Shown: positions 1 through 64,000 of the stretch, piece by piece
Numbering within the stretch: the stretch's first letter is position 1
Layout: the number at the start of each line of letters is the position of its first letter
DNA from: a virus
IMG/VR virus record: IMGVR_UViG_3300044624_001881
Location: 1 to 64,000 of that record
Reading direction: 5' to 3' (one strand)
Length of the DNA stretch: 64,000 nt
Translations under genes and position numbers: made by a program
Notes under the pieces: generated by a model
Database searches by the model: none
Seen by the model: only the letters and a program-made list of their open reading frames with translations
Told to the model about the DNA's origin: nothing

Positions 1-1155
1 TATATTCCTCTACTAGGTAATTTTGAAATCGATCCTACAGCAAATTCAAACAACGTAGTTTATGGTTCAGAAATTAGCGATATTCGTGTAGAAAATTTCA
101 TAGATAATAACGGGTACCCAAGTGTACAAGTTGGTGTGACCGCTGCAAACGGTGGTAACGACGGAACCCTTGTTTTAAGATCTAGTGAACTAAGTAGCAT
201 CGCAAACTATTACTCTGGAATGTCGATATATCTAACTAGAAGTTCCGGTAATGAATCATTTGTTTATCAAATCGATACTTATTCTTATGATGTAAGTACC
301 GGTCTTGGTACTGTTAAAGTTATTGGTAATCCTGGCGCAACAGGAGATGCTATACTTAATAATACTGTTTTTAAAATATTGCCGAGAATTAAAATAACTG
401 GCGATGGCTCTGGTGCGATTGCTATACCTAACATGGTAGGTGAAAGAATTGATTCTATAACAATTGTAGAACCTGGATCTGATTATAACAATGCGCTAGC
501 TCAGGTTGTAGACCCGCTTTACAATTTTGATCCAGACGATCCTCTATCTATTGACGTGAGAGCAGTCTTAAGACCTGTTTTATCTCCAAAGGGCGGACAC
601 AATTATAATCTTATTGATGAGATGCATTGCAGACACGTTCTTCTTTACGGTTACATCACAGAAACAGACAATAATCAAATCGGTGCGACGAATACATATT
701 CTTTAATTGGAATAGTGAAGAACCCAGAATTTACTGAAGACCCAGAGACGGCTAACACAGCTTCTCCTGATGTCTTTGATAATAGAATAGCAATCGTTAC
801 AAACGATTATCAAAAAGCAGTAGTAGATACAAGACTCGTTCAGTTAGATGTAAATAACGAAATTACTTTCTCAGGCAAAGTTCATCAAGTAGATGAAACG
901 TCTAATACTGTATATCTTTCTGAATACATGGGGCCGTATGCTAACGCAGCAAATAATGATATATCATTTAATCCTGCTACGGTTTTAAGAAATGAAACCG
1001 GCCAATTAATTCAAATAAATAGTCCGACAGCTAATAATGTAATTGAGTCAAGATATACACAGAGATCTGGTACAGTTTACTTCATGGAAGATTTTTTCCC
1101 ATTGTCCAGATCTAGAACTTCACGCGAAGAGTATAAACTGGTATTAGAATTTTAA
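1..1155 (+). CDS. 8: Baseplate wedge subunit gp8 (C-terminal part, 5' end outside window)
   Basis: The reading frame is open from the first base, so the GTG at 136 is internal and the gene begins left of the window. The C terminus matches what I know of T4 gp8: a Y-S-L-I-G-I-V-K-N-P stretch corresponds to the T4 R-Q-I-S-I-I-T-N-P segment, and the final residues (RSGTVYFMEDFFPLSRS, then a charged beta strand ending LVLEF) line up with the T4 HSGEMIYMENRPPI...ILFTF end. In T4, gp8 is a dimeric structural subunit of the baseplate wedge. It is followed after 14 bases by the DUF4815 gene, whose AAGGA ribosome-binding site overlaps the end of this gene. The phage version is probably longer than T4 gp8 (334 aa), because at least 384 residues are present here. 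Assignment is by recalled similarity, not alignment. Confidence 0.8.
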   Translation, partial: YIPLLGNFEIDPTANSNNVVYGSEISDIRVENFIDNNGYPSVQVGVTAANGGNDGTLVLRSSELSSIANYYSGMSIYLTRSSGNESFVYQIDTYSYDVSTGLGTVKVIGNPGATGDAILNNTVFKILPRIKITGDGSGAIAIPNMVGERIDSITIVEPGSDYNNALAQVVDPLYNFDPDDPLSIDVRAVLRPVLSPKGGHNYNLIDEMHCRHVLLYGYITETDNNQIGATNTYSLIGIVKNPEFTEDPETANTASPDVFDNRIAIVTNDYQKAVVDTRLVQLDVNNEITFSGKVHQVDETSNTVYLSEYMGPYANAANNDISFNPATVLRNETGQLIQINSPTANNVIESRYTQRSGTVYFMEDFFPLSRSRTSREEYKLVLEF

Positions 1156-1169
1156 GGAAACCCAGATAG

Positions 1170-4100
1170 ATGCCTATTAATACAGATCTAAATATTGCAC
1201 CGTATTTTGATGATTTTGATTTAGAGAAACAGTTTTATAAAATTCTGTTTAAACCAGCTTATGCGGTTCAAGCTCGCGAGCTTACGCAATTACAAACTAT
1301 TCTTCAAAACCAAATTGAACAATTTGGAGATAATGTTTACAAAGAAGGCAGTATTATCAAGGGCTGTAACTTTACGAATCTAAATGGATTACAGTACGTA
1401 AAGCTCGTAGATAAAACTGGGTTTGATGTAGAATCTTATATTAGCGGGCCAGACACAGATATTATCAGTGGTGTAGAAACTGCTATTGACGTTGTTTACG
1501 AAGTAGAAGGTGTAAACTCTTTACTTAAAGCTAATATTGTTTCGGCTGCTCGTGGCTTTGAAACTCGTCCACCTAATTTAAATACATTCTTTATTAATTA
1601 CCTCACAACAAACGAAACGAGTTCATATAAACAATTCATTCCTGGTGAAAGCCTTAGAATTAATCGTTACAAATACAATGGTTCAACTCTTTATAGTACA
1701 GAATTAAATATTGAAAGCATTAACGTAACTCTTCAGTCTAGCCCAACCGGAAAATCTTTCGGTATTCAAGCTGCCGCAGGTGTGGTTTTCCAAAAAGGTC
1801 ATTTTCTTTTTGCTGATGCTCAAACACTCGTGGTATCGAAATACACAGATCAACCTAATAACGTTTCTGTGGGTTATGAGACAAGAGAATCTCTTATTAC
1901 AGCGCTTCAAGATAACGATCTCTATGATAATGCAAACGGCTCAAATAACGAAAATGCGCCTGGTGCCGACAGACTTAAGTTAGTTCCAGTTCTTGTTGCA
2001 AAAGATACAGCTGCTGGAAATATCGACAAAGATTTCTTCACTCTGATTCGTTACCAGAATGGTTCAGCAGTTCTTTTAAGAGACGTCTCTCAGTTTAACG
2101 CTATTGGTGAAGAACTCGCTAAGAGAACTTACGAGGAATCTGGAGACTATATCTTAAAAGATTTCGTCGTACATACTGATCGCCGTGGAGCAGATCTAAA
2201 GGCTTTAGTAGGAACTGGTACTGCATATGTAAAAGGTTACAGAGTAGAAAATAGAGGCGAATTAGATTTTACTATTGACCCAATTTCAAACACAGAAATT
2301 GAACAGAATGAAGCTGTTTCCTTTGATTATGGCTCATACGTAGATACAGTTAATATAAGTGGTACTGTAGATGTAACTTACGGAACTGCAGACCTATTAG
2401 CGAGTGATGGATCTACGAAAATAGGCGAAGCTATCGTTAGAAATATTACACCTTCAAGAGTTTATTTGTTCGGTGTAACTATGACAGCGAACAACGTCAC
2501 ATTCAACGATGTCAACTACATTTCTTCTACTAGTGGAACAATCGAAGTAGCTAATAACAGTGTGTTAAAAGATACTTCAAAAACTACAGTTATATTTGAT
2601 ACTGGTGCAAGATATACAAAACAAGTAACAGACATCGCGATTCCAGTTCGTACATCAGTAAGTGCTTCAGTTTCTAACAATTCAATCGTACTAAACGCAG
2701 GTTCTGTTTTAGGCGCTAACGAAGACTTTGGTGTTGATAACGACGATATGGTGTTTGTTGATGCTACAAATACACAGATTCCAATTTTAAGTTATGGTAC
2801 AAGTTTAGCAAACAGCGTATTAACAATTAATTTAGCTTCTGGATCATCTCCAGCCGGTGAATTGTACTTTAATAAGAGAATACAATCAGCAACCCCATAT
2901 AATAAAATTGCGGCTACACCTTTCATTAAAGTGACTTACAATACATCTAAAACAAAATATAGCTTAGGATTCCCAGACGTATATGCGATAGAAGATATCT
3001 ATGATTCTGTTGGCACTAGATATACAGATAGTTTCCGTTTAAAGACAAACCAAAAAGATAGCTATTACGACATATCTTATATGGAATATATTCCTGGTCG
3101 TCCACAGCCATCAAATGGTACTTTAACTATTAAACTCAACGTGTTCCAGATTAATGCTTCTACAGGTAAGTATTTCTTTACAATTAATAGCTATCCAATT
3201 GATGATGTAACAGATCCTTTACCAGCAGGAAAAATTAGATCTAATCAAGTCCCAGTTTATGTTGCTACAAACAAGAAGCCATATAATCTAAGAGATTGTT
3301 TTGATTTTAGACCATATGCAGATAAAGATGCGTTAGCAAACTATACTGCAAGTGCTGGATCAGCACCGACTATTACAGCTTTAGCAGATTCAACTACGCC
3401 TACATTCTCAGGTACAGACTATTTAATTCCAGCTCTTAATCAGTATGGCATTACTGATATCGAACACTATCTTTCAAGAATAGATTGCATTACTGTAGAC
3501 TCTTATGGTAACTTTACAATTGTTAATGGTACTGAATCAAGTATTCCGGCTCCACCAAAGGTTGGGCCTGACCAACTTGTTATATCTGAAATTACTGTTC
3601 CAGGTTATCCAGCTCTATCGAAGCAAGAATCGATTCAACAAAATAAATTTGAATATGCTGTAAAAGCAAAAGCTCAAGGTGTAAAAAATTACACTATGAG
3701 AGACATTGCAAAAATTGAGAAAAAGGTTAATAGTCTAGAATATTACATCAGTCTAAATCAGTTAGAGCAAGATGTAGAAAATCTTCTTATCACAGATGAA
3801 AACGGTCTTACTAGATTTAAAAATGGATATATCGTAGATCCTTTCAACGATATTAAACTTGGAAATCTTCAAGATGCTTCATTCAGCGCAGCTGTTCATT
3901 TTGATAAGAAAATATTAACTCCGTCTCTCAAAACGTTCCCTCTTGATCTAAAATACAAGTCATCAACTTCTGCTACTATTTTTCCAAGCACAAGCGCGCC
4001 TGAAGTTGCGTCTCTTAGCAGAAATGCTTATGAGTCTCTTCTATCTCAAGACTACGCGACCGGCTTTAGAAACTGCGTAAGTAACTTCTGGAAGTACGAC

Positions 4101-6518
4101 GGTGTTGGTGCTCTATCGCCAAACCACGACTTTGCTCACGACACGACTACGAACCCAGTTACTCTTGACATAGACTTAGCGACACCATTTAGAGATTTCG
4201 TCGAAAATCTGCAGCAGTTTGTTCCTATGACAGGAACATCGACTGAGATTGTTGGTGAATGGGCTGCGCGTCAGCGTAGATGGACTGCAGGATTAATTGA
4301 GCAAACAACAACTGATACATTAGTAATTAATGAGACAACTAGCTCTCAACTAGTTGGTGATTTTGTTTCAAACATTGAATTCAGCCCATATATGAGATCG
4401 AGAGATATAAAAATCTTTATGTCTGGTTTAAGACCAGATACTCGCCACTATTTCTTCTTTGACGCTGTTGATGTTAATGTTCATGTAACACCAGGTACTC
4501 CTAGCAGCACTTTAAGAGATATACAAAAGTTTGGTGTAGCCGGCAGCGCGGTGACAACAGATGAAAACGGTGTGCTTAGAGCAGTGTTTACTCTTCCAAG
4601 AGAAACTTTCTTTGTCGGTGAAAGAGTGTTGACTGTTTCTGACGTAGATCAGTACAGCAGTATTTCATCGGGTGGAACATCTGGTGGTTCTCTAAAATAT
4701 CACGCGTATAATATTTCTATAGAAAAATCATCATTAACTGCAACTACAAGAATACCAGACACTGATATCGATACAGTAGTAACTACACGAAATCTACCAA
4801 GACGTCGTCGTGGTTTTGACCCACTAGCTCAAACATTCTTCATTAAAGAAGGTATGGGTCAAGGATCTAATAGTGTATTTGCTGGAAAAGTAGATCTTTA
4901 CTTCAAGAGAAAAAGCGATATCAACGGTGTAACAATTATGCTTAGAGAAGTAGATAACGGTTATCCTGCTCCGGAAATTCTTTCTTTCTCGAAGATTCAC
5001 CTCACTCCTGCACAAGTAAATACTTCTGATGATGCTACTGCGGTTACCGAAGTTTTCTTTGATGCACCAGTTAGACTTGACACAGAAAAAGAATACTGTG
5101 TAGTAATTCAGCCAGACGCGAACGATCCTAATTATCTAGTTTACACTTCTAAAGTTGGTGGAGTAGACTTAACAGTAGGTGCAGAAACAGAAGGACAGCC
5201 AGTTGTACAAGACTGGGGTGACGGTGTTCTCTTTACTTCTACAAATAACAGAGCATGGCAGTCATACCAAGATGAAGACTTAAAGTTTACAATTTACAGA
5301 CATGACTTTAACGCTTCAACTGGATCAGTTACACTTACAAATTCCGATCACGAATTTATCACGCTTTCTAATTGGACCGGAAGATTTAATTTAGGTGAAT
5401 TTGTATATCAAACAACCGGGTCAGCCTCAACAATAAGCATGGTATTAGGTTCTAGCGTAATTACGGGATCTGGTGTAGACTTTGCAAGTATATATTCTGC
5501 CGGAGATTATATTCTTGTTGCTAACTCTGCAGCTACAAGACGTGAATTACTCAGAATTGCAAGCATTGATAGTTCTACTACAATGACAGTAACAAAACCA
5601 ATTTCGTTCGTTATAACAAACGGAACAGGCACACCTGCTGTGGTTGGAGAGATAACTTATTACAACATAGTTGAACCAAATAATGTACATCTCAAAGATA
5701 GTTCTGCTACTGCATCTAAAAAATTCACAGTAGGTTCTACTATCAGAGGATTTACTTCTGGAACCACGGGCGTCATTGGAAGCATTGATGATATTAACTT
5801 AAGTTATGTTCAACCAATTATCATGAAAACGAACGATTCCATTACGACCACGACTTTAGACGGAACATTTGTAGACCCATCAAACGTTATTAATAGCTAT
5901 AACACACCTCTTCAATTTGGTGATAATAATTTCTTCACTAATAAGGGTGTTATTCTTTACAGTAAATCAAATGACCCAACAAGACTTAAGCCTTTCGACA
6001 TAAATGTTAGAATGGCGAATAGATCAAATAGCACTTCAACTCCTATCGTAGATTTAGAAACTGCTACGCTACTAGCTTATCAATTTAAAGCTACAAATAG
6101 CGCGGCAACAACTTCTAAGTATATCTCGAAGACTATTGAACTTGCGGCAGATCTTGACGCAGAAGATATGGAAGTAATTCTAACAGGTCATCGTCCAAAC
6201 GGAACGGACATTAAAGTGTACATTAAGCCACAAAATGCTTATGACAGCGCTAATTTTGAAACCAATGGTTGGATCGAATTAGAATTGTTTAGTGGTGTTG
6301 GTGTATTCTGCTCTACAACAAACCCTGATGACTACAGAGAATATAGATATCGCGTAGCTGATGCTAACAAAGATGTTAACGGGATTTTAACTTATACTAA
6401 TACAACAACCGGAGTATTCTCGGGTTATAGAAAGTTTGCTATTCGAATTGACCTATTAGCTTCAAGTATCAATATCGTTCCAACTGTTAAAGATTATAGA
6501 GGAATTGCACTAACATGA
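1170..6518 (+). CDS. DUF4815 tail/baseplate protein, 1782 aa
   Basis: The N terminus (PINTDLNIAPYFDDFD, then QARELTQLQTILQNQIEQFG and a KEGSIIKG element, residues 2-65) is the signature of the DUF4815 family, which occurs in virion proteins of marine T4-like phages. The function is not established; a baseplate-peripheral or fiber-attachment role is inferred from its place directly after gp8, where T4 has genes 9 and 10. Residues from about 820 to 880 contain a Lys/Glu-rich helical stretch (RDIAKIEKKVNSLEYYISLNQLE). The rest looks beta-rich with many Asn/Thr/Ser, typical of tail proteins. The start is supported by AAGGA 13 bases upstream. Its stop codon lies inside the start of the next small gene (ATGATG). 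Confidence 0.8.
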   Translation: MPINTDLNIAPYFDDFDLEKQFYKILFKPAYAVQARELTQLQTILQNQIEQFGDNVYKEGSIIKGCNFTNLNGLQYVKLVDKTGFDVESYISGPDTDIISGVETAIDVVYEVEGVNSLLKANIVSAARGFETRPPNLNTFFINYLTTNETSSYKQFIPGESLRINRYKYNGSTLYSTELNIESINVTLQSSPTGKSFGIQAAAGVVFQKGHFLFADAQTLVVSKYTDQPNNVSVGYETRESLITALQDNDLYDNANGSNNENAPGADRLKLVPVLVAKDTAAGNIDKDFFTLIRYQNGSAVLLRDVSQFNAIGEELAKRTYEESGDYILKDFVVHTDRRGADLKALVGTGTAYVKGYRVENRGELDFTIDPISNTEIEQNEAVSFDYGSYVDTVNISGTVDVTYGTADLLASDGSTKIGEAIVRNITPSRVYLFGVTMTANNVTFNDVNYISSTSGTIEVANNSVLKDTSKTTVIFDTGARYTKQVTDIAIPVRTSVSASVSNNSIVLNAGSVLGANEDFGVDNDDMVFVDATNTQIPILSYGTSLANSVLTINLASGSSPAGELYFNKRIQSATPYNKIAATPFIKVTYNTSKTKYSLGFPDVYAIEDIYDSVGTRYTDSFRLKTNQKDSYYDISYMEYIPGRPQPSNGTLTIKLNVFQINASTGKYFFTINSYPIDDVTDPLPAGKIRSNQVPVYVATNKKPYNLRDCFDFRPYADKDALANYTASAGSAPTITALADSTTPTFSGTDYLIPALNQYGITDIEHYLSRIDCITVDSYGNFTIVNGTESSIPAPPKVGPDQLVISEITVPGYPALSKQESIQQNKFEYAVKAKAQGVKNYTMRDIAKIEKKVNSLEYYISLNQLEQDVENLLITDENGLTRFKNGYIVDPFNDIKLGNLQDASFSAAVHFDKKILTPSLKTFPLDLKYKSSTSATIFPSTSAPEVASLSRNAYESLLSQDYATGFRNCVSNFWKYDGVGALSPNHDFAHDTTTNPVTLDIDLATPFRDFVENLQQFVPMTGTSTEIVGEWAARQRRWTAGLIEQTTTDTLVINETTSSQLVGDFVSNIEFSPYMRSRDIKIFMSGLRPDTRHYFFFDAVDVNVHVTPGTPSSTLRDIQKFGVAGSAVTTDENGVLRAVFTLPRETFFVGERVLTVSDVDQYSSISSGGTSGGSLKYHAYNISIEKSSLTATTRIPDTDIDTVVTTRNLPRRRRGFDPLAQTFFIKEGMGQGSNSVFAGKVDLYFKRKSDINGVTIMLREVDNGYPAPEILSFSKIHLTPAQVNTSDDATAVTEVFFDAPVRLDTEKEYCVVIQPDANDPNYLVYTSKVGGVDLTVGAETEGQPVVQDWGDGVLFTSTNNRAWQSYQDEDLKFTIYRHDFNASTGSVTLTNSDHEFITLSNWTGRFNLGEFVYQTTGSASTISMVLGSSVITGSGVDFASIYSAGDYILVANSAATRRELLRIASIDSSTTMTVTKPISFVITNGTGTPAVVGEITYYNIVEPNNVHLKDSSATASKKFTVGSTIRGFTSGTTGVIGSIDDINLSYVQPIIMKTNDSITTTTLDGTFVDPSNVINSYNTPLQFGDNNFFTNKGVILYSKSNDPTRLKPFDINVRMANRSNSTSTPIVDLETATLLAYQFKATNSAATTSKYISKTIELAADLDAEDMEVILTGHRPNGTDIKVYIKPQNAYDSANFETNGWIELELFSGVGVFCSTTNPDDYREYRYRVADANKDVNGILTYTNTTTGVFSGYRKFAIRIDLLASSINIVPTVKDYRGIALT

Positions 6519-6697
6519 TGCTTCAAAGAGATCCACACTCACATGCTGTTATTAATAACGATGCTCAAGCTCTAAATAAATACAAGCAGGAGCGTGCTCT
6601 TTATAAAAAAGTAGAAGTTTTAACGAGAGAACTTGTTATAATAAAAGAAACAGTTGTTCGTATTTGCGAAAAATTAGACAAGATAGAGAAGAGTTGA
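6515..6697 (+). CDS. Small coiled-coil protein, 60 aa
   Basis: A 60-residue protein of unknown function. The second half (residues 25-60) is Lys/Glu/Val/Ile/Leu-rich with heptad-like spacing and is probably an alpha-helical coiled coil. It starts with ATGATG, so translation may begin at 6515 or 6518; either way it is coupled to the stop of the DUF4815 gene. It ends one base before the next fiber gene. Its place between a baseplate-type protein and a fiber suggests a small structural or chaperone-like role, but nothing in the sequence proves that. Confidence 0.65.
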   Translation: MMLQRDPHSHAVINNDAQALNKYKQERALYKKVEVLTRELVIIKETVVRICEKLDKIEKS

Positions 6698-6698
6698 T

Positions 6699-7916
6699 AT
6701 GTCAAAACCAAGTATTCAAAACATTACGGTAACTCAAACATTTCAAAACTGGTTTGATAAAACCAATGAAATGGTTGACATTTTTCGCGATCAAGTAGTT
6801 ACTGCTTCTGTTTCAGGAGACACAACAACTGGAAACGCAACTCTTTTAGGATCATTTACTGCTAATACTCTCATAGCATCCAATATACTAGAAGCAGATA
6901 GCGTAACATCAGTAACGACCGGTGGAACTATTCAATACAGTTCACCAATTAGCATTACAGGAACAAGTGATCCAGTAGTAGCAACTTTTAACTACGCTAG
7001 TGGCGGTGGTCGTACTCGATATACTAACGGTGCTATTTCTTGGGACATCGGTATGGAAGATTCTACCAATGGTAGATTTATTATGAATACAGGTATAACC
7101 TCTCCAGAATTTGCTCTTTCTACTCAAGGTGTTCTTGAAGTTCCAAGTATCATTACATCTTCTGACGTTGTGATAGGTGCTAATCTAGATGTTACTGGTG
7201 TGATAACTGGCGACATTTCTGCTAATAACATTACCGTAAGCGGCGTTTTAGCCGGCACTCTTACAGGTAATCTAATTGGAGACGTATTTGCTCCGAACGG
7301 AACTACAAAAGTTCTTGAAAATGGCAATGGCACAACCATCCCAGCTACTTTTACTGGCAACGTTAATGGTACTGTAAGTTCGTTAACTAACCATACTACA
7401 AATAGTCTTACTGAAGGAACGAATAATCTCTATTTTACTACAGCAAGAGCACGAGGAGCTTTATCTGCTGGAACTGGTGTTACATATAGTGCTACTGGCA
7501 CCAATGCTGGACAAATTTCTATCGGTCAAACTGTTGCAACAACTTCTAATGTAACATTCAAATCTATTGTTGTTAATGGCGGCACCGGTACTGAATCTAC
7601 CGGCACAATTGTAGCCACTGGAAATATTACAGCTTTCGGTACTATTTCAGATATCACGATGAAGGAAAATATCAACCCTATTGAAAATGCTCTCGAAAAA
7701 ATTTCTAAGCTTGGAGGTTATACTTTCAATTATAAAGGTGACGACACACCTATGACGGGTGTTATGGCTCAAGAACTTATGAACGTTCTTCCAGGTGTAG
7801 TGTATGAGGTTGAGGATCCAAAGTCAGGCGAAACTGTATACGCGGTTCGACACGGAAACATAATCGGTCTTTTAATCGAAGCCATCAAGGAATTAAAAGA
7901 GCAAATAGTAAAATAA
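6699..7916 (+). CDS. Tail fiber with C-terminal peptidase S74-type chaperone domain, 405 aa
   Basis: The N-terminal 40 residues (SIQNITVTQTFQNWFDKTNEM) look like the virion-attachment segment seen in related phage fibers. Residues 50-310 are a beta-rich Thr/Asn/Gly repeat region containing an N-L-Y-F-T-T-A-R-A-R-G element common in fiber shafts. The C-terminal 85 residues form an intramolecular chaperone domain of the peptidase S74 type: SDITMKENINPIENAL, then GVMAQELMNVLPGVV and GNIIGLLIEAIKELKEQI. In this family the domain trimerises the fiber and often cleaves itself off at the Ser of the S-D motif. Here the usual Arg of SDxRxK is Thr, so cleavage is uncertain while Ser and Lys remain. Confidence 0.88.
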   Translation: MSKPSIQNITVTQTFQNWFDKTNEMVDIFRDQVVTASVSGDTTTGNATLLGSFTANTLIASNILEADSVTSVTTGGTIQYSSPISITGTSDPVVATFNYASGGGRTRYTNGAISWDIGMEDSTNGRFIMNTGITSPEFALSTQGVLEVPSIITSSDVVIGANLDVTGVITGDISANNITVSGVLAGTLTGNLIGDVFAPNGTTKVLENGNGTTIPATFTGNVNGTVSSLTNHTTNSLTEGTNNLYFTTARARGALSAGTGVTYSATGTNAGQISIGQTVATTSNVTFKSIVVNGGTGTESTGTIVATGNITAFGTISDITMKENINPIENALEKISKLGGYTFNYKGDDTPMTGVMAQELMNVLPGVVYEVEDPKSGETVYAVRHGNIIGLLIEAIKELKEQIVK

Positions 7917-7956
7917 AGTATTGCCTTATAGTTAATGTCTTACTATCTTGACTTAT

Positions 7957-7964
7957 TATAAATA
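7957..7964 (+). promoter_or_regulatory. T4-type late promoter TATAAATA
   Basis: An exact match to the T4 late promoter box, 32 bases upstream of the start of the 3249-aa fiber gene and inside the only sizeable gap in this part of the window. In T4 such boxes are read by RNA polymerase carrying gp55, with gp33 and the gp45 clamp. Confidence 0.8.
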
Positions 7965-7995
7965 AAGAAAATAAAACTAGCAAGGGTAATAAAGA

Positions 7996-10900
7996 ATGTC
8001 AAAGATTTCAGAATTAGGTCCGATAAAAGGCGCGAATACTAGAACTGAAGACCTTTTCGTTATAGTTAACCTAATTCAAGGTGATGATGGTACTAAAAAC
8101 ATCACTCGTAAAGAATTAGTTCAAGCTATTCAATATGAAATCTTCGATAGAATTACGATCACCGGCGGCTCTATCTCTAACGTCGTAATGTTTAACTCAA
8201 CATTAAACGACGTTACAATCAATTCTTCTGATTTTAATAACGGTAATATCGATAACAGCGCAATCGATGGGTCTACAATCGTAGATTCTGATTTCTCTGA
8301 TGGTACTGGTAACAACAACATCTTTACCAATACAATCGTAGACCAATCCCAGATTCTAAATAGTACTGCAAACAACATGCAGATTACCAATTCTGATTTC
8401 TCAGAAGGCACTGGTAATAACGTAATACTTACAAATTCACAGGTCGACTTCTCGTTATTCAATCAAGTAACGATTGAGGGCGGTACTGCAAATAACCTTA
8501 TCCTTACAAATATCACAATTGACGAGCTTATTCTTGAAGATGCTCTTATCTCGAATAGCACAATCATTACTACAAGTTTCTCGAATGGAACTATCTACGA
8601 CACCGGAATTTCAAATAGCACGATAATTGATACAGATCTTGATAATGTAGATATCACGAATTCTCGTTTCGCGAATGGTGAAGTTTCAAACACTGAGATC
8701 ACTAATTCTAACTTTGCTAATGGTAATATTATTGCAACAAACATCGTAGAATCTGATTTCTCTGATGGAACCGGCAATAATAATATCTTTACAAACACCA
8801 CTATAGATCAAAGTACTATCACTAATTCTATACTTGCAAATTCTGCATTCCAAGGTACGATGAGCAATGTTGTTGCTGAAAATCTACAGATTACAAGCTC
8901 ATCTGCAGACGGTTTAGCACAAACAAGATCAACTTTTGATGGCGGTTTAGTCACCGATTCTGATATTAAAGAATCAAGAATTGCTAATTCAACGATTGAA
9001 AATTCTACGCTTATTGACTTTGATATGGATCTTAAGAAGGTATTTGAAGCTCCTATCGACGAAGATAGTTATTTTGCTCTAAAGAATGTTAAAACCGGCG
9101 ACACAGAGAAGATGACTTATCGTCAGCTTTATGACGAGGTTTCAAGAAAAACAGCAAGTGCTCTTAAGGTTTATGTCGCGTCAGATGGGGATGATAGAAA
9201 CGATGGTACAGTTCTCAAGCCAGTTCGTACACTTAAGCGTGCTGAAGAACTTGCTTTAGAAAAAGCAGGAGGATCGTATAATCGTAACGATCTCAACAAC
9301 GCAGTGCACATCTCAGTAGGTCCTGGCACTTACTATGTTGATGAACCAATTGCTCTTCCAGATGATTGTTCTATGACGTCAACAGGCGGTCAGTATGCTA
9401 CAGTAATTCAAAAGCTTCCTGGTTGGGAACGCACAAACGGTGTTCTAGTTGGGTCTGGTTGCTATGTTCAAGGTTTCTCATATATGAACTTTGAAGTAGA
9501 CAACTTCGACCAGCCTGAAGGTGGATTTGCTATTGCATATCGCCCAGGCGCTCTACTAAGACGTTCACCGTATATTCGTGACTCAACCCAGCTTTCAAAC
9601 TTCAACCGCCTAGACGTTGAACCACCACTTAACCCATTTAACTCAAAGGGTACTATCCTTGACCTTGGCCAAGAATTCTACCTTGAGCCAGGACACAGCG
9701 CTCAATCTCAATTCGAGGTCGATGACGAGATTACGTTCTCAAGTGGTGCAAGTGGTTATGTTTCTTATGTAGCAGATATTGATTCAAATCGTCAAATCTA
9801 TGTTCGCAACCTTAAAGGTAATGTTAAACCAGGCGATTTGTTATACGCTCAGCGCGGCGGAACAGGTACAGTTCAAAGTATCGGAATCGACGACTTCCCG
9901 AACAGACTAGTTGGTCGTGGTGGCGGTTGCGTACTTTGCGATAGAGCACTACTTGATACAGACTCACTCTATACATATTTACTTTGCTTCGGTTTCACAC
10001 CTCGTACACAAAATGGTACTGGTTACGTTGCTAAGAACGGTGCCGGTATTAACGGTATCGGTTCTCTTTCGATCTTTACTCGTCAAGCGTTCTTTGCTCT
10101 TGACGGTGGTCAAATGACTCTGAACAACTCAGGTTCACAGTTTGGTGACATCTCAATGCGTGCTCGCGGTAACACAGTTATCATTAGACCTGCTAATGCG
10201 AATCAAAGCAATCTTCTTTCTAATACTTCATTCTCAGATGATATTGAAGCAAGCAAAGAAGAAATTATCGATGATATGATCGAGTACCTAACCTCAAACA
10301 CTACATCAGGTGGTTTAGGTTACCAAGGTTATAACGCAGACAAATGCTTCCGTGATACAGGTATTATCGTTGACAATACAGGTTATGACGTAGCTACAAA
10401 TGGTAACTATTGGGGTCGCCTAAACGGTATCACATATCGTTCACCAATCTCATATGTAGTTGTTAACGAACAGCTTAATGAAACCGTTGGTTCTATCGAG
10501 CATCTAAAAGAGTCTATGGACTTCATCTTTGAAAATTCAACATCAGAAGTTAGAGACAGAGTAAGTGTTTCTCTTAACGAGACACTTAATGTTCTACAAA
10601 ATGGCGAAGAATTTGCAAACAACATTATCTTCACTGATACTGGCAATGGTCCTGCTACTGCAGCACGCGAGCTTGTACAAGACAACCGCGAGTTCATTAT
10701 CGAAGAATTTATCGATTGGCTAGATAACAATGAAGAATTCTATGCATACGACAGCACTAAGTGCAAGCGCGATGTAAGAGAGTTTATTCTTCCTGCGGTT
10801 AAGTATGATACAATGCTTGATACAAACTACAACTCTGTAACTGCTGGTAATGCTTATTACTTCAAAGCAGCTAAGAATGTAATTGGTGCTCAGCGCGAAG

Positions 10901-13900
10901 AAACAGTTGCTGCTTATGAAAGACTACGTAAGACAACTGACGAGATCGTTGAACCAATTTCTTCGAGATTTGCAGTAGAAGCATACGAGAAGTTTAATGA
11001 AATTATCAACATCCTTAAAATGGAAGGTGATAAGTACACTCCAACTGCCGCAACTTATAATACCTCAACCGGCGAATTCGTAATTACTATCGGTTCACAT
11101 GACTTAGAAGTTGGAAGATATGTTCTTCTTTCTCCAGAGTCATTTACATTCTCTTGTGCAACAGACGGTAACGTGCTAGAATTTAAGCACCCAAGAAGAA
11201 CAGATCCTGCTTTCAAATCAGCTCTTCCAATTGTCGCAAAAACACTTACAACCATTACTGTGAACGTTGGTTCAACTGGATATAACGGAGCTCATACTCT
11301 TGTAGAAGTTGCAAATGACGCGGTAGTTGTTCTTGGTTCTGCAATTGAATTCAGCGATAACGTATCTATCGACGAAGACAGAAGAAATGCTCGTAAGCAA
11401 CTTCAAATCAACCGCGAGTTCATCCAAAACTATATGATGGACTGGGCTGATAACGAGTGGTTCTTCTATGACAGCAAGAAGTGCCAACGCGATATGAAAA
11501 ATTATATCGTACCTGCTGTTCTAAGAGACATGCAAACTGGTACAAACTTTAACTCAATTCAATCTGGTATCGCTTATCGTTCAGGTATTGCAAGAGTTGC
11601 AGTAAACGAGCAGCTTACAGAAACAATTGGTGCTATCGATTTCTTAAGACAAGAAACAGCAAACACTGTTTCTGATCCAGTCGTTATCCAAAGAATCGAT
11701 GATGGCTTCAACGAAATCATTAATATTGCAAGAAACAACAGCAAGAAATACACACCAACAGGCGCTACATATGATCCAGTAACCGGTATCATGGTAGTTA
11801 CAATCGGTTCTCATGACTTCCAACTTGGTGATACTATTATTATCGAGAAAGAAAGCATTACATTCTCTTGCCCAGATGGCGCAACTCCTGTAAATATTTC
11901 GCATCCAAGAGAAACGGATCCTGCGTTTAATACAGCGCTGCCAATTCTTGCAAAAACACTAACTACTATTACCGTAAACGTCGGTGATGCCGGCGGTTAT
12001 ACTGGTGTCCATACCTTCGTAAGCGCTACAACAAACGCTATTCGCGAAGCAGACATTTACGATGGTAAGTTTACACCATTAGATGCGACTTATAATCCTA
12101 TCAGTGGTGACATGACAATTACGATTGGTCAGCATAATCTGCCAGTCGGTAAGTGGATTTCATTTGCAGATTCATCTATCACATTCTCTTGCACTAACAC
12201 TGTTACAAGCTCTACAGTAGAAATCACCCACCCAAGATCGACAGAACCAGCATTTAGACAACCAGTTAGAATCACTGGTGTTACATCTAATTCAATTACT
12301 GTAAACGTAGGTAACGCCAACGGTTACACTGAAGAGCACACATTTGTAAGTGCTTTAGTTGATAGTATCGACACAAACGCTATCTACTGGACAGATCCTG
12401 CTAAGATCGATTCCTTCTACACACCAACAGATGCAACATACAATCCTACATCCGGTGATATGGTTATCACTCTTGGTGAAGGCCATGGATTTACAACCGA
12501 TGATCATATCGAGTTTAAACCACAAAGCATTGTATTTAGTTGTGCAAACGGAGCTTCTATAGAAGAAATTTCTCATCCACGTATTGGTGAACCAAATTAC
12601 CAGATGCCTCTTGAGATTACAGCAATTTCAAGCACATCAATTACTGTAAACCCAGGTTCTGCAAACGGGTACGCGAATACTCATACCTTCGTAAGCGCTG
12701 AAGAAGGTGCCGTAGTTAAGATGCCTTCAGGTGTTACTCGTGAAGGTAAAATTGCAGCTATGAAGCTTCAAGAAAATAAGTCATTCTTACAAGACGAAGT
12801 TGATGCTTGGATTAGAGATAACTACTTCGTTTATAAAGAAGATCTATGCGCAAGAGACACTGGTCTAATTCTTGACGCAGTTCGTCGTGATATGGCAACC
12901 GGTGCAAATGTTAATTCAGTATTCGCAGGTTTAGCTTATCGTTCAGGTAACGCAAGTGCTACTGAAGTTGTTACAAACCAACTTACAGAAACAGTAGGTG
13001 CTATCACTTGGCTTAAAGGACAAATCCAAGTTATTACTAGCGGAACTGGCGAAACAAGAGCTAATGCGGCGTTTGATGAAATTATCGACATCATGCAAAA
13101 CGGTGTCGGCGCTGCCGATGCTATCGTGTTTGGAACATCATATGTTTCAGAAGATGCTCTAAGAGCAAAAGAAGCCCTTCAAGCAAACAAAGCATTCTTG
13201 CAAGCAGAAGTTACTTCTTGGATCTCAAACACTCACCCAACTCTAACATACGATGTTGCAGATTGTGAGAGAGACCTTGGCTACTTTATCGATGCTATCT
13301 CATGGGATATTCAGCATGGTTCAAACGCAGCAACACTGAAGAATGCAAGACTTTACTTCGATAACGCAGTAGGTGTTCTTGCTGAAGAAGAAAAGCCAAT
13401 TACTGCAGAAGCTTATAAGCATATTGGTAAACTTGCAGGAATGATTGTAAGAGAAGAAGCGGTAACACCAGAATCTCTTCTAACTCAAACATTCAATGCT
13501 TCAAGTAACGCTTTAACACCAACGACTGCTTCATACGATCCAGTAACAGGTGTTATGATTGTTACGATCCCTTCGCATGGCTTAGAAGTTGGTGAATATG
13601 TAGTAATTGACCAAGAAAGCATTACATTCTCTTGCCCAGATGGTGGAACCCCTGTAAATATTTCTCACCCAAGAGAAACAGACCCATACTTCAATACACC
13701 AATCCACGTCGATGCGGTTACATTAAACACTATTACTCTGCAAGTTGGAAACGCTGGTGGATATACTGGAGCCCATACATTCGTAAGTGCTGATGCAGAT
13801 TCAATTAGACCATCTGTAAGTCCATCAGTTGCTCAAGAAGTTGTTAACCTATTCGAAGCAATCGGTAACATTGTTCTAGAAGATGACTTTGTAGAAACAT

Positions 13901-16900
13901 TCACAAATGCAGGTTATGGAACTGGAATTCCTCAGATCAAAGAACCAACTCTTGTTGGAACTGGATATGACTCAGCTATCAATGCTCAGTACGAGAGAAT
14001 TTCTGGTGCAACAGTTAAGTATCAAAGAGAAATCATCGACTTCATTCGTGAAGAATACAACGGTCTTGGCTTCGATACAGATCTTTGCTACAGAGATACC
14101 GGTCTCATCGTAGACGCAATTACTGAAGATATGGAATACGGTGGTGATGGAGCAGCTACAAACGCTGCAGCATTCTACTTCAACAATGCAGTAAGCATTC
14201 TTCCATACGAGCAAAGAGAACCAACAAGACTAGCATTTGAGCACCTAGCCGATGTTATTGAAGATGTTGTTCAAGGTATTGTAGTAACACCTACAACAGG
14301 TAATACTACAACCCAGATCACTTCTGGACTCACCTCAGATGCTGCTACAGGACTTAGAGCTAAGACCCTTACTAACATTATATCATCTACTGTAGATAAC
14401 AGACTGGTCATTCCAGACTATGCTGGTTCGCTTGATATTGGACAACAGACTCCAGAACCTCTGCCATCTGCTGATCCAGATACGTTACCTGCTATCGAAC
14501 CAAGCAGAACATTTGCTCGTAAGTCTCTACAAAAGAACAAAGCGTTTATTCAAAACGAAGTTGTTGCCTTTATCAACGACAAATACTTCGTTTACAATGA
14601 AGATAAATGTGCAAGAGACTCGGCTTATATTCTAGATGCAGTAAGAAGAGATGTTCAAACTGGCGCTGATTACAACTCAAGAATCGCTGGTAAAGCTTAC
14701 AGATCAGGAACTATCGGTTCAAACGTTGTAATAAACGATCAACTTGCAGAAACAGTAGAAGCAATCAAGTTCATCAAGAAAGATGTAGAAGCTGTATTAA
14801 CCGGAACTGCTCTTGTAAGAGCAACTACTGCGTTTAACAACATAATCGCAGCGATGGTTGATGATTATAATACTGACACAGCAAACTACAATTTTGGAAC
14901 TGCTACCATCTCAACAAACGCGACAAACGCTCGTGTTGGTCTGCAATTAAACAGAGACTTCTTAAAAGCTGAAGCGATCGCTTACATTACTGTAAATTAC
15001 CCATCACTAGTTTATAATACAGCTAAGTGCGCAAGAGATATCGGCATTATGGTTGATGCGATTTCTTACGACATCACACACGGCAGCAACGTTGCTATCC
15101 GTGATGTTTCAAGACTATACTTCGAGAATGGAAATCCAGTATTACCAGCAGATCAAAGAATTCCAACAGCAGCTGTGTTTAACCGCATTGCTACAGTTGC
15201 AGAATTGGCTCTTCTAAAGCAGCCTATTACTAAGTCAGTTGGCAACGCTCTTAATCCTTCTACAGCGTTTGGAACCGTTAATCCATCAACAGCTCAAATT
15301 GCTCAGAATCTGTTTGAAATCTTAGCTAATGTAATCTCAGCGAATTCTCTAGTAAATATGCCAGCGGCAATAGAAGCTACATCAACTGTAGTAGATGCTA
15401 CTGGTTATAGCTACGACGCAGAAGCTGCTCTAATCGAAGGTCGTAAGACTTCTATTCAATCAAGTATCAACGAATATCTACAAAACACATTCGATTATCT
15501 TGAGTATAATCAAGTTAAGTGCCGCAGAGATGTTGGTTATATGGTTGACGCGATTTCACACGACATTCAATACGGTGGCAACGCTGCTATGTGGAATGCT
15601 GCACAGATCTACTTTGTAAACATGACAAACCTACTTCCACTTGATCAAAGAGATGCGACAAGAGAAGCATTTACAAGAATGGCTAACGTGATCCATGACG
15701 TTATTCGCAATGTTGCAGTCGTAAAATCGCCAGGAAACTCTTCAGTACAAGATACATCAAACCTCACAGCTAGAAGAGAGATTGCTGCTGAAGCAAAAGC
15801 TCTTGGCCTAATGGTTGCAAACATTGCTGACGATAACAACCCAGATAATCTACCATCACGCTTCGAGCCACAAACAGCTTGGATGCCAGCTATCGTTAAG
15901 ACTGAAAAAGATAAAGTCGATAATGCTCTAGAAACTCTAGTAACAAGCATGATTAACTTCATCTCTACAGAATACAACGGTATCAGTTATCCAAAAGAAA
16001 AGTGCCGCAGAGATGTTGGTATCATCGTCGACGCCCTATCTTACGACGTTCAGTATCGCACAAACTATGCTACAAGACTTTGCGCGAATATGTACTTCGA
16101 CAATGCAATAAGCGTTCTTCCATTCGATCAAAGAATTCAAACTGCTGACTTCTATGTAACAATGGCTGAATTAGTAAAAGATGTTATTAGAGAGCTTGCT
16201 GTCGGACAAGATGTTACAGGTTCACCTGCTACTGCAGTTGAAGCTGAATGGGCTGCAGACATGATTCGTATCATCGAAGAGGCAATTCGTAGAGATAGTC
16301 TAGATGCTCTACCAGAACTTATCGAACCAGATACTTCATGGGTAGCTGCAGCTGAAATAGCTGCCGGTGAAGCAATCGACGCTCAACTCAACGAGCTTGG
16401 AGATGATGTAACACAGTTCTTAAGAGACAACTTCACTATCGTCGATTACAGCAAAGCAAAATGCCGTCGTGACTCAGGTTATATTCTAGATGCTATGTCT
16501 TGGGATCTTAACTATGGTGGTAACCTTGCTTCAAGATGGAATGCTGACTTCTACTACTGGAATAACCAACTTCGTATTCCAGAAAATACAAGAGAAGCAA
16601 CAGCGAAATCTTATCGTAAACTTGGTGAGATTGTAAGCAAGGTTGTAACTGGAAGCTATCCAGGACAGCTACTTCGCCCAGAACTTGGCGGCGAAGCACA
16701 ATCAACTCAAGCTTATGATCTTGGATTGATCTTCTATAATGCACTGTTCTACAATACACCAAAAGCTCTTGGCCCGACAATTAAGCCAAACTTCGAGTGG
16801 GAAGAAGATCAACAGTTTAGATTCGCTAAGGATATTCTAAGCAATAATAAGGCAAAGCTACAACGTGAAGTTCAGAGATTTATTACTTCTGAATATAAGT

Positions 16901-17745
16901 TTATCGATCTACCAAAAACTTATCGCGATGCTGGTAACCTACTTAAGATCCTACAGAACGATATTAAAGATGAGTCTGGTCGTCCAGGTGGATACAATCT
17001 TCCAGGTGGTCCAGTCAGCACAGGATCTGATAGAGCAACTAGATCATTTGTTGGTGCGTTGTTTAACATCAATGCTCAACACGTGTTCCCAGTGTTTAAC
17101 CCACCATCATCGTTTGCTAACTGGCGCAGACTGAAATTTAAAGGAACTGTTGCAAACTCTACTGCAAGAGATGCATTAACAAACAAGAAGCGTTGGGACT
17201 CATACATTATTCCGATAAATAACAGTGGAAACCGTTATGTAGGTGAAATCTGGTACTGGACTGGTACAACATGGGCGTCTGCTGGACAGAATAATACTGA
17301 TCTTCTAGATTCCTTTGTTGGTGCGTGGGAGCGTATCAGAGATTACATAAATAACAATGTAGCAACACAAATTGTACAAAGAACAATGATAACTGAACTC
17401 ATCGACAACGTGCTTATTGATAGTGTTATTAGACCGGATTTCCTAGTATTCGGTTCGCTAGTTGAATCTATCGCTCACCAGTTTAACGGTGCGTCGGCAG
17501 GTGTTAACAGAAACGCACTACCACTAAACTTCAGAAACGTAGGTGCAGCAATTGGTGCAAATGCGTCGGTTCTATCTGAAAACGGTGGACGTATTAGATG
17601 GTCGGGTTCTGACGAATTAAATAACCAGTACTTCGCAAGAGGTCTAAAAATTAATGGTAGAACCGGTCGTATCGAAGGTCGTCCGTTTACATCATCGGTG
17701 AGAAAACTAGCAAGAAGAGCATCTAACTCAAGGGCATCACTATAA
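7996..17745 (+). CDS. Giant modular tail fiber/adhesin, 3249 aa
   Basis: A single uninterrupted frame. Residues 1-45 are a likely attachment segment (SKISELGPIKGANTRTEDLF). Residues about 50-335 carry short Asn/Ser/Thr/Asp repeats (S-D-F-S-D-G-T-G-N-N and N-S-x-F-A-N-G-x types) that should form a stacked beta-helix. Residues about 390-760 begin with YVASDGDDRNDG and look like a pectate-lyase-type right-handed beta-helix. The rest interleaves two module families: about eleven copies of an alpha-helical unit with a K-C-x-R-D...D-A-x-x-x-D core (near residues 783, 922, 1162, 1617, 1756, 2030, 2203, 2344, 2507, 2668, 2822, and a degenerate copy near 2976) and five copies of a beta module (near 1014, 1251, 1358, 1475, 1837). 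No S74 domain is present at its Arg-rich end. Host recognition is inferred from context. Confidence 0.82.
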   Translation: MSKISELGPIKGANTRTEDLFVIVNLIQGDDGTKNITRKELVQAIQYEIFDRITITGGSISNVVMFNSTLNDVTINSSDFNNGNIDNSAIDGSTIVDSDFSDGTGNNNIFTNTIVDQSQILNSTANNMQITNSDFSEGTGNNVILTNSQVDFSLFNQVTIEGGTANNLILTNITIDELILEDALISNSTIITTSFSNGTIYDTGISNSTIIDTDLDNVDITNSRFANGEVSNTEITNSNFANGNIIATNIVESDFSDGTGNNNIFTNTTIDQSTITNSILANSAFQGTMSNVVAENLQITSSSADGLAQTRSTFDGGLVTDSDIKESRIANSTIENSTLIDFDMDLKKVFEAPIDEDSYFALKNVKTGDTEKMTYRQLYDEVSRKTASALKVYVASDGDDRNDGTVLKPVRTLKRAEELALEKAGGSYNRNDLNNAVHISVGPGTYYVDEPIALPDDCSMTSTGGQYATVIQKLPGWERTNGVLVGSGCYVQGFSYMNFEVDNFDQPEGGFAIAYRPGALLRRSPYIRDSTQLSNFNRLDVEPPLNPFNSKGTILDLGQEFYLEPGHSAQSQFEVDDEITFSSGASGYVSYVADIDSNRQIYVRNLKGNVKPGDLLYAQRGGTGTVQSIGIDDFPNRLVGRGGGCVLCDRALLDTDSLYTYLLCFGFTPRTQNGTGYVAKNGAGINGIGSLSIFTRQAFFALDGGQMTLNNSGSQFGDISMRARGNTVIIRPANANQSNLLSNTSFSDDIEASKEEIIDDMIEYLTSNTTSGGLGYQGYNADKCFRDTGIIVDNTGYDVATNGNYWGRLNGITYRSPISYVVVNEQLNETVGSIEHLKESMDFIFENSTSEVRDRVSVSLNETLNVLQNGEEFANNIIFTDTGNGPATAARELVQDNREFIIEEFIDWLDNNEEFYAYDSTKCKRDVREFILPAVKYDTMLDTNYNSVTAGNAYYFKAAKNVIGAQREETVAAYERLRKTTDEIVEPISSRFAVEAYEKFNEIINILKMEGDKYTPTAATYNTSTGEFVITIGSHDLEVGRYVLLSPESFTFSCATDGNVLEFKHPRRTDPAFKSALPIVAKTLTTITVNVGSTGYNGAHTLVEVANDAVVVLGSAIEFSDNVSIDEDRRNARKQLQINREFIQNYMMDWADNEWFFYDSKKCQRDMKNYIVPAVLRDMQTGTNFNSIQSGIAYRSGIARVAVNEQLTETIGAIDFLRQETANTVSDPVVIQRIDDGFNEIINIARNNSKKYTPTGATYDPVTGIMVVTIGSHDFQLGDTIIIEKESITFSCPDGATPVNISHPRETDPAFNTALPILAKTLTTITVNVGDAGGYTGVHTFVSATTNAIREADIYDGKFTPLDATYNPISGDMTITIGQHNLPVGKWISFADSSITFSCTNTVTSSTVEITHPRSTEPAFRQPVRITGVTSNSITVNVGNANGYTEEHTFVSALVDSIDTNAIYWTDPAKIDSFYTPTDATYNPTSGDMVITLGEGHGFTTDDHIEFKPQSIVFSCANGASIEEISHPRIGEPNYQMPLEITAISSTSITVNPGSANGYANTHTFVSAEEGAVVKMPSGVTREGKIAAMKLQENKSFLQDEVDAWIRDNYFVYKEDLCARDTGLILDAVRRDMATGANVNSVFAGLAYRSGNASATEVVTNQLTETVGAITWLKGQIQVITSGTGETRANAAFDEIIDIMQNGVGAADAIVFGTSYVSEDALRAKEALQANKAFLQAEVTSWISNTHPTLTYDVADCERDLGYFIDAISWDIQHGSNAATLKNARLYFDNAVGVLAEEEKPITAEAYKHIGKLAGMIVREEAVTPESLLTQTFNASSNALTPTTASYDPVTGVMIVTIPSHGLEVGEYVVIDQESITFSCPDGGTPVNISHPRETDPYFNTPIHVDAVTLNTITLQVGNAGGYTGAHTFVSADADSIRPSVSPSVAQEVVNLFEAIGNIVLEDDFVETFTNAGYGTGIPQIKEPTLVGTGYDSAINAQYERISGATVKYQREIIDFIREEYNGLGFDTDLCYRDTGLIVDAITEDMEYGGDGAATNAAAFYFNNAVSILPYEQREPTRLAFEHLADVIEDVVQGIVVTPTTGNTTTQITSGLTSDAATGLRAKTLTNIISSTVDNRLVIPDYAGSLDIGQQTPEPLPSADPDTLPAIEPSRTFARKSLQKNKAFIQNEVVAFINDKYFVYNEDKCARDSAYILDAVRRDVQTGADYNSRIAGKAYRSGTIGSNVVINDQLAETVEAIKFIKKDVEAVLTGTALVRATTAFNNIIAAMVDDYNTDTANYNFGTATISTNATNARVGLQLNRDFLKAEAIAYITVNYPSLVYNTAKCARDIGIMVDAISYDITHGSNVAIRDVSRLYFENGNPVLPADQRIPTAAVFNRIATVAELALLKQPITKSVGNALNPSTAFGTVNPSTAQIAQNLFEILANVISANSLVNMPAAIEATSTVVDATGYSYDAEAALIEGRKTSIQSSINEYLQNTFDYLEYNQVKCRRDVGYMVDAISHDIQYGGNAAMWNAAQIYFVNMTNLLPLDQRDATREAFTRMANVIHDVIRNVAVVKSPGNSSVQDTSNLTARREIAAEAKALGLMVANIADDNNPDNLPSRFEPQTAWMPAIVKTEKDKVDNALETLVTSMINFISTEYNGISYPKEKCRRDVGIIVDALSYDVQYRTNYATRLCANMYFDNAISVLPFDQRIQTADFYVTMAELVKDVIRELAVGQDVTGSPATAVEAEWAADMIRIIEEAIRRDSLDALPELIEPDTSWVAAAEIAAGEAIDAQLNELGDDVTQFLRDNFTIVDYSKAKCRRDSGYILDAMSWDLNYGGNLASRWNADFYYWNNQLRIPENTREATAKSYRKLGEIVSKVVTGSYPGQLLRPELGGEAQSTQAYDLGLIFYNALFYNTPKALGPTIKPNFEWEEDQQFRFAKDILSNNKAKLQREVQRFITSEYKFIDLPKTYRDAGNLLKILQNDIKDESGRPGGYNLPGGPVSTGSDRATRSFVGALFNINAQHVFPVFNPPSSFANWRRLKFKGTVANSTARDALTNKKRWDSYIIPINNSGNRYVGEIWYWTGTTWASAGQNNTDLLDSFVGAWERIRDYINNNVATQIVQRTMITELIDNVLIDSVIRPDFLVFGSLVESIAHQFNGASAGVNRNALPLNFRNVGAAIGANASVLSENGGRIRWSGSDELNNQYFARGLKINGRTGRIEGRPFTSSVRKLARRASNSRASL
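10330..17010 (+). repeat. Protein-level K-C-x-R-D helical module array in the giant fiber
   Basis: About eleven diverged copies of one unit. Each begins with an acidic or aromatic stretch, then [KDL]-C-x-R-D, a hydrophobic helix ending in D-A-[IVM]-x-x-D, a G-G/S-N turn and a Y-F-x-N or A-Y-R-S segment. Two subtypes alternate: one with V-x-N-E-Q-L-x-E-T-V/I-G-A-I, the other with L-P-x-[DE]-Q-R. The nucleotide identity between copies is modest, so the array is old rather than freshly amplified. Confidence 0.75.
11035..13810 (+). repeat. Five-copy beta module inserted among the helical units of the giant fiber
   Basis: Five copies, near 11035, 11748, 12067, 12418 and 13505. Each has the pattern T-P-x-x-A-x-Y-x-P-x-[ST]-G, then I-T-x-G-x-H, a central [IV]-x-F-S-C, [IV]-x-H-P-R-x-x-[DE]-P, and a closing I-T-V-N-V-G-x-x-x-G-Y-x-x-x-H-T-F-V-S-A. 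The second and fifth copies are very alike around FSCPDG and ISHPRETDP, which suggests a more recent duplication between them. Confidence 0.75.
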
Positions 17746-18167
17746 TGGCTATTACAACTATCGTAACATCTCAGTCGCCAGACGCTAAACCGGTAGCTAA
17801 ATCTTTTACTTTAACTACCAACTGGCAAACAATGATCGAAGTTCCAAACTATGAAGTACCTGAACTTGTGTTTGGTGGTTCAACTACGATCGAACCTGGT
17901 GTTGGTGAAGTTATTTCACCTCTCATGCTCTGTAACTTTACAGCAAACACTGTAGCAGTTGATGTTAGAACTTACAGATATGTAGAAAACGACACATTTT
18001 TTATTGTAAGAAATTTACAAATCCCAGGTTTTGATACAATTCCTTTACCGCTTAACGGTCAATTCTTTAAGTCCGGTGATTTATTAGAAATTAAAGCAGA
18101 TACAAACCTATCTGTTGACGCTACGTTATCATTTACTCTTGGACAAGCTGAGGAGGATGACGTATAA
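17745..18167 (+). CDS. Small virion-type protein, 140 aa, unknown function
   Basis: A beta-rich 140-residue protein (TLTTNWQTMIEVPNYEVPEL near residues 22-41) with an acidic C terminus. Its start overlaps the stop of the giant fiber gene by one base (TAATG), and it overlaps the next fiber gene in the same way, so the three are translationally coupled. Similar small proteins sit beside fibers in related marine phages as far as I recall, but no function is known to me. A fiber-associated or capping role is only inference. Confidence 0.7.
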   Translation: MAITTIVTSQSPDAKPVAKSFTLTTNWQTMIEVPNYEVPELVFGGSTTIEPGVGEVISPLMLCNFTANTVAVDVRTYRYVENDTFFIVRNLQIPGFDTIPLPLNGQFFKSGDLLEIKADTNLSVDATLSFTLGQAEEDDV

Positions 18168-21100
18168 TGCCATTTCGTTCTTTAGGTGGTAGCCGAATCA
18201 TTGGATCTGGTGTTCCTCAACCAACACCGATCACATTAGATCCAGCACCGTATTTAGGCTCTTTAGTTTATGGACAAGACGGACGCGTTTACGCTTCTAA
18301 TGGTACTGCCTGGGTCGATATAGGTTCAGGTGCTGTTGGTCCTCAAGGTATTCAAGGTACTACTGGTGTTCAAGGTTTACAAGGTGATTACGGCCCTGGA
18401 TTTACTATCGTTGGTTCTGTAGCTAACGTAGACACAGGAGGCGACCCACAAGCTACTCTTAATACTGCCTTTCCTACTGCAAGCATAGGCGATGGTGTTA
18501 TCGATGAAACAGATGATGAGCTTTGGGTTTATGTTGGATCGAGTGTTTGGGTAAATATCGGTTCATTCCGTGGTGTACAAGGTTTTACCGGTATACAAGG
18601 TATTCAAGGTAATCAAGGTACAATCGGTGAAGAAGGTATTCAAGGTTCTCGTGGTTTCCGCGGAAACCAAGGCATTCAAGGTTTTCAAGGAACTACTGGT
18701 ATCCAAGGAACACAAGGCATTCAAGGTTTTCAAGGGCCGCAAGGTACCCGTGGTCTTCAAGGTGTTCAAGGTACCCGTGGTATTCAGGGCTTCAGAGGTA
18801 TCCAAGGCACGCGTGGTCTTCAGGGAGTTCAAGGCGACCAAGGTCTACAAGGCGATACCGGTATTCAAGGTATAGCCGGTGATTTCGGAGGTCTTTCTTA
18901 CGACTTTACATATAGCAATGTTACTACAGATGCGGATCCTGGAACTGGTAACGTTCGCTTTAGTAGCACAAACCTTGCTTCTTCTGGTCTTGTCATGTAT
19001 ATTGACGACCAAGATGATGGTGGAGTACAAGTAACTGATGGTATTATGACTGAACTAGCAGGTGTTGCCGGCTCGGTCAAAGGTTACATGAAAATTGTAA
19101 ATGGTGCTAACATCTACGATCAAGCAACATTTAGAATTGACTCTAACTTAGTAGACGCAACAGGTTATTGGAAAGTAGATGTAACTCTAATTAATGGTGT
19201 TACGTCATTTACTAATGGTACTGATTTTAGAATTTCATTTGTAAGAAACGGTGAGCAAGGTATTCAAGGACCTCGTGGTTTTCAAGGCGTTCAAGGAACA
19301 CGCGGTATTCAAGGCAACACTGGTATACAAGGCGATCAGGGACTACAAGGTATTCAGGGACCTCGTGGTATTCAAGGTACCCGCGGTATTCAGGGTATTC
19401 AAGGACCTCGTGGTTTCCAAGGCGTACAAGGTACACGCGGTATTCAAGGCAATACTGGTATCCAAGGTGAGCAAGGTCTGCAGGGTGATACTGGTATTCA
19501 AGGTACTACCGGTATTCAAGGTTCAAGAGGTGTTCAAGGTCTTTTAGGTGATACTGGTTCTCAAGGAACTCAAGGTTTTCAAGGTACAAGAGGAATACAA
19601 GGAGTTCAAGGGGTTGCTGGTTCTTACGGCGGCGCTGCATTTGAATATAATTACTCCCCTGATATTACTCCAACTGCTCCAGCAAGTGGTGTTTTAAAGC
19701 TTAACTCATCTACCGTAACATCAGCAACTATTATTAGACTATCAGACACTGATGCTTTTGGAAGTAATATTGAAACTTTCTTAAGAACTCTTGATCTTTC
19801 TTCAAGCGCTCTTAAAGCTTATATTAAAGTTACTTCTATCCAAAATCCGCAAAATTTCTTATTGTATTCTCTGAATAGCTTAACAGAAGCATCTACATCG
19901 TTCAACTTCTCGGTAACATACTTATCAAAGTCACCTGCCGCAGACGCTGCTTATTTTACAACTAATCCAGACATAGTTGTTTCATTCACTGTGACTGGTG
20001 ATCAAGGTGTACAAGGCTTCCAAGGCTTCCAAGGTGCTACAGGTATACAAGGTGATCTAGGTATTCAAGGACCAACCGGTGCTGGCACTCAAGGTATTCA
20101 GGGTATTCAAGGTGATCTTGGATTCCAAGGTGTACAAGGTTTCCCAGGACCAATCGGACCTCAAGGCATTCAAGGTGTAGAAGGTTCACAAGGTACTGGT
20201 GGTTTACAAGGATCTACTGGTGGATTTGGTGGTATTACTTTTGATTACACTTGGAGCACAAATACTGTAGCAACAGATCCTGGTGTAGGTTTCCTTAAAG
20301 TTAATAACGCATTAGTTCCTTCTGCAACAGCGCTGTACATAGATGATAGAGACGATAACTTTGTCGATATTCAACCGTTCCTTAGAACTATTGATGACTC
20401 TACAAGTCCAATCAAAGGCCACTTTAAAATTACTGCTAAAGCTGATCCAGCTGATTTCGCTATTTTCTCTATCAACTCTCTTGTAGAAAATGCAGGTTAC
20501 TTTACAGTTAGCTGTTCTCATGTTTCTGGTACTGAAACTGCTTCGTTCCCGAATAACTATGACGTTACTATTACGTTCTCAAGAACTGGTGATATCGGCC
20601 CTGCCGGTCCACAAGGAACAAGAGGTATTCAAGGCTTTACGGGTATTCAAGGTAATAATGGAGAAGGTGCACAAGGTATCCAAGGACCTAGAGGTCCACA
20701 AGGTACAAGAGGTTCTCAAGGTACTGCCGGTTTCGTTGGTGGATCTGGTATTCAAGGCTTCAGAGGTTTCCAGGGTTTCCAAGGCATTCAAGGTCTAGCT
20801 GGTAACGATGGGCAAGAAGGTTCTCAGGGCGCTCAAGGTATTATCGGTCCTCAAGGTGTTCAAGGTGAATCTGGTGCGCAAGGTGTGCAGGGTGAACGTG
20901 GTTTAGATGGTACAGGCGCTGCAGGTATTCAAGGCTTTAGAGGTTTCCAAGGCTTTACTGGAGCAGGTATCCAAGGTTTACAAGGTATTCAGGGTAATCT
21001 AGGATTCCAAGGTGCTAATGGTTCTGGTAACCAAGGCACACGAGGCCCGCAAGGTTTTATCGGTGACGATGGTTTCCAAGGTGTGCAAGGACCAGCTGGT

Positions 21101-22255
21101 TCTGGTAACCAAGGTACATTCGGTATTCAGGGCCCACAAGGTCCAAATGGTCCTCAAGGTATATCTGGAGAAGGCAACCAAGGTACACAAGGTTTCCAAG
21201 GAGCTGCTGGTATCGGTGACGAAGGTCTTCAAGGTGTTCAAGGCTTCCGTGGTTTCCAAGGTATTACCGGTAGTTTTGGTGGAATTGGTTTACAGGGTAC
21301 AAGAGGTTTCCAAGGTTATTATGGATTCCAAGGCGCTACTGGACTTGGTGTTCAGGGTATTCAAGGTAGACGTGGTGTTCAAGGTGACCTTGGTGTTCAA
21401 GGTTTCCCAGGTGCTGGTGCACAGGGTATTCAAGGTTTCCAAGGTACTGCAGGTATTCAAGGTGGCTTTGGTTATCAGGGTACACAAGGTATGCAGGGCT
21501 TTGGTAACGAAGGATCTGTTAAGAACCTACAAAACATCCACACTTCGAATCTTCAAACAACTGCGATGTTTATCACGTTTGTTGAAGGTGGCGCTACTGA
21601 AAGACCACTTCTCGCTACTCTTGGTCCAAACCCAGGAGGAGAAAGTAACTTCTATTATACCGGAGCTGCTGACGAGTTAAGTGTAGAAAACATTAACGTA
21701 GGTGGAAACATTACTGTTGGAGGTACTGTATCTGCAGCTGGTATTTCTGGTATAACAGACGATCTAGTCATACCTGCTGATGTGGCCGTAGCTTACGACA
21801 ATAGCGAACTTGTTAGAATGTTCTATGAAGGAGCAACTACTAGATTCACTATCGATACTGATATTTCAGTGGTAAGTAGTATTAGAATTGACAACAAAAC
21901 TTCTGGCGCAGCAATATTTACATTCAACGTAGCTACCGGTGAATTTATTGCAACCGGTGATGTTACTACAAACTCTGACGCTCGTCTAAAAGAAAACGTG
22001 ATTAATATTGATAACGCTCTAGATAAAGTTATGAATATGAGAGGCGTTTACTTTAATAAGATCGATAATCCAGATGTTAGAAAAATTGGTCTTATCGCTC
22101 AAGAAGTAGAATCTGTAATCCCAGAAGCAGTTTCCACTGACAGCGAAGGAGATAAGATTAAGAGTGTTGCATATGGCAGCTTAATTGGTCTTCTCATCGA
22201 GGCAATTAAAGATCTGAATGAAAAAGTTGATCACATCAAGGACTTCAAGGTTTAA
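18167..22255 (+). CDS. Collagen-like tail fiber with S74 chaperone domain, 1362 aa
   Basis: The protein alternates long G-x-x collagen-like blocks, in which Gln dominates (G-I-Q-G, G-F-Q-G, G-T-R-G), with three globular beta domains near residues 240-365, 485-605 and 685-805. The globular domains are related to each other (F-x-Y-x-[YW]-S...D-P/A-x-x-G...Y/L-x-D-x-D-D). The C terminus has the canonical S74-type chaperone signature SDARLKENVINIDNAL, followed by GLIAQEVESVIPEAV and GSLIGLLIEAIKDLN. Such fibers form trimers whose folding is templated by the S74 domain, which usually cleaves itself at the Ser. The start overlaps the previous stop (TAATG). A strong terminator follows the gene. Confidence 0.92.
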   Translation: MPFRSLGGSRIIGSGVPQPTPITLDPAPYLGSLVYGQDGRVYASNGTAWVDIGSGAVGPQGIQGTTGVQGLQGDYGPGFTIVGSVANVDTGGDPQATLNTAFPTASIGDGVIDETDDELWVYVGSSVWVNIGSFRGVQGFTGIQGIQGNQGTIGEEGIQGSRGFRGNQGIQGFQGTTGIQGTQGIQGFQGPQGTRGLQGVQGTRGIQGFRGIQGTRGLQGVQGDQGLQGDTGIQGIAGDFGGLSYDFTYSNVTTDADPGTGNVRFSSTNLASSGLVMYIDDQDDGGVQVTDGIMTELAGVAGSVKGYMKIVNGANIYDQATFRIDSNLVDATGYWKVDVTLINGVTSFTNGTDFRISFVRNGEQGIQGPRGFQGVQGTRGIQGNTGIQGDQGLQGIQGPRGIQGTRGIQGIQGPRGFQGVQGTRGIQGNTGIQGEQGLQGDTGIQGTTGIQGSRGVQGLLGDTGSQGTQGFQGTRGIQGVQGVAGSYGGAAFEYNYSPDITPTAPASGVLKLNSSTVTSATIIRLSDTDAFGSNIETFLRTLDLSSSALKAYIKVTSIQNPQNFLLYSLNSLTEASTSFNFSVTYLSKSPAADAAYFTTNPDIVVSFTVTGDQGVQGFQGFQGATGIQGDLGIQGPTGAGTQGIQGIQGDLGFQGVQGFPGPIGPQGIQGVEGSQGTGGLQGSTGGFGGITFDYTWSTNTVATDPGVGFLKVNNALVPSATALYIDDRDDNFVDIQPFLRTIDDSTSPIKGHFKITAKADPADFAIFSINSLVENAGYFTVSCSHVSGTETASFPNNYDVTITFSRTGDIGPAGPQGTRGIQGFTGIQGNNGEGAQGIQGPRGPQGTRGSQGTAGFVGGSGIQGFRGFQGFQGIQGLAGNDGQEGSQGAQGIIGPQGVQGESGAQGVQGERGLDGTGAAGIQGFRGFQGFTGAGIQGLQGIQGNLGFQGANGSGNQGTRGPQGFIGDDGFQGVQGPAGSGNQGTFGIQGPQGPNGPQGISGEGNQGTQGFQGAAGIGDEGLQGVQGFRGFQGITGSFGGIGLQGTRGFQGYYGFQGATGLGVQGIQGRRGVQGDLGVQGFPGAGAQGIQGFQGTAGIQGGFGYQGTQGMQGFGNEGSVKNLQNIHTSNLQTTAMFITFVEGGATERPLLATLGPNPGGESNFYYTGAADELSVENINVGGNITVGGTVSAAGISGITDDLVIPADVAVAYDNSELVRMFYEGATTRFTIDTDISVVSSIRIDNKTSGAAIFTFNVATGEFIATGDVTTNSDARLKENVINIDNALDKVMNMRGVYFNKIDNPDVRKIGLIAQEVESVIPEAVSTDSEGDKIKSVAYGSLIGLLIEAIKDLNEKVDHIKDFKV
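18340..21510 (+). repeat. Collagen-like G-x-x coding repeat, four blocks
   Basis: Tandem nine-base units coding G-x-Q/G-x-R triplets, with variants of GGTATTCAAGGT recurring dozens of times. The blocks lie at roughly 18340-18410, 18580-18890, 19250-19620, 20000-20230 and 20590-21510, separated by the globular domains. High identity between units (for example the G-P-R-G-F-Q-G-V-Q-G-T-R-G-I-Q-G-N-T-G run appears twice in 19260-19460) favours expansion and contraction by recombination. Confidence 0.9.
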
Positions 22256-22283
22256 TGATTTAGATCTAGTATGAATCAAAATG

Positions 22284-22313
22284 GGGAGCGCTTTAGTGCT
22301 CCCTTATTTTTTG
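22284..22313 (+). terminator. Rho-independent terminator after the collagen-like fiber
   Basis: An inverted repeat GGGAGC/GCTCCC at 22284-22289 and 22298-22303 extends by a G-T and a C-G pair around a TTTA loop, and is followed directly by TTATTTTTT. It lies in the gap after the fiber and just before a late promoter, so it separates two transcription units. Confidence 0.88.
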
Positions 22314-22328
22314 TTCAGTTTTACCTAT

Positions 22329-22336
22329 TATAAATA
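22329..22336 (+). promoter_or_regulatory. T4-type late promoter TATAAATA
   Basis: An exact late box 16 bases after the terminator and 26 bases before the start of the 108-aa gene. It would drive the 108-aa protein and the following fibers. Confidence 0.82.
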
Positions 22337-22361
22337 AAGATAAAATAAGAAGAGATTTAAA

Positions 22362-22688
22362 ATGGGATCAAGAGCAAATATTTACATAGACCAAGGCGGC
22401 GATTTTAGAATTACTGTTGAACTCTTTGATGAGAACGATTTAGATCTTCCTATTAGTTCTTACAATTTTTATGCAGATATGAAAAAGATGTACTCTTCAA
22501 AAAGAGCCGCAGAATTCGAAATACAAAAATCAAACAATGACATCACTCTTGTGCTATCATCAGATATTACTGCTACTTTGACTCCTGGAAAATACGAGTA
22601 CGATGTCCTAATGAGAAAGCCTACTGGAGAGATGTCCAAAATCGTTGAAGGGCTAGCGTTCGTTATTCCAACCGTTACGGAGGTATAA
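22362..22688 (+). CDS. Small beta-sandwich virion protein (BppU-N-like), 108 aa
   Basis: The protein starts with a DQGGDFRITVELFDEND element, continues with S-S-Y-N-F-Y-A-D-M-K-K and ends with LTPGKYEYDVLMRKPTGE. This is the pattern of the short immunoglobulin-like domain found at the N terminus of baseplate upper proteins (BppU-like), which in other phages holds receptor-binding proteins. It resembles in outline the 112-aa protein at 54138. It has AAGAAGAG upstream and overlaps the next fiber gene by one base (TAATG). Role as an adaptor between baseplate and fiber is inferred. Confidence 0.6.
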   Translation: MGSRANIYIDQGGDFRITVELFDENDLDLPISSYNFYADMKKMYSSKRAAEFEIQKSNNDITLVLSSDITATLTPGKYEYDVLMRKPTGEMSKIVEGLAFVIPTVTEV

Positions 22689-25600
22689 TGAGCATTAAAG
22701 TCAGAGTCGGCCAAACACAAAACGTAAGAATTGTAGCGGCTGGAGAAAAAAGACCCGTTATTGTTCCGGATTCAGTTGTTCTCGGATTAGATACTATTGG
22801 AAATTATATTAGCCGCATCGATGGTGGTGCTGGGATTATCGTATTTCCAGAAGATAATATTGAAACAGCGAATATAGTAATTTCTCATGCGAGTACTTCT
22901 TCTGAAGTAAGCTCTAATAATAATGTATTAACATTCTTTAGAAATATAGACATAGATCAATTTGGTCATGTCACATCATTCTATAATACATCATTTAATC
23001 CAAGTAACTTCTTAGCTAATTCTTCTGTAATTTCAACTCAAGATATTATATTCGGCAATACAGCTATTACACTTGGTGATAGCGTATCAGATCTTACTGG
23101 TTTTAATCTATTAAGCGCTGTTAGTTTAGATGTTCAAAATATAACAAATAGCGCTAATACGTCTATAGACTTTAATGAGCAAAGATTATCTAATGTTCTA
23201 GAACCTATAGACTCAAGAGACGTAGTTAACAAAGCTTGGCTTGATTTTGAGCTTGATAGAATTCAAGAAACAGTAAAAGTTGTTGCTGATCCAATTGCGC
23301 CAACCGACGCTGCAAATAAAAGATACGTAGATAATTTAGTTCAAGGTCTTCGTGTAAGACCATCGGCCCTTGCAGCTACAACTGCTGATCTTGGTGCTAC
23401 ATTTAACGTTGGTAACACAACATTTGCATCAACACTTACAATTTCTCCGAGAGCTTTCCTTTATGTTGATGATGTTACAGCTTGGGAAGTTGGGTCAAAT
23501 CTTCTTGTAAAAGATCAAATAAATCCAATTCAAAATGGTAGCTACGATCTTATTCAAAAAGGTAGTGCTAACACCGAATGGGTATTTCAGAGAAGTTTCT
23601 GGTCTAATGAAAATGCAGAAGTTCCTGGTTCATATGAGTTTGTAACTGATGGTACAGAAAATGCTGGAACCGGTTGGGTTATAACTGTAGCAGATGCTTC
23701 TACATTTGTATTAAACACAGATGCTATTAATTGGGTTCAATTCCAAGGTGAAGGAACTTTCACTGCTGGAACAGGTTTAACTCTTAACGGAACACAATTT
23801 AACGTTAACGAGACTCAAACATTCTCTCAGATTAATCCAGCGAATACTGTTCTTACAGTTTCTGGTTCTGGGGCTCTAAGACTTCCTCTTGGAAATTCTT
23901 CATCGCGACCAGTAGCTTCTGCTGGTATGGTTCGTTTTAATTCTCAAGACGGACAATTTGAAGGGTACGATGGTATCGCTTGGGCTGGTCTTGGTGGCGT
24001 AATTGACGTAGACCAAGATACAAAAATACTTGCAGAAAATAGTCCTGGTGCCGATAACGATCAACTTAAATTCTATGCTGGTGGTAATTTAGTAGCTACT
24101 TTCGGCGTAAGCAGCGTCTTGTTACAAAGCAATGTAATCATCGGTGATACTTCAGCCGATAAAATAATTGTTAATGGTAATTTTACAAGTAATCTTATTC
24201 CTGACGCTGACAGAACTTATAGTCTTGGTTCTGAAGGTAAAAATTGGAATAAAGTATATACAGATTCTATAAGAAGTTCTGATGAAGTAGTTACACTCGA
24301 TGTAACTGGTGCGCTTCAGCTACCTTCAGCAAACACATCTTTAAGACCTGTTGGGTCTGGTGGTATGCTTCGCTTCAATAGTGAAGACCAAAGATTTGAA
24401 GGTTATGATGGCACACAATGGGCAGGCCTTGCTGGTTCTGTAATTGACTTAGACAGAAATACTTACATTATTGCTGAGACTTCTGCTGGTGCAAACAACA
24501 ACGATCTTGACTTCTGGACCGATGGTGTACATCGTATGCAGATTGATCAAGCTGGTGCTTTAAGATATGGTAGTAATCTTGATAAGCTTATAATCTATTA
24601 TAACACTGGTGAAATTGTTGTCAACGGAAAAGTGTCGTCTGAAGATATTTTATTCCTTGATTCTAACAATTATATCAGTGCTAGCAATAATACAATCGGT
24701 GACGTAGCAGATCCTGTAAATCAGGGTGATGTTGTTACTCTACGTTATCTTGAGAACACTTTCGAATCAAAGCTCGTAATAGTAGATAATGCTAACACAT
24801 ATACTACAGATATCGATCTTCTTCAGGGACCAACTCTGAAGATTGGTCGTGGTCTTGAGATAGAAGAAATCTCTTCTGCAAACAACTCGTTTAAGATTGG
24901 TCTTGATGCGCCAATGGCTGGCTCAACAGGCATATATGGTAATGATAACTTCGTTCCTCGTATTAGAATTACTGAAGACGGTCGTATTGATTTTGCTACA
25001 GAAATTCCTATTGAACTTGTTGCTAACGCTATTCCTGACTTTACAGAAACATCACGTGATATTATTGGTCTTATGTTTACAAGCGGTGTCCACGAGGGCA
25101 TTATCGTTGTAAACGACGACGCTAATGATAGAATGAATCTTCTAGCTAGAAACTTCAATATTTCTCTAGGTGGTGCTCTTTCTGGCAGTGCTGAAGTTAA
25201 TCGTCTTTCAAACACTACAATTAACGCTGCTATTACTGCTAATTATGTTGGAAATATTGGAACTTCTGCAAACAGCGGAATCATAGTTTCATATACACCA
25301 GCTCCTGATGCAAACGCTTCTATAACATTAGATTTTGCTCAATTAAACAACGTCTATCTGCCGTTAACTGGAGGCACACTAACTGGAGACATTAGAGCTC
25401 CTCGATTTGTAGACTCTGCTAATACTCAATTTTTCGTAGACCCGGCTGGTACTTCGAGAATTAACTCTGTTACAGTTGGTTTTGGACAATCATTCTCACA
25501 AATAGATATGAAAGATGGAGCTTCGTCTTCTTCTTTCCTTTACGCTACTGGCGGTAAGATTGGTTTCCTTGATAATACATTTAACTTTGCGTCTTATTCA

Positions 25601-26524
25601 GAAAGATCTACCGGTGACTGGTATGTTCCTAATGGTGACGTAAGAGCAGAAAGATTTATTGACCACGACGCTCCGACTTATCTGTTACACCCAGGTGGAA
25701 CTGGTACTTACTTACATTCTGTTGAAGTTCAAAATACATTGCAAGGTGGTAATATTGCCATCAACACAAATACAATTTCTTCGACAACCGGCGGTATTAT
25801 TATTAATTCGGCGAATGGCGTAATCAATGTAAGTAATGATAGAATTGAAAATCTAGCAGATCCAGTAAACGTCCAAGACGCTGCAACGAAAGCATATGTT
25901 GATGCGGTAGCTCAAGGACTAAGAGTTATTCCTTCTGCTCTTGCTGCAACTACTACAGATCTGGGCGCTACTTATAATAACTTGGCTGGAACACTTACAA
26001 TACCAGCAACAGCAACTCTCAATATTGATGGCGTAACTACGTGGTCTCTCGGAAGTAGATTGCTTGTTAAGAATCAAGGAAGCGCAATTCAAAACGGTTC
26101 TTATGAACTTACACAAGTTGGTAATGGATCTACTACTTGGATATTCACTCGTGGATCATATTTTAATCAGACATCTGAGATTCCTGGTGCGTTCCAATTC
26201 GTAACAGACGGTACACAAAATAGAAGTACTGGCTGGGTTGCAACAGTAACTGACGCTGAAACATTTGTTCTCGGTACTAATGATATCGTTTGGTATCAAT
26301 TCTCTGGTGCTGGTACATACACAGCTGGAACCGGTTTAACGCTTGACGGAGTAGAATTCTCAATCACAAGTCCACAGTTTACTCTTATTGGAGAATCTGG
26401 GGCAAACACTGATATATCATTAGGTGGAACACTTACAATCGAAGGCACAGCCGGAGTAAATACTACGATCTCTGCCGGAAAAGTTTCTATCGCTGTTGAT
26501 GAATTAGATGGCGGAACATTCTAA
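22688..26524 (+). CDS. Large tail fiber/adhesin with internal duplications, 1278 aa
   Basis: N-terminal residues 1-90 look like an attachment domain (IKVRVGQTQNVRIVAAGE, then IDIDQFGHVTSF). The protein has the D-P-x-x-x-x-D-A-A-x-K-x-Y-V-D element common in phage fibers twice (near 205 and 1065). A domain of about 140 residues is duplicated: V-Q-G-L-R-V-R-P-S-A-L-A-A-T-T near residue 217 and A-Q-G-L-R-V-I-P-S-A-L-A-A-T-T near 1075, each running on to a T-A-G-T-G-L-T-L-[ND]-G motif. A second element, M-x-R-F-N-S-x-D-x-x-F-E-G-Y-D-G, is also present twice (near 417 and 558). There is no S74 domain. Host-contact role is inferred from context. Confidence 0.8.
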   Translation: MSIKVRVGQTQNVRIVAAGEKRPVIVPDSVVLGLDTIGNYISRIDGGAGIIVFPEDNIETANIVISHASTSSEVSSNNNVLTFFRNIDIDQFGHVTSFYNTSFNPSNFLANSSVISTQDIIFGNTAITLGDSVSDLTGFNLLSAVSLDVQNITNSANTSIDFNEQRLSNVLEPIDSRDVVNKAWLDFELDRIQETVKVVADPIAPTDAANKRYVDNLVQGLRVRPSALAATTADLGATFNVGNTTFASTLTISPRAFLYVDDVTAWEVGSNLLVKDQINPIQNGSYDLIQKGSANTEWVFQRSFWSNENAEVPGSYEFVTDGTENAGTGWVITVADASTFVLNTDAINWVQFQGEGTFTAGTGLTLNGTQFNVNETQTFSQINPANTVLTVSGSGALRLPLGNSSSRPVASAGMVRFNSQDGQFEGYDGIAWAGLGGVIDVDQDTKILAENSPGADNDQLKFYAGGNLVATFGVSSVLLQSNVIIGDTSADKIIVNGNFTSNLIPDADRTYSLGSEGKNWNKVYTDSIRSSDEVVTLDVTGALQLPSANTSLRPVGSGGMLRFNSEDQRFEGYDGTQWAGLAGSVIDLDRNTYIIAETSAGANNNDLDFWTDGVHRMQIDQAGALRYGSNLDKLIIYYNTGEIVVNGKVSSEDILFLDSNNYISASNNTIGDVADPVNQGDVVTLRYLENTFESKLVIVDNANTYTTDIDLLQGPTLKIGRGLEIEEISSANNSFKIGLDAPMAGSTGIYGNDNFVPRIRITEDGRIDFATEIPIELVANAIPDFTETSRDIIGLMFTSGVHEGIIVVNDDANDRMNLLARNFNISLGGALSGSAEVNRLSNTTINAAITANYVGNIGTSANSGIIVSYTPAPDANASITLDFAQLNNVYLPLTGGTLTGDIRAPRFVDSANTQFFVDPAGTSRINSVTVGFGQSFSQIDMKDGASSSSFLYATGGKIGFLDNTFNFASYSERSTGDWYVPNGDVRAERFIDHDAPTYLLHPGGTGTYLHSVEVQNTLQGGNIAINTNTISSTTGGIIINSANGVINVSNDRIENLADPVNVQDAATKAYVDAVAQGLRVIPSALAATTTDLGATYNNLAGTLTIPATATLNIDGVTTWSLGSRLLVKNQGSAIQNGSYELTQVGNGSTTWIFTRGSYFNQTSEIPGAFQFVTDGTQNRSTGWVATVTDAETFVLGTNDIVWYQFSGAGTYTAGTGLTLDGVEFSITSPQFTLIGESGANTDISLGGTLTIEGTAGVNTTISAGKVSIAVDELDGGTF
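23335..26390 (+). repeat. Duplicated ~140-residue domain within the 1278-aa fiber
   Basis: The two copies occupy about 23335-23830 and 25905-26390. They share the segments L-x-V-K-[DN]-Q-x-x-x-I-Q-N-G-S-Y and F-V-T-D-G-T-[EQ]-N, and the end W-[VY]-Q-F-x-G-x-G-T-[FY]-T-A-G-T-G-L-T-L. Sequence divergence between them is clear, so the duplication is not recent. Confidence 0.75.
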
Positions 26525-26555
26525 CCTTTATAGGTTTTAAAGAGAGGACATAGAT

Positions 26556-28766
26556 ATGTCAACAACAATTAAGCTGCGCAGAAGCGCAGTTCCTGGACGT
26601 GTACCTACTACGTCACAGTTAGAACTCGGCGAAATTGCAATCAACACCGCCGACGGTAAATTATATTTCAAAAGATACGACCCAGGTTCAAACACTGAAT
26701 CTATCGTTGATATGTCCGCAGATCTTAACGCAAACGCAATTCTTGATCTTATCAAAGGAGTTGACGGCGCTAACTCTGGTTTAGACGCTGACCTTCTTGA
26801 TGGCCAACATGGAAGTTATTACTTAGATTATAATAACTTCGTTAACGTTCCTCCAGCGTCATTCGATCTTACATTAACCGGTAAAGTAACTGGTACTGCG
26901 TTTTCAAACACCGGCGTAATGACTCTTGCAACCGAGCTAGCGAACACTGGAGTGACCGCTGGTGAGTATGGTTCTGCTTCCTTAGTACCAATCATTACTA
27001 TAGATGAGGATGGCCGTATCACTTCTGCGAACACTGTGTCGGTGGCTGGTGTTGATAATACTTACTGGACAGTTGCTAACAATACATTCACTATAGAAAC
27101 TGCTGATGGCGGAGCCTATAATACTGTAATTGAAGATTTTACTGATATCACAGTAAATGATCTAACTGCAAACAACATCATAGTAAATGGATTAGTCGAT
27201 GGCCGTGACATTGCAGCAGACGGTGCAAAGCTCGATTTACTTGAAGATGGTTTAGATCTTACATTAACTGGAAAAGTTACAGGTTTTGCATCTTCTAACA
27301 CTGGTGTAATGACTCTAGAAACAGAACTTGCGAATACTGGCGTTACAGCTGGCACATATGGTTCTTCTACTGCAATTCCTGTTATTACTGTTGATGAAGA
27401 TGGTAGATTAACTTCTGCAAATACAACACCGGTTGCAGGGGTGGACGATTTTACATACTCAGCTGCAAATAATACGATTACCTTAGAAACTGGTGATGGT
27501 TCTGTATTTAATGTTAAAACTGAAACAATTGTTGGATTAACCGGTAAAGTTACTGGAACTGCGACTTCATCTTCTGGTTCTTTAAGCATAACTACAGAAC
27601 TTGCAAACACCGGTGTCACAGCTGGCACATATGGTTCTTCTACTGCAATTCCGATTATTACTATTGATGAAGACGGTCGTATTACATTAGCAAATACAGC
27701 TTCTGTTGCCGGTGTTGATGATTTTTTCTGGACTTCATCGAATAATACTCTCATTCTACAAACTGGAGATGGAAGTTCTTATTTAGTTCCAATAGAAACA
27801 TTTACAGACATTGAAGTAAATGATCTCACTGCTAACAACATTATAGTTTCTGGACTCGTAGATGGCCGTGATGTTTCTGCTGATGGTTCTAAACTCGATG
27901 GAATTGAATCAGGAGCAACAGCAGATCAGACAGCGTCTGAGATTCTATCATTACTTCTTACTGTAGATGGTGCAGGAACTGGTTTAGATGCAGATTTGCT
28001 TGACGGTCAACATGCTAGTGATATCATTGCTGCTGCTTCGTCTGCTGCAGCAGCGAATGTTGGAAATGGAAACGTGCAAATTTCAAGTGGTTCGGGACTT
28101 ACCGGTTCTGGATCGTTTAATCTTAATGATTTTTCTAACACTACTATTACACTTTCACACGCAGATACTTCTTCTGTCACAGATGTAAACAATAGTAATG
28201 GAAATGTAATTCAAGATATTACTTTTGATACGTTCGGCCACGTATTAACTATCGGATCTGTTGATTTAGACGGTAGATATTATACAGAAACTGAAATAGA
28301 TGCTAATTTCTACACTAAAACTCAATTAGACGCCGGTCAACTCGATAACAGATACTATACTGAGACCGAATCTGATAGTAGATTTGTAAATACAGCTGGC
28401 GATACTATGACCGGCGAGTTGACTGTTAATGCTTTGATTTCTCAAGAGCATTCATCATTTGTTTCAGCAACTTCTACAAAAACTTCTACTTCGCAAAGTG
28501 TTCTTTATGCGTTTCCATTTGCTACGTATAGTGCAGCAGAAGTGATTATTACAGCCAACCAAAGTACTAATAGACATGTTACAAAGCTATTAATAACTCA
28601 TGACGGAACTACTGCGATCGCAACAGAATATGGTACAGTCTTTACAAATGCCGAATTGGCTTCATACAACATAACAATTTCAGCCTCTGTATTGCAAATT
28701 CTAGTGACACCAGCTTCAGCAAGTTCAACAACATTTAAGATAGTTGGTACTCTTATTAAAGTATAA
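26556..28766 (+). CDS. Tail fiber with Mtd-like N terminus and triple repeat, 736 aa
   Basis: The first 45 residues (IKLRRSAVPGRVPTTSQLEL, then GEIAINTADGKLYFK) form the short attachment domain shared by many phage receptor-binding proteins, similar to the N-terminal part of major tropism determinants. Residues 100-390 hold three copies of a unit running from L-T-G-K-V-T-G through E-L-A-N-T-G-V-T-A-G-x-Y-G-S to D-E-D-G-R-[IL]-T-x-A-N-T. A G-L-D-A-D-L-L-D-G-Q-H element occurs twice, and Y-Y-T-E-T-E repeats lie near residues 575-610. The C-terminal domain, after Ser-rich residues 625-645, is beta-rich and is not S74. GAGAGGA supports the start. There is no late box immediately upstream, so it probably shares the transcript of the preceding fiber. 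Confidence 0.82.
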   Translation: MSTTIKLRRSAVPGRVPTTSQLELGEIAINTADGKLYFKRYDPGSNTESIVDMSADLNANAILDLIKGVDGANSGLDADLLDGQHGSYYLDYNNFVNVPPASFDLTLTGKVTGTAFSNTGVMTLATELANTGVTAGEYGSASLVPIITIDEDGRITSANTVSVAGVDNTYWTVANNTFTIETADGGAYNTVIEDFTDITVNDLTANNIIVNGLVDGRDIAADGAKLDLLEDGLDLTLTGKVTGFASSNTGVMTLETELANTGVTAGTYGSSTAIPVITVDEDGRLTSANTTPVAGVDDFTYSAANNTITLETGDGSVFNVKTETIVGLTGKVTGTATSSSGSLSITTELANTGVTAGTYGSSTAIPIITIDEDGRITLANTASVAGVDDFFWTSSNNTLILQTGDGSSYLVPIETFTDIEVNDLTANNIIVSGLVDGRDVSADGSKLDGIESGATADQTASEILSLLLTVDGAGTGLDADLLDGQHASDIIAAASSAAAANVGNGNVQISSGSGLTGSGSFNLNDFSNTTITLSHADTSSVTDVNNSNGNVIQDITFDTFGHVLTIGSVDLDGRYYTETEIDANFYTKTQLDAGQLDNRYYTETESDSRFVNTAGDTMTGELTVNALISQEHSSFVSATSTKTSTSQSVLYAFPFATYSAAEVIITANQSTNRHVTKLLITHDGTTAIATEYGTVFTNAELASYNITISASVLQILVTPASASSTTFKIVGTLIKV

Positions 28767-28769
28767 ATA
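28762..28769 (+). promoter_or_regulatory. T4-type late promoter TATAAATA
   Basis: An exact late box overlapping the stop codon of the 736-aa fiber gene, 37 bases before the GTG start of the giant 3112-aa fiber. Confidence 0.8.
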
Positions 28770-28805
28770 ACATAAAATAAGAAGCCAATCTGGGGAGAGT
28801 GAACC

Positions 28806-31800
28806 GTGGCGAACGATAAAAAGTTTATAGTCAAAAATGGCCTTTTGACTCAACAAACAGTAGTAATTGGTAGCGCAACCGACAATGGAGTAAACAAACT
28901 TCAGGTTACAGGCAGCTCTATTTTTACTCAGAGTACTTCTGCAACACCTACTATTAGCATCACTAATACTGGTGGCACGAGTAACTCAATTATCGCTCAA
29001 TTTACAGGTGACTCAGATAGTCTTCGAATCTTAAACATTGGTACTGGCGATTATGCCATTGTAAACTCTCAACAAAATAATGGGATTCGCTTCTACGATG
29101 ACACGGCTGGTGTAGAAATTCTCTACAACGGTTCTGTAGATGTTGCTTTCAATTCAACAGGCATTGATTTTAAGCGCCAACCAACATACAACGGTTCGGT
29201 TTTCTGGAATGCTAATAACGATGGATCGGGATCTGGTCTTGACGCAGACTTACTTGATGGCATAGATTCTCTTAGATTCTTACGTTCTGATGAAGATGAT
29301 ACATTTAACGGTAATCTCACCATCACAGGTAATCTTACTGTTTCTGGTAATACGACTACAGTTAACACAGAAACTATTCTTCTTGCTGATAACATTATCA
29401 CTCTCAATAGCAATTACACAGGTTCTACTCCATCAGAAAATGCTGGTATTGAAGTAGAACGTGGAACACTTACAAATTCTTCTTTAGTTTGGGATGAAAC
29501 TAACGATTGGTGGAAACTCATTTCAGTTGGAACTGATCTCGGTAGAATTATTACTACCGCTGATGAAGGTTCTGGTAATGGATTCGATGCTGACACAGTT
29601 GATGGTCTACAAGCAGCTCAGTTCCTACGTTCTGACGCTAATGATACTGCCACTGGAGATATTATTTTTCAAGGAACAATTACGGTCGGTAATAATACTG
29701 CTGCCGGTGCTACCATTATTATGGATGGGGAAGCCGGTAATAGATATATCTTTTCAAATAATAACGAAATTGGCTTCCTTAACTCTGCTTTTGCATATGC
29801 GGCGTACTCAGACGGTTCGAATAACTGGAGAGTTTTAAACGATACTTATGCTAAAAGATTTATCGATTCAGATAATAACACTTATCTCTTAGATCCAGCT
29901 TCAACTTCAGTTCTCAATATTATTGATCTCGAAGGTCAAATCCGTCACAACGGTGACACCGATACGTATCTAAATTTCAACGCAGCAGATTCATTTGAAG
30001 TAAGAACCGGGGGCTCTCAAAGATTAACAGTAACTAACACAGCTGTTACTGCGATAAATCAAATGCGCTCACCGATTTACTATGATAATGACGATATTAC
30101 ATATTACGGTGATTTTGCTGGAAATTCAAGATTAAATGATATTACTCTTGTTGGCGAGATTATCGCAGATGGCGACACGAATACTTATCTTGATTTTAAC
30201 GCAGAAGACAGTTTTCAGGTTGTAACTGGAGGTACAGCAAGATTAACAGTAAGTAATACTGCAGTTACTGCTTCAGTAAATATGGTTGCTCCACAATTTG
30301 TTGATAGTAGCGATAATGCTTATTACGGTGATTTTGCTTCTACTTCTGTAATGAATAACATTTCTCTTGAAGGAAATCTTCAACACAACGGTGACACCGA
30401 TACTTACATCACATTCCCAGCCTTAAATCAAATTGGCTTTTATACTGCGTCAACAGAAAGATTTCTTATCACCGACACTTATGCTCAATCTTCAAACGAT
30501 TTAAGAGCTCCAAGATTTGTTGATAGTGCTAACTTTAATAAGTTTGCAGACCCAGCTGGAACTTCAGAATTCAACTCAGCAAACTTCTATAGCGGTGCTG
30601 CTAACAACTCAGTAAACATTGGTATTGGTGCTACTGAAAGATTTAATATCGATATAACTGATGGTCAAGGATTTATTCGTTATATTCAAGACGAAACAGA
30701 TACCACAGATCATTCAGTTAATTTCCAGATTATTTCTACAAGCACAGGTTTAAACAGATTCAATTTCAATAAGAATATTGATGTTGGTTCTAACAGTGTA
30801 ACAGGTGCCTTTGGTGTATTCTCTTCTGGTGTTTACGCTCCTGTTTTCTATGATAATGATAACGAACTTTTCTATGCAGACTTTAATAACACAGACGTTT
30901 CTATTAGAGTTGCTGGCGAGATTATTGCGGGTGATGGATCGTTAACCACACCGACGTTCTCATTCGTTTCAGATCCAAACACAGGTATGTATCGTTTCGC
31001 TGCAGACACTATTGGATTCTCTGCAGGTGGCAACGACGAGTTTAGAATCTACACGACTTACGCACAAGCTGTTGGTCAGATGCGTGCTCCTATCTATTAC
31101 GATAGTGATAACACTGCGTATTACGGTGATTTCGCAAGCTCATCTGTGATGAATACAATTGGAATTGATTCCGATCTTTTCCATAATGGTGATACTGATA
31201 CTAAGCTTTCATTCAATACAGATTCAATTACGTTAACAACTGCTAACGTAGTAAGATTAACAGCAAACACAACTGCTCTTACATCATCTCTTAATACTTA
31301 TGCTCCTCGTTTCTACACAGATGATTATCTAGTACACGTAGGAGATGAAAATACTTACGTTGGATTTGATGCTAATGATACATTCGGTGTTTGGACTAAT
31401 GGCGCGAATAGATTAAGTATTACTACTACTGCCATTACCGGTTCTGTAAACTTTGTCGGACCAAGATTTGTAGATAGTGATAATAATGCTTATTACGCAG
31501 AACCAGCTTCTTCGTCAGTATTTAATACTCTAGGAATTGATTCAGATCTATTCCACAACGGTGATACTGATACTAAGCTTGCTTTCGCAACAGACTCTAT
31601 TGCTCTTAACACCGCTGGTGCTACAAGACTTACCGCTAATAACACCGGCGTTTATACAACAAATCTATATTCATCAGGTGTTGTTGACGCTGTAACTGCT
31701 GTATATGCTCCTATCTATTATGATAAAGACAACAACAGCTATTACGCAGATTTTGCAAATACCGGTACTTCTATTGTTGCTGCTGGTAAAATTGCTGTAG

Positions 31801-34800
31801 GAAAAACTTCTGCCTCAGCTATGGTAGATGTTAATATTGCTACCGCTATGGGAGCAAATCCATATGCTGCCGGTAATCAATATATTAAACTTGGTGACGC
31901 TAGTGTAGTAGACTTCTCTATCGCTGGCGATAACTTAAGAAATATTTGGGGTATTATAGAAAGCTCTGCGCAATTTGTATTTGCGGATTCTGCAGCTACA
32001 ATTCTTCTTTCTATGGATGCTACTGCAGGTGATGTTATTGTTGGAGACCAGACAGCTCAATACGCAACATCAGATGGAGTGCCAACTTTTGTAGGTGCGC
32101 TGGACGCAAATAAGCTTCATGTAAATGGTTCTGTTCAACTTAACGGAATCAACAACGCGATCTCAATCTATGCTGCAGACGCTGGCAACACAGCCATTAG
32201 CTCAGCAACATTCCTTGCTGTTAACGAACTAGGATTTAGTGGTGGTGGCGGGTTCTATATGAACGACACCACAAACATTAGAGTAAAAAATAACAAAACT
32301 CTTACATCTACTGGTGATTTCCAGGCAGCCCGTTTTGTTGATGTAAGCGACACAAACTATTTTGTAGATCCAGCTAGTACCTCAGTAATGAATCGTATCG
32401 GTATTGATGATTATATTCAACATAACGGTGATACAGATAATTACTTCGGTTTTGCTGCTAATGATACATTCCGTGTCTTTACAGGAAACACTCAGCGTCT
32501 AAACGTTGATAATGACTCTGCAGATTTTGCTGTAGATGTATATGCTCCTCGTTACTTTGATTCAGCTAACAGCTCTTATTATGTAGATCCAGCATCGACA
32601 TCTATTATGTCAAGAATCGATATTGACGATTACATTCGTCATAGAGGTGATGAAAACAATTACTTCGGTTTTGAAGCTAACGATACATTCCGTGTCTTCA
32701 CTAGTGGTACACAAAGATTTAATGTAGACGACAACTCTGCAGATTTTGCTGTAGATGTATATGCTCCTCGTTATTTTGATAGCAATAATAATACTTTTGT
32801 AGGCGACTTTGCTGGTACATCAGTATTTGCTCGTGTTACTATGCCGCAAAATACTGTTGGTGTATCTTTCTCTGGAAACTCAAACGTTCCAGACTATTAC
32901 ATCGGTCAAACAACCGGTGATACCGACGCTTGGAAAATTTATGGCGAAAGCCCATCAGGAACTGATACTGCTAGCTTAATCATTGCAGTAGAAGGTGATA
33001 GAGATGCTAACGAGCAGATTAGATTTAGATTTAAGAACTCTACAACGTTTGCTACAACCGATGCTCTAGTTGCATACCACGATTATGTTCAAGCTACAAC
33101 AAGCTTCCGTGCTCCTATCTTTGAAGATAGCAATAACACCGCATTCTATATAGATCCTGCATCTATATCTGTTACGAACACAATGAGAGCAAATCAGTTC
33201 CAAATTGATGGCTCTACTTATATTATCGATTCACCAGCTGGCGAGTATGGTTCTATTCGTGTAGAAGGTGCTGTAGATGGAACATGGGCTGGTTACGCAA
33301 TTCGTGACGACTGGGTCTTCATGGCTGATGGCGCTACAAATGCTGGTATCTATAATGATACAGATAACGAGTGGGCGATTCAATTCATTCGTAACGGCGG
33401 AACAGATTTACTTTTCGACGGTATTAAACAAGCTGAAACAGAGAATGGCCATTTCTTAGCAACTAACCAAATGAGAGCACCAATTTATTATGCTCCAAGC
33501 AGCACGTCATATTGGTTAGATCTCGACGTAGCAAGCGGTACTGACGCTTTAAGAATACCTAGTCAGATCAATCGCTTGAATTTTACAGCAGACAGTGGTT
33601 CTACAAATAACTTCCTTGTTGCTCAAGATCAAAACCATTTTGTTTGGACTCCTGTTACAAACTGGGGTATCTTCTGGGCTACAAACTCTACTGCGGCTTA
33701 TCGTCATACTCCGTTTGTAGATAATATGATTACGTTCGTAGGTGCAGGAACTGTTCGTGCAGCTATTGATCTAGATAATGGTAACGCGTACTTCCAAGGT
33801 GAAGTAACAGCCTCTAACTTTAGAATTAGTGGCGGTAACGAAGATCTTGGTATTCTTAAAACATACGGATCTGGTCTTGCAGATACGAAGATGTTTGATG
33901 GCACCGAGTACTGGGAAAAGCGTGTTATTCAAGCCATGCAAGGTGTTGAAGACAGCGCAACTACAGTAACTGCAGAATATGTAAAGAATAACAATGGTCC
34001 GTTTGCTTCTACATATGCTTTAAGAACAGATCAATATAGAACCTTTGACTCTGATTATATTCCGGTTGAACCAGGTGAACAAATTTATGGTGAAATCGCT
34101 GCAAGATATATTTCGGGATCTGGTGGTCTTGTATATATGGGAATTCGTCGTTACGATAAAGACAAACTTCCTATTACATCAAACGATGGTATTGAATATT
34201 TCGTTGTTAGTGCCAATAACTTAACAGACACTAACTGGGTAACATTTAGCGGTCATACAACAATTCCAACGACACACACTCCGTTCAACGGTTCCGATGG
34301 CGGGGGATGTAAGTATGTTCGTGTGATTGTTCTTATGAACTATCCAAATGGAACTGGCCCTGCTCTACGTGAATACGGTCCTCCGGTTCTAAAGAGAACA
34401 AACCATCTAAGTAATGCGCAGTTCCAAAACGTTACAGTGAATGGAAACGCCAGTGTTACTGGAACTGTAACTGGTACTCAGTTTATCGACGCAAACAATA
34501 ACGCGTATTACGTCGACCCAGCTAGCACCTCTCTAATGAATGAAATCCATGTTGATGAATATATTCGTCATAATGGTGATACAGACAGTTTCCTTAGATT
34601 CATAGGTGAAGATGACGTGCAGCTTGTAGCTGGTGGTCGTCAGATGCTTCGTATGACTGAAGGAACAGATCCTGATAGATTAAGATTTGTAACTGACACG
34701 AACTGGACCGATTCTGACGGTGACTGGAACATGTCTCGCGACATCACGGTTGGTAGAACAGGTACTGCTGTTACTGATTTTAGAGCGCCAATCTTCTATG

Positions 34801-37800
34801 ATAGCGCTAATACAACGTTCTATGGTGATTTCGCTTCGACATCACAATTAAACCAACTTATTCTAACTAACGCAGAACCACTTCGTTTTACTACTACATC
34901 AACTGCTCTATTCGACTATGAAGGTGCTTCTCTAAACGTTCCATTCAATATGCAAAATACAGGTGGTACTGTATCAGACGGTTCAGCAGATGGTGTTCTT
35001 CAGTTAACAAGAATAAACCATAACAATGCTTCAACTACTGCCGGTGCTGGTCTTTACTTCCAACTTAAGGATAGCGCAGGGACTCTAAGAGAGTACGCCG
35101 GTATCTATGGTCGCAAGACTGTTGCTGGAATTGGCGGCGGTGAACTTGTATTCATGAACTATGCAAGAAATGAATTAGCTTACTTAAACAGCGGGTTCTT
35201 CAGACATACGACAGATGTAAGAGCTCCTCTATTCTCTGATAGTAATGATACTGCGTTCTTTATGGATCCAGCTAGCACTTCTGTAACTAACATCGTGAGA
35301 GCGAATCAGCTTCAACTTGATGGTTCTACTTATCTTATCGACACTGCTTCTGGTGATTATGGTTCAATTCAAGTAAGTGGAAATAAAAATGGTTGGGCTG
35401 GCTATTCTATTAATGGCCAATGGAACTTCATGTCAAGTGGACCTGGTAATGCTGGTATCTACAACGACACTGATAACGAATGGGCTATTTTAGCAGCACA
35501 AAACTCAGATGTTCAGATTTACTTTGATGGTACATGGGAAGAAAGATCTCGTTCTGGATATATGGAAGCTCGTGGTGCTTATTACGCTCCTATCTTCTAT
35601 GATTCAGATAACACAACTTATAGAATTGATGGTAATGGTACTTCAAGACTTCTAACACTTAACGTTGATAACGTAATTGGCGGTAGTGTTAACGGATATT
35701 CTACAACTCTTCTCTTTACCGATAATAGAACTATTTCTCCAAGCGAAGATCCAGCTGGTAGAATGAGATTTGGTTTCACCTCTTGGAACAATAATAACAC
35801 TTCGCCATATGCTGATTATCTACATCTAAGATCTTATACAGACGCCACAGGTGGATCTGATAATCTTGTGATGTTTAGAAAAGATGCTATCGGTATGCGC
35901 ATCTGGCAGCAAACTTGGGGTAGTGCTACTGCGTATGCTACAGTTAGAAACGTAGCTATTTACAATGAAAACCCAGGAGCTTCAAACGATCTTTATGCTT
36001 CTATCTTCTACGATTCAAATGACACTGCATTCAGAGTTGATCCAAACAGTGTTTCTACTATTAGACAGATGCGTGTTGCTGCTCCGGTTCAAGCAGCTGA
36101 TTATCTAAATGCTGCTATCGAAGTTAGAGAATTCAACTACGGTGGAGCGCAGACTGACGTTTACGCTACTGCTCCTAGAATAGCTTTCCATTGGAGTGGT
36201 AGAGTTGCAAGTCAAATTGCGATGGCGTCTGATGGTGAAATTCGTATTCTAAATAACCCAGGTACTGCTACAGAAGCATTTAGAGCTTCGAACATTACAG
36301 CAGAAAGCGCTCTTTATAGCCAAATATTCTATGATAGCAATAATACTGCAAGATTTGTAGATCCGGCATCTACGTCCCAAATGAACCAAATTGTTATCAA
36401 TGGTCAATCAACAATGGCGACACAGCCAGCATTGGTTGCTAGCAACTTTGGCCACGGCATTTATGGTCTGTACGATCCAACCAGATACCAACACGTATGG
36501 AGTATGGGTACTGCTTATAACCTTCCAGCAGACGGTCTAAGCACAGGCGCAACAGCAGGAAATCTATACGGTTTAGCTTGGGCTTTTAACCCGAACCATT
36601 CAGTTGCCGGAACAAACGTTCAAGCAAAAGCAGGCCTGAACCATCAGCTTCTTCTTATTCAAAATGGTACTACTACTTTTGCTGCCGGTTCTGGAATGTG
36701 GACTTCTGGTATTGCAACCAGCACAAACAGTTTCCGTGCTCCTATCTTCTATGATACCGACGACACTGCTTTTTACTTCAACGGCGCTACATTAAACGAC
36801 ACACGTTTCGAAGGTGTTAATGCCAGAACAAAAGCAATGATGGGTCTTTCTGGGCAAACAAGATCTAGCGCAGAATTATACTCAGCAAGACCTAGAAACA
36901 CGGCCGATCAAAACTACTGGACGGGCGCAATGGGTTGGTCCACTGTTGATATGAACACCGTCGCAGACTGGGGTTGTGGTTTCATTGATTCTTCTGGTAA
37001 CCCAGGTAACCAACCAGCCGGCACTTCACACTGGGTGGGTGTTCAAGCTTTACATTTTACTGACGGATCTACTCGTTACGGTTGGCAGATGGTTGGCGGA
37101 CCAATTGGTAACCTTAGATTTAGAAATACTTGGCCAAGTTTCCAAGCCTGGAGAACGATTCCAGTTCTTGATATTAATAACAATAACGGCGGGGCTATGT
37201 ACGCTGGTATTTACTACGACTCTGACGATACCGCGTTTTATTGTGATCCAACTGGATTTACTAACCTAAACACTGGTGTACGTGCAACTGACTTCTATGC
37301 ACGTGATTGGTTCCGTAATGATAATGCTGGTGAAGGTCATTATAACCAAGCAACAGGTGTTCATTCTTATTCTAGAAACGCGAATGAATGGAGACTAGCA
37401 GGTAACAATAGCGCTAACGCTATGAACCTTCGTGGTTTAGCTAACTATGATGCAGTGAGCCGCTTCTGGATTCATGGTGCTACAGACGGATACCAAGGTT
37501 TCTTAAACGATGCAGGCCAGTGGGTTCTTCGCATCACTCACGCCGACGGATTTTCTCCTGGTATTCGTTTCCAAGAAGAAGCTAACGAAACTTGGACCGG
37601 CAACCCAGGTTCTGATGTTGGTAAGATTGAATACCATGCTAACCGTTTCTACATCGCATCAGGTGCAAACTCTGATCGTATCGTTCAGTTTAGAAGAGAT
37701 GGTACTGACGTATCATTCATTGGTAACGACGGTGTGTTTAACGGTACTGCAACATCTGCTCGCTACGCTGACCTTGCAGAACGTTATGAAGCAGACGCGA

Positions 37801-38144
37801 TCTATGAAGCAGGTGTTGTTCTTGGTATCGGTGGTGACAAAGAAGTTACTCTATATCAACCAGGTATGCCACTCGCTGGAGCTGTCTCTGTTAAGCCAGG
37901 TTATCGCATGAACGATAAAGATTATGGAAACGATAATTCTATCGAAGCTAAAATGAACCCATTCGTTGCTCTTAAAGGTCGTATTCCAGTTAAGATTAAT
38001 GGTTCGGCTAAGAAAGGACAGTGGATTGTTGCAGATAAAGATGGTAAGGGTCGTGCTGTAGATTACGGAAGTGATGTAAATAAGCACGAAATTATCGGTG
38101 TTGCTATCGGCAATGGTGAAGGCGAAGTAGAAGTAAAGATCTAA
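28806..38144 (+). CDS. Giant repeat-built tail fiber, 3112 aa
   Basis: GTG start, with a strong GGGGAGAG ribosome-binding site 7 bases upstream. The shaft carries more than twenty copies of a unit built around [AS]-P-x-[FY]-[YV]-D-S-x-[ND]-x-x-[YF]-[YF]-x-D-[PF]-A-x-T-S, usually followed by an I-x-x-x-[GD]-x-[IL]-x-H-x-G-D-x-[DN] segment. A jelly-roll-like domain without the repeat lies near residues 1685-1870 and may bind carbohydrate. A W-V-G-V-Q-A-L-H-F-T-D-G-S-x-R-Y-G-W-Q region near residues 2735-2790 resembles the pyocin-knob type. The C terminus (YADLAERYEADAIYEAG, then GDKEVTLYQPGMPLAGAVS) matches a terminal domain common on fibers of marine T4-like phages. It may act as the terminal chaperone. 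The gene ends flush against the antisense operon. Confidence 0.85.
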   Translation: MANDKKFIVKNGLLTQQTVVIGSATDNGVNKLQVTGSSIFTQSTSATPTISITNTGGTSNSIIAQFTGDSDSLRILNIGTGDYAIVNSQQNNGIRFYDDTAGVEILYNGSVDVAFNSTGIDFKRQPTYNGSVFWNANNDGSGSGLDADLLDGIDSLRFLRSDEDDTFNGNLTITGNLTVSGNTTTVNTETILLADNIITLNSNYTGSTPSENAGIEVERGTLTNSSLVWDETNDWWKLISVGTDLGRIITTADEGSGNGFDADTVDGLQAAQFLRSDANDTATGDIIFQGTITVGNNTAAGATIIMDGEAGNRYIFSNNNEIGFLNSAFAYAAYSDGSNNWRVLNDTYAKRFIDSDNNTYLLDPASTSVLNIIDLEGQIRHNGDTDTYLNFNAADSFEVRTGGSQRLTVTNTAVTAINQMRSPIYYDNDDITYYGDFAGNSRLNDITLVGEIIADGDTNTYLDFNAEDSFQVVTGGTARLTVSNTAVTASVNMVAPQFVDSSDNAYYGDFASTSVMNNISLEGNLQHNGDTDTYITFPALNQIGFYTASTERFLITDTYAQSSNDLRAPRFVDSANFNKFADPAGTSEFNSANFYSGAANNSVNIGIGATERFNIDITDGQGFIRYIQDETDTTDHSVNFQIISTSTGLNRFNFNKNIDVGSNSVTGAFGVFSSGVYAPVFYDNDNELFYADFNNTDVSIRVAGEIIAGDGSLTTPTFSFVSDPNTGMYRFAADTIGFSAGGNDEFRIYTTYAQAVGQMRAPIYYDSDNTAYYGDFASSSVMNTIGIDSDLFHNGDTDTKLSFNTDSITLTTANVVRLTANTTALTSSLNTYAPRFYTDDYLVHVGDENTYVGFDANDTFGVWTNGANRLSITTTAITGSVNFVGPRFVDSDNNAYYAEPASSSVFNTLGIDSDLFHNGDTDTKLAFATDSIALNTAGATRLTANNTGVYTTNLYSSGVVDAVTAVYAPIYYDKDNNSYYADFANTGTSIVAAGKIAVGKTSASAMVDVNIATAMGANPYAAGNQYIKLGDASVVDFSIAGDNLRNIWGIIESSAQFVFADSAATILLSMDATAGDVIVGDQTAQYATSDGVPTFVGALDANKLHVNGSVQLNGINNAISIYAADAGNTAISSATFLAVNELGFSGGGGFYMNDTTNIRVKNNKTLTSTGDFQAARFVDVSDTNYFVDPASTSVMNRIGIDDYIQHNGDTDNYFGFAANDTFRVFTGNTQRLNVDNDSADFAVDVYAPRYFDSANSSYYVDPASTSIMSRIDIDDYIRHRGDENNYFGFEANDTFRVFTSGTQRFNVDDNSADFAVDVYAPRYFDSNNNTFVGDFAGTSVFARVTMPQNTVGVSFSGNSNVPDYYIGQTTGDTDAWKIYGESPSGTDTASLIIAVEGDRDANEQIRFRFKNSTTFATTDALVAYHDYVQATTSFRAPIFEDSNNTAFYIDPASISVTNTMRANQFQIDGSTYIIDSPAGEYGSIRVEGAVDGTWAGYAIRDDWVFMADGATNAGIYNDTDNEWAIQFIRNGGTDLLFDGIKQAETENGHFLATNQMRAPIYYAPSSTSYWLDLDVASGTDALRIPSQINRLNFTADSGSTNNFLVAQDQNHFVWTPVTNWGIFWATNSTAAYRHTPFVDNMITFVGAGTVRAAIDLDNGNAYFQGEVTASNFRISGGNEDLGILKTYGSGLADTKMFDGTEYWEKRVIQAMQGVEDSATTVTAEYVKNNNGPFASTYALRTDQYRTFDSDYIPVEPGEQIYGEIAARYISGSGGLVYMGIRRYDKDKLPITSNDGIEYFVVSANNLTDTNWVTFSGHTTIPTTHTPFNGSDGGGCKYVRVIVLMNYPNGTGPALREYGPPVLKRTNHLSNAQFQNVTVNGNASVTGTVTGTQFIDANNNAYYVDPASTSLMNEIHVDEYIRHNGDTDSFLRFIGEDDVQLVAGGRQMLRMTEGTDPDRLRFVTDTNWTDSDGDWNMSRDITVGRTGTAVTDFRAPIFYDSANTTFYGDFASTSQLNQLILTNAEPLRFTTTSTALFDYEGASLNVPFNMQNTGGTVSDGSADGVLQLTRINHNNASTTAGAGLYFQLKDSAGTLREYAGIYGRKTVAGIGGGELVFMNYARNELAYLNSGFFRHTTDVRAPLFSDSNDTAFFMDPASTSVTNIVRANQLQLDGSTYLIDTASGDYGSIQVSGNKNGWAGYSINGQWNFMSSGPGNAGIYNDTDNEWAILAAQNSDVQIYFDGTWEERSRSGYMEARGAYYAPIFYDSDNTTYRIDGNGTSRLLTLNVDNVIGGSVNGYSTTLLFTDNRTISPSEDPAGRMRFGFTSWNNNNTSPYADYLHLRSYTDATGGSDNLVMFRKDAIGMRIWQQTWGSATAYATVRNVAIYNENPGASNDLYASIFYDSNDTAFRVDPNSVSTIRQMRVAAPVQAADYLNAAIEVREFNYGGAQTDVYATAPRIAFHWSGRVASQIAMASDGEIRILNNPGTATEAFRASNITAESALYSQIFYDSNNTARFVDPASTSQMNQIVINGQSTMATQPALVASNFGHGIYGLYDPTRYQHVWSMGTAYNLPADGLSTGATAGNLYGLAWAFNPNHSVAGTNVQAKAGLNHQLLLIQNGTTTFAAGSGMWTSGIATSTNSFRAPIFYDTDDTAFYFNGATLNDTRFEGVNARTKAMMGLSGQTRSSAELYSARPRNTADQNYWTGAMGWSTVDMNTVADWGCGFIDSSGNPGNQPAGTSHWVGVQALHFTDGSTRYGWQMVGGPIGNLRFRNTWPSFQAWRTIPVLDINNNNGGAMYAGIYYDSDDTAFYCDPTGFTNLNTGVRATDFYARDWFRNDNAGEGHYNQATGVHSYSRNANEWRLAGNNSANAMNLRGLANYDAVSRFWIHGATDGYQGFLNDAGQWVLRITHADGFSPGIRFQEEANETWTGNPGSDVGKIEYHANRFYIASGANSDRIVQFRRDGTDVSFIGNDGVFNGTATSARYADLAERYEADAIYEAGVVLGIGGDKEVTLYQPGMPLAGAVSVKPGYRMNDKDYGNDNSIEAKMNPFVALKGRIPVKINGSAKKGQWIVADKDGKGRAVDYGSDVNKHEIIGVAIGNGEGEVEVKI
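29840..37290 (+). repeat. YY-x-D-PASTS fiber-shaft repeats
   Basis: More than twenty diverged copies of the unit described for the 3112-aa fiber, spaced roughly 60-110 codons apart. Some neighbouring copies are nearly identical: compare the two runs ending F-A-V-D-V-Y-A-P-R-Y-F-D near 32540 and 32765, and the two I-D-S-D-L-F-H-N-G-D-T-D-T-K-L segments near 31170 and 31545. These point to local duplication. Confidence 0.85.
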
Positions 38145-38717
38145 TCAGTCGTCATTATATAGAAACAAATCTACTGGAAGAGCTATACGAAGAGTCGAGT
38201 CGTATCTTCTGACATGATGATAAAGGAAACCTGGGAAAATTATTACATCACCAGTTTGCGGCATGTGTACTGTTGGTTTAAACTGTGGTTGAAACTCTAA
38301 CGTGTACCCACGGTTCGCGTTAGTTCGAGGATCACTGAAAACAATTTCTCCTCCTCTATCATCATGCTCTGCCATAATATAGAAAACTGCTATAAATGGT
38401 GAGCCTGCATGGTTATGTGTATCCATACTATAGCCACTGCTATTTCCGGTAAGCCATGATTTGAACTTGAAATCATAGTCGTATAGACTTATCCCGTATA
38501 TTTTATCAAGATATTCAGCAAACTTTTCTTCAGCTAATTCTTTTAGTCGAGGAATCTTATGTATGATAACTGAAGCTTCGTCATCGCCAGGTGAAGTAAC
38601 AACCTCGTTCGACATAACTCCAGTTAATATAGTTTCACAATCTTCTTTACTAATCTTTGACAAATATACTGTAGTCGGGTAAAGATTAGTGAATCCTAAA
38701 TCCAATCTCTTCATCAT
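38145..38717 (-). CDS. 2-oxoglutarate/Fe(II)-dependent oxygenase-like protein, 190 aa
   Basis: The double-stranded beta-helix core shows iron ligands H101-x-H103 (MDTHNHAGSPFIAVFYI, residues 98-114), the distal His at 167 or 168 (GDVIIFPGFLYHHVRRY) and the 2-oxoglutarate-binding Arg at 177. The layout fits the phage 2OG-FeII_Oxy_5 type (PF13759), where the second ligand is not Asp. Such enzymes hydroxylate or otherwise oxidise a protein, peptide or small molecule; the substrate here is unknown. It is the last gene of the antisense operon. Its ATGATG start (38717, AAAGGAA upstream) lies 32 bases inside the preceding gene, and its stop abuts the 3112-aa fiber stop with no gap and no terminator. 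Confidence 0.85.
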   Translation of the reverse strand: MMKRLDLGFTNLYPTTVYLSKISKEDCETILTGVMSNEVVTSPGDDEASVIIHKIPRLKELAEEKFAEYLDKIYGISLYDYDFKFKSWLTGNSSGYSMDTHNHAGSPFIAVFYIMAEHDDRGGEIVFSDPRTNANRGYTLEFQPQFKPTVHMPQTGDVIIFPGFLYHHVRRYDSTLRIALPVDLFLYNDD

Positions 38718-39084
38718 AATATTCCTTTACGTCTGGTACCATGCCAGTCATTTTTAATGGCAGTTCAATGTCTCTTAAAATTTTGTTGTATGTTTCTTGA
38801 TCTTCTTCATATGTTTTAAAATATGGATCATTGCCAGCAAGCAACATTGGATCTTTAAGAAGCTCTATTAAATCTTCATTATAATCTTCGGATATCCAAC
38901 TTGCATAGCATACTGCTACGAAATAACTCTTCGCCGGATATATCCATTGATCTACTTTTTCATGAAAATGACGGATGATATCGTTGTAATCGTCGCTCAT
39001 GACAACATCGACTTCGTTTAGATCGTCTCGATATTCATGATTAAGTCTATGATATATCTCTTGTTTAATTTTCCACTCTTGCAT
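38686..39084 (-). CDS. Acidic protein of unknown function, 132 aa
   Basis: I do not recognise a family. The protein is acidic and Tyr-rich, with a conserved-looking core Y-F-V-A-V-C-Y-A-S-W-I-S-E-D-Y near residues 54-68 and a Y-F-K-T-Y-E-E-D-Q-E-T-Y segment near 88-99, probably alpha-helical. No signal peptide or metal motif is evident. It overlaps the upstream radical SAM gene by 20 bases and the downstream oxygenase by 32, so it belongs to the same translation-coupled operon. A substrate-recognition or partner role for the neighbouring radical SAM or oxygenase enzymes is possible but unproven. Confidence 0.7.
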   Translation of the reverse strand: MQEWKIKQEIYHRLNHEYRDDLNEVDVVMSDDYNDIIRHFHEKVDQWIYPAKSYFVAVCYASWISEDYNEDLIELLKDPMLLAGNDPYFKTYEEDQETYNKILRDIELPLKMTGMVPDVKEYYDEEIGFRIH

Positions 39085-39976
39085 TTCTATACCAATCTAA
39101 AAGTCCTTTATAACCGTTGCAACTATTTTCAAGATTATCAACATAACGATAATGCTCGGTTAAACAATTACCATAATACTTGCACTGCTTACAAATGTCG
39201 CTAATAGTTTCTTTTTCTTTTTGAGTCCATTGGATATATTCATCCCATGATTCTAGCTCTAAGAAATATTCTTTATCATATTTATCGAACTCAAGTACAC
39301 CAAATTTTCCATTCGGTGTTATGTAAATATGATTATCAGAGAAAGCGTTATACACACCTTCGTATGAATCTCGAATTCTATCTTCATTTATAAAATGAAA
39401 CTTTTTCGGAGTAAAAGCTGTTAACCATTTTATAACAAAGTTTTCATAATCTTTATGTGTAACATTATATGAATTCGCTTGGTTTATAGAATATGGTTTA
39501 ATTTCAACTGAGTCTATAGAAGAACACGTGTTTAACATATTAATCATCTCTTCTACATCCATCTCAAGAACTTGAGGTGAAGCAAGTATCAATACTGCGA
39601 TAGGAACTGGAGACATGAGCATATTTTTATAAACGAGCTCAGACTTTTCTCGTGCAGCAAAGTCATATGACACTGAGAGATACATGTCTTCTTCGTAAAA
39701 TCCTTCATGTATCATAGAGTAATTCGTTATCACGTTGATCTCTCCATCGTAATGTTTACGAATTACATCTTTCATTGAATAGAAGTAATCTTTCTTGAGC
39801 GCACCAATCTCACCACCATAAAGATCGATGTGTTCTATAGAAGGAACTTGGCTTAACAGTTCATCGAGTCTGTCTAATTCTATCTTCTTTGTATCACGAA
39901 GTTGTGATTCGGTCAGATAACAAAAGCTACAATTAAAGTTGCAGAAGTAAGAGGGGTTGATACTTACTGTGTACAT
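39065..39976 (-). CDS. Radical SAM protein with Cys-rich C terminus, 303 aa
   Basis: The cluster-binding C-x3-C-x2-C motif is at C12, C16 and C19 (YFCNFNCSFCY), followed by a Y-G-G-E-I segment near residues 53-57 that corresponds to the G-G-E motif binding the S-adenosylmethionine amino group. The C terminus has a further group of cysteines (CKQCKYYGNCLTEHYR near 260-275, then a late Cys near 285), like the auxiliary-cluster (SPASM/twitch) region of peptide-modifying enzymes. The family uses a 4Fe-4S cluster to make a 5'-deoxyadenosyl radical; the substrate here is unknown. It is shorter than most SPASM enzymes (350-450 aa). It overlaps the upstream radical SAM gene by 13 bases. Confidence 0.88.
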   Translation of the reverse strand: MYTVSINPSYFCNFNCSFCYLTESQLRDTKKIELDRLDELLSQVPSIEHIDLYGGEIGALKKDYFYSMKDVIRKHYDGEINVITNYSMIHEGFYEEDMYLSVSYDFAAREKSELVYKNMLMSPVPIAVLILASPQVLEMDVEEMINMLNTCSSIDSVEIKPYSINQANSYNVTHKDYENFVIKWLTAFTPKKFHFINEDRIRDSYEGVYNAFSDNHIYITPNGKFGVLEFDKYDKEYFLELESWDEYIQWTQKEKETISDICKQCKYYGNCLTEHYRYVDNLENSCNGYKGLLDWYRNARVEN

Positions 39977-41001
39977 GATTCATCCACATATGGAGTTGGT
40001 TCTAAATTGATACCATTAGCTCTAATAATCTCTGGTGCAAGTTGTTTCATATGTCGGCAGTGATCTTCAACCATACCAAAATTCTTTAAATCTTTTACTG
40101 TCTTTCTACAACCGTTGCATATCTCAAACATTGGACATGTAAAGCAAGATTTTTTTAACGACAACAAATTTAAATCATCAGTTAATGGTGTAGAGAACCC
40201 GCCAGCCATCTCATATTCAAAGTCTATAGCTTTATCACGATCATCACCAAATGACCCACACGAATAGTAATCACCTTCAGGATTTATATTACGTATGGTA
40301 GAATCGCATGTACGACTTTGCGGGCATATAGTATTTTTACCACTTAAACGTTTTAACATTTGTTGAGTGTTAAATTCCCAAGGAGCTAAACCAGCTTTCC
40401 AGATCTCAACATATTTTTCATAGATCTTCGATAGTCTATACGGCTTATCTTGATCTCCGCTTGCCATAGCGTAGTTAACTTTACATATCACATTCATTCT
40501 TTTTGCTAATTCAACTGTTTGAATAACAGTATCTTCGTTTTCTTCAGTGATAACCGCAAGAAACGTAGGACGATATCCGATGTGTTCAAGCATAGCATTA
40601 GAAGCATTCCAAAAATCTTCTTCACTAAATACAGAATAATCGCCTTTAAGTCTACCATTCCCGTACTGAAAAGAAGTTGCAATACCTACACGTGGATGCA
40701 AGAACAATGGTTTCCACTTTGCTATATTCTTATAGAAAGGCCAAAGGTTTGTGGTGAGTGATACTGTAGCAGGATAATCGTTATCTTCGAGATGCTTAAT
40801 GAGTCTCCAGTAATAAGCTGGACTCATCATTAATGGGTCACCACCATTTACGATGATAGTGTTTGTGTTTGGGTATCTTTTGAGAAAACGAAAGACGCGC
40901 TCAAGATCAAGTTGGGATGTGTGTTCTTCTGATATCTTTGTTGATGAGCAGAAAGTACACTTGAAGTTACACACTTCAGTGGGCTTAATAATTAAATCCA
41001 T
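39964..41001 (-). CDS. Radical SAM/SPASM-type protein, 345 aa
   Basis: The C-x3-C-x2-C motif is at C11, C15 and C18 (EVCNFKCTFCSS) and the SAM-binding N-G-G-D-P segment is near residues 51-55. The C-terminal third has a full set of extra cysteines: C-P-Q-S-R-T-C near 225-231, Y-Y-S-C-G-S-F-G, then CFTCPMFEICNGCRK near 285-299 and a later H-C-R-H. This layout is that of SPASM enzymes that mature peptides or activate sulfatases. The Asp in G-G-D-P replaces the usual Glu. The start codon is immediately adjacent to the end of the upstream 101-aa gene. The substrate is not visible from the sequence. Confidence 0.9.
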   Translation of the reverse strand: MDLIIKPTEVCNFKCTFCSSTKISEEHTSQLDLERVFRFLKRYPNTNTIIVNGGDPLMMSPAYYWRLIKHLEDNDYPATVSLTTNLWPFYKNIAKWKPLFLHPRVGIATSFQYGNGRLKGDYSVFSEEDFWNASNAMLEHIGYRPTFLAVITEENEDTVIQTVELAKRMNVICKVNYAMASGDQDKPYRLSKIYEKYVEIWKAGLAPWEFNTQQMLKRLSGKNTICPQSRTCDSTIRNINPEGDYYSCGSFGDDRDKAIDFEYEMAGGFSTPLTDDLNLLSLKKSCFTCPMFEICNGCRKTVKDLKNFGMVEDHCRHMKQLAPEIIRANGINLEPTPYVDESCTQ

Positions 41002-41307
41002 TTATATATCAGCGTTAGGTTTATCTTTGCCATACTTGTAATTACATTCTCTAAAATATTGTGTCTTATCAATAGAATCAACACCTTCAATTTCACATAA
41101 CCTACGATTAATAATACGAATCTCTTCTTTGAGAATCTGACCGTATGGTTCCATAACTTGAATCATATCCATATACATTTTATATTTCACGGGATCATTC
41201 TGAAAATCGTGCATTTTAGTGATCCAAACGTTGTATATTTCTGCGCACAGATCTCTTTCATCACCAAGATCTTTTTTCTTTTTTAATAGAGATTCAATCT
41301 CGGTCAT
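41002..41307 (-). CDS. Small helical protein of unknown function, 101 aa
   Basis: A Lys/Glu/Asp-rich protein. Residues 1-80 look wholly alpha-helical with coiled-coil character (SLLKKKKDLGDERDL and IQVMEPYGQILKEEIRIINR). I recognise no domain. It overlaps the upstream oxygenase gene by 14 bases and touches the downstream radical SAM start, so it is part of the operon. It could be a partner or substrate-binding subunit of either neighbour; the sequence does not decide this. Confidence 0.7.
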   Translation of the reverse strand: MTEIESLLKKKKDLGDERDLCAEIYNVWITKMHDFQNDPVKYKMYMDMIQVMEPYGQILKEEIRIINRRLCEIEGVDSIDKTQYFRECNYKYGKDKPNADI

Positions 41308-41821
41308 CTTCTAATCCTACACTATAATCAAAGCTAGCAAGTCTACGAGTGATTTTTGTTGACTCTGCTCTATGCCAGAATCCACGACAGTTATTCACCA
41401 TAAAAAGATCTCCAGCTTGTGGATAGAATTGAGCAGTTTCTTCTCTACCATCTTCATTATACCATTTAAAGTTAATTGATCCGCCGGTCTCAGGTTTTTG
41501 TGTATCAAAGTAATACAAGAAGAATACGTCATATCCTTCAAACATATCTGTGTGCCAACCTTGGTTGTCGGCATCAACTCCGTCCCAAACTAGAAATTTA
41601 TTATACTTTGCGTCTGGCCATTCGGGAAGAATATACTTTGTTGTTATATACTGAGCAAACGTGTACATTCGCTTAGTCAGTTCTGGACTAACATCCTTCT
41701 CACCGTTATCACGGGCACGCTCTTCAACATTAAGAAGTCTAAATTCAGATATATTTATTAGGTCAAGAGCTCCTGGTTCACTTAACTTAACAAAACCTTT
41801 GGTGTAGATATCTTTAATCAT
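41294..41821 (-). CDS. 2-oxoglutarate/Fe(II)-dependent oxygenase-like protein, 175 aa
   Basis: Iron ligands H90-x-D92 sit in NQGWHTDMFEGYDVFFLYYF, followed by G-G-S-I-N-F-K, and the distal pair H150 plus Arg 159/160 sits in GDLFMVNNCRGFWHRAES...RR. These are the complete facial triad and the 2-oxoglutarate Arg of the superfamily. The W-H-T-D motif and the short size fit phage prolyl-hydroxylase-like enzymes. Its ATG overlaps the stop of the upstream B12-type radical SAM gene by four bases (ATGA), which implies coupled translation. The substrate is unknown; a protein or peptide made by this operon is the economical guess. Confidence 0.87.
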   Translation of the reverse strand: MIKDIYTKGFVKLSEPGALDLINISEFRLLNVEERARDNGEKDVSPELTKRMYTFAQYITTKYILPEWPDAKYNKFLVWDGVDADNQGWHTDMFEGYDVFFLYYFDTQKPETGGSINFKWYNEDGREETAQFYPQAGDLFMVNNCRGFWHRAESTKITRRLASFDYSVGLEDDRD

Positions 41822-43566
41822 GCTGCGCTCTCGACATAAAGTTGTTTAAATAATTCAGATATTATGATTGGCTTATATTTAGATAATAGGTTATTAATAG
41901 TTTGATTTCTAAGTACACCATCTAATCTTTTAATGTTTTTAGAAGGAGTGTTTGGATTTAATATATCAGCGATCTCGTTGTGTATCGGTTGAAAATCATT
42001 AAGAGAAGAGATTATACCGTAACACATTTTACCAAAATTGCTAGGTGTTGTGTCGTTTTCAAACAAATGATATATTTCTTTTAATAGTGTATTACCAGCG
42101 ATATTCATAAACCACATTTCACACATATCTGCATAACTATAAGAATAACAAGAGGAAATTGTTTTAAATCTATTTCTTTTTGATTTATAGAAACTTAACT
42201 GATTATCAACACCTTCTTCATCGATAAGATCTGTATATACTTCAACTAATTGAATATTATACTTCTTAATGTAGTCTGGTTTTGTTAAATCTGAATCTGG
42301 CAAAAACATGTAGTCATGTCTAAAGCTACTCCAAGATTTAAAGTTCCATAAGATATCGAATTCTCTATAGAAATCATCTTTAGTACTTCCAGGCATTCCT
42401 AAAATTAATTCTAATGCTGGGACTGGGTATCCTTGCTCGTGGCATTTCTTATTAATATGTTCACTTAATTTTAGTTTATCTTCTAATTTTAAGTCAACTC
42501 TTGCAGCGACTTTCATTGCTTCTTCACTAACACTTTGAAGACTAACAGTTGGTACAACACTGATATATGACGTACCTTCATTAGTTTTTGCTAAATACTC
42601 GCCGTCGCCATGTGCAAGTATAAAACCAACTTCTTTTTTGGTAATGGCACTGCTATGTATTTCAGGACCAGTTCCAACGACATTAAAACACGCGTCAACA
42701 AGGCTGATTCGTCTGGCTAGATCTTTACTTTTCATCGTGCTAATGTCAGTTAGATTAGCCTTATTATCATACGCAAATTTAAAGATTTCCATATCTCGTT
42801 CAACAAAAGCACCAAAGTTTGCATCCGTAAGATACATATCTCTAAAGCCAGCATCTCTAAGTGCAAGTATATCTTGCTTTACTATATCAGTTGGCTTTTT
42901 ATATACCTTTGAACCAATACCTCCGCCCCACTCGCAGAAGCTGCAGCTGTATGGACATCCTCTTGTAGTTTCTAAGATACAAAACGGTTCAAGATAATTG
43001 CTCTGTGCATAAGTTCTTGTTTCTTTTAAGTAATCAAAGTGTTCACTATATACACTGTAGTCTTGCATAAACTGAGGGCAAGTCTTTTTACTATTAAGCT
43101 CCCACGACAAATCTTCTCGGCGAGGCTGCTTATTATTCTCAAAATAAGAATCTATTAAATCTTTTACAAACTCTTCTCCAGGCTTAGTCGGCTTTAATAT
43201 AAAGTCGTATGCTGGTCTAGAGTTTAAAAATTCAGGATCGTTTGTGCCGATCTGCGGGCCACCCAATACACAAATGGCATTTGGATTGATTTGTTTGACT
43301 AGAGAACACAATGAGTCGCATATATCGTAATTCCAGATATAGCTTGAGAATAAAAAGATGTCTGCATCCTTTACTTCTTCGTGTATATCTTCAATTGATT
43401 CATAAGCATTAAATTTATATGGTGCTGGGATCCAATTGACTTGATCATTGAACTTACCATATCTTTTATAATGACTCTGAAACATTAAATACGCAGCGTT
43501 ATTTGCTAAACACCAATCAGCATGTGGCGGGTTTATAAACGCAATATTAATTTTTTGATTTAACAT
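41818..43566 (-). CDS. Cobalamin-type (class B) radical SAM protein, ~582 aa
   Basis: The N-terminal ~150 residues are a Rossmann-like B12-binding-type domain (INIAFINPPHADW, D-A-D-I-F-L-F-S-S-Y-I-W, V-L-G-G-P-Q-I-G). The radical SAM core follows, with C204, C208 and C211 (ETTRGCPYSCSFCEWGGG). Residues after about 400 form an extra C-terminal domain of mixed character. Class B enzymes often methylate unreactive carbons or form new C-C bonds. A D-x-H-x-x-G motif for cobalamin-His ligation is not evident, so a base-off mode or loss of B12 binding is possible. I chose ATG 43566 because the conserved fold begins there. A GTG at 43596 would add ten Arg/Lys-rich residues and lengthen the overlap with the upstream gene from 20 to 50 bases. 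Confidence 0.88.
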   Translation of the reverse strand: MLNQKINIAFINPPHADWCLANNAAYLMFQSHYKRYGKFNDQVNWIPAPYKFNAYESIEDIHEEVKDADIFLFSSYIWNYDICDSLCSLVKQINPNAICVLGGPQIGTNDPEFLNSRPAYDFILKPTKPGEEFVKDLIDSYFENNKQPRREDLSWELNSKKTCPQFMQDYSVYSEHFDYLKETRTYAQSNYLEPFCILETTRGCPYSCSFCEWGGGIGSKVYKKPTDIVKQDILALRDAGFRDMYLTDANFGAFVERDMEIFKFAYDNKANLTDISTMKSKDLARRISLVDACFNVVGTGPEIHSSAITKKEVGFILAHGDGEYLAKTNEGTSYISVVPTVSLQSVSEEAMKVAARVDLKLEDKLKLSEHINKKCHEQGYPVPALELILGMPGSTKDDFYREFDILWNFKSWSSFRHDYMFLPDSDLTKPDYIKKYNIQLVEVYTDLIDEEGVDNQLSFYKSKRNRFKTISSCYSYSYADMCEMWFMNIAGNTLLKEIYHLFENDTTPSNFGKMCYGIISSLNDFQPIHNEIADILNPNTPSKNIKRLDGVLRNQTINNLLSKYKPIIISELFKQLYVESAA

Positions 43567-44557
43567 ACCTAAACGTCTCTTTAAAAACACATTCACCTAG
43601 ATCTCTTTTTATCTTAGAGTAATCATTCTTTATGAAGCATGTAAATGGACACTTTTTATAGAATTCGCACTCGAAGCAATTATATTTATTAATAAATTTC
43701 TCGACAATTGCACCAGAGAACAAATCATTCGAGGATGGATTTTTAAGGAATAATGAACCAGAACACCCTGTTGGTACAGGACCAGTTGGTAACATAGTAT
43801 AACTGTTACCTCTAGTACATGACATCTTATTAGTTGGATTATCTTCAGTAAAGTATGCTATATTTATGCAGTCAGGATAGTTATCAACGAGATGCTTGTA
43901 GAATGATAACATTTCTGTTTCACTGGGCATTAAAGCTTCAGAAGTATCAACTGCAGGAATAAGCGAGTCAAAATCGCAAGGAAAACGTTGATAAAGATAA
44001 TCAAAATACTTATCGCCATTGATAATGGCTTTCATGCTCTGTTTTGTTGCAACGCAGCTAATCATTCGAATACGATCACTTAACAAAACTACATTCTGTT
44101 TAAATTTCTCGAATTGTTGCTGGTTAAATCTTCCAGTAGGATCGTACGACACAGACACAATATAATCATGCTCTTCTAAGAATGATTTGATGGCGTCTAC
44201 GTTGTCAAACAATAGATTAGTAATAAAATTGGCTTCAACAAATTTATCACCAGAAATTTTATTGCGAATATCTACTATAAACTGTTGATAGATATCAAGA
44301 AAACCTCGGTCTATCCAACGATCTTGGAATAGTTCTCCACCCATTAAGTGTATCTTAAAATGTGTTGATCTTTTATTGCTGTTGATCCAAGCGGCAATGT
44401 TATCAGCCTTAGCTAAGATTTCTTCTCTGCTAGCTCCGACAATTGAGTTGTGGTCTTGAGGACAGAATACACATGCTAAATTGCAGTGTTCAAATAAGCA
44501 TACGACTATTTCAGCATAATTAATGACCTTTTGGTCAATCAAATTGTATATACTCAC
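43547..44557 (-). CDS. Radical SAM/SPASM-type protein, 336 aa
   Basis: The cluster motif is at C25, C29 and C32 (FEHCNLACVFCPQDHN), and the SAM-binding segment is H-L-M-G-G-E near residues 69-74. The C terminus has the extra cysteines of a SPASM-type auxiliary region: C-T-R-G near 257, G-C-S-G-S near 274, then CFECEFYKKCPFTCF near 303-317 and a last Cys near 326. The start is GTG, and its GTGA overlaps the stop of the upstream oxygenase gene. The C-P-Q-D-H-N continuation is like that of several peptide-modifying SPASM proteins. Reaction and substrate are unknown. Confidence 0.9.
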   Translation of the reverse strand: MSIYNLIDQKVINYAEIVVCLFEHCNLACVFCPQDHNSIVGASREEILAKADNIAAWINSNKRSTHFKIHLMGGELFQDRWIDRGFLDIYQQFIVDIRNKISGDKFVEANFITNLLFDNVDAIKSFLEEHDYIVSVSYDPTGRFNQQQFEKFKQNVVLLSDRIRMISCVATKQSMKAIINGDKYFDYLYQRFPCDFDSLIPAVDTSEALMPSETEMLSFYKHLVDNYPDCINIAYFTEDNPTNKMSCTRGNSYTMLPTGPVPTGCSGSLFLKNPSSNDLFSGAIVEKFINKYNCFECEFYKKCPFTCFIKNDYSKIKRDLGECVFKETFRYVKSKN

Positions 44558-45036
44558 TTTATTGCCGGAATTGTAAACTCGAATGATAAGAGTCTTCTAG
44601 GACCACTAAGATGGGTTGCTCTATGCTGAAACTTTTTATTTTGATTTAACCATACAAACTGATTCTTGTTAGGATATATTTTAAATTCCTCAGTCGGTGT
44701 TTTAATCTCAATAGAATTACCATGTAGCTCGCCATCATCGAGATATATTAAAAAATTGCTATTGAATTCTTCATTGCTATCATTGTGCCAATCACTGGAC
44801 ATGTTATCTACACCGGTCCACATACCTCGTTCACCAATAGAATATTCGTCAAATAATGATGAAACATACTTTTTAGCTACATGTCGATGCAATATATCAA
44901 GCAACTCTACAGCTTCTTCTTCAAGCTCTGCTTCACCATTATTACAATCAGGAAATTCAAATTTTTTAAATAAGAATGCTGCGTCTAATGTTAAAAAATC
45001 ACTTGTAAATCCATTAATTAAAAAATTATTAATCAT
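44554..45036 (-). CDS. 2-oxoglutarate/Fe(II)-dependent oxygenase-like protein, 160 aa
   Basis: The facial triad is H84-x-D86 (SSDWHNDSNEEFNSNFLIYL) and H138 (KNQFVWLNQNKKFQHRATH), with Arg 147/148 placed to bind 2-oxoglutarate (G-P-R-R-L-L-S-F-E-F). The arrangement is that of the other two oxygenases of this operon, but the sequences are strongly diverged, so they are not recent duplicates. It starts two bases after the end of the 389-aa gene and overlaps the next gene by four bases (GTGA). An oxidising step on a peptide or protein is likely; the substrate is unknown. Confidence 0.82.
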   Translation of the reverse strand: MINNFLINGFTSDFLTLDAAFLFKKFEFPDCNNGEAELEEEAVELLDILHRHVAKKYVSSLFDEYSIGERGMWTGVDNMSSDWHNDSNEEFNSNFLIYLDDGELHGNSIEIKTPTEEFKIYPNKNQFVWLNQNKKFQHRATHLSGPRRLLSFEFTIPAIK

Positions 45037-45038
45037 TA

Positions 45039-46208
45039 TTACCTCAATGTATACTTAAAAAGTATTTCCTTATTTTCGTAATTTTGTAAAAGATGATCGA
45101 CAAAATATGTATTAACAGATCCTAAATCGATTGCATAAAATGCGCCAGCTGCATGATTGTGATGATGAAGTTCGTACTCTATAATCTTTTTCATGTTTTC
45201 TACACTGATGATATCACTATCAGCAAAGAATGGAATAAAATCAAACTTATCAATTTCAGATCTTAAAACTGTATACCACTGCTCATCCGTCCAAACAGTA
45301 CCAGTAACAATACTGTATTGTCTTAATACAGGTATGTCTGCAGCAGTAAAGTTGCGAAGATTAATAGTGCTAGTAGCAGAAGGAGCGTACATAGAGGTTT
45401 TAGTAGTTCCCCAAACGTTTACTCTACACATTACTTCTATCATAGGTGCTGGGTCATTCGCCATATCATAGAAGTTGTCAAAAGTATACGGCCCGTTTTG
45501 AACTTGAAGAAGCTGCTGAAAAACCGGCTTTTGAAAATGAACAAGAAGAATTTCTTTGTGTTCGTAAAGAAACTTTTCTAAATCTTTTTTTACTAAAGGT
45601 GACATCGATATTGCTAAGGCCTGTGCGTATCTTTCGTCGTACAAATACGAGGCTAATAAAAACTCAACACTTAGCATTGGTCTAATTGAATCGATAAACG
45701 AGTCAAAATTATCGCCAGTTGGAAGAGGATCTTGCGAATAACAGGTTAGGAATTTAGCTTCTTCTAACTGCCATGTTTCAGATATGCCATTAGCAAATCT
45801 TTGAGTGGCTGACATTCGGCTATTAACAAAGTTCTTTTCTTTAAACATGTGAGATTTAAAAAATTTCCAAGCGTCTGTATCAGAAGCATTCGGTAAAATT
45901 AATTTAAGCCATTGGCTGGCTAGATGATAATAAGAATCGTAATCGCAATATATGTAAAAAGGTCGCGAGTTTAATTCACTGCATTCTTTTGCTGCTATTA
46001 ACAAATCTGTGAACGAAGCGTATGGAGCACCTTCTCCGAATAGTTCACCTACTGATTTAACAGAAGCTAAGATTTTTCCATAAAATACAACAGCTAAATC
46101 TTCATACGCATCAATACCACCGTTTTCTTGTGAGACTATAATACGATTTTGACTCATGCTTATCTTTTCATCAAAATCAAGATATATTTTATTGAACAGG
46201 TGGAACAT
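45039..46208 (-). CDS. Protein of unknown function in the radical SAM operon, 389 aa
   Basis: I recognise no family. The N terminus (MFHLFNKIYLDFDEKI, then Q-N-R-I-I-V-S-Q) looks like the edge of a globular alpha/beta domain. Residues about 60-115 continue with F-Y-I-Y-C-D-Y-D-S-Y-Y. The last 60 residues contain a His cluster (YELHHHNHAAGAFYAIDLG) that could bind metal. No C-x3-C-x2-C and no clear HxD...H triad is seen. It overlaps the 244-aa gene upstream by 20 bases, and the two look like functional partners. It lies between the Cys/His-tailed protein and the modifying enzymes, so a recognition or transfer role is conceivable. Confidence 0.72.
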   Translation of the reverse strand: MFHLFNKIYLDFDEKISMSQNRIIVSQENGGIDAYEDLAVVFYGKILASVKSVGELFGEGAPYASFTDLLIAAKECSELNSRPFYIYCDYDSYYHLASQWLKLILPNASDTDAWKFFKSHMFKEKNFVNSRMSATQRFANGISETWQLEEAKFLTCYSQDPLPTGDNFDSFIDSIRPMLSVEFLLASYLYDERYAQALAISMSPLVKKDLEKFLYEHKEILLVHFQKPVFQQLLQVQNGPYTFDNFYDMANDPAPMIEVMCRVNVWGTTKTSMYAPSATSTINLRNFTAADIPVLRQYSIVTGTVWTDEQWYTVLRSEIDKFDFIPFFADSDIISVENMKKIIEYELHHHNHAAGAFYAIDLGSVNTYFVDHLLQNYENKEILFKYTLR

Positions 46209-46923
46209 TTTCTAACTCCTGAATTTCTTTTTGAATTTCTAATAGTGATGTTGCAACACTAGCGTCATATTGTTCCTTAGTCACGATTCCATTTGCTATA
46301 CCCCAAGTTAAAAGGAACATGGGATTATTTTCATTAGCCCAGTACGAATAAAGATTCTGTCCTTTAAACATGTATTCGTTAAAGTACTTAGAATAATATA
46401 TTATATTTTCTTCCTTTATGTTTTCATAAAAGCTATAAAATTCTTCGTGCTTTAACAAGCTAACAAAATTGATACCTTCTGTAGAGTCGGTGTCATTAGT
46501 TGGTAGGCTTATAATCTGTTCTTTAATAGAATCATCATTGATGCAGTACATATTAAAAAGTATTAGAGAGTCTAATTTCTCTATCCACGAATCTAACAAG
46601 TGACCATACTTTTCTACAACAGTGGGAGTAAAATTTTCTTTAAGACCTTTACGTTGTAATAGCATGTCGATTACTCTATATTCTAATGATGGAATATTAA
46701 CAATATGAGTAAACTTTAGATAAGCTTCAACCATATCAAATAACGAATCATTTGTATCATATAAAATGTCGCAAGGAAGATCAAGATTACCTAGATATAT
46801 TAATAGCTTTTCACCCTTAATATCAGAAATACCGTAGTCTATAATATACTTAGTGTCTTTGTCTTGAAAATAAAGTTTCAGGTCTTCAATACCAATTGGT
46901 GCTTTTGTTGTAATAACATTCAT
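46189..46923 (-). CDS. Protein of unknown function in the radical SAM operon, 244 aa
   Basis: I recognise no family. The protein is Asp/Glu/Tyr-rich, with an alpha/beta-looking N-terminal half (DTKYIIDYGISDIKGEKLLI) and a helical C-terminal half (EEFYSFYENIKEENIIYYSK near residues 160-179). No signal peptide, membrane segment or metal motif is visible. It starts 12 bases after the end of the Cys/His-tailed protein gene, the closest downstream neighbour of the proposed substrate, and overlaps the 389-aa gene by 20 bases. The sequence does not reveal a function. Confidence 0.72.
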   Translation of the reverse strand: MNVITTKAPIGIEDLKLYFQDKDTKYIIDYGISDIKGEKLLIYLGNLDLPCDILYDTNDSLFDMVEAYLKFTHIVNIPSLEYRVIDMLLQRKGLKENFTPTVVEKYGHLLDSWIEKLDSLILFNMYCINDDSIKEQIISLPTNDTDSTEGINFVSLLKHEEFYSFYENIKEENIIYYSKYFNEYMFKGQNLYSYWANENNPMFLLTWGIANGIVTKEQYDASVATSLLEIQKEIQELENVPPVQ

Positions 46924-46935
46924 AATATAGATTCC

Positions 46936-47577
46936 TTATCTGCGGCCGCGAGACACATGGCAGTTGTTATGGCAAGAAGCATGACAAACGTTCACTTGCT
47001 GTGTATGAACGGTTGCTCGAGCAGTGTTATACGCGGTTCTTAAATTTGTGAAGAATGCTTCTAGATTTGCGGTGTTAATTAGAGAAACACCGTCATTTGC
47101 TATACCAGTAGATACGGTTCCAGCAAGGCCTTGTAAATAAGATGTATTTAAATTTGAAACGTTAGTACTGTCACGAATAATGCCGGGTCCTTGTCCAGTA
47201 ATAGGGCCCAAGTCTGTTCTTACGTTGTTTCCTGTGCCATTACCAGTAGGACGAGGAGTAATAAACCCGGTTCCAGTAATAAACAGAATAGCTCTCATAT
47301 TACGAATACGTGTAAAAGTTGCTGTTTCAGTTCTTAAAACGTTTATAATTGTAGAGGCGGTAATTAGACCAGTTGGCCCGCCTATGCTAGTTCCGTTAAT
47401 ACCTATGCCTTTACCGCTAGCGTTTCCACCAAAGATGTTTGGAAAATATCCTGAGTAAACATCGAATGGAAAAGCGCCGCTGTGCCACACAATTCCAGCA
47501 TTTGCACTAGCTACGACGTAATCGGCAAATCTATCTACAATGTTTTGTGCGTTAATGTTATTTGTAAGTACTGCCAT
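46936..47577 (-). CDS. Candidate modification substrate with Cys/His C-terminal tail, 213 aa
   Basis: The body (residues 1-195) is Asn/Gly/Thr/Ile-rich and beta-type, with W-H-S-G-A-F-P-F near 31-38 and Gly-rich segments (GNASGKGIGINGTSIGGPTG), like a small virion or fiber-tip protein. It ends in CHASCHNNCHVSRGRR: three C-H pairs spaced four residues apart, two of them followed by x-Ser, then an Arg-rich end. The body contains no other Cys, so all three are in the tail. A tail of this kind directly downstream of a SPASM radical SAM gene (20-base overlap) resembles precursor/maturase pairs, and the H-x-S pattern recalls the His-Xaa-Ser system. At 213 aa it is longer than a typical peptide precursor, so it may instead be a structural protein modified at its end. 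Confidence 0.8.
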   Translation of the reverse strand: MAVLTNNINAQNIVDRFADYVVASANAGIVWHSGAFPFDVYSGYFPNIFGGNASGKGIGINGTSIGGPTGLITASTIINVLRTETATFTRIRNMRAILFITGTGFITPRPTGNGTGNNVRTDLGPITGQGPGIIRDSTNVSNLNTSYLQGLAGTVSTGIANDGVSLINTANLEAFFTNLRTAYNTARATVHTQQVNVCHASCHNNCHVSRGRR

Positions 47578-48598
47578 TTATCTCTTCATCCAATCTTAGC
47601 ATAAGTAATTTAGGTGCCGGACAAACATCGCCTTCCCATTCTAATTGATGACAATCCCCACCGCAATATTTATACATTGGACATTGATAACAACGTGGAT
47701 CGCGGCTGAGCTCGCTAGCGATTATTTGGCACCTTTTCGGTGAATTTATTATTTCTTTAGCAGAATTATTTATATGTCCATAGACCTCTTCTGGTGCTGC
47801 ATTAGGACATCCCGAGATGCCGCCATCAGCATTAATGGTAAACAATTTCTGTTCACAGTCTCTACAGAAAGTACCACCCTTTGTAAATCCAGTTTCAAAC
47901 TTTGAGTACACGTTCTCAAGAAATCCATTATGAAACCATTCACGAGCACCATACTCTTCTGTTTGTTCATGTAACTTTACGAACCAATGTTGAAGTTCTA
48001 TATTCGTTGGAAAAACAAACAGGTTTTTCTTAGCATATCCGTTTGATGTAACACGTTCTAGATCTAATTCTTGAACACCAAGACTCTTTGCATACTTTAA
48101 AATTTCTATTGGTTCCATCGATACGGCGTCTTTTGTAAGAGATACAAAAAGCTTTATCGTGTAGCCTCTATCAATTAAAAATCTTACGTTATCTTCAAAT
48201 AGTTGTCTTTGTTTCTCATTAGCAAAACGAATCTTAGGATCCCAAGAAGTACCAATTCTTTTCTGTAATACATTATCCATAAAATCTAGTTTATCTTCAG
48301 TGAGCTTGTAAACTAGATTTGTTGTTGCGCCATATGTTGAATCATTCCAAACGTCTTTTGTAAGATCATAGAATTTTCTCATGTCTTCTATCTTAGCGAG
48401 AAAAGGTTCTCCACCATGATATTCAAAATGACATGTTGCTTCAGGTCTTATTTGCTTTACTTCGTTTACCCATCGAGCAACATTTTCCGGATCGAAATAG
48501 ATTTTCTTTCCGTTTTTACCAGAAGTAAAACAATGAGAGCAATCTAAGTTACAGGTCTCAGTTGTTTTGATATAAAATACTAGATTGTTTTGAATCAT
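47558..48598 (-). CDS. Radical SAM/SPASM peptide-maturase-like protein, 346 aa
   Basis: The cluster motif is at C16, C20 and C23 (KTTETCNLDCSHCFTSGKNG), and the SAM-binding motif is E-Y-H-G-G-E-P near residues 59-65. The C-terminal SPASM region is complete-looking: C-R-D-C near 243-246, GGISGCPNAAPEEVYG near 257-272, then RCYQCPMYKYCGGDCHQLEW near 302-321 and a final Cys near 327. G-G-D-C-H-Q-x-x-W is typical of SPASM maturases that modify peptides at specific side chains, as in sulfatase activation or RiPP maturation. It is the first radical SAM gene of the operon and overlaps the cupin gene by one base and the Cys/His-tailed protein gene by 20. That neighbourhood makes it the best candidate to modify that tail. 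Confidence 0.93.
   Translation of the reverse strand: MIQNNLVFYIKTTETCNLDCSHCFTSGKNGKKIYFDPENVARWVNEVKQIRPEATCHFEYHGGEPFLAKIEDMRKFYDLTKDVWNDSTYGATTNLVYKLTEDKLDFMDNVLQKRIGTSWDPKIRFANEKQRQLFEDNVRFLIDRGYTIKLFVSLTKDAVSMEPIEILKYAKSLGVQELDLERVTSNGYAKKNLFVFPTNIELQHWFVKLHEQTEEYGAREWFHNGFLENVYSKFETGFTKGGTFCRDCEQKLFTINADGGISGCPNAAPEEVYGHINNSAKEIINSPKRCQIIASELSRDPRCYQCPMYKYCGGDCHQLEWEGDVCPAPKLLMLRLDEEINGSTYK
47667..47674 (-). promoter_or_regulatory. Possible internal late promoter (TATAAATA, minus strand)
   Basis: Reading leftward, TATAAATA lies 90 bases before the start of the Cys/His-tailed protein gene, within the codons for M-Y-K-Y of the radical SAM gene. It is an exact match to the late box, but the coding constraint means it may be accidental. 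Confidence 0.4.
47767..47774 (-). promoter_or_regulatory. Possible internal late promoter (TATAAATA, minus strand)
   Basis: A second exact late box on the minus strand, exactly 100 bases upstream of the one at 47667-47674 and 190 bases before the start of the Cys/His-tailed protein gene. It lies in codons for H-I-N-N of the radical SAM gene. Confidence 0.4.
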
Positions 48599-49005
48599 TA
48601 TTGACCTACAGAAAGAATAACAGATCTATATAGATTTGTAGCTTCATGAGGAGTACCCTGTGGAATAAAAATATGTTCCCCTTCAGAAATAATCATTTGC
48701 TCTCCGTCAACATTCATAGTCTTAGTACCTTCAATACAATAAATAGTAACATCACAGGTATCCTCGTGAACGCCAAATGATTTAGCTCCTTCTGGAGAAA
48801 TAAAACAGTGAACTGTGTTCGGATAAAACTCATTAGTTACCCGTTCTATGTCTTCTATTTTTACGGTTTTAGTATTTTCTGCTATATAAAAAATAGCTTT
48901 GTTCTTATCTATAGGATGATCTAAACCATCATCATCTATAACAAAACACTTAAAATCTATTGTAGAATATTCGATATATTCTAATATTTTATTCAAAGTT
49001 ATCAT
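48598..49005 (-). CDS. Cupin protein with HxD...H metal site, 135 aa
   Basis: A cupin barrel: H80-E81-D82 (KSFGVHEDTCDVTIYCIEG), G-x-K/T in the G-T-K-T-M strand, and H120 in EHIFIPQGTPHEATN. The H-x-D...H spacing is that of Fe(II) enzymes of the JmjC/cupin type, and V-H-E-D-x-x-D-V is typical of that group. A 2-oxoglutarate-binding residue is not obvious at this length. It could oxidise a substrate or only bind metal. Its ATG overlaps the stop of a 42-codon membrane-type frame by four bases (ATGA), and it overlaps the radical SAM gene downstream by one base. It is the first clearly recognisable gene of the leftward operon. Confidence 0.82.
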   Translation of the reverse strand: MITLNKILEYIEYSTIDFKCFVIDDDGLDHPIDKNKAIFYIAENTKTVKIEDIERVTNEFYPNTVHCFISPEGAKSFGVHEDTCDVTIYCIEGTKTMNVDGEQMIISEGEHIFIPQGTPHEATNLYRSVILSVGQ

Positions 49006-49130
49006 ATAAAACTCACAGGTTTAGTCTTCATCATGTTAGTATTTATTCTTCGGACCTTGTAGCAGAAACCTATTATCCAAAAATAATAAATACCAAGTAG
49101 AATGAGAGCTTTCATAAAAGGCAACGTCAT
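49002..49130 (-). CDS. Possible small membrane protein, 42 aa
   Basis: A short frame read leftward from ATG 49130 (MTLPFM) or ATG 49115, with a hydrophobic stretch KALILLGIYYFWIIGF followed by a basic K-V-R-R segment. This is a single membrane span of N-out/C-in charge pattern. Its TGA overlaps the cupin ATG as ATGA, the coupling used elsewhere in this operon. No clear Shine-Dalgarno sequence precedes either start, and the start at 49130 overlaps the opposite-strand late promoter. It may be a real leader gene or a chance frame. Confidence 0.45.
   Translation of the reverse strand: MTLPFMKALILLGIYYFWIIGFCYKVRRINTNMMKTKPVSFI
49040..49047 (-). promoter_or_regulatory. Probable late promoter variant AATAAATA for the leftward operon
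   Basis: AATAAATA read on the minus strand, 35 bases before the cupin start, is one base off the late consensus and shows the same spacing as the exact boxes elsewhere. It would open the radical SAM operon. If the 42-aa frame is real, the box lies inside it. Confidence 0.5.
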
Positions 49131-49137
49131 ATAAATA
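49130..49137 (+). promoter_or_regulatory. T4-type late promoter TATAAATA
   Basis: An exact late box in the divergent gap, 35 bases before the start of the first rightward small gene. A variant AATAAATA also lies at 49085-49092 on the same strand. Confidence 0.8.
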
Positions 49138-49171
49138 GATCTATTATCTAACTCATAACATGGAGATAAAC

Positions 49172-49540
49172 ATGGCTTTTACATATAATTGGTCAGTTAC
49201 AAGTCTTAAAGTAAAAGACGAAGTAAATGCTGACGGAGAAACACTCCAAAATGCTGTTGTCCAAACATATTGGAAAGTAGTTGGTACAGATAGCAATGGT
49301 AATACTGGTGAGTTCTCGGGTGCTACACCATTCAGCGCAGCTAACGTTCCAGCTGGTTCGTTTGTAGCTTTTGCTGATCTTACAGAAGAAACAGTTCTCA
49401 ACTGGATTAAAAACGTTGTTAATGGTGATCCTTCTTACAAGGCTCACATCGACAGCCAACTTCAAAGACGTATTGATGCTGAAGTATCTGTTGAAAAGTC
49501 TGGCGCAGCTCTTCCTTGGGCCGTTCCTGGCTCGGAATAA
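49172..49540 (+). CDS. Small conserved phage protein, tandem paralog 1, 122 aa
   Basis: MAFTYNWSVTSLKVKDEVNA begins a beta-type N-terminal half with Q-T-Y-W-K-V-V-G-T-D. The C-terminal half is helical (EETVLNWIKNVVNGDPSYKA) and the end is A-L-P-W-A-V-P. I believe similar proteins are widespread in T4-like marine phages, without known function. I chose ATG 49172, with GGAG 7 bases upstream, rather than ATG 49160, whose codons overlap that ribosome-binding site. It is paralogous to the following gene. Confidence 0.75.
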   Translation: MAFTYNWSVTSLKVKDEVNADGETLQNAVVQTYWKVVGTDSNGNTGEFSGATPFSAANVPAGSFVAFADLTEETVLNWIKNVVNGDPSYKAHIDSQLQRRIDAEVSVEKSGAALPWAVPGSE

Positions 49541-49556
49541 TTAAGGATATTTTAAA

Positions 49557-49889
49557 GTGAATTACACTTGGCAAATTTTAAGTCTTGGTCTTAAAGATCA
49601 AATCAACCAAGATGGTGAACTTCTTCAAGATGCAATTGTTTTTGTTCACTGGAAAAAAATTGCTGAAGATGCGAATGGTAGCAGAGCAAGTTATCTTGGA
49701 AAGACTGAACTTTCTGCAGCTAACGTGTCTGCCGAATCCTTTATCAATCTAAATGTAGTAGCTAAAGAAGATGTAATAGATTGGATAGAAAACAGTCTTA
49801 CAGCTTCGCAAAGAAACAGCATTGAAAATATTCTATTGAAGAAAATTGAAAAAAGTAAGCTAAAAAAATACACCCCATCTTGGGGATAA
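49557..49889 (+). CDS. Small conserved phage protein, tandem paralog 2, 110 aa
   Basis: GTG start with AAGGA 9 bases upstream. It shares with the preceding protein the sequence of elements Y-x-W-x-[VI]-x-S-L, K-D-[EQ]-[VI]-N-x-D-G-E-x-L-Q-[ND]-A-[VI]-V, Y/H-W-K, S-A-A-N-V and [VD]-x-[ND]-W-I-[KE]-[ND]. The two are therefore diverged tandem duplicates. The C terminus is Lys-rich (KKIEKSKLKKYTPSWG), unlike the first copy. The function is unknown. Confidence 0.72.
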   Translation: MNYTWQILSLGLKDQINQDGELLQDAIVFVHWKKIAEDANGSRASYLGKTELSAANVSAESFINLNVVAKEDVIDWIENSLTASQRNSIENILLKKIEKSKLKKYTPSWG

Positions 49890-49892
49890 ATA
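49885..49892 (+). promoter_or_regulatory. Late promoter variant GATAAATA
   Basis: One base off the late consensus, overlapping the stop codon of the second paralog and 32 bases before the start of the beta-propeller gene. The spacing equals that of the exact boxes. Confidence 0.5.
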
Positions 49893-49924
49893 ATCTTACT
49901 GAATAACTATATTATGGAGTTGTT

Positions 49925-50959
49925 ATGCACGATCTGTATATGGGTGGTCTAGCGAATTATGCGCTAAAGAGAGGCGGCTCTATTCATCCGATAATTATAC
50001 CAAAAAGTGTTCTTGGAAACGAGACTGGTATAATGAATCCCTCGATTTTTCTACACAACGGAAAAATTCTGGTTAATGTCCGCCACGTTAACTACATTCT
50101 ATACCACAGCGAAGGTAAAAAATTTCCGCACCAGTGGGGTCCTTTGGTGTACATTCATCCAGAAAATGATGTAGCTTTAAAGACTCACAATGTCATGTGT
50201 GAGCTTGATGAAAATCTCAATCTTAAATCTGCCGGCCGAGTAAACATGGTTCTTGATACAGAGCCTACGTGGAACTTTGTTGGACTTGAAGACGCAAGAC
50301 TCTTTTCTTGGAATGATAAACTTTATATGTGCGGTGTTCGTAGAGACTGCTACGATGATAAAGGTAAAGGCCGAATGGAGATGGCTGAGATTGATTTTAT
50401 AGATGGTGAGTGGAGAGAGATTTCTCGTAATCCAATTCCAGCACCAGGAGATGACTCAAGCTATTGTGAAAAGAACTGGATGCCTATTCTCGATATGCCA
50501 TTTCACTTTGTAAAATGGTGTAATCCAATGCAAGTTGTGCATTATGATATTGAGAATAGAAAAACTACAAATGTTTATTTAGATGAAGGCGAAAGAAAAG
50601 CATATCCAAAGGATTTTCGTGGTGGCTCTCAGGTAATTCGTATTAATGAAAATCAAAGAATGGCTTTCATTCATGAAACAAATCTATTAAGAGATCCGTT
50701 TGGTAGAAAAGATGGAGACTATGCTCATCGCGTTCTTATCTGGGATAACGATTGGAATTTAATTCATGCTTCGAAACCGTTTCATTTCCTTGGCACATAC
50801 TACGATCACGTAACAAATACCGATTATAATATTGAATTTGTTACTGGAATAGCTATTCATGGAAATAATATTCTCGTTTCTTTTGGTTTCCAAGATAACG
50901 CCTCGTTTATTCTTCGTATTCCGCAAAATGTATTTGTTGATTTTCTATCTAAAGGGTAA
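49925..50959 (+). CDS. Beta-propeller glycosidase/phosphorylase-like protein, 344 aa
   Basis: The repeated strand pattern suggests a five-bladed beta-propeller like that of glycoside hydrolase families 43/130: NPSIFLHNGKILVNVRHVNY near residues 38-57, G-L-E-D-A-R-L-F-S-W near 119-128, EKNWMPI...F-V-K-W-C-N-P near 180-200, R-G-G-S-Q near 235-239, and T-G-I-A-I-H near 308-313. G-x-E-D-A/P-R is a known active-site blade motif of that superfamily. It may cleave or phosphorolyse a glycan, or be a glycosyltransferase-like relative; substrate and reaction are not decided by the sequence. GGAG lies upstream. It is followed after 3 bases by the TPR-methyltransferase, so the two are co-expressed. Confidence 0.7.
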   Translation: MHDLYMGGLANYALKRGGSIHPIIIPKSVLGNETGIMNPSIFLHNGKILVNVRHVNYILYHSEGKKFPHQWGPLVYIHPENDVALKTHNVMCELDENLNLKSAGRVNMVLDTEPTWNFVGLEDARLFSWNDKLYMCGVRRDCYDDKGKGRMEMAEIDFIDGEWREISRNPIPAPGDDSSYCEKNWMPILDMPFHFVKWCNPMQVVHYDIENRKTTNVYLDEGERKAYPKDFRGGSQVIRINENQRMAFIHETNLLRDPFGRKDGDYAHRVLIWDNDWNLIHASKPFHFLGTYYDHVTNTDYNIEFVTGIAIHGNNILVSFGFQDNASFILRIPQNVFVDFLSKG

Positions 50960-50962
50960 GAC

Positions 50963-52195
50963 ATGATTTTTAAAAATATGAATCTTTTGAATGACGTTGT
51001 TTTAGATTACACTAATCCAGAAAAAATTTACAAGCTTGCAAGAGAATATGATAGTTTAGAACAAGGTTCAGCTGCTTTTAGCTTTTATCTTCGTGCTGCA
51101 GACATGTCTTCTGGAGAAACTTACTACGATAAGTGGCTTCAATATAAATGTTTGATTCTCAGTGCTTTCATCTATGATAGAAATTTAAATAGAGGTCATA
51201 GTGTAGTAGGTCTGCTTAAGATGGCTATTGAGACTATGCCGGATAGACCTGAAGCTTATTATTTTCTAGCTAAATACTTCCAAGGTAAACACGAATGGCG
51301 TGATAGTATGATGCTTTCTAAGATAGGAATAGAATGCTCAGAATACAAAGATATGGATGATGATTTAAACTATCCTGGAATAGAAGCTCTTAAACTTCTT
51401 TATGCTCGAGCAAAATGGAAGTCGGATGGTAGAGATGATTCGAGAAATCTAGCATTCGATTTAAAATATAAGAACACACTTACACCAGATCTTGATCAAG
51501 AAGTTACTGAATTACTGCAACAACACGGTTATCCAAGTACTTTTCCGTACTCGCATGACGATAAAAAAAGATATAAGTTCTCGTTTAGAGGTTTAGATTC
51601 TATCGGTAAAAATTATTCTCGTCATTTCCAAGATATGTTTGTTCTTTCTGCTCTTGATGGTAAAGACAACGGAACATTTGTTGAGATTGGTTCTGGACAT
51701 CCAACACTTTTTAGTAATACAAAGCTTCTTGAAGAGTTTGGTTGGAAGGGAATTTCTATTGACAATTCAGAAAGAATGAGTCATGTATTTTCTCGCGAAA
51801 GAACTACATCTATGATTATGGCTGATGCTGCAAGCTTAGATTATAATTCTCTTTTCAAACAACAATGTTTAGAAGAACATACTGACTTCTTAAGAATTAA
51901 CGCTGAACATGCGTCTCTTGACGCGTTAAAGAGAATTCCGTTTAATAAGTACTCGTTTTCTGTTATTCAATTCCAGCATAATGCATGTTGGTGGGGACCA
52001 GAATTTAGAGAAGAATCAAGAAAAATATTAAGTAAGATTGGTTACGTTCTCTTTGTTCCAGACGTTGCTGTAGATGAACAGAACAATTATGAAGATTGGT
52101 GGGTATATCCTTCTATAGCAGCAGCTAAGAAAAATATGAAGGGTAAAAACGGAATTAATTTTGCTTGGAATTATATGATGAAGGAGTTATCATGA
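50963..52195 (+). CDS. TPR protein with C-terminal FkbM-like methyltransferase domain, 410 aa
   Basis: Residues about 15-140 form helical TPR-like repeats (A-R-E-Y-D-S-L-E-Q-G-S-A-A-F-S-F-Y-L-R-A-A; then R-P-E-A-Y-Y-F-L-A). The C-terminal half holds a Rossmann-type methyltransferase core: G-T-F-V-E-I-G-S-G-H-P near residues 236-246, then LLEEFGWKGISIDNSE near 254-269, the SAM-binding region of FkbM-type enzymes. These usually O-methylate sugars. The TPR part is like that found with glycosyltransferases that decorate virions. It shares the ATGA overlap with the next gene. Action on a glycan, with the neighbours, is inferred. Confidence 0.75.
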   Translation: MIFKNMNLLNDVVLDYTNPEKIYKLAREYDSLEQGSAAFSFYLRAADMSSGETYYDKWLQYKCLILSAFIYDRNLNRGHSVVGLLKMAIETMPDRPEAYYFLAKYFQGKHEWRDSMMLSKIGIECSEYKDMDDDLNYPGIEALKLLYARAKWKSDGRDDSRNLAFDLKYKNTLTPDLDQEVTELLQQHGYPSTFPYSHDDKKRYKFSFRGLDSIGKNYSRHFQDMFVLSALDGKDNGTFVEIGSGHPTLFSNTKLLEEFGWKGISIDNSERMSHVFSRERTTSMIMADAASLDYNSLFKQQCLEEHTDFLRINAEHASLDALKRIPFNKYSFSVIQFQHNACWWGPEFREESRKILSKIGYVLFVPDVAVDEQNNYEDWWVYPSIAAAKKNMKGKNGINFAWNYMMKELS

Positions 52196-52947
52196 GAGTA
52201 GTAGTTGTTACCGGCGGATTCGATCCACTTCATTCTGGTCACATAGCTTATTTTAAAGCTGCTAAAGAGCTTGGTGATATTCTTTGTGTAGGAGTTAATA
52301 GCGACAATTGGTTAACTCGTAAAAAGGGTAAACCATTCATGCCATTCGAAGAAAGAAAAAACATTGTTGAAAACATTAAATGTGTAGGTAATGCTTTTGG
52401 TTTTAATGATGACGATGGTTCTGCTATTGAAGCTATTCGTCACATAAAAAATATGTTTCCTCGTAATTCAGAAATTGTCTTCGCAAACGGTGGAGACCGC
52501 ACAAAAGATAATATTCCCGAAATGGTATTCGATGATGTTGAATTTGTTTTTGGAGTTGGTGGAGAGGATAAGAAGAATAGCTCTTCTTGGATTCTATCAA
52601 ACTGGGATAAACCAACTACACAGAGATCATGGGGTAAGTACAGAGACTTAGATAAAAATGGTCATTGGAAAGTAAAAGAACTTTCTATTGATGTTGGTAA
52701 ATCTTTAAGCGATCAGAGACACTTTAAACGTTCAGAACATTGGCACATTGTAGATGGTGCTCTTGAAATGAATCTTGAGTTTGATAATGGATACAAAACT
52801 TCTAAGGTTTATAAAACCGGTGAGAGCATTGATATTCCTATGCTTTCTTGGCATAAAGCTGTTAACGTTGGTACTACTCCAGTTAAAGTAATTGAAGTCT
52901 GGATGGGTACTGAACTATCTGAGGAAGATATTGAAAGAAGAACATAG
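52192..52947 (+). CDS. Cytidylyltransferase-like domain fused to a mannose-6-phosphate-isomerase-type cupin, 251 aa
   Basis: The N-terminal domain is a nucleotidyltransferase: GGFDPLHSGHIAYFKAA with the H-x-G-H motif at residues 14-17, and K-N-S-S-S-W-I-L near 124-131 in the place of the family's second motif. From about residue 140 a cupin of the ManC/phosphomannose isomerase type follows: R-S-W-G-K-Y, then DQRHFKRSEHWHIVDGALEM and D-I-P-M-L-S-W-H-K. The fusion suggests synthesis or activation of a phosphosugar to a nucleotide-sugar. AAGGAG sits 6 bases before ATG 52192, whose ATGA overlaps the stop of the preceding gene; a longer frame from 52165 lacks such a site. Confidence 0.85.
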   Translation: MRVVVVTGGFDPLHSGHIAYFKAAKELGDILCVGVNSDNWLTRKKGKPFMPFEERKNIVENIKCVGNAFGFNDDDGSAIEAIRHIKNMFPRNSEIVFANGGDRTKDNIPEMVFDDVEFVFGVGGEDKKNSSSWILSNWDKPTTQRSWGKYRDLDKNGHWKVKELSIDVGKSLSDQRHFKRSEHWHIVDGALEMNLEFDNGYKTSKVYKTGESIDIPMLSWHKAVNVGTTPVKVIEVWMGTELSEEDIERRT

Positions 52948-53009
52948 TATTAATTTGTAGAGCCATAAGGCTATTATATCCATGCTGCGATAGGTGTCAA
53001 CTGTTTTTT

Positions 53010-53017
53010 TATAAATA
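53010..53017 (+). promoter_or_regulatory. T4-type late promoter TATAAATA
   Basis: An exact late box, 31 bases before the start of the 135-aa gene, in a 100-base gap. It begins the second structural block after the modification island. Confidence 0.82.
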
Positions 53018-53047
53018 TTCAGAAAATATATCACAAAGGAGATATCA

Positions 53048-53455
53048 ATGGCTTTTAAATTATCTGTAACAGCCAGAAATGCAACTCTACAAGCTCTTGA
53101 AGACCATGTAGGTAATAATGCTATTCTTACCATCTCGACTGGTACTCCTCCACTCAATTGTGCAGCAGCTAACACTGGAACGGTTCTTGCTTCTATGACT
53201 CTACCAGACGATTGGTTAGGAGAACCATCTAATGGAAACGTTAACCTCTCAGGTAGTTGGCAAGATCTTTCAGCAGATGCTTCAGGTACTGCTGGACATT
53301 TTAGACTTTTTAATAATGCAGGCACCACATGCCACATGCAAGGTAATATTACAGCTACTGGCTTAGGTGGCGATATGCAACTCGACAATACAAACATCGC
53401 AGTTGGCCAGCAAATTAACATCACTTCGTTCTCAATCACCGCAGGTGGCGAATAA
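53048..53455 (+). CDS. Conserved small virion-associated protein, 135 aa
   Basis: MAFKLSVTARNATLQALEDH, then a T-G-T-P-P-L-N-C-A-A-A-N-T-G-T-V-L-A segment, L-P-D-D-W-L near residues 58-63 and A-G-H-F-R-L-F-N-N-A-G-T-T-C-H near 91-105. This matches a small conserved family I have seen in many tailed phages, of unknown function, often near tail or neck genes. GGAGATATC precedes the start. It ends 21 bases before the next frame. Confidence 0.7.
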   Translation: MAFKLSVTARNATLQALEDHVGNNAILTISTGTPPLNCAAANTGTVLASMTLPDDWLGEPSNGNVNLSGSWQDLSADASGTAGHFRLFNNAGTTCHMQGNITATGLGGDMQLDNTNIAVGQQINITSFSITAGGE

Positions 53456-53476
53456 CAAAAGAGCGAGTAAAAGCTC

Positions 53477-54058
53477 ATGTCAGCAAATGCAGAGTTTTCT
53501 ACGACATTAGACTATGAGTTCGTCGGCGATGGAATCGTATTCGTAGTAGGACAATCTTCTAATAGTTTAGATTATCTTTTTAATTCTAATGTAAAAAATC
53601 TAATTAAAGCAGAATCCTCAAATAACTTTTTTGGTTTTGAGTTTTCTTCTGTTATAGAATTACCAACGATTCTAGCATCAGCGAACTTATCATTTGATTT
53701 TTCTTTTTCATCTACAGCAGAATTTGGTGTTCAAAGAAGATTAACAGCTAATACTCGTATAGAGTTTACACAGTCTGCTGAAGGTAATTTACCTGTTAGA
53801 GCATCTTTAAGTTATCCATTCGAATTTTCTGTACAAAGTTCTGCAACACAATTTTCATTAGGCACTGCAAACTTATCGTTTGATTTCTCTGTTGATTCAA
53901 ATGTTTTAAATTATTCTTTACACGTCTATGATAGAATAGGAAAGAATGAAGTAGAATTAGTAACATATGAATTTAATGATATCGAAATTTTAAATGAAAA
54001 CAATTTCATAGAGATAATCGATTCCGGTAGAAATGAAGCAAAAATACTGTCTTACTAA
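53477..54058 (+). CDS. Beta-rich protein with internal repeats, 193 aa
   Basis: I recognise no family. Ser/Asn/Phe-rich strands repeat as [ST]-A-N-L-S-F-D-F-S-[FV] (near residues 75-84 and 136-146), with related segments (Y-P-F-E-F-S-V, L-D-Y-L-F-N). This gives an alternating strand pattern like an amphipathic beta-sheet or small fiber. The last 45 residues are more hydrophilic and acidic. It follows the 135-aa protein closely and is followed by a strong terminator, so these two form a short unit. Confidence 0.65.
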   Translation: MSANAEFSTTLDYEFVGDGIVFVVGQSSNSLDYLFNSNVKNLIKAESSNNFFGFEFSSVIELPTILASANLSFDFSFSSTAEFGVQRRLTANTRIEFTQSAEGNLPVRASLSYPFEFSVQSSATQFSLGTANLSFDFSVDSNVLNYSLHVYDRIGKNEVELVTYEFNDIEILNENNFIEIIDSGRNEAKILSY

Positions 54059-54074
54059 ACCGTATCTTTTCAGA

Positions 54075-54107
54075 GAAAGAGGCTATAGATTTATAGTCTC
54101 TTTTTTT
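54075..54107 (+). terminator. Rho-independent terminator
   Basis: The stem GAGGCTATA (54079-54087) pairs with TATAGTCTC (54092-54100) through one G-T pair around GATT, and is extended by A-T pairs on both sides into seven Ts (54101-54107). It separates the 135/193-aa unit from the neck gene unit. Confidence 0.9.
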
Positions 54108-54115
54108 AATAAATA
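54108..54115 (+). promoter_or_regulatory. Late promoter variant AATAAATA
   Basis: One base off the late consensus, directly after the terminator and 22-25 bases before the start of the 112-aa gene. Placement after a terminator favours a real promoter for the neck genes. Confidence 0.5.
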
Positions 54116-54137
54116 AAAGAAAAATACTCGGAGAAAA

Positions 54138-54476
54138 ATGATGACGGCTACCTTTTACATAAAACAAAATGATACAGCCCCGTCTTTAGAAGTTGCTCTT
54201 AAAGGTTCTAACGGTAGAGCAAGAACTTTAGAAAACGCTTCTTCTGTAAGATTTCATATGTCAAAAGAGAATAACGGCGGTAACGCTATTACTAATGGTG
54301 TTTGTGTAATTACAAATGCAACAAAGGGTATTGTTTCTTATCCTTGGCAAGCGGGTGATACCGCAAATACTGGAACATATGACGCAGAATTTGAGGTGTT
54401 ATATAGTAACGGCCAGAATGAAACGTTTCCAAACTCTGCTTTTATTAAAGTAATCATTAGAGAAGAGTTGGCGTAA
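54138..54476 (+). CDS. BppU N-terminal-like small protein, 112 aa
   Basis: TATFYIKQNDTAPSLEVAL begins a compact immunoglobulin-like domain; S-S-V-R-F-H-M-S-K, then G-I-V-S-Y-P-W-Q-A-G-D-T-A-N-T-G-T-Y-D-A-E-F-E-V and G-Q-N-E-T-F-P-N complete the pattern of the baseplate upper protein N-terminal domain (PF10651-like). In other phages it is an N-terminal module; here it stands alone, so it may be an adaptor. ATGATG gives two possible starts, with CGGAGAAAA upstream. It is followed closely by gp13. Confidence 0.7.
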   Translation: MMTATFYIKQNDTAPSLEVALKGSNGRARTLENASSVRFHMSKENNGGNAITNGVCVITNATKGIVSYPWQAGDTANTGTYDAEFEVLYSNGQNETFPNSAFIKVIIREELA

Positions 54477-54487
54477 GGGGAAAACAC

Positions 54488-55231
54488 ATGGCACAGCCAA
54501 CGACTAGAGAAGAATTTAAAGAATATATCTTAAGAAAAATTGGTGCACCAGTAATTCAGGTTAACGTGTCTGATGAACAGGTAGATGACCGTGTAGATGA
54601 AGCTATTTCTTTTTGGAGAGATTATCACTATAACGGAAGCCAATTAATTTATCTTAAGCACCAAATTACTCAAGAAGATTCTGATCGTGGATACATTAAT
54701 CTTCCACAGAATATTCTTGGTATTCAAAAGATTTTTGATCTTGATACTTCAATTTCTACTGGTACAGGTATCTTTAACGTTCAGTATCAATTTGTATTGA
54801 ACAATCTCAACGATATTACTGGATATAGTATTCAGAACTATTGGATGACTATGTCTCATTTAGAGTTCTTACAAGAATGGCTTGTTGGCCGCCCTCTTAT
54901 TCGTTATAATAAACACGTAAATAAACTTTACATCGACGCAGACAAGTCTTCATGGAGAGTTGGCTCTTACATCGTTGTTGAAGCTTACGATATTATAGAT
55001 CCAGACGCTTATTCAGATGTATGGGCTGATAGATGGCTTCAGAATTACGCATCAGTTTTAGTAAGAGAGCAATGGGGTCTTAACCTTACTAAGTTTACTA
55101 ACATGCAGCTCGTCGGCGGTGTTTCATTTAATGGCGAACAAATTCTAAACGATGCAAGAGCCGAGCGTCAAGCTATGGAAGAAGATGCTATAAGAAGTCT
55201 ACAACCTCTGACATACAACTTTATTGGATAA
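54488..55231 (+). CDS. 13: Neck protein gp13
   Basis: The sequence (TTREEFKEYILRKIGAPVIQ, then D-D-R-V-D-E-A-I-S-F-W-R-D-Y-H near residues 32-46, and a C-terminal R-A-E-R-Q-A-M-E-E-D) fits the T4 gp13 family as it appears in marine T4-like phages. With gp14 it forms the neck that closes filled heads and joins them to tails. At 247 aa it is a little shorter than T4 gp13 (309 aa). The AAGGGGAAA ribosome-binding site overlaps the preceding stop. The conserved order 13-14-15 confirms the call. Confidence 0.9.
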   Translation: MAQPTTREEFKEYILRKIGAPVIQVNVSDEQVDDRVDEAISFWRDYHYNGSQLIYLKHQITQEDSDRGYINLPQNILGIQKIFDLDTSISTGTGIFNVQYQFVLNNLNDITGYSIQNYWMTMSHLEFLQEWLVGRPLIRYNKHVNKLYIDADKSSWRVGSYIVVEAYDIIDPDAYSDVWADRWLQNYASVLVREQWGLNLTKFTNMQLVGGVSFNGEQILNDARAERQAMEEDAIRSLQPLTYNFIG

Positions 55232-55234
55232 ATC

Positions 55235-55921
55235 ATGGCGACTAATGTTTTCTTTAGAAATTATGACAACGTATACGAGCAGAATCTAATTGACGATCTA
55301 GTGATCGAGTCAATTCAGATCTATGGTATTGACGTCATATATCTATCTAGAACTCTAGAAGGAGTGGATAGAATTCTAAATGAAGACGATATGCCACTAT
55401 ACGAAAAATATTACGAGTTTGAAACTTACGTTAGAAACGTTGATAGTTTTGAAGGCGAGGGAGACTTCCTAAGCAAGTTTGGTCTGCAGATTCGTGATCA
55501 AATGACTCTTACAGTTGCTATCAGAACTTTCGAAAGATTTGTTACTCGCAATGATCAAGAAAAGATTAGACCTCTCGAAGGTGATATTATTTGGTTACCT
55601 CTAAATCAAAAGATGTACGAGATTAAATTCGTAGAGCATGAAAGTGTGTTTTATCAATCTGGTTCTCTTCAAGTTTATGACATGCGTTGCGAGTTACTTG
55701 AATATTCTAACCAGAGATTCGACACTGGCCGCCCAGAAATTGATCAATATTTTGACGACATGACTACTGTTATGACAGCAAACACTGGAGTGAATACACT
55801 TACTAAGCTAGCAAATACTGATCCTATTGCTGATAACCTATTCTTTGAACAAGAAGCTGATGGAATTATCGATTTCTCTGAAATAGATCCATTCAGTGAA
55901 AATATTACAATACAGGATTAA
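55235..55921 (+). CDS. 14: Neck protein gp14
   Basis: MATNVFFRNYDNVYEQNLIDDLVIE, I-Y-G-I-D-V-I-Y-L-S-R and D-I-I-W-L-P-L-N-Q-K-M-Y-E-I (residues 108-121) are characteristic of T4-type gp14, the second neck protein. It is 228 aa against 256 in T4. It starts three bases after gp13 and ends three bases before gp15, giving a tight conserved trio. Confidence 0.92.
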   Translation: MATNVFFRNYDNVYEQNLIDDLVIESIQIYGIDVIYLSRTLEGVDRILNEDDMPLYEKYYEFETYVRNVDSFEGEGDFLSKFGLQIRDQMTLTVAIRTFERFVTRNDQEKIRPLEGDIIWLPLNQKMYEIKFVEHESVFYQSGSLQVYDMRCELLEYSNQRFDTGRPEIDQYFDDMTTVMTANTGVNTLTKLANTDPIADNLFFEQEADGIIDFSEIDPFSENITIQD

Positions 55922-55924
55922 CAG

Positions 55925-56839
55925 ATGGCCATAGCAAATTATTTTTATAATCAAACTACAAGAAGATATGTAGCTCTTTTTGGTAATCTGTTCAATCAGC
56001 TTACGATTGAGAGAAGCACTAATGATGGTTCTGTTACACAAAAAATGATAGTGCCTCTGTCGTATGCTCCATTTCAAAAGGTTCTTGCTCGTATTACACA
56101 GGATCCAGATCTTTTAAACAGTCGCAGACCCGCTATTACTTTACCAAGAATGTCGTTTGAAATTACAAGTATGCAGTATGATCCTGCTCGTAAACTTGCA
56201 TCTACAAGAAAAGTAAGAAAAGAGAATAAGCCAGAAACAGATGGTGAAAGATCTTTTGTTTACAATCCTGTGCCTTATAACATTGATTTTTCGCTTTATA
56301 TCATGACTAAGTATGCAGAAGATGCTACTAAAATCATGGAACAAATTCTGCCTTTCTTTACACCAGACTGGACAGTCACAGCACGTATGATTGATGATTT
56401 AGATCCTATTGATATACCTATTGTTTTAAATAGTGTTAGCACAGAAGAATTATACGAAGGTGACTTTATTGAGCGTCAGACCGTTCTTTATACACTCACT
56501 TTCACTTTAAAGGGTTGGTATTTTGGTCCCGAAAAAGAAAGAAAAGTAATCAAGTTTATCGATACAAGATACGCAACTACGACTGCTGCGAACGCTGCGT
56601 TTGAAGAAACTGTTGAAATATATCCTATCGACATGGCAAATACTTCTATTGAGTGGTTTGATATAGAATTCGATGACGACTGGGTTGTAAGTACAAATTA
56701 TGTAAATCAAAACGGTGCTCTTGAACCATTCTTACTTGACATCGTAACAAGCAATACTGATCTAGAAACATCTAACGATGAGAACATTGATCTTCAAGAC
56801 GGTTATGCTATAGATGATTTAAATACTCCTCAACAATAA
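55925..56839 (+). CDS. 15: Tail completion and sheath stabilizer protein gp15
   Basis: NYFYNQTTRRYVALFGNLFN, K-M-I-V-P-L-S-Y-A-P-F-Q-K near residues 40-52 and R-R-P-A-I-T-L-P-R-M-S-F-E near 67-79 match gp15 of T4-like phages. The central Y-T-L-T-F-T-L-K-G-W-Y-F-G-P region is also typical. It caps the tail tube and sheath and joins the tail to the neck. The length of 304 aa is slightly above T4 gp15 (272), with the excess in an acidic C-terminal tail. A variant late box overlaps the stop. Confidence 0.92.
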   Translation: MAIANYFYNQTTRRYVALFGNLFNQLTIERSTNDGSVTQKMIVPLSYAPFQKVLARITQDPDLLNSRRPAITLPRMSFEITSMQYDPARKLASTRKVRKENKPETDGERSFVYNPVPYNIDFSLYIMTKYAEDATKIMEQILPFFTPDWTVTARMIDDLDPIDIPIVLNSVSTEELYEGDFIERQTVLYTLTFTLKGWYFGPEKERKVIKFIDTRYATTTAANAAFEETVEIYPIDMANTSIEWFDIEFDDDWVVSTNYVNQNGALEPFLLDIVTSNTDLETSNDENIDLQDGYAIDDLNTPQQ

Positions 56840-56842
56840 ATA
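56835..56842 (+). promoter_or_regulatory. Late promoter variant AATAAATA
   Basis: One base off the late consensus, overlapping the gp15 stop and 29 bases before the start of the 1116-aa adhesin. Confidence 0.5.
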
Positions 56843-56871
56843 AATTAAACATTTATAGGAATAAAATTAAA

Positions 56872-59800
56872 ATGGTACAAATTCTACAACACAGAAGAAA
56901 TACAACTGTTGGTCTACAATCTGAGCTTGGATCAGTTGGTGAGATTATTATTGATACAACCAAAAATACAGTAGTCGTGATGGATGGCGCAACTAATGGC
57001 GGCACTCCTTTAGCAAAAGCTTCTGATATTCCGACAGATGTTAGTGATTTAACTGATACTGAAGGTTTACTTGGTGGTGGTACTGCTTCCTTAGGTGCAT
57101 TTAAGATTGAAGGTAACATACTAGGAACTATTGGTGAAGGCAACGGTTGGGGTGGATCTAGCATGGGCTTGTCTCCAGATGGAGAAGGTTATACATGGAT
57201 CAATATTCCCAACAATGCTACTGCCGCAGGTGGTGGATCATTACAAATTGGTAACACTTCCGACACAGGTGGTGGTATCCAACTATTGACAAACGGTGGG
57301 AATTGGACTTTCCGTAATGACGGGGGCCTAACAGCCCCAGGAGATATTACAACAGGTACCATTGGTGGTAGATTTATTCAAGACTGCGATGATGGTGCTA
57401 CAGCTATGCGCTGGATAAATGTCAATCAAGGCAGCAGCACTACACAACTTATCCGTGCTTACACAGGTGATCCTAAACTGGATACAGAAGTTGAGCGAGC
57501 ACAGATTAAATTAAACTGGAATGTGACCGAAGATAAAAGTGGGTTGACTATTAGAACATTCGATCGATCTGATGCAAACAATACAATAGATCACGATTGG
57601 CTATTTAAAGGCGACGGTATTTTACAACTACCAGCAGGTGGCGACATTGTAGACGCCGCAGGTAATAGTGTACTTAACCCAGTAAATACAGTTAACCCAC
57701 TATACATAATGGCTAATGTGGATGGTAACATTTCAACTAGTATAGATGGTACAACCTGGTCATCAGCAATAGATACTGGAATCAGCGTCGGTACAGTTGC
57801 AATTGGACCAAATAAAATTGTTTATACTCGTAGTGATGTTAATGGCGATAATCTAAGCACCGGGTTATATTCAACTTCACGATCATCTGTTCCACCAACA
57901 TTGATTGAAGGTACTAACGGTAATCCAGGCGGTGATTTATACTGGTTGAATGTGGAGTACTTCCAAGGGGCAACTTATCCTTGGGTTGCAGTTGGTTATC
58001 AAGACTCAGATTTAAAGCGACCAACTTTAATATATTCAAGCGATGGTATTACTTGGGATTTTGCTAATATCGATCTAGAATCAGTATATAATGCATCTAA
58101 CTTAGAATTCACAGACGTTGCATATGGTAATGGTTATTATGTGATTACAGCAAGAGGTGATACTAACTCTGGTGGTATCTGGGTCACTCAGGATCTAACT
58201 CAAACCATAGCTGTGTCGACTAATCAATTAACAGGCATTGACGCTAACTTTAAGTTCATCGAATATTTTAGTGAAGTTGGTGGATTCCACAAATGGAATG
58301 CAATTGCAACTAATAATCAATGGTGGGCAACATCAGACAATAATCCATCGGCATATGAAGAATGGTCTAATCTTTTTACTGCGGATGGTTTGTCTGGAAT
58401 GATTGAAGAAGAAACCGGTTTAGCAAATATCACTGTTGAAGAATTTGCTTCTGGACAAATTAACGGCAATTCGTATTGGATGGCAAGCACTGGCTCCGGT
58501 CATATCATCTGGTGGCCAAATGCTCCAGTTGGTCCATTCGTTTCTATTCCGCAACCATATACTGGCACCGTAACTGGTATTACAGATTCAGCAAATGCTA
58601 CAATAACTTTTACCGGTCAAGGGTTTAATGCGATTGGTGAAAAGTTCGTTATATCTGGATCAAGTGTAGAAGCATATAATGGCACATATTATATTGGCGC
58701 AGACGGTGTAATGTTCACCGACGCTGGGATGACAACTCCGTTTGACTCATCTGCTATAGAATTTGAATTTACTGGAACTGCAACTCTTACTTGGAGTCAT
58801 GGTACATACATTGACTCATTGGGTTTTGGAAACAATGCGTTCTTTGCTGGTAATGACGACGAAGAAATCTTCAAAGGTCAATTTGGCGAAGGTCTATATT
58901 GGACAAAGGTTGACGATAAGAACAACAGCCTAGAGTATTGGAACGACTTTGCATATTATCCAGAGTTTGGTTACGGCACTAGTAATGAATTAACCAACGG
59001 TGGACAAACACTTACATTAGAAAACAACGGTACCGTAACATTGCCTGCAGGCGGCACCATCACGGAAGCTATTGTTACTAACAATCCTACGATCCAACTC
59101 ACTCCAGCAAGCCCAGACGTGGCCAGCCAGAAGTTGGTGATTAAGGGTGGTGGCAATTACACTGCTAACAACAATGGCATAGCACTGAACTGGTATATAA
59201 TTAATCCTATAGTTGGTGATACTGTTGAAATCTACGTTTATTCAGAAGCAAACGCCAATTCAACACTCTACTGGTGGATCTATCCAGAGAATGCTAATAC
59301 AGCAACTCCAGAATCAGGAACAGTATTTATAAATGAAGGCGGCGGAGGTAACACCGCAATTAGTTTTGTAGTAGACAATGACGACTATGAATTTACAGTG
59401 CGTGTATCACCTGTCGACAACCAGTACGATTCTGCTAATACTGGCGTTGAGACATTAGTGTTCAATGAGGCTGCACCTAGTTTTGGCGATCACCACTTAC
59501 ATTTGACCACTGGCGACTTGAATGAAACCAGCATCTTTTTAGGTACTGATAACCATAACGTTCGCACAACTGTTGATGGCGGTATTGAAATAAACACATA
59601 TCTATATCCAAGCGGGGGCGGCAGCGGCACGTGGATTTTCGATAACGACGGTAATTTAGAATTACCAACCGGTGGTGTAATTGGCCCGTATGGTATGGGA
59701 TGGACCGGTATCACTAATGGTAATACTGGAACTCCAATAAGTATATCATATCTATCTAATGCTGACGGAAGTGAACTATCTTCTGTTGGTTTGTCTGGCG

Positions 59801-60222
59801 GCATTGAAGGGGGACAAGTATATATCAGCGCGGGTACTGCAAATACTTCAAATCAATGGATCTTTGGTGAAAATGGTAGTTTAACGTTCCCAGATACAAC
59901 AGCACAAACTACCGCGTATTTAGAAGGTGAGCATGTATTCGAAGTAAATGTCGGCTCAACAACATACGAGCCAGTAACAATAGGATATAATCTTTTAACG
60001 ATTATTGGAGCGACTGGTTATACATCAAGTGACGCGGTGTCCATCGTATTGCCGCAAGGTCGTCCAGGACAAAAATTGGTACTACTTCAATTATACAATC
60101 CTGCCACTGTTACGGTGAACCCAGGTCCTTTTGAATCGATTTTGAGTGTTGCGATACCGGCGGAGTTTATATACAGTGCATATGACGGCGCTTGGATCCC
60201 GTTATATGGAATTGCTCCATAA
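56872..60222 (+). CDS. Large adhesin with Mtd-like N terminus and Asp-box propeller, 1116 aa
   Basis: Residues 1-50 (VQILQHRRNTTVGLQSELGS, V-G-E-I-I-I-D-T-T-K-N-T-V-V-V-M-D-G) form the short attachment domain of phage receptor-binding proteins. Residues about 275-660 contain [SI]-x-D-G-x-T-W motifs (IDGTTW near 297, SSDGITW near 390) with V-A-Y-G-N-G-Y-Y-V-I-T-A blades, as in sialidase/BNR-type propellers. The middle has N-N-x-G-x-x-x-L-P-A/T-G-G repeats (near residues 250, 725 and 930), and the end is a beta domain ending Y-G-I-A-P. It sits between genes 15 and 16, where T4 has nothing, so it is an insertion in the conserved order. Carbohydrate contact is inferred. Confidence 0.75.
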   Translation: MVQILQHRRNTTVGLQSELGSVGEIIIDTTKNTVVVMDGATNGGTPLAKASDIPTDVSDLTDTEGLLGGGTASLGAFKIEGNILGTIGEGNGWGGSSMGLSPDGEGYTWINIPNNATAAGGGSLQIGNTSDTGGGIQLLTNGGNWTFRNDGGLTAPGDITTGTIGGRFIQDCDDGATAMRWINVNQGSSTTQLIRAYTGDPKLDTEVERAQIKLNWNVTEDKSGLTIRTFDRSDANNTIDHDWLFKGDGILQLPAGGDIVDAAGNSVLNPVNTVNPLYIMANVDGNISTSIDGTTWSSAIDTGISVGTVAIGPNKIVYTRSDVNGDNLSTGLYSTSRSSVPPTLIEGTNGNPGGDLYWLNVEYFQGATYPWVAVGYQDSDLKRPTLIYSSDGITWDFANIDLESVYNASNLEFTDVAYGNGYYVITARGDTNSGGIWVTQDLTQTIAVSTNQLTGIDANFKFIEYFSEVGGFHKWNAIATNNQWWATSDNNPSAYEEWSNLFTADGLSGMIEEETGLANITVEEFASGQINGNSYWMASTGSGHIIWWPNAPVGPFVSIPQPYTGTVTGITDSANATITFTGQGFNAIGEKFVISGSSVEAYNGTYYIGADGVMFTDAGMTTPFDSSAIEFEFTGTATLTWSHGTYIDSLGFGNNAFFAGNDDEEIFKGQFGEGLYWTKVDDKNNSLEYWNDFAYYPEFGYGTSNELTNGGQTLTLENNGTVTLPAGGTITEAIVTNNPTIQLTPASPDVASQKLVIKGGGNYTANNNGIALNWYIINPIVGDTVEIYVYSEANANSTLYWWIYPENANTATPESGTVFINEGGGGNTAISFVVDNDDYEFTVRVSPVDNQYDSANTGVETLVFNEAAPSFGDHHLHLTTGDLNETSIFLGTDNHNVRTTVDGGIEINTYLYPSGGGSGTWIFDNDGNLELPTGGVIGPYGMGWTGITNGNTGTPISISYLSNADGSELSSVGLSGGIEGGQVYISAGTANTSNQWIFGENGSLTFPDTTAQTTAYLEGEHVFEVNVGSTTYEPVTIGYNLLTIIGATGYTSSDAVSIVLPQGRPGQKLVLLQLYNPATVTVNPGPFESILSVAIPAEFIYSAYDGAWIPLYGIAP

Positions 60223-60255
60223 TATTTTTTAATTTATATTTCAAATGGTGATTAA

Positions 60256-60693
60256 ATGAATGACGATAAAATTGCTTCGGCTTTAGGTTTAAGGCCTCTC
60301 GCAGAAGTAAGAGAAGATGAAGAAAAAAATCTTCCTGTTGAGTTTGAAGAAGTGGCACCTCCTGCTGTTATTTCAGAAGATGAAGACGAGAATATTCAAG
60401 ACCTAGAAACTGCTCGACAAAATATTAAAAGTATTATTAATACAGGTGAAGACGCACTAACTGAAATATTATCTGTAGCAAAACAATCAAACTCTGCTCG
60501 AGCTTTCGAAGTAGTTTCTACTATGATGAAAACATTACTTGACGCAAACAAAGATTTTGTAGATATTTCTACTAAAAAGAAATTTGCAAAAGAAGAAACA
60601 GCTGCGCCAAAACAAGAACAGAATATTACAAACAACAACTTGATAATCTCTACGGCAGATTTATTGAAAATGATTAAGGGTAGCGATGTCTGA
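60256..60693 (+). CDS. 16: Small terminase subunit gp16
   Basis: The acidic N-terminal third (residues 15-50) is followed by the helical core A-R-Q-N-I-K-S-I-I-N-T-G-E-D-A-L-T-E-I (near 53-71) and A-R-A-F-E-V-V-S-T-M-M-K-T-L (near 80-93), typical of the T4 gp16 DNA-packaging family (PF11053). It forms rings that recognise DNA and stimulate the large terminase. The length of 145 aa is close to T4 gp16 (164). It overlaps gp17 by 8 bases, the conserved arrangement. Confidence 0.9.
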   Translation: MNDDKIASALGLRPLAEVREDEEKNLPVEFEEVAPPAVISEDEDENIQDLETARQNIKSIINTGEDALTEILSVAKQSNSARAFEVVSTMMKTLLDANKDFVDISTKKKFAKEETAAPKQEQNITNNNLIISTADLLKMIKGSDV

Positions 60694-62272
60694 CGGATAC
60701 TTAGGAAATACCCATCTTAAAAAGGTAGCAGAACAAATTGAGTGGACTCCAGATCTTTTAAGGGAGTACATGCGTTGTGCTGAAGACCCAGAATATTTTG
60801 CTAGAACTTATATTAAAATTGTACACGTCGATAGAGGTCTTGTTCCTTTTGAAATGTACGATTATCAGAAAGACATCGCTCATAAGATTTTTAATAACCG
60901 CCGTGTAGCGGTTCTTACTGCTCGTCAGTCTGGTAAGACAACCACGGCTGTTGCTGTGATTCTTCACTATATTTTGTTCAATGAGTTTAAGACTGTAGCC
61001 ATCCTTGCGAATAAGGGAGATGCTGCTAGAGAGGTGCTTGCTCGTATTAAGTTAGCCTATGAAGCTTTACCGAAGTGGCTCCAGCAGGGCATAGAAGAAT
61101 GGAACAAGGGCAATATAGCACTTGAGAATGGTTGTGCTGTTCTTGCTGGTACAACTACTTCATCTGCTATTCGTGGTAAATCTGTTAACTTCCTTTATCT
61201 TGACGAAGTCGCGTTCATCGAAGGATATGATGAATTCTTCGCATCAGTTTATCCTACTATTTCTTCTGGTGAAACTACGAAACTTCTTATGACTTCTACA
61301 CCAAACGGTCTTAACCACTTCTGGAAGACATGTAAAGGCGCTGAAGAAGGAACAAACGGTTATCAATATGTTAAAGTTATGTGGTATGATGTTCCTGGGC
61401 GAGATGAAAAATGGCGTAAAGAAACCATCGAATCGCTTGATCACGATGAAGAAAAGTTTAACCAAGAATATTGCTGTGAATTCCTTGGATCTTCTGGTAC
61501 ACTTATTTCTGGTTCTAAGCTTAAACAACTCGCGCCAGATATTCCTATTTTGCAAAGTGAAGGCTTAACACAGTATGAAAGACCTATTGGTAATCATCAG
61601 TACGTTATTACTGCTGACGTCGCAAGAGGTAAAGGTTTAGACTACTCTACATTTAACGTTATTGATATTACTACAATGCCATATAAACAAGTTGCCACGT
61701 TTAGAGATAACTTTATTGGTCCTATTGATTTTGCTTCTGTTTTGTTCAGAGTTGGTACTATGTACAACACAGCTGGAATACTTGTAGAAATTAACGACAT
61801 CGGTGGACAAGTTGCTGATGTTCTAATCATCGATTACGGGTATGATAACATTCTTTATACTCAGAACTCAGGAAGAAGTGGCAAGGTTCTTTCTGGCGGT
61901 TTTGGAAAAAATATTGATAATGGAATAAGAACTACAACCGGCGTAAAAGGTACTGGTTGTTCGATGCTTAAAATGCTTATTGAGCAAGACCAACTTATTA
62001 TTAGAGACTTTGATACCATCTTTGAATTAAGTCGTTTTTCTAAGAAGAAAAATTCTTTTGAAGCAGAATCTGGATTCCATGACGATCTTGTTATGAATTT
62101 AGTTTTATTCGCGTGGATGACAGAACAAGCCTATTTCAAAGATATGACGGACATAAATACATTAATAAAATTAAGAGAAAAAACCGAAGAACAAATTGAA
62201 GAAGATTTATTACCGTTTGGATTTATAGATGTTGGAGACGACTCTTATGAAGACGACGGACTGAGGCTATGA
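60686..62272 (+). CDS. 17: Large terminase subunit gp17 (ATPase/nuclease)
   Basis: The packaging ATPase has Walker A at residues 79-86 (ARQSGKTT), Walker B in F-L-Y-L-D-E (169-174) and the coupling motif T-S-T-P (203-206). The nuclease half starts the RNase H-like fold with I-T-A-D-V-A-R-G near 308-315 (first catalytic Asp 311), has I-N-D-I-G-G near residues 372-377 and the third acidic site in G-F-H-D-D-L-V near 465. It translocates DNA into the prohead and cuts concatemers. The 528-aa length is shorter than T4 gp17 (610) but near that of marine T4-like phages. Start ATG 60686 lies in the gp16 end. Confidence 0.98.
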   Translation: MSDGYLGNTHLKKVAEQIEWTPDLLREYMRCAEDPEYFARTYIKIVHVDRGLVPFEMYDYQKDIAHKIFNNRRVAVLTARQSGKTTTAVAVILHYILFNEFKTVAILANKGDAAREVLARIKLAYEALPKWLQQGIEEWNKGNIALENGCAVLAGTTTSSAIRGKSVNFLYLDEVAFIEGYDEFFASVYPTISSGETTKLLMTSTPNGLNHFWKTCKGAEEGTNGYQYVKVMWYDVPGRDEKWRKETIESLDHDEEKFNQEYCCEFLGSSGTLISGSKLKQLAPDIPILQSEGLTQYERPIGNHQYVITADVARGKGLDYSTFNVIDITTMPYKQVATFRDNFIGPIDFASVLFRVGTMYNTAGILVEINDIGGQVADVLIIDYGYDNILYTQNSGRSGKVLSGGFGKNIDNGIRTTTGVKGTGCSMLKMLIEQDQLIIRDFDTIFELSRFSKKKNSFEAESGFHDDLVMNLVLFAWMTEQAYFKDMTDINTLIKLREKTEEQIEEDLLPFGFIDVGDDSYEDDGLRL

Positions 62273-62299
62273 ACTTGTTCTAGATAAATATGGCGTTTT

Positions 62300-62307
62300 T
62301 ATAAATA
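62300..62307 (+). promoter_or_regulatory. T4-type late promoter TATAAATA for the tail sheath
   Basis: An exact late box, 51 bases before the gp18 start. A variant GATAAATA lies at 62283-62290. In T4 the sheath gene also has its own strong late promoter. Confidence 0.85.
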
Positions 62308-62358
62308 GAAACAGTGAATACAAATAAAAAGCGTTTCTAATTAATAGAGGAGAAAAAC

Positions 62359-64000
62359 ATGGCTTTTTCCGTAAGTCCTTCTGTCATTGTTCGTGAAGTG
62401 GACGCATCACAGACGGTGCCAGCCGTAGCGACTCCTCCAGCGGCAATGGCTGGGGTTTTCAAATGGGGTCCAACTAACGAACCAATCTTAATCACTTCTG
62501 AAAATGAACTCGTAAACCGTTTCGGTAAGCCTTCCGATACTAACTATGAGACATTTTTCACTGCTGCAGATTATCTGTCGTACTCAAACGCTCTATACGT
62601 TGTGCGTGCAGATGACGGATCTGTAACAGCTAATTCAACTATAATAGATCAAACGTTCGATGGAAACAACGTTCTTATTGAAGACAACAGTTTCTATGGA
62701 GCTTTCTCAGCAAAATATCCAGGCTCTCTAGGTAATGCTCTTGAGGTTGCATGGGTTACTGCTACAGGTTTTTCTTCAGATCTTATTGATGTTGGTGATA
62801 TTCCTACAAACAAAATTTCAAACACTAGCGTTAATCAAACGATAGAATTCAATAGCAGCAACTTGGCTTTTGAAGTTTCTAATACTGCACCAATCGCAAG
62901 TCTACCAGCTATCGGCGATATTCTTGTTATCGGTAACAGCAGTGTTGGTTATCAAGAATTACAGGTTTCTTTCATCGATGAAACAGCTCTTGAAGAAACT
63001 TTTGGTACTGGCAACTCGGCAGTAACAGTCACTGTTGGCTATCGTTACGACGTGAACTTTACAAAGAAATATACTCTTGCAGAAAATATGCTAGAAGATC
63101 TTTCTATCACAAAGAAATGGCAGTATGCTTCAATGTTTGCTAAAGCTCCTTCTGCTGGCCATATTCACGTTGCTGTTATCGATAAGACTGGTACTATTAC
63201 AGGTGCTGCAAATACAATTGTCGAAAGATTCGATAACCTTTCTACTACTGTTGGAGCTACTCTTCCACAGGGAACAACTAATTACTATGCTAATGTAATT
63301 GATAACTTCTCTTCTTGGGTTAAACTAGCTAACACAGCTCCAATTTCAACAGCAAGCTCGTCAATGGCCGTGTATGAAACGATGACCGGTGGTACTGATG
63401 CTACTACAGAAACAAGTGCTACACTTTCTGCGCTTGGCTTCGCTTGGGATACTCTTAAGAACGGAAACGAGATTGACATCTCCTTTGTTATTCTTGGCAA
63501 GAGCGATGATGCTGCTACAAGAGCTAACTACGTTATCGCGAATCTTTGCGAATCAAGAAAAGATTGCGTAGCATTTATCTCGCCTTCTAAAGAAGCAGTT
63601 GTTGACGAACTTAAGACAAACTCAAAACTTACAAACGTAATTGCTCACCGTAACAAGATCCAACCAACGTCATACGCGTTCATGGATAGCGGATACAAGT
63701 ATCGTTACGATAAATATAACGACGTTTATCGTTACACACCGCTTAATGGTGATATGGCTGGCCTTGCTTCAAGAGTAGAAGCATGGGAATCACCGGCTGG
63801 ATACAGAAAAGGTATAATCAAGAACGTTGTAAAGCTAGCTTTCAACCCAAGCAAACCACAAAGAGACCAACTCTACGCTGCGGATATCAACCCAGTTATG
63901 TCCCAAATTGGTCAAGGTATTGTTCTATTCGGTGATAAGACAATGCTTGGTGTTACAAGCGCGTTTGATCGTATTAACGTACGTAGACTATTCATCGCGG
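62359..64000 (+). CDS. 18: Tail sheath protein gp18 (N-terminal part, cut by right edge)
   Basis: The frame begins at ATG 62359 with AGAGGAG 8 bases upstream and stays open to the end of the window (547 codons). The N terminus MAFSVSPSVIVREVDAS, followed by T-P-P-A-A-M-A-G-V-F-K-W-G-P-T-N-E-P, is that of T4-type sheath proteins. The visible end, S-A-F-D-R-I-N-V-R-R-L-F-I-A, is the conserved sheath core motif. gp18 subunits form the contractile sheath around the tail tube. The position after gp17 is the conserved T4 order. Confidence 0.96.
   Translation, partial: MAFSVSPSVIVREVDASQTVPAVATPPAAMAGVFKWGPTNEPILITSENELVNRFGKPSDTNYETFFTAADYLSYSNALYVVRADDGSVTANSTIIDQTFDGNNVLIEDNSFYGAFSAKYPGSLGNALEVAWVTATGFSSDLIDVGDIPTNKISNTSVNQTIEFNSSNLAFEVSNTAPIASLPAIGDILVIGNSSVGYQELQVSFIDETALEETFGTGNSAVTVTVGYRYDVNFTKKYTLAENMLEDLSITKKWQYASMFAKAPSAGHIHVAVIDKTGTITGAANTIVERFDNLSTTVGATLPQGTTNYYANVIDNFSSWVKLANTAPISTASSSMAVYETMTGGTDATTETSATLSALGFAWDTLKNGNEIDISFVILGKSDDAATRANYVIANLCESRKDCVAFISPSKEAVVDELKTNSKLTNVIAHRNKIQPTSYAFMDSGYKYRYDKYNDVYRYTPLNGDMAGLASRVEAWESPAGYRKGIIKNVVKLAFNPSKPQRDQLYAADINPVMSQIGQGIVLFGDKTMLGVTSAFDRINVRRLFIA

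What the first reader, a model, noticed from the sequence alone, without database searches (positions are those of the whole stretch)
38145..49130. Antisense operon of five radical SAM enzymes, three 2OG/Fe oxygenases and a cupin in the middle of a phage structural region
Seen: five C-x3-C-x2-C proteins (C12/16/19 at 39065; C11/15/18 at 39964; C204/208/211 at 41818; C25/29/32 at 43547; C16/20/23 at 47558), three with HxD/H...H...R (38145, 41294, 44554), one HxD...H cupin (48598), one Cys/His-tailed protein and four unknowns. Known: SPASM radical SAM enzymes and 2OG oxygenases modify peptide side chains. Inference: a phage-encoded multi-step modification pathway, expressed late and so probably acting on virion parts. 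Such a density of modification chemistry inside a fiber/neck gene block is not part of the T4 plan, and I know of no described function.
Basis: partly seen in the sequence, partly recalled or inferred. Interest (0 to 1): 0.92.

Follow-up and report, generated by a model that had tools for sequence, protein, structure and literature searches.

The report
Phage fibre protein with enzyme-modified tail
Next to a giant tail-fibre gene, this virus carries a 14-gene operon that most likely chemically remodels the invariant Cys-His-rich end of a fibre-associated protein, and the same tail-plus-enzymes set turns up in many other phages, in Pseudomonas conjugative megaplasmids and in predatory bacteria, all of which must grip another bacterium.

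Summary
In detail: 14 tightly packed minus-strand ORFs (38145-49005) encode five radical SAM enzymes (four SPASM/twitch type, one B12 type), three 2OG-Fe oxygenases, a cupin, a 213-aa protein and four unknowns, in the tail-fibre/neck region of a T4-like phage. The new result is the probable substrate. The 213-aa protein ends in VCHASCHNNCHVSRGRR. In relatives the equivalent protein has a variable N-terminal domain and an invariant tail CHx(S)CHxxCHx(S)R(G)RR that stops exactly at the stop codon. Tail and enzymes co-occur both ways: 66 of 66 loci found by the tail alone carry the radical SAM genes, and 58 of 80 loci found by one enzyme alone carry the tail (7 more elsewhere on the contig, the rest cut fragments). 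The operon follows a tail-fibre gene in 121 of 125 scorable loci. Atu_ph07 virion mass-spectrometry clusters begin at its tail protein. A similar arrangement sits beside type IV pilus genes on Pseudomonas megaplasmids, and the operon itself beside S74 fibre genes on Bdellovibrio-like chromosomes. Best reading: a maturation operon for the tail of a fibre-associated virion protein, probably at the host-contact tip. Chemistry, virion location and role are inferred, not shown.

The parts
28806..38144 (+). 3112-aa tail fibre; its C-terminal ~150 aa (ARYADLAERYE... domain) is the fibre end found next to the operon in other phages; it abuts the operon's last gene (convergent)
   Evidence: ORF; domain found in 125 of 197 loci, next gene is cupin (90) or tail protein (30); domain also occurs in phages without the operon
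48598..49005 (-). cupin (HxD...H); first gene of the operon
   Evidence: Cupin_2 4.9e-10, partial JmjC_2 3e-7; H80, D82, H120 100% conserved in 98 homologues
47558..48598 (-). radical SAM/SPASM enzyme A, directly before the tail protein gene
   Evidence: Radical_SAM 7e-7, SPASM 2e-7; 11 Cys >=97% conserved
46936..47577 (-). CH-tailed protein (213 aa), probable substrate: folded N-terminal domain plus C-terminal tail CHASCHNNCHVSRGRR
46936..46986 (-). codons of the invariant C-terminal tail and stop (CHASCHNNCHVSRGRR*)
   Evidence: DNA; conservation in an unbiased set of 50
46189..46923 (-). X, conserved unknown (phrog_20767), usually directly after the tail gene; candidate partner or scaffold
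   Evidence: confident AF2 model (pLDDT 92.8), no PDB fold match
45039..46208 (-). Y, poorly conserved unknown after X
44554..45036 (-). 2OG-Fe(II) oxygenase
   Evidence: PF13640 6.7e-4; HxD...H...R 100% conserved in family
43547..44557 (-). radical SAM enzyme B with SPASM-type cysteines
   Evidence: phrog_1802 1.6e-27; CX3CX2C 95%, C247-C323 97-100%
41818..43596 (-). B12-binding radical SAM enzyme (possible C-methylase)
   Evidence: B12-binding 8.5e-7; KedN5 family 4e-31
41294..41821 (-). 2OG-Fe(II) oxygenase
   Evidence: PF13640 2.1e-5; HxD...H...R conserved
41002..41307 (-). small unknown (101 aa); a similar-looking small protein lies in the Bdellovibrio-like locus L236:5991-6272
   Evidence: similarity seen by eye
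39964..41001 (-). radical SAM/SPASM enzyme C, the best conserved (53-60% identity to the jumbo phage versions)
   Evidence: 2.9e-11, SPASM 7e-5
39065..39976 (-). radical SAM enzyme D with four further conserved Cys (twitch-like)
   Evidence: 5e-7
38686..39084 (-). Z, conserved unknown (phrog_20737)
   Evidence: 4e-38; in 55 of 80 enzyme-A loci
38145..38717 (-). 2OG-Fe(II) oxygenase (PF13759)
   Evidence: 2e-10; H101, H103, H167, R177 100% conserved

Best explanation
The operon is a maturation system for one phage protein. The 213-aa protein is made with a folded N-terminal domain and a flexible, invariant C-terminal tail (CHxSCHxxCHxSRGRR). Cupin, radical SAM enzymes A-D, the B12 enzyme and the oxygenases modify residues of that tail (cross-link, methylate and/or hydroxylate Cys, His, Ser or Arg), probably with unknowns X, Y and Z as partners. 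The finished protein is built into the virion with the adjacent giant tail fibre, most likely at its host-contacting end, as T2 gp38 is. SHOWN: the gene set, intact catalytic motifs, invariant tail, two-way co-occurrence, position behind a fibre gene. INFERRED: that the tail is what is modified, the chemistry, virion location, and the contact role.
For: Tail invariant in 50 distinct proteins from loci chosen only by enzyme A, while the N-terminal domain varies (mean column identity 18%). 66/66 tail-selected loci carry radical SAM genes; 58/80 enzyme-selected loci carry the tail, 7 more elsewhere on the contig, the other 15 are cut fragments. AF2: confident domain, disordered tail, as expected of an accessible substrate. 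Catalytic residues conserved. The operon follows a fibre gene in 121/125 scorable loci. Atu_ph07 virion proteins found by ESI-MS/MS fall in 'CDS 170-215' among other clusters (PMC6102473); gp170 is the tail protein, numbering checked by gp215 = major head protein. A CH tail plus radical SAM genes lies beside pilus genes on Pseudomonas megaplasmids (tail protein on 129 plasmid records), and the operon itself beside S74 fibres on Bdellovibrio-like chromosomes.
Against: No modified residue has been observed. Table S5 of the Atu_ph07 paper, which would name gp170 directly, could not be read. No known peptide-binding (RRE) domain, protease or exporter was recognised in the operon. The fibre end domain also occurs in phages without the operon. 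The N-terminal domain has no structural match outside its own family and a few unannotated phage proteins, so attachment to the fibre is unproven.
Confidence: 0.66

Rival explanations
1. RiPP-like: the tail is a core peptide cut from the 213-aa precursor and released as a small bioactive molecule (antimicrobial, signal or metallophore); the fibre neighbourhood is incidental.
For: SPASM enzymes, B12 radical SAM and oxygenases are typical of RiPP clusters; conserved C-terminal stretch on a variable carrier.
Against: No protease, exporter or immunity gene seen in the operon; carrier is a folded domain in a 120-310 aa protein; fixed place behind the fibre gene; virion MS cluster starts at the Atu_ph07 homologue.
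Confidence: 0.13
2. The unmodified tail is a metal-binding tip or fibre-assembly tag (Cys/His ligands), and the enzymes work on something else, such as the fibre itself, glycans or a cofactor.
For: CHxxCHxxCH could bind Zn, Fe or Cu; phage spikes use metal-bound tips (general knowledge); nearby glycan-related genes on the plus strand.
Against: Strict two-way co-occurrence of tail and enzymes in phages, and a tail next to radical SAM genes in plasmids with an unrelated carrier protein.
Confidence: 0.12
3. The CH-tailed protein is a chaperone for fibre assembly (as T4 gp38) rather than a virion part; its modification matters for folding only.
For: Gene position just behind the fibre resembles that of gene 38.
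Against: Exported-looking tail proteins in plasmids (signal-peptide-like N-termini) argue for a surface role; Atu_ph07 cluster boundary.
Confidence: 0.09

Closest known systems
Radical SAM/SPASM peptide maturation (RiPPs such as dynobactin, darobactin, His-Xaa-Ser systems)
   Same: SPASM radical SAM enzymes next to a protein with a conserved C-terminal target-like stretch; best NCBIfam relatives of enzyme A are TIGR04083, DynA and HxsB
   Different: All far below family cut-offs; carrier is a folded domain; no RRE, protease or exporter recognised; tail family unknown to Pfam/NCBIfam
T2/T4 gp38 and other tip proteins encoded just behind the distal fibre gene
   Same: Gene position behind a fibre gene
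   Different: Not compared by sequence here; gp38 is not known to need modifying enzymes (general knowledge)
Radical SAM clusters of pQBR/IncP-2 Pseudomonas megaplasmids (PMC13391042, PMC7070040)
   Same: Several radical SAM genes and a small protein ending in CHxACHGACHGACHG[SA]RGWR
   Different: Four CH repeats, ends RGWR, secreted-looking carrier, beside type IV pilus genes; enzymes only distantly related (best 99.6 bits to C, 112 bits to A). Described there as of unknown function
Radical SAM cassettes in pelagimyophage host recognition cluster (PMC7029224)
   Same: Same genome place, between VrlC and neck genes
   Different: Only mentioned there; no substrate, no tail and no mechanism found in the passages read
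Bdellovibrio mosaic adhesive trimers (S74 fibres, PMC10769870)
   Same: In L235, L236 and L140 the tail/enzyme operon lies beside a fibre gene with a Peptidase_S74 end or its relative
   Different: That paper's text holds no mention of post-translational modification or cysteine

Membership tests
RiPP biosynthetic cluster | Ribosomal precursor with conserved core-like segment beside tailoring enzymes | tested here: met
   Tail at exact C-terminus in 98 of 100 in-frame motif matches; 66/66 with radical SAM genes
RiPP biosynthetic cluster | Recognition element (PqqD-like RRE) | tested here: not met
   No PqqD/RRE profile on any operon protein scanned with Pfam at E<=0.1; fold of X has no PDB match. 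A divergent one cannot be excluded
RiPP biosynthetic cluster | Leader removal and export genes | tested here: not met
   No protease or transporter profile in the 14 genes; they could lie elsewhere in the unseen part of the genome or host
RiPP biosynthetic cluster | Demonstrated modification | not testable with these tools
   needs mass spectrometry
SPASM/twitch radical SAM enzymes (A, B, C, D) | CX3CX2C plus C-terminal auxiliary-cluster cysteines | tested here: met
   TIGR04085 for A and C, A above and C below its cut-off. D has only four extra Cys (twitch-like)
B12-dependent radical SAM methylase (41818) | N-terminal B12-binding domain plus radical SAM domain | tested here: met
   PF02310 and PF04055, both slightly below cut-off; KedN5 family 4e-31 but below its cut-off
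2OG-Fe(II) oxygenases (38145, 41294, 44554) | HxD/E...H...R | tested here: met
   41294 and 44554: HxD, H, R 100% conserved; 38145 keeps H101, H103, H167, R177 (H-N-H, not HxD)
Phage virion protein (213-aa protein) | Present in purified particles | tested here: inconclusive
   Published Atu_ph07 virion cluster begins at gp170, its homologue; the per-protein table was not readable
gp38-type tip adhesin | Binds fibre tip and receptor | not testable with these tools
   only gene position tested

The most novel reading that the evidence does not exclude
Phages, conjugative megaplasmids and predatory bacteria share one undescribed device: a chemically built CH-tail at the tip of fibres or pili, made by several radical SAM enzymes, that grips or breaches the surface of a target bacterium.
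Probability: 0.35. Interest if true: 0.96.

Novelty: new variant of a known kind. Interest (0 to 1): 0.88.

Why it matters
No phage fibre protein is known to me to be matured by radical SAM enzymes. If true, a widespread group of phages invests about 10 kb in building one modified peptide end on the machine that touches the host, and a similar solution recurs in conjugation and predation. It suggests a function for radical SAM clusters that plasmid and pelagiphage studies reported as unexplained, offers a source of new peptide-modifying enzymes with a defined 16-residue substrate, and is directly testable by mass spectrometry of virions that already exist in culture.

Tried and rejected
Fold search of the tail protein in PDB and of X in PDB: nothing significant; in viral models only its own family and three ctijX18 proteins. 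Full-length tail protein found one isolate only by tblastn, so the enzymes and the tail motif were used instead. A search of the literature for the tail letters gave only chance words. Ralstonia jumbo phages (RP31, RSF1) were not in the collection; literature says FLC6 enzymes resemble RSF1 proteins. Idea that the tail is a general bacterial motif: rejected, 13 contigs in the GTDB set, 0 of 398 other genomes drawn from one phylum, 6 of 369 in the phylum of the predators. Idea that the predator hits are stray phage contigs: rejected for L235, L236 and L237, which have metabolic genes on the flanks. The fibre end domain as a specific partner: weakened, it also occurs in Campylobacter and PA5oct-type phages. 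Loci counts are partly redundant, since near-identical contigs recur and the two locus searches overlap. The tail pattern search fixed the C, H and R positions by construction, so conservation is quoted only from the enzyme-selected set; there too a tail was recognised by CHxxCHxxCH near the stop.

Full report
WHAT IS THERE. Between 38145 and 49005 the minus strand holds 14 ORFs with gaps of -50 to +12 nt. Profiles confirm five radical SAM enzymes, three 2OG-Fe oxygenases and a cupin. The window is T4-like: a baseplate wedge gene at its left end, several tail fibres, head-tail adaptor, head closure (neck), tail sheath stabiliser and terminase genes at its right end. This matches the place named the host recognition cluster in pelagimyophages, between VrlC and the neck gene gp14 (PMC7029224). 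That paper mentions radical SAM cassettes there without explanation.

THE TAIL. The 213-aa product of 46936-47577 ends in VCHASCHNNCHVSRGRR. Searching isolated phages with enzyme A gave syntenic operons in jumbo phages of Pseudomonas (pPa_SNUABM_DT01), Agrobacterium (Atu_ph07), Sinorhizobium (Phosso) and Burkholderia (SURPRISE13, FLC6, FLC8). In the five read, the gene after enzyme A encodes a 178-306 aa protein with a divergent N-terminal part and the tail CHxSCHxxCHx[SA]R[GS]RR. Four radical SAM enzymes (A-D) have counterparts across the four host groups.

IS IT REAL. A DNA pattern for the tail hit at least 119 viral contigs; 98 of the 100 in-frame matches examined end exactly at a stop codon. 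Every tail locus with 2.5 kb of downstream sequence, 66 of 66, has a radical SAM gene of this set within 6 kb. In the other direction, 80 loci were fetched with enzyme A only: 58 hold the tail, 7 more have a tail pair elsewhere on the record, and the remaining 15 are fragments in which the place where it would lie appears to be cut off. In 50 distinct tail proteins from that set, the C, H and three R positions are invariant, S and G nearly so. The commonest order is fibre - cupin - A - tail - X - Y - B - (B12) - C - D - Z with oxygenases interspersed; a second form has two tandem ~127-aa tail proteins directly behind the fibre and an array of further radical SAM genes.

ENZYMES ARE INTACT. Conserved cysteines give A, B and C a full SPASM-type complement and D a twitch-like one; cupin and oxygenase metal ligands are 99-100% conserved.

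LINK TO THE FIBRE. The last 150 residues of the window's 3112-aa fibre are found in 125 of 197 loci; the next operon gene on the same strand within 400 nt is the cupin (90), the tail protein (30) or enzyme A (1), two more have the cupin slightly farther away, and two loci are convergent as in the window. The domain itself is not specific to operon-bearing phages. In Atu_ph07, the majority of virion proteins identified by ESI-MS/MS lie in clusters CDS 31-76, 170-215 and 284-329 (PMC6102473). gp170 is the CH-tailed protein and numbering was checked through gp215, the major head protein. That the cluster starts at 170 suggests, but does not prove, that gp170 was seen in particles.

STRUCTURE. AlphaFold2 gives a confident N-terminal domain and a disordered tail. 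Structural matches are confined to the same family and to three ctijX18 proteins; none in PDB. X is confidently folded with no PDB match.

BEYOND PHAGES. Pseudomonas megaplasmid pQBR103 has several radical SAM genes around a 124-aa protein ending YCHSACHGACHGACHGARGWR, next to prepilin and type II/IV secretion genes; homologues of that protein lie on 129 plasmid records, with signal-peptide-like N-termini and the same tail in pQBR57 and a P. aeruginosa megaplasmid. Reports describe this cluster as conserved and of unknown function (PMC13391042, PMC7070040). In Bdellovibrio-like genomes the phage-type operon is chromosomal, flanked by acyl-CoA/3-hydroxyacyl-CoA dehydrogenase, cbb3 oxidase or AMP-binding enzyme genes. 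In L235, L236 and L140 it lies beside a fibre gene with a Peptidase_S74 end or its relative, the class of surface fibres that Bdellovibrio uses on prey (PMC10769870). The common thread of the three settings, an appendage that contacts another bacterium, is my inference.

MECHANISM. Most likely the enzymes modify the tail in the infected cell and the protein is then assembled with the fibre. Which residues change, and how, is unknown; SPASM chemistry (thioether or carbon cross-links), C-methylation by the B12 enzyme and hydroxylation by the oxygenases are the options that follow from family knowledge. Chemistry and contact role are inference.

VERDICT. It works like RiPP maturation but two RiPP features tested here (recognition element, leader protease/exporter) were not met, so it is not filed as a RiPP.

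Noticed in passing
L126:12817-16179 (Erwinia phage phiEaH2): A second, different pair: a 68-aa peptide ending HYNCGGSCSWTCSGGCSHGAGNR near two radical SAM genes and behind a virion protein gene; the peptide is present in 66 phage records, mostly Erwinia and Salmonella.
   Followed up: partly
L141:5636-16019 (pQBR103), L238 (pQBR57): Secreted-looking protein with a fourfold CH tail beside radical SAM and pilin genes; the protein is on 129 Pseudomonas/Stutzerimonas plasmid records.
   Followed up: partly
L235:6258-7292: Protein with a prepilin-like N-terminus and a Peptidase_S74 end beside the operon in a Halobacteriovoraceae genome: a possible pilin-fibre fusion.
   Followed up: no
L004:20391-21568: Two dihydrofolate reductase-like genes inside the operon of Burkholderia phages.
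   Followed up: no
window 49925-52947: Plus-strand genes with weak sugar-enzyme similarity, including a cytidylyltransferase/mannose-6-phosphate isomerase fusion, next to two DUF7936 proteins at 49160-49889.
   Followed up: no
window 18167-22255: Fibre with long collagen-like repeats (11 stretches) and an S74 chaperone end.
   Followed up: no
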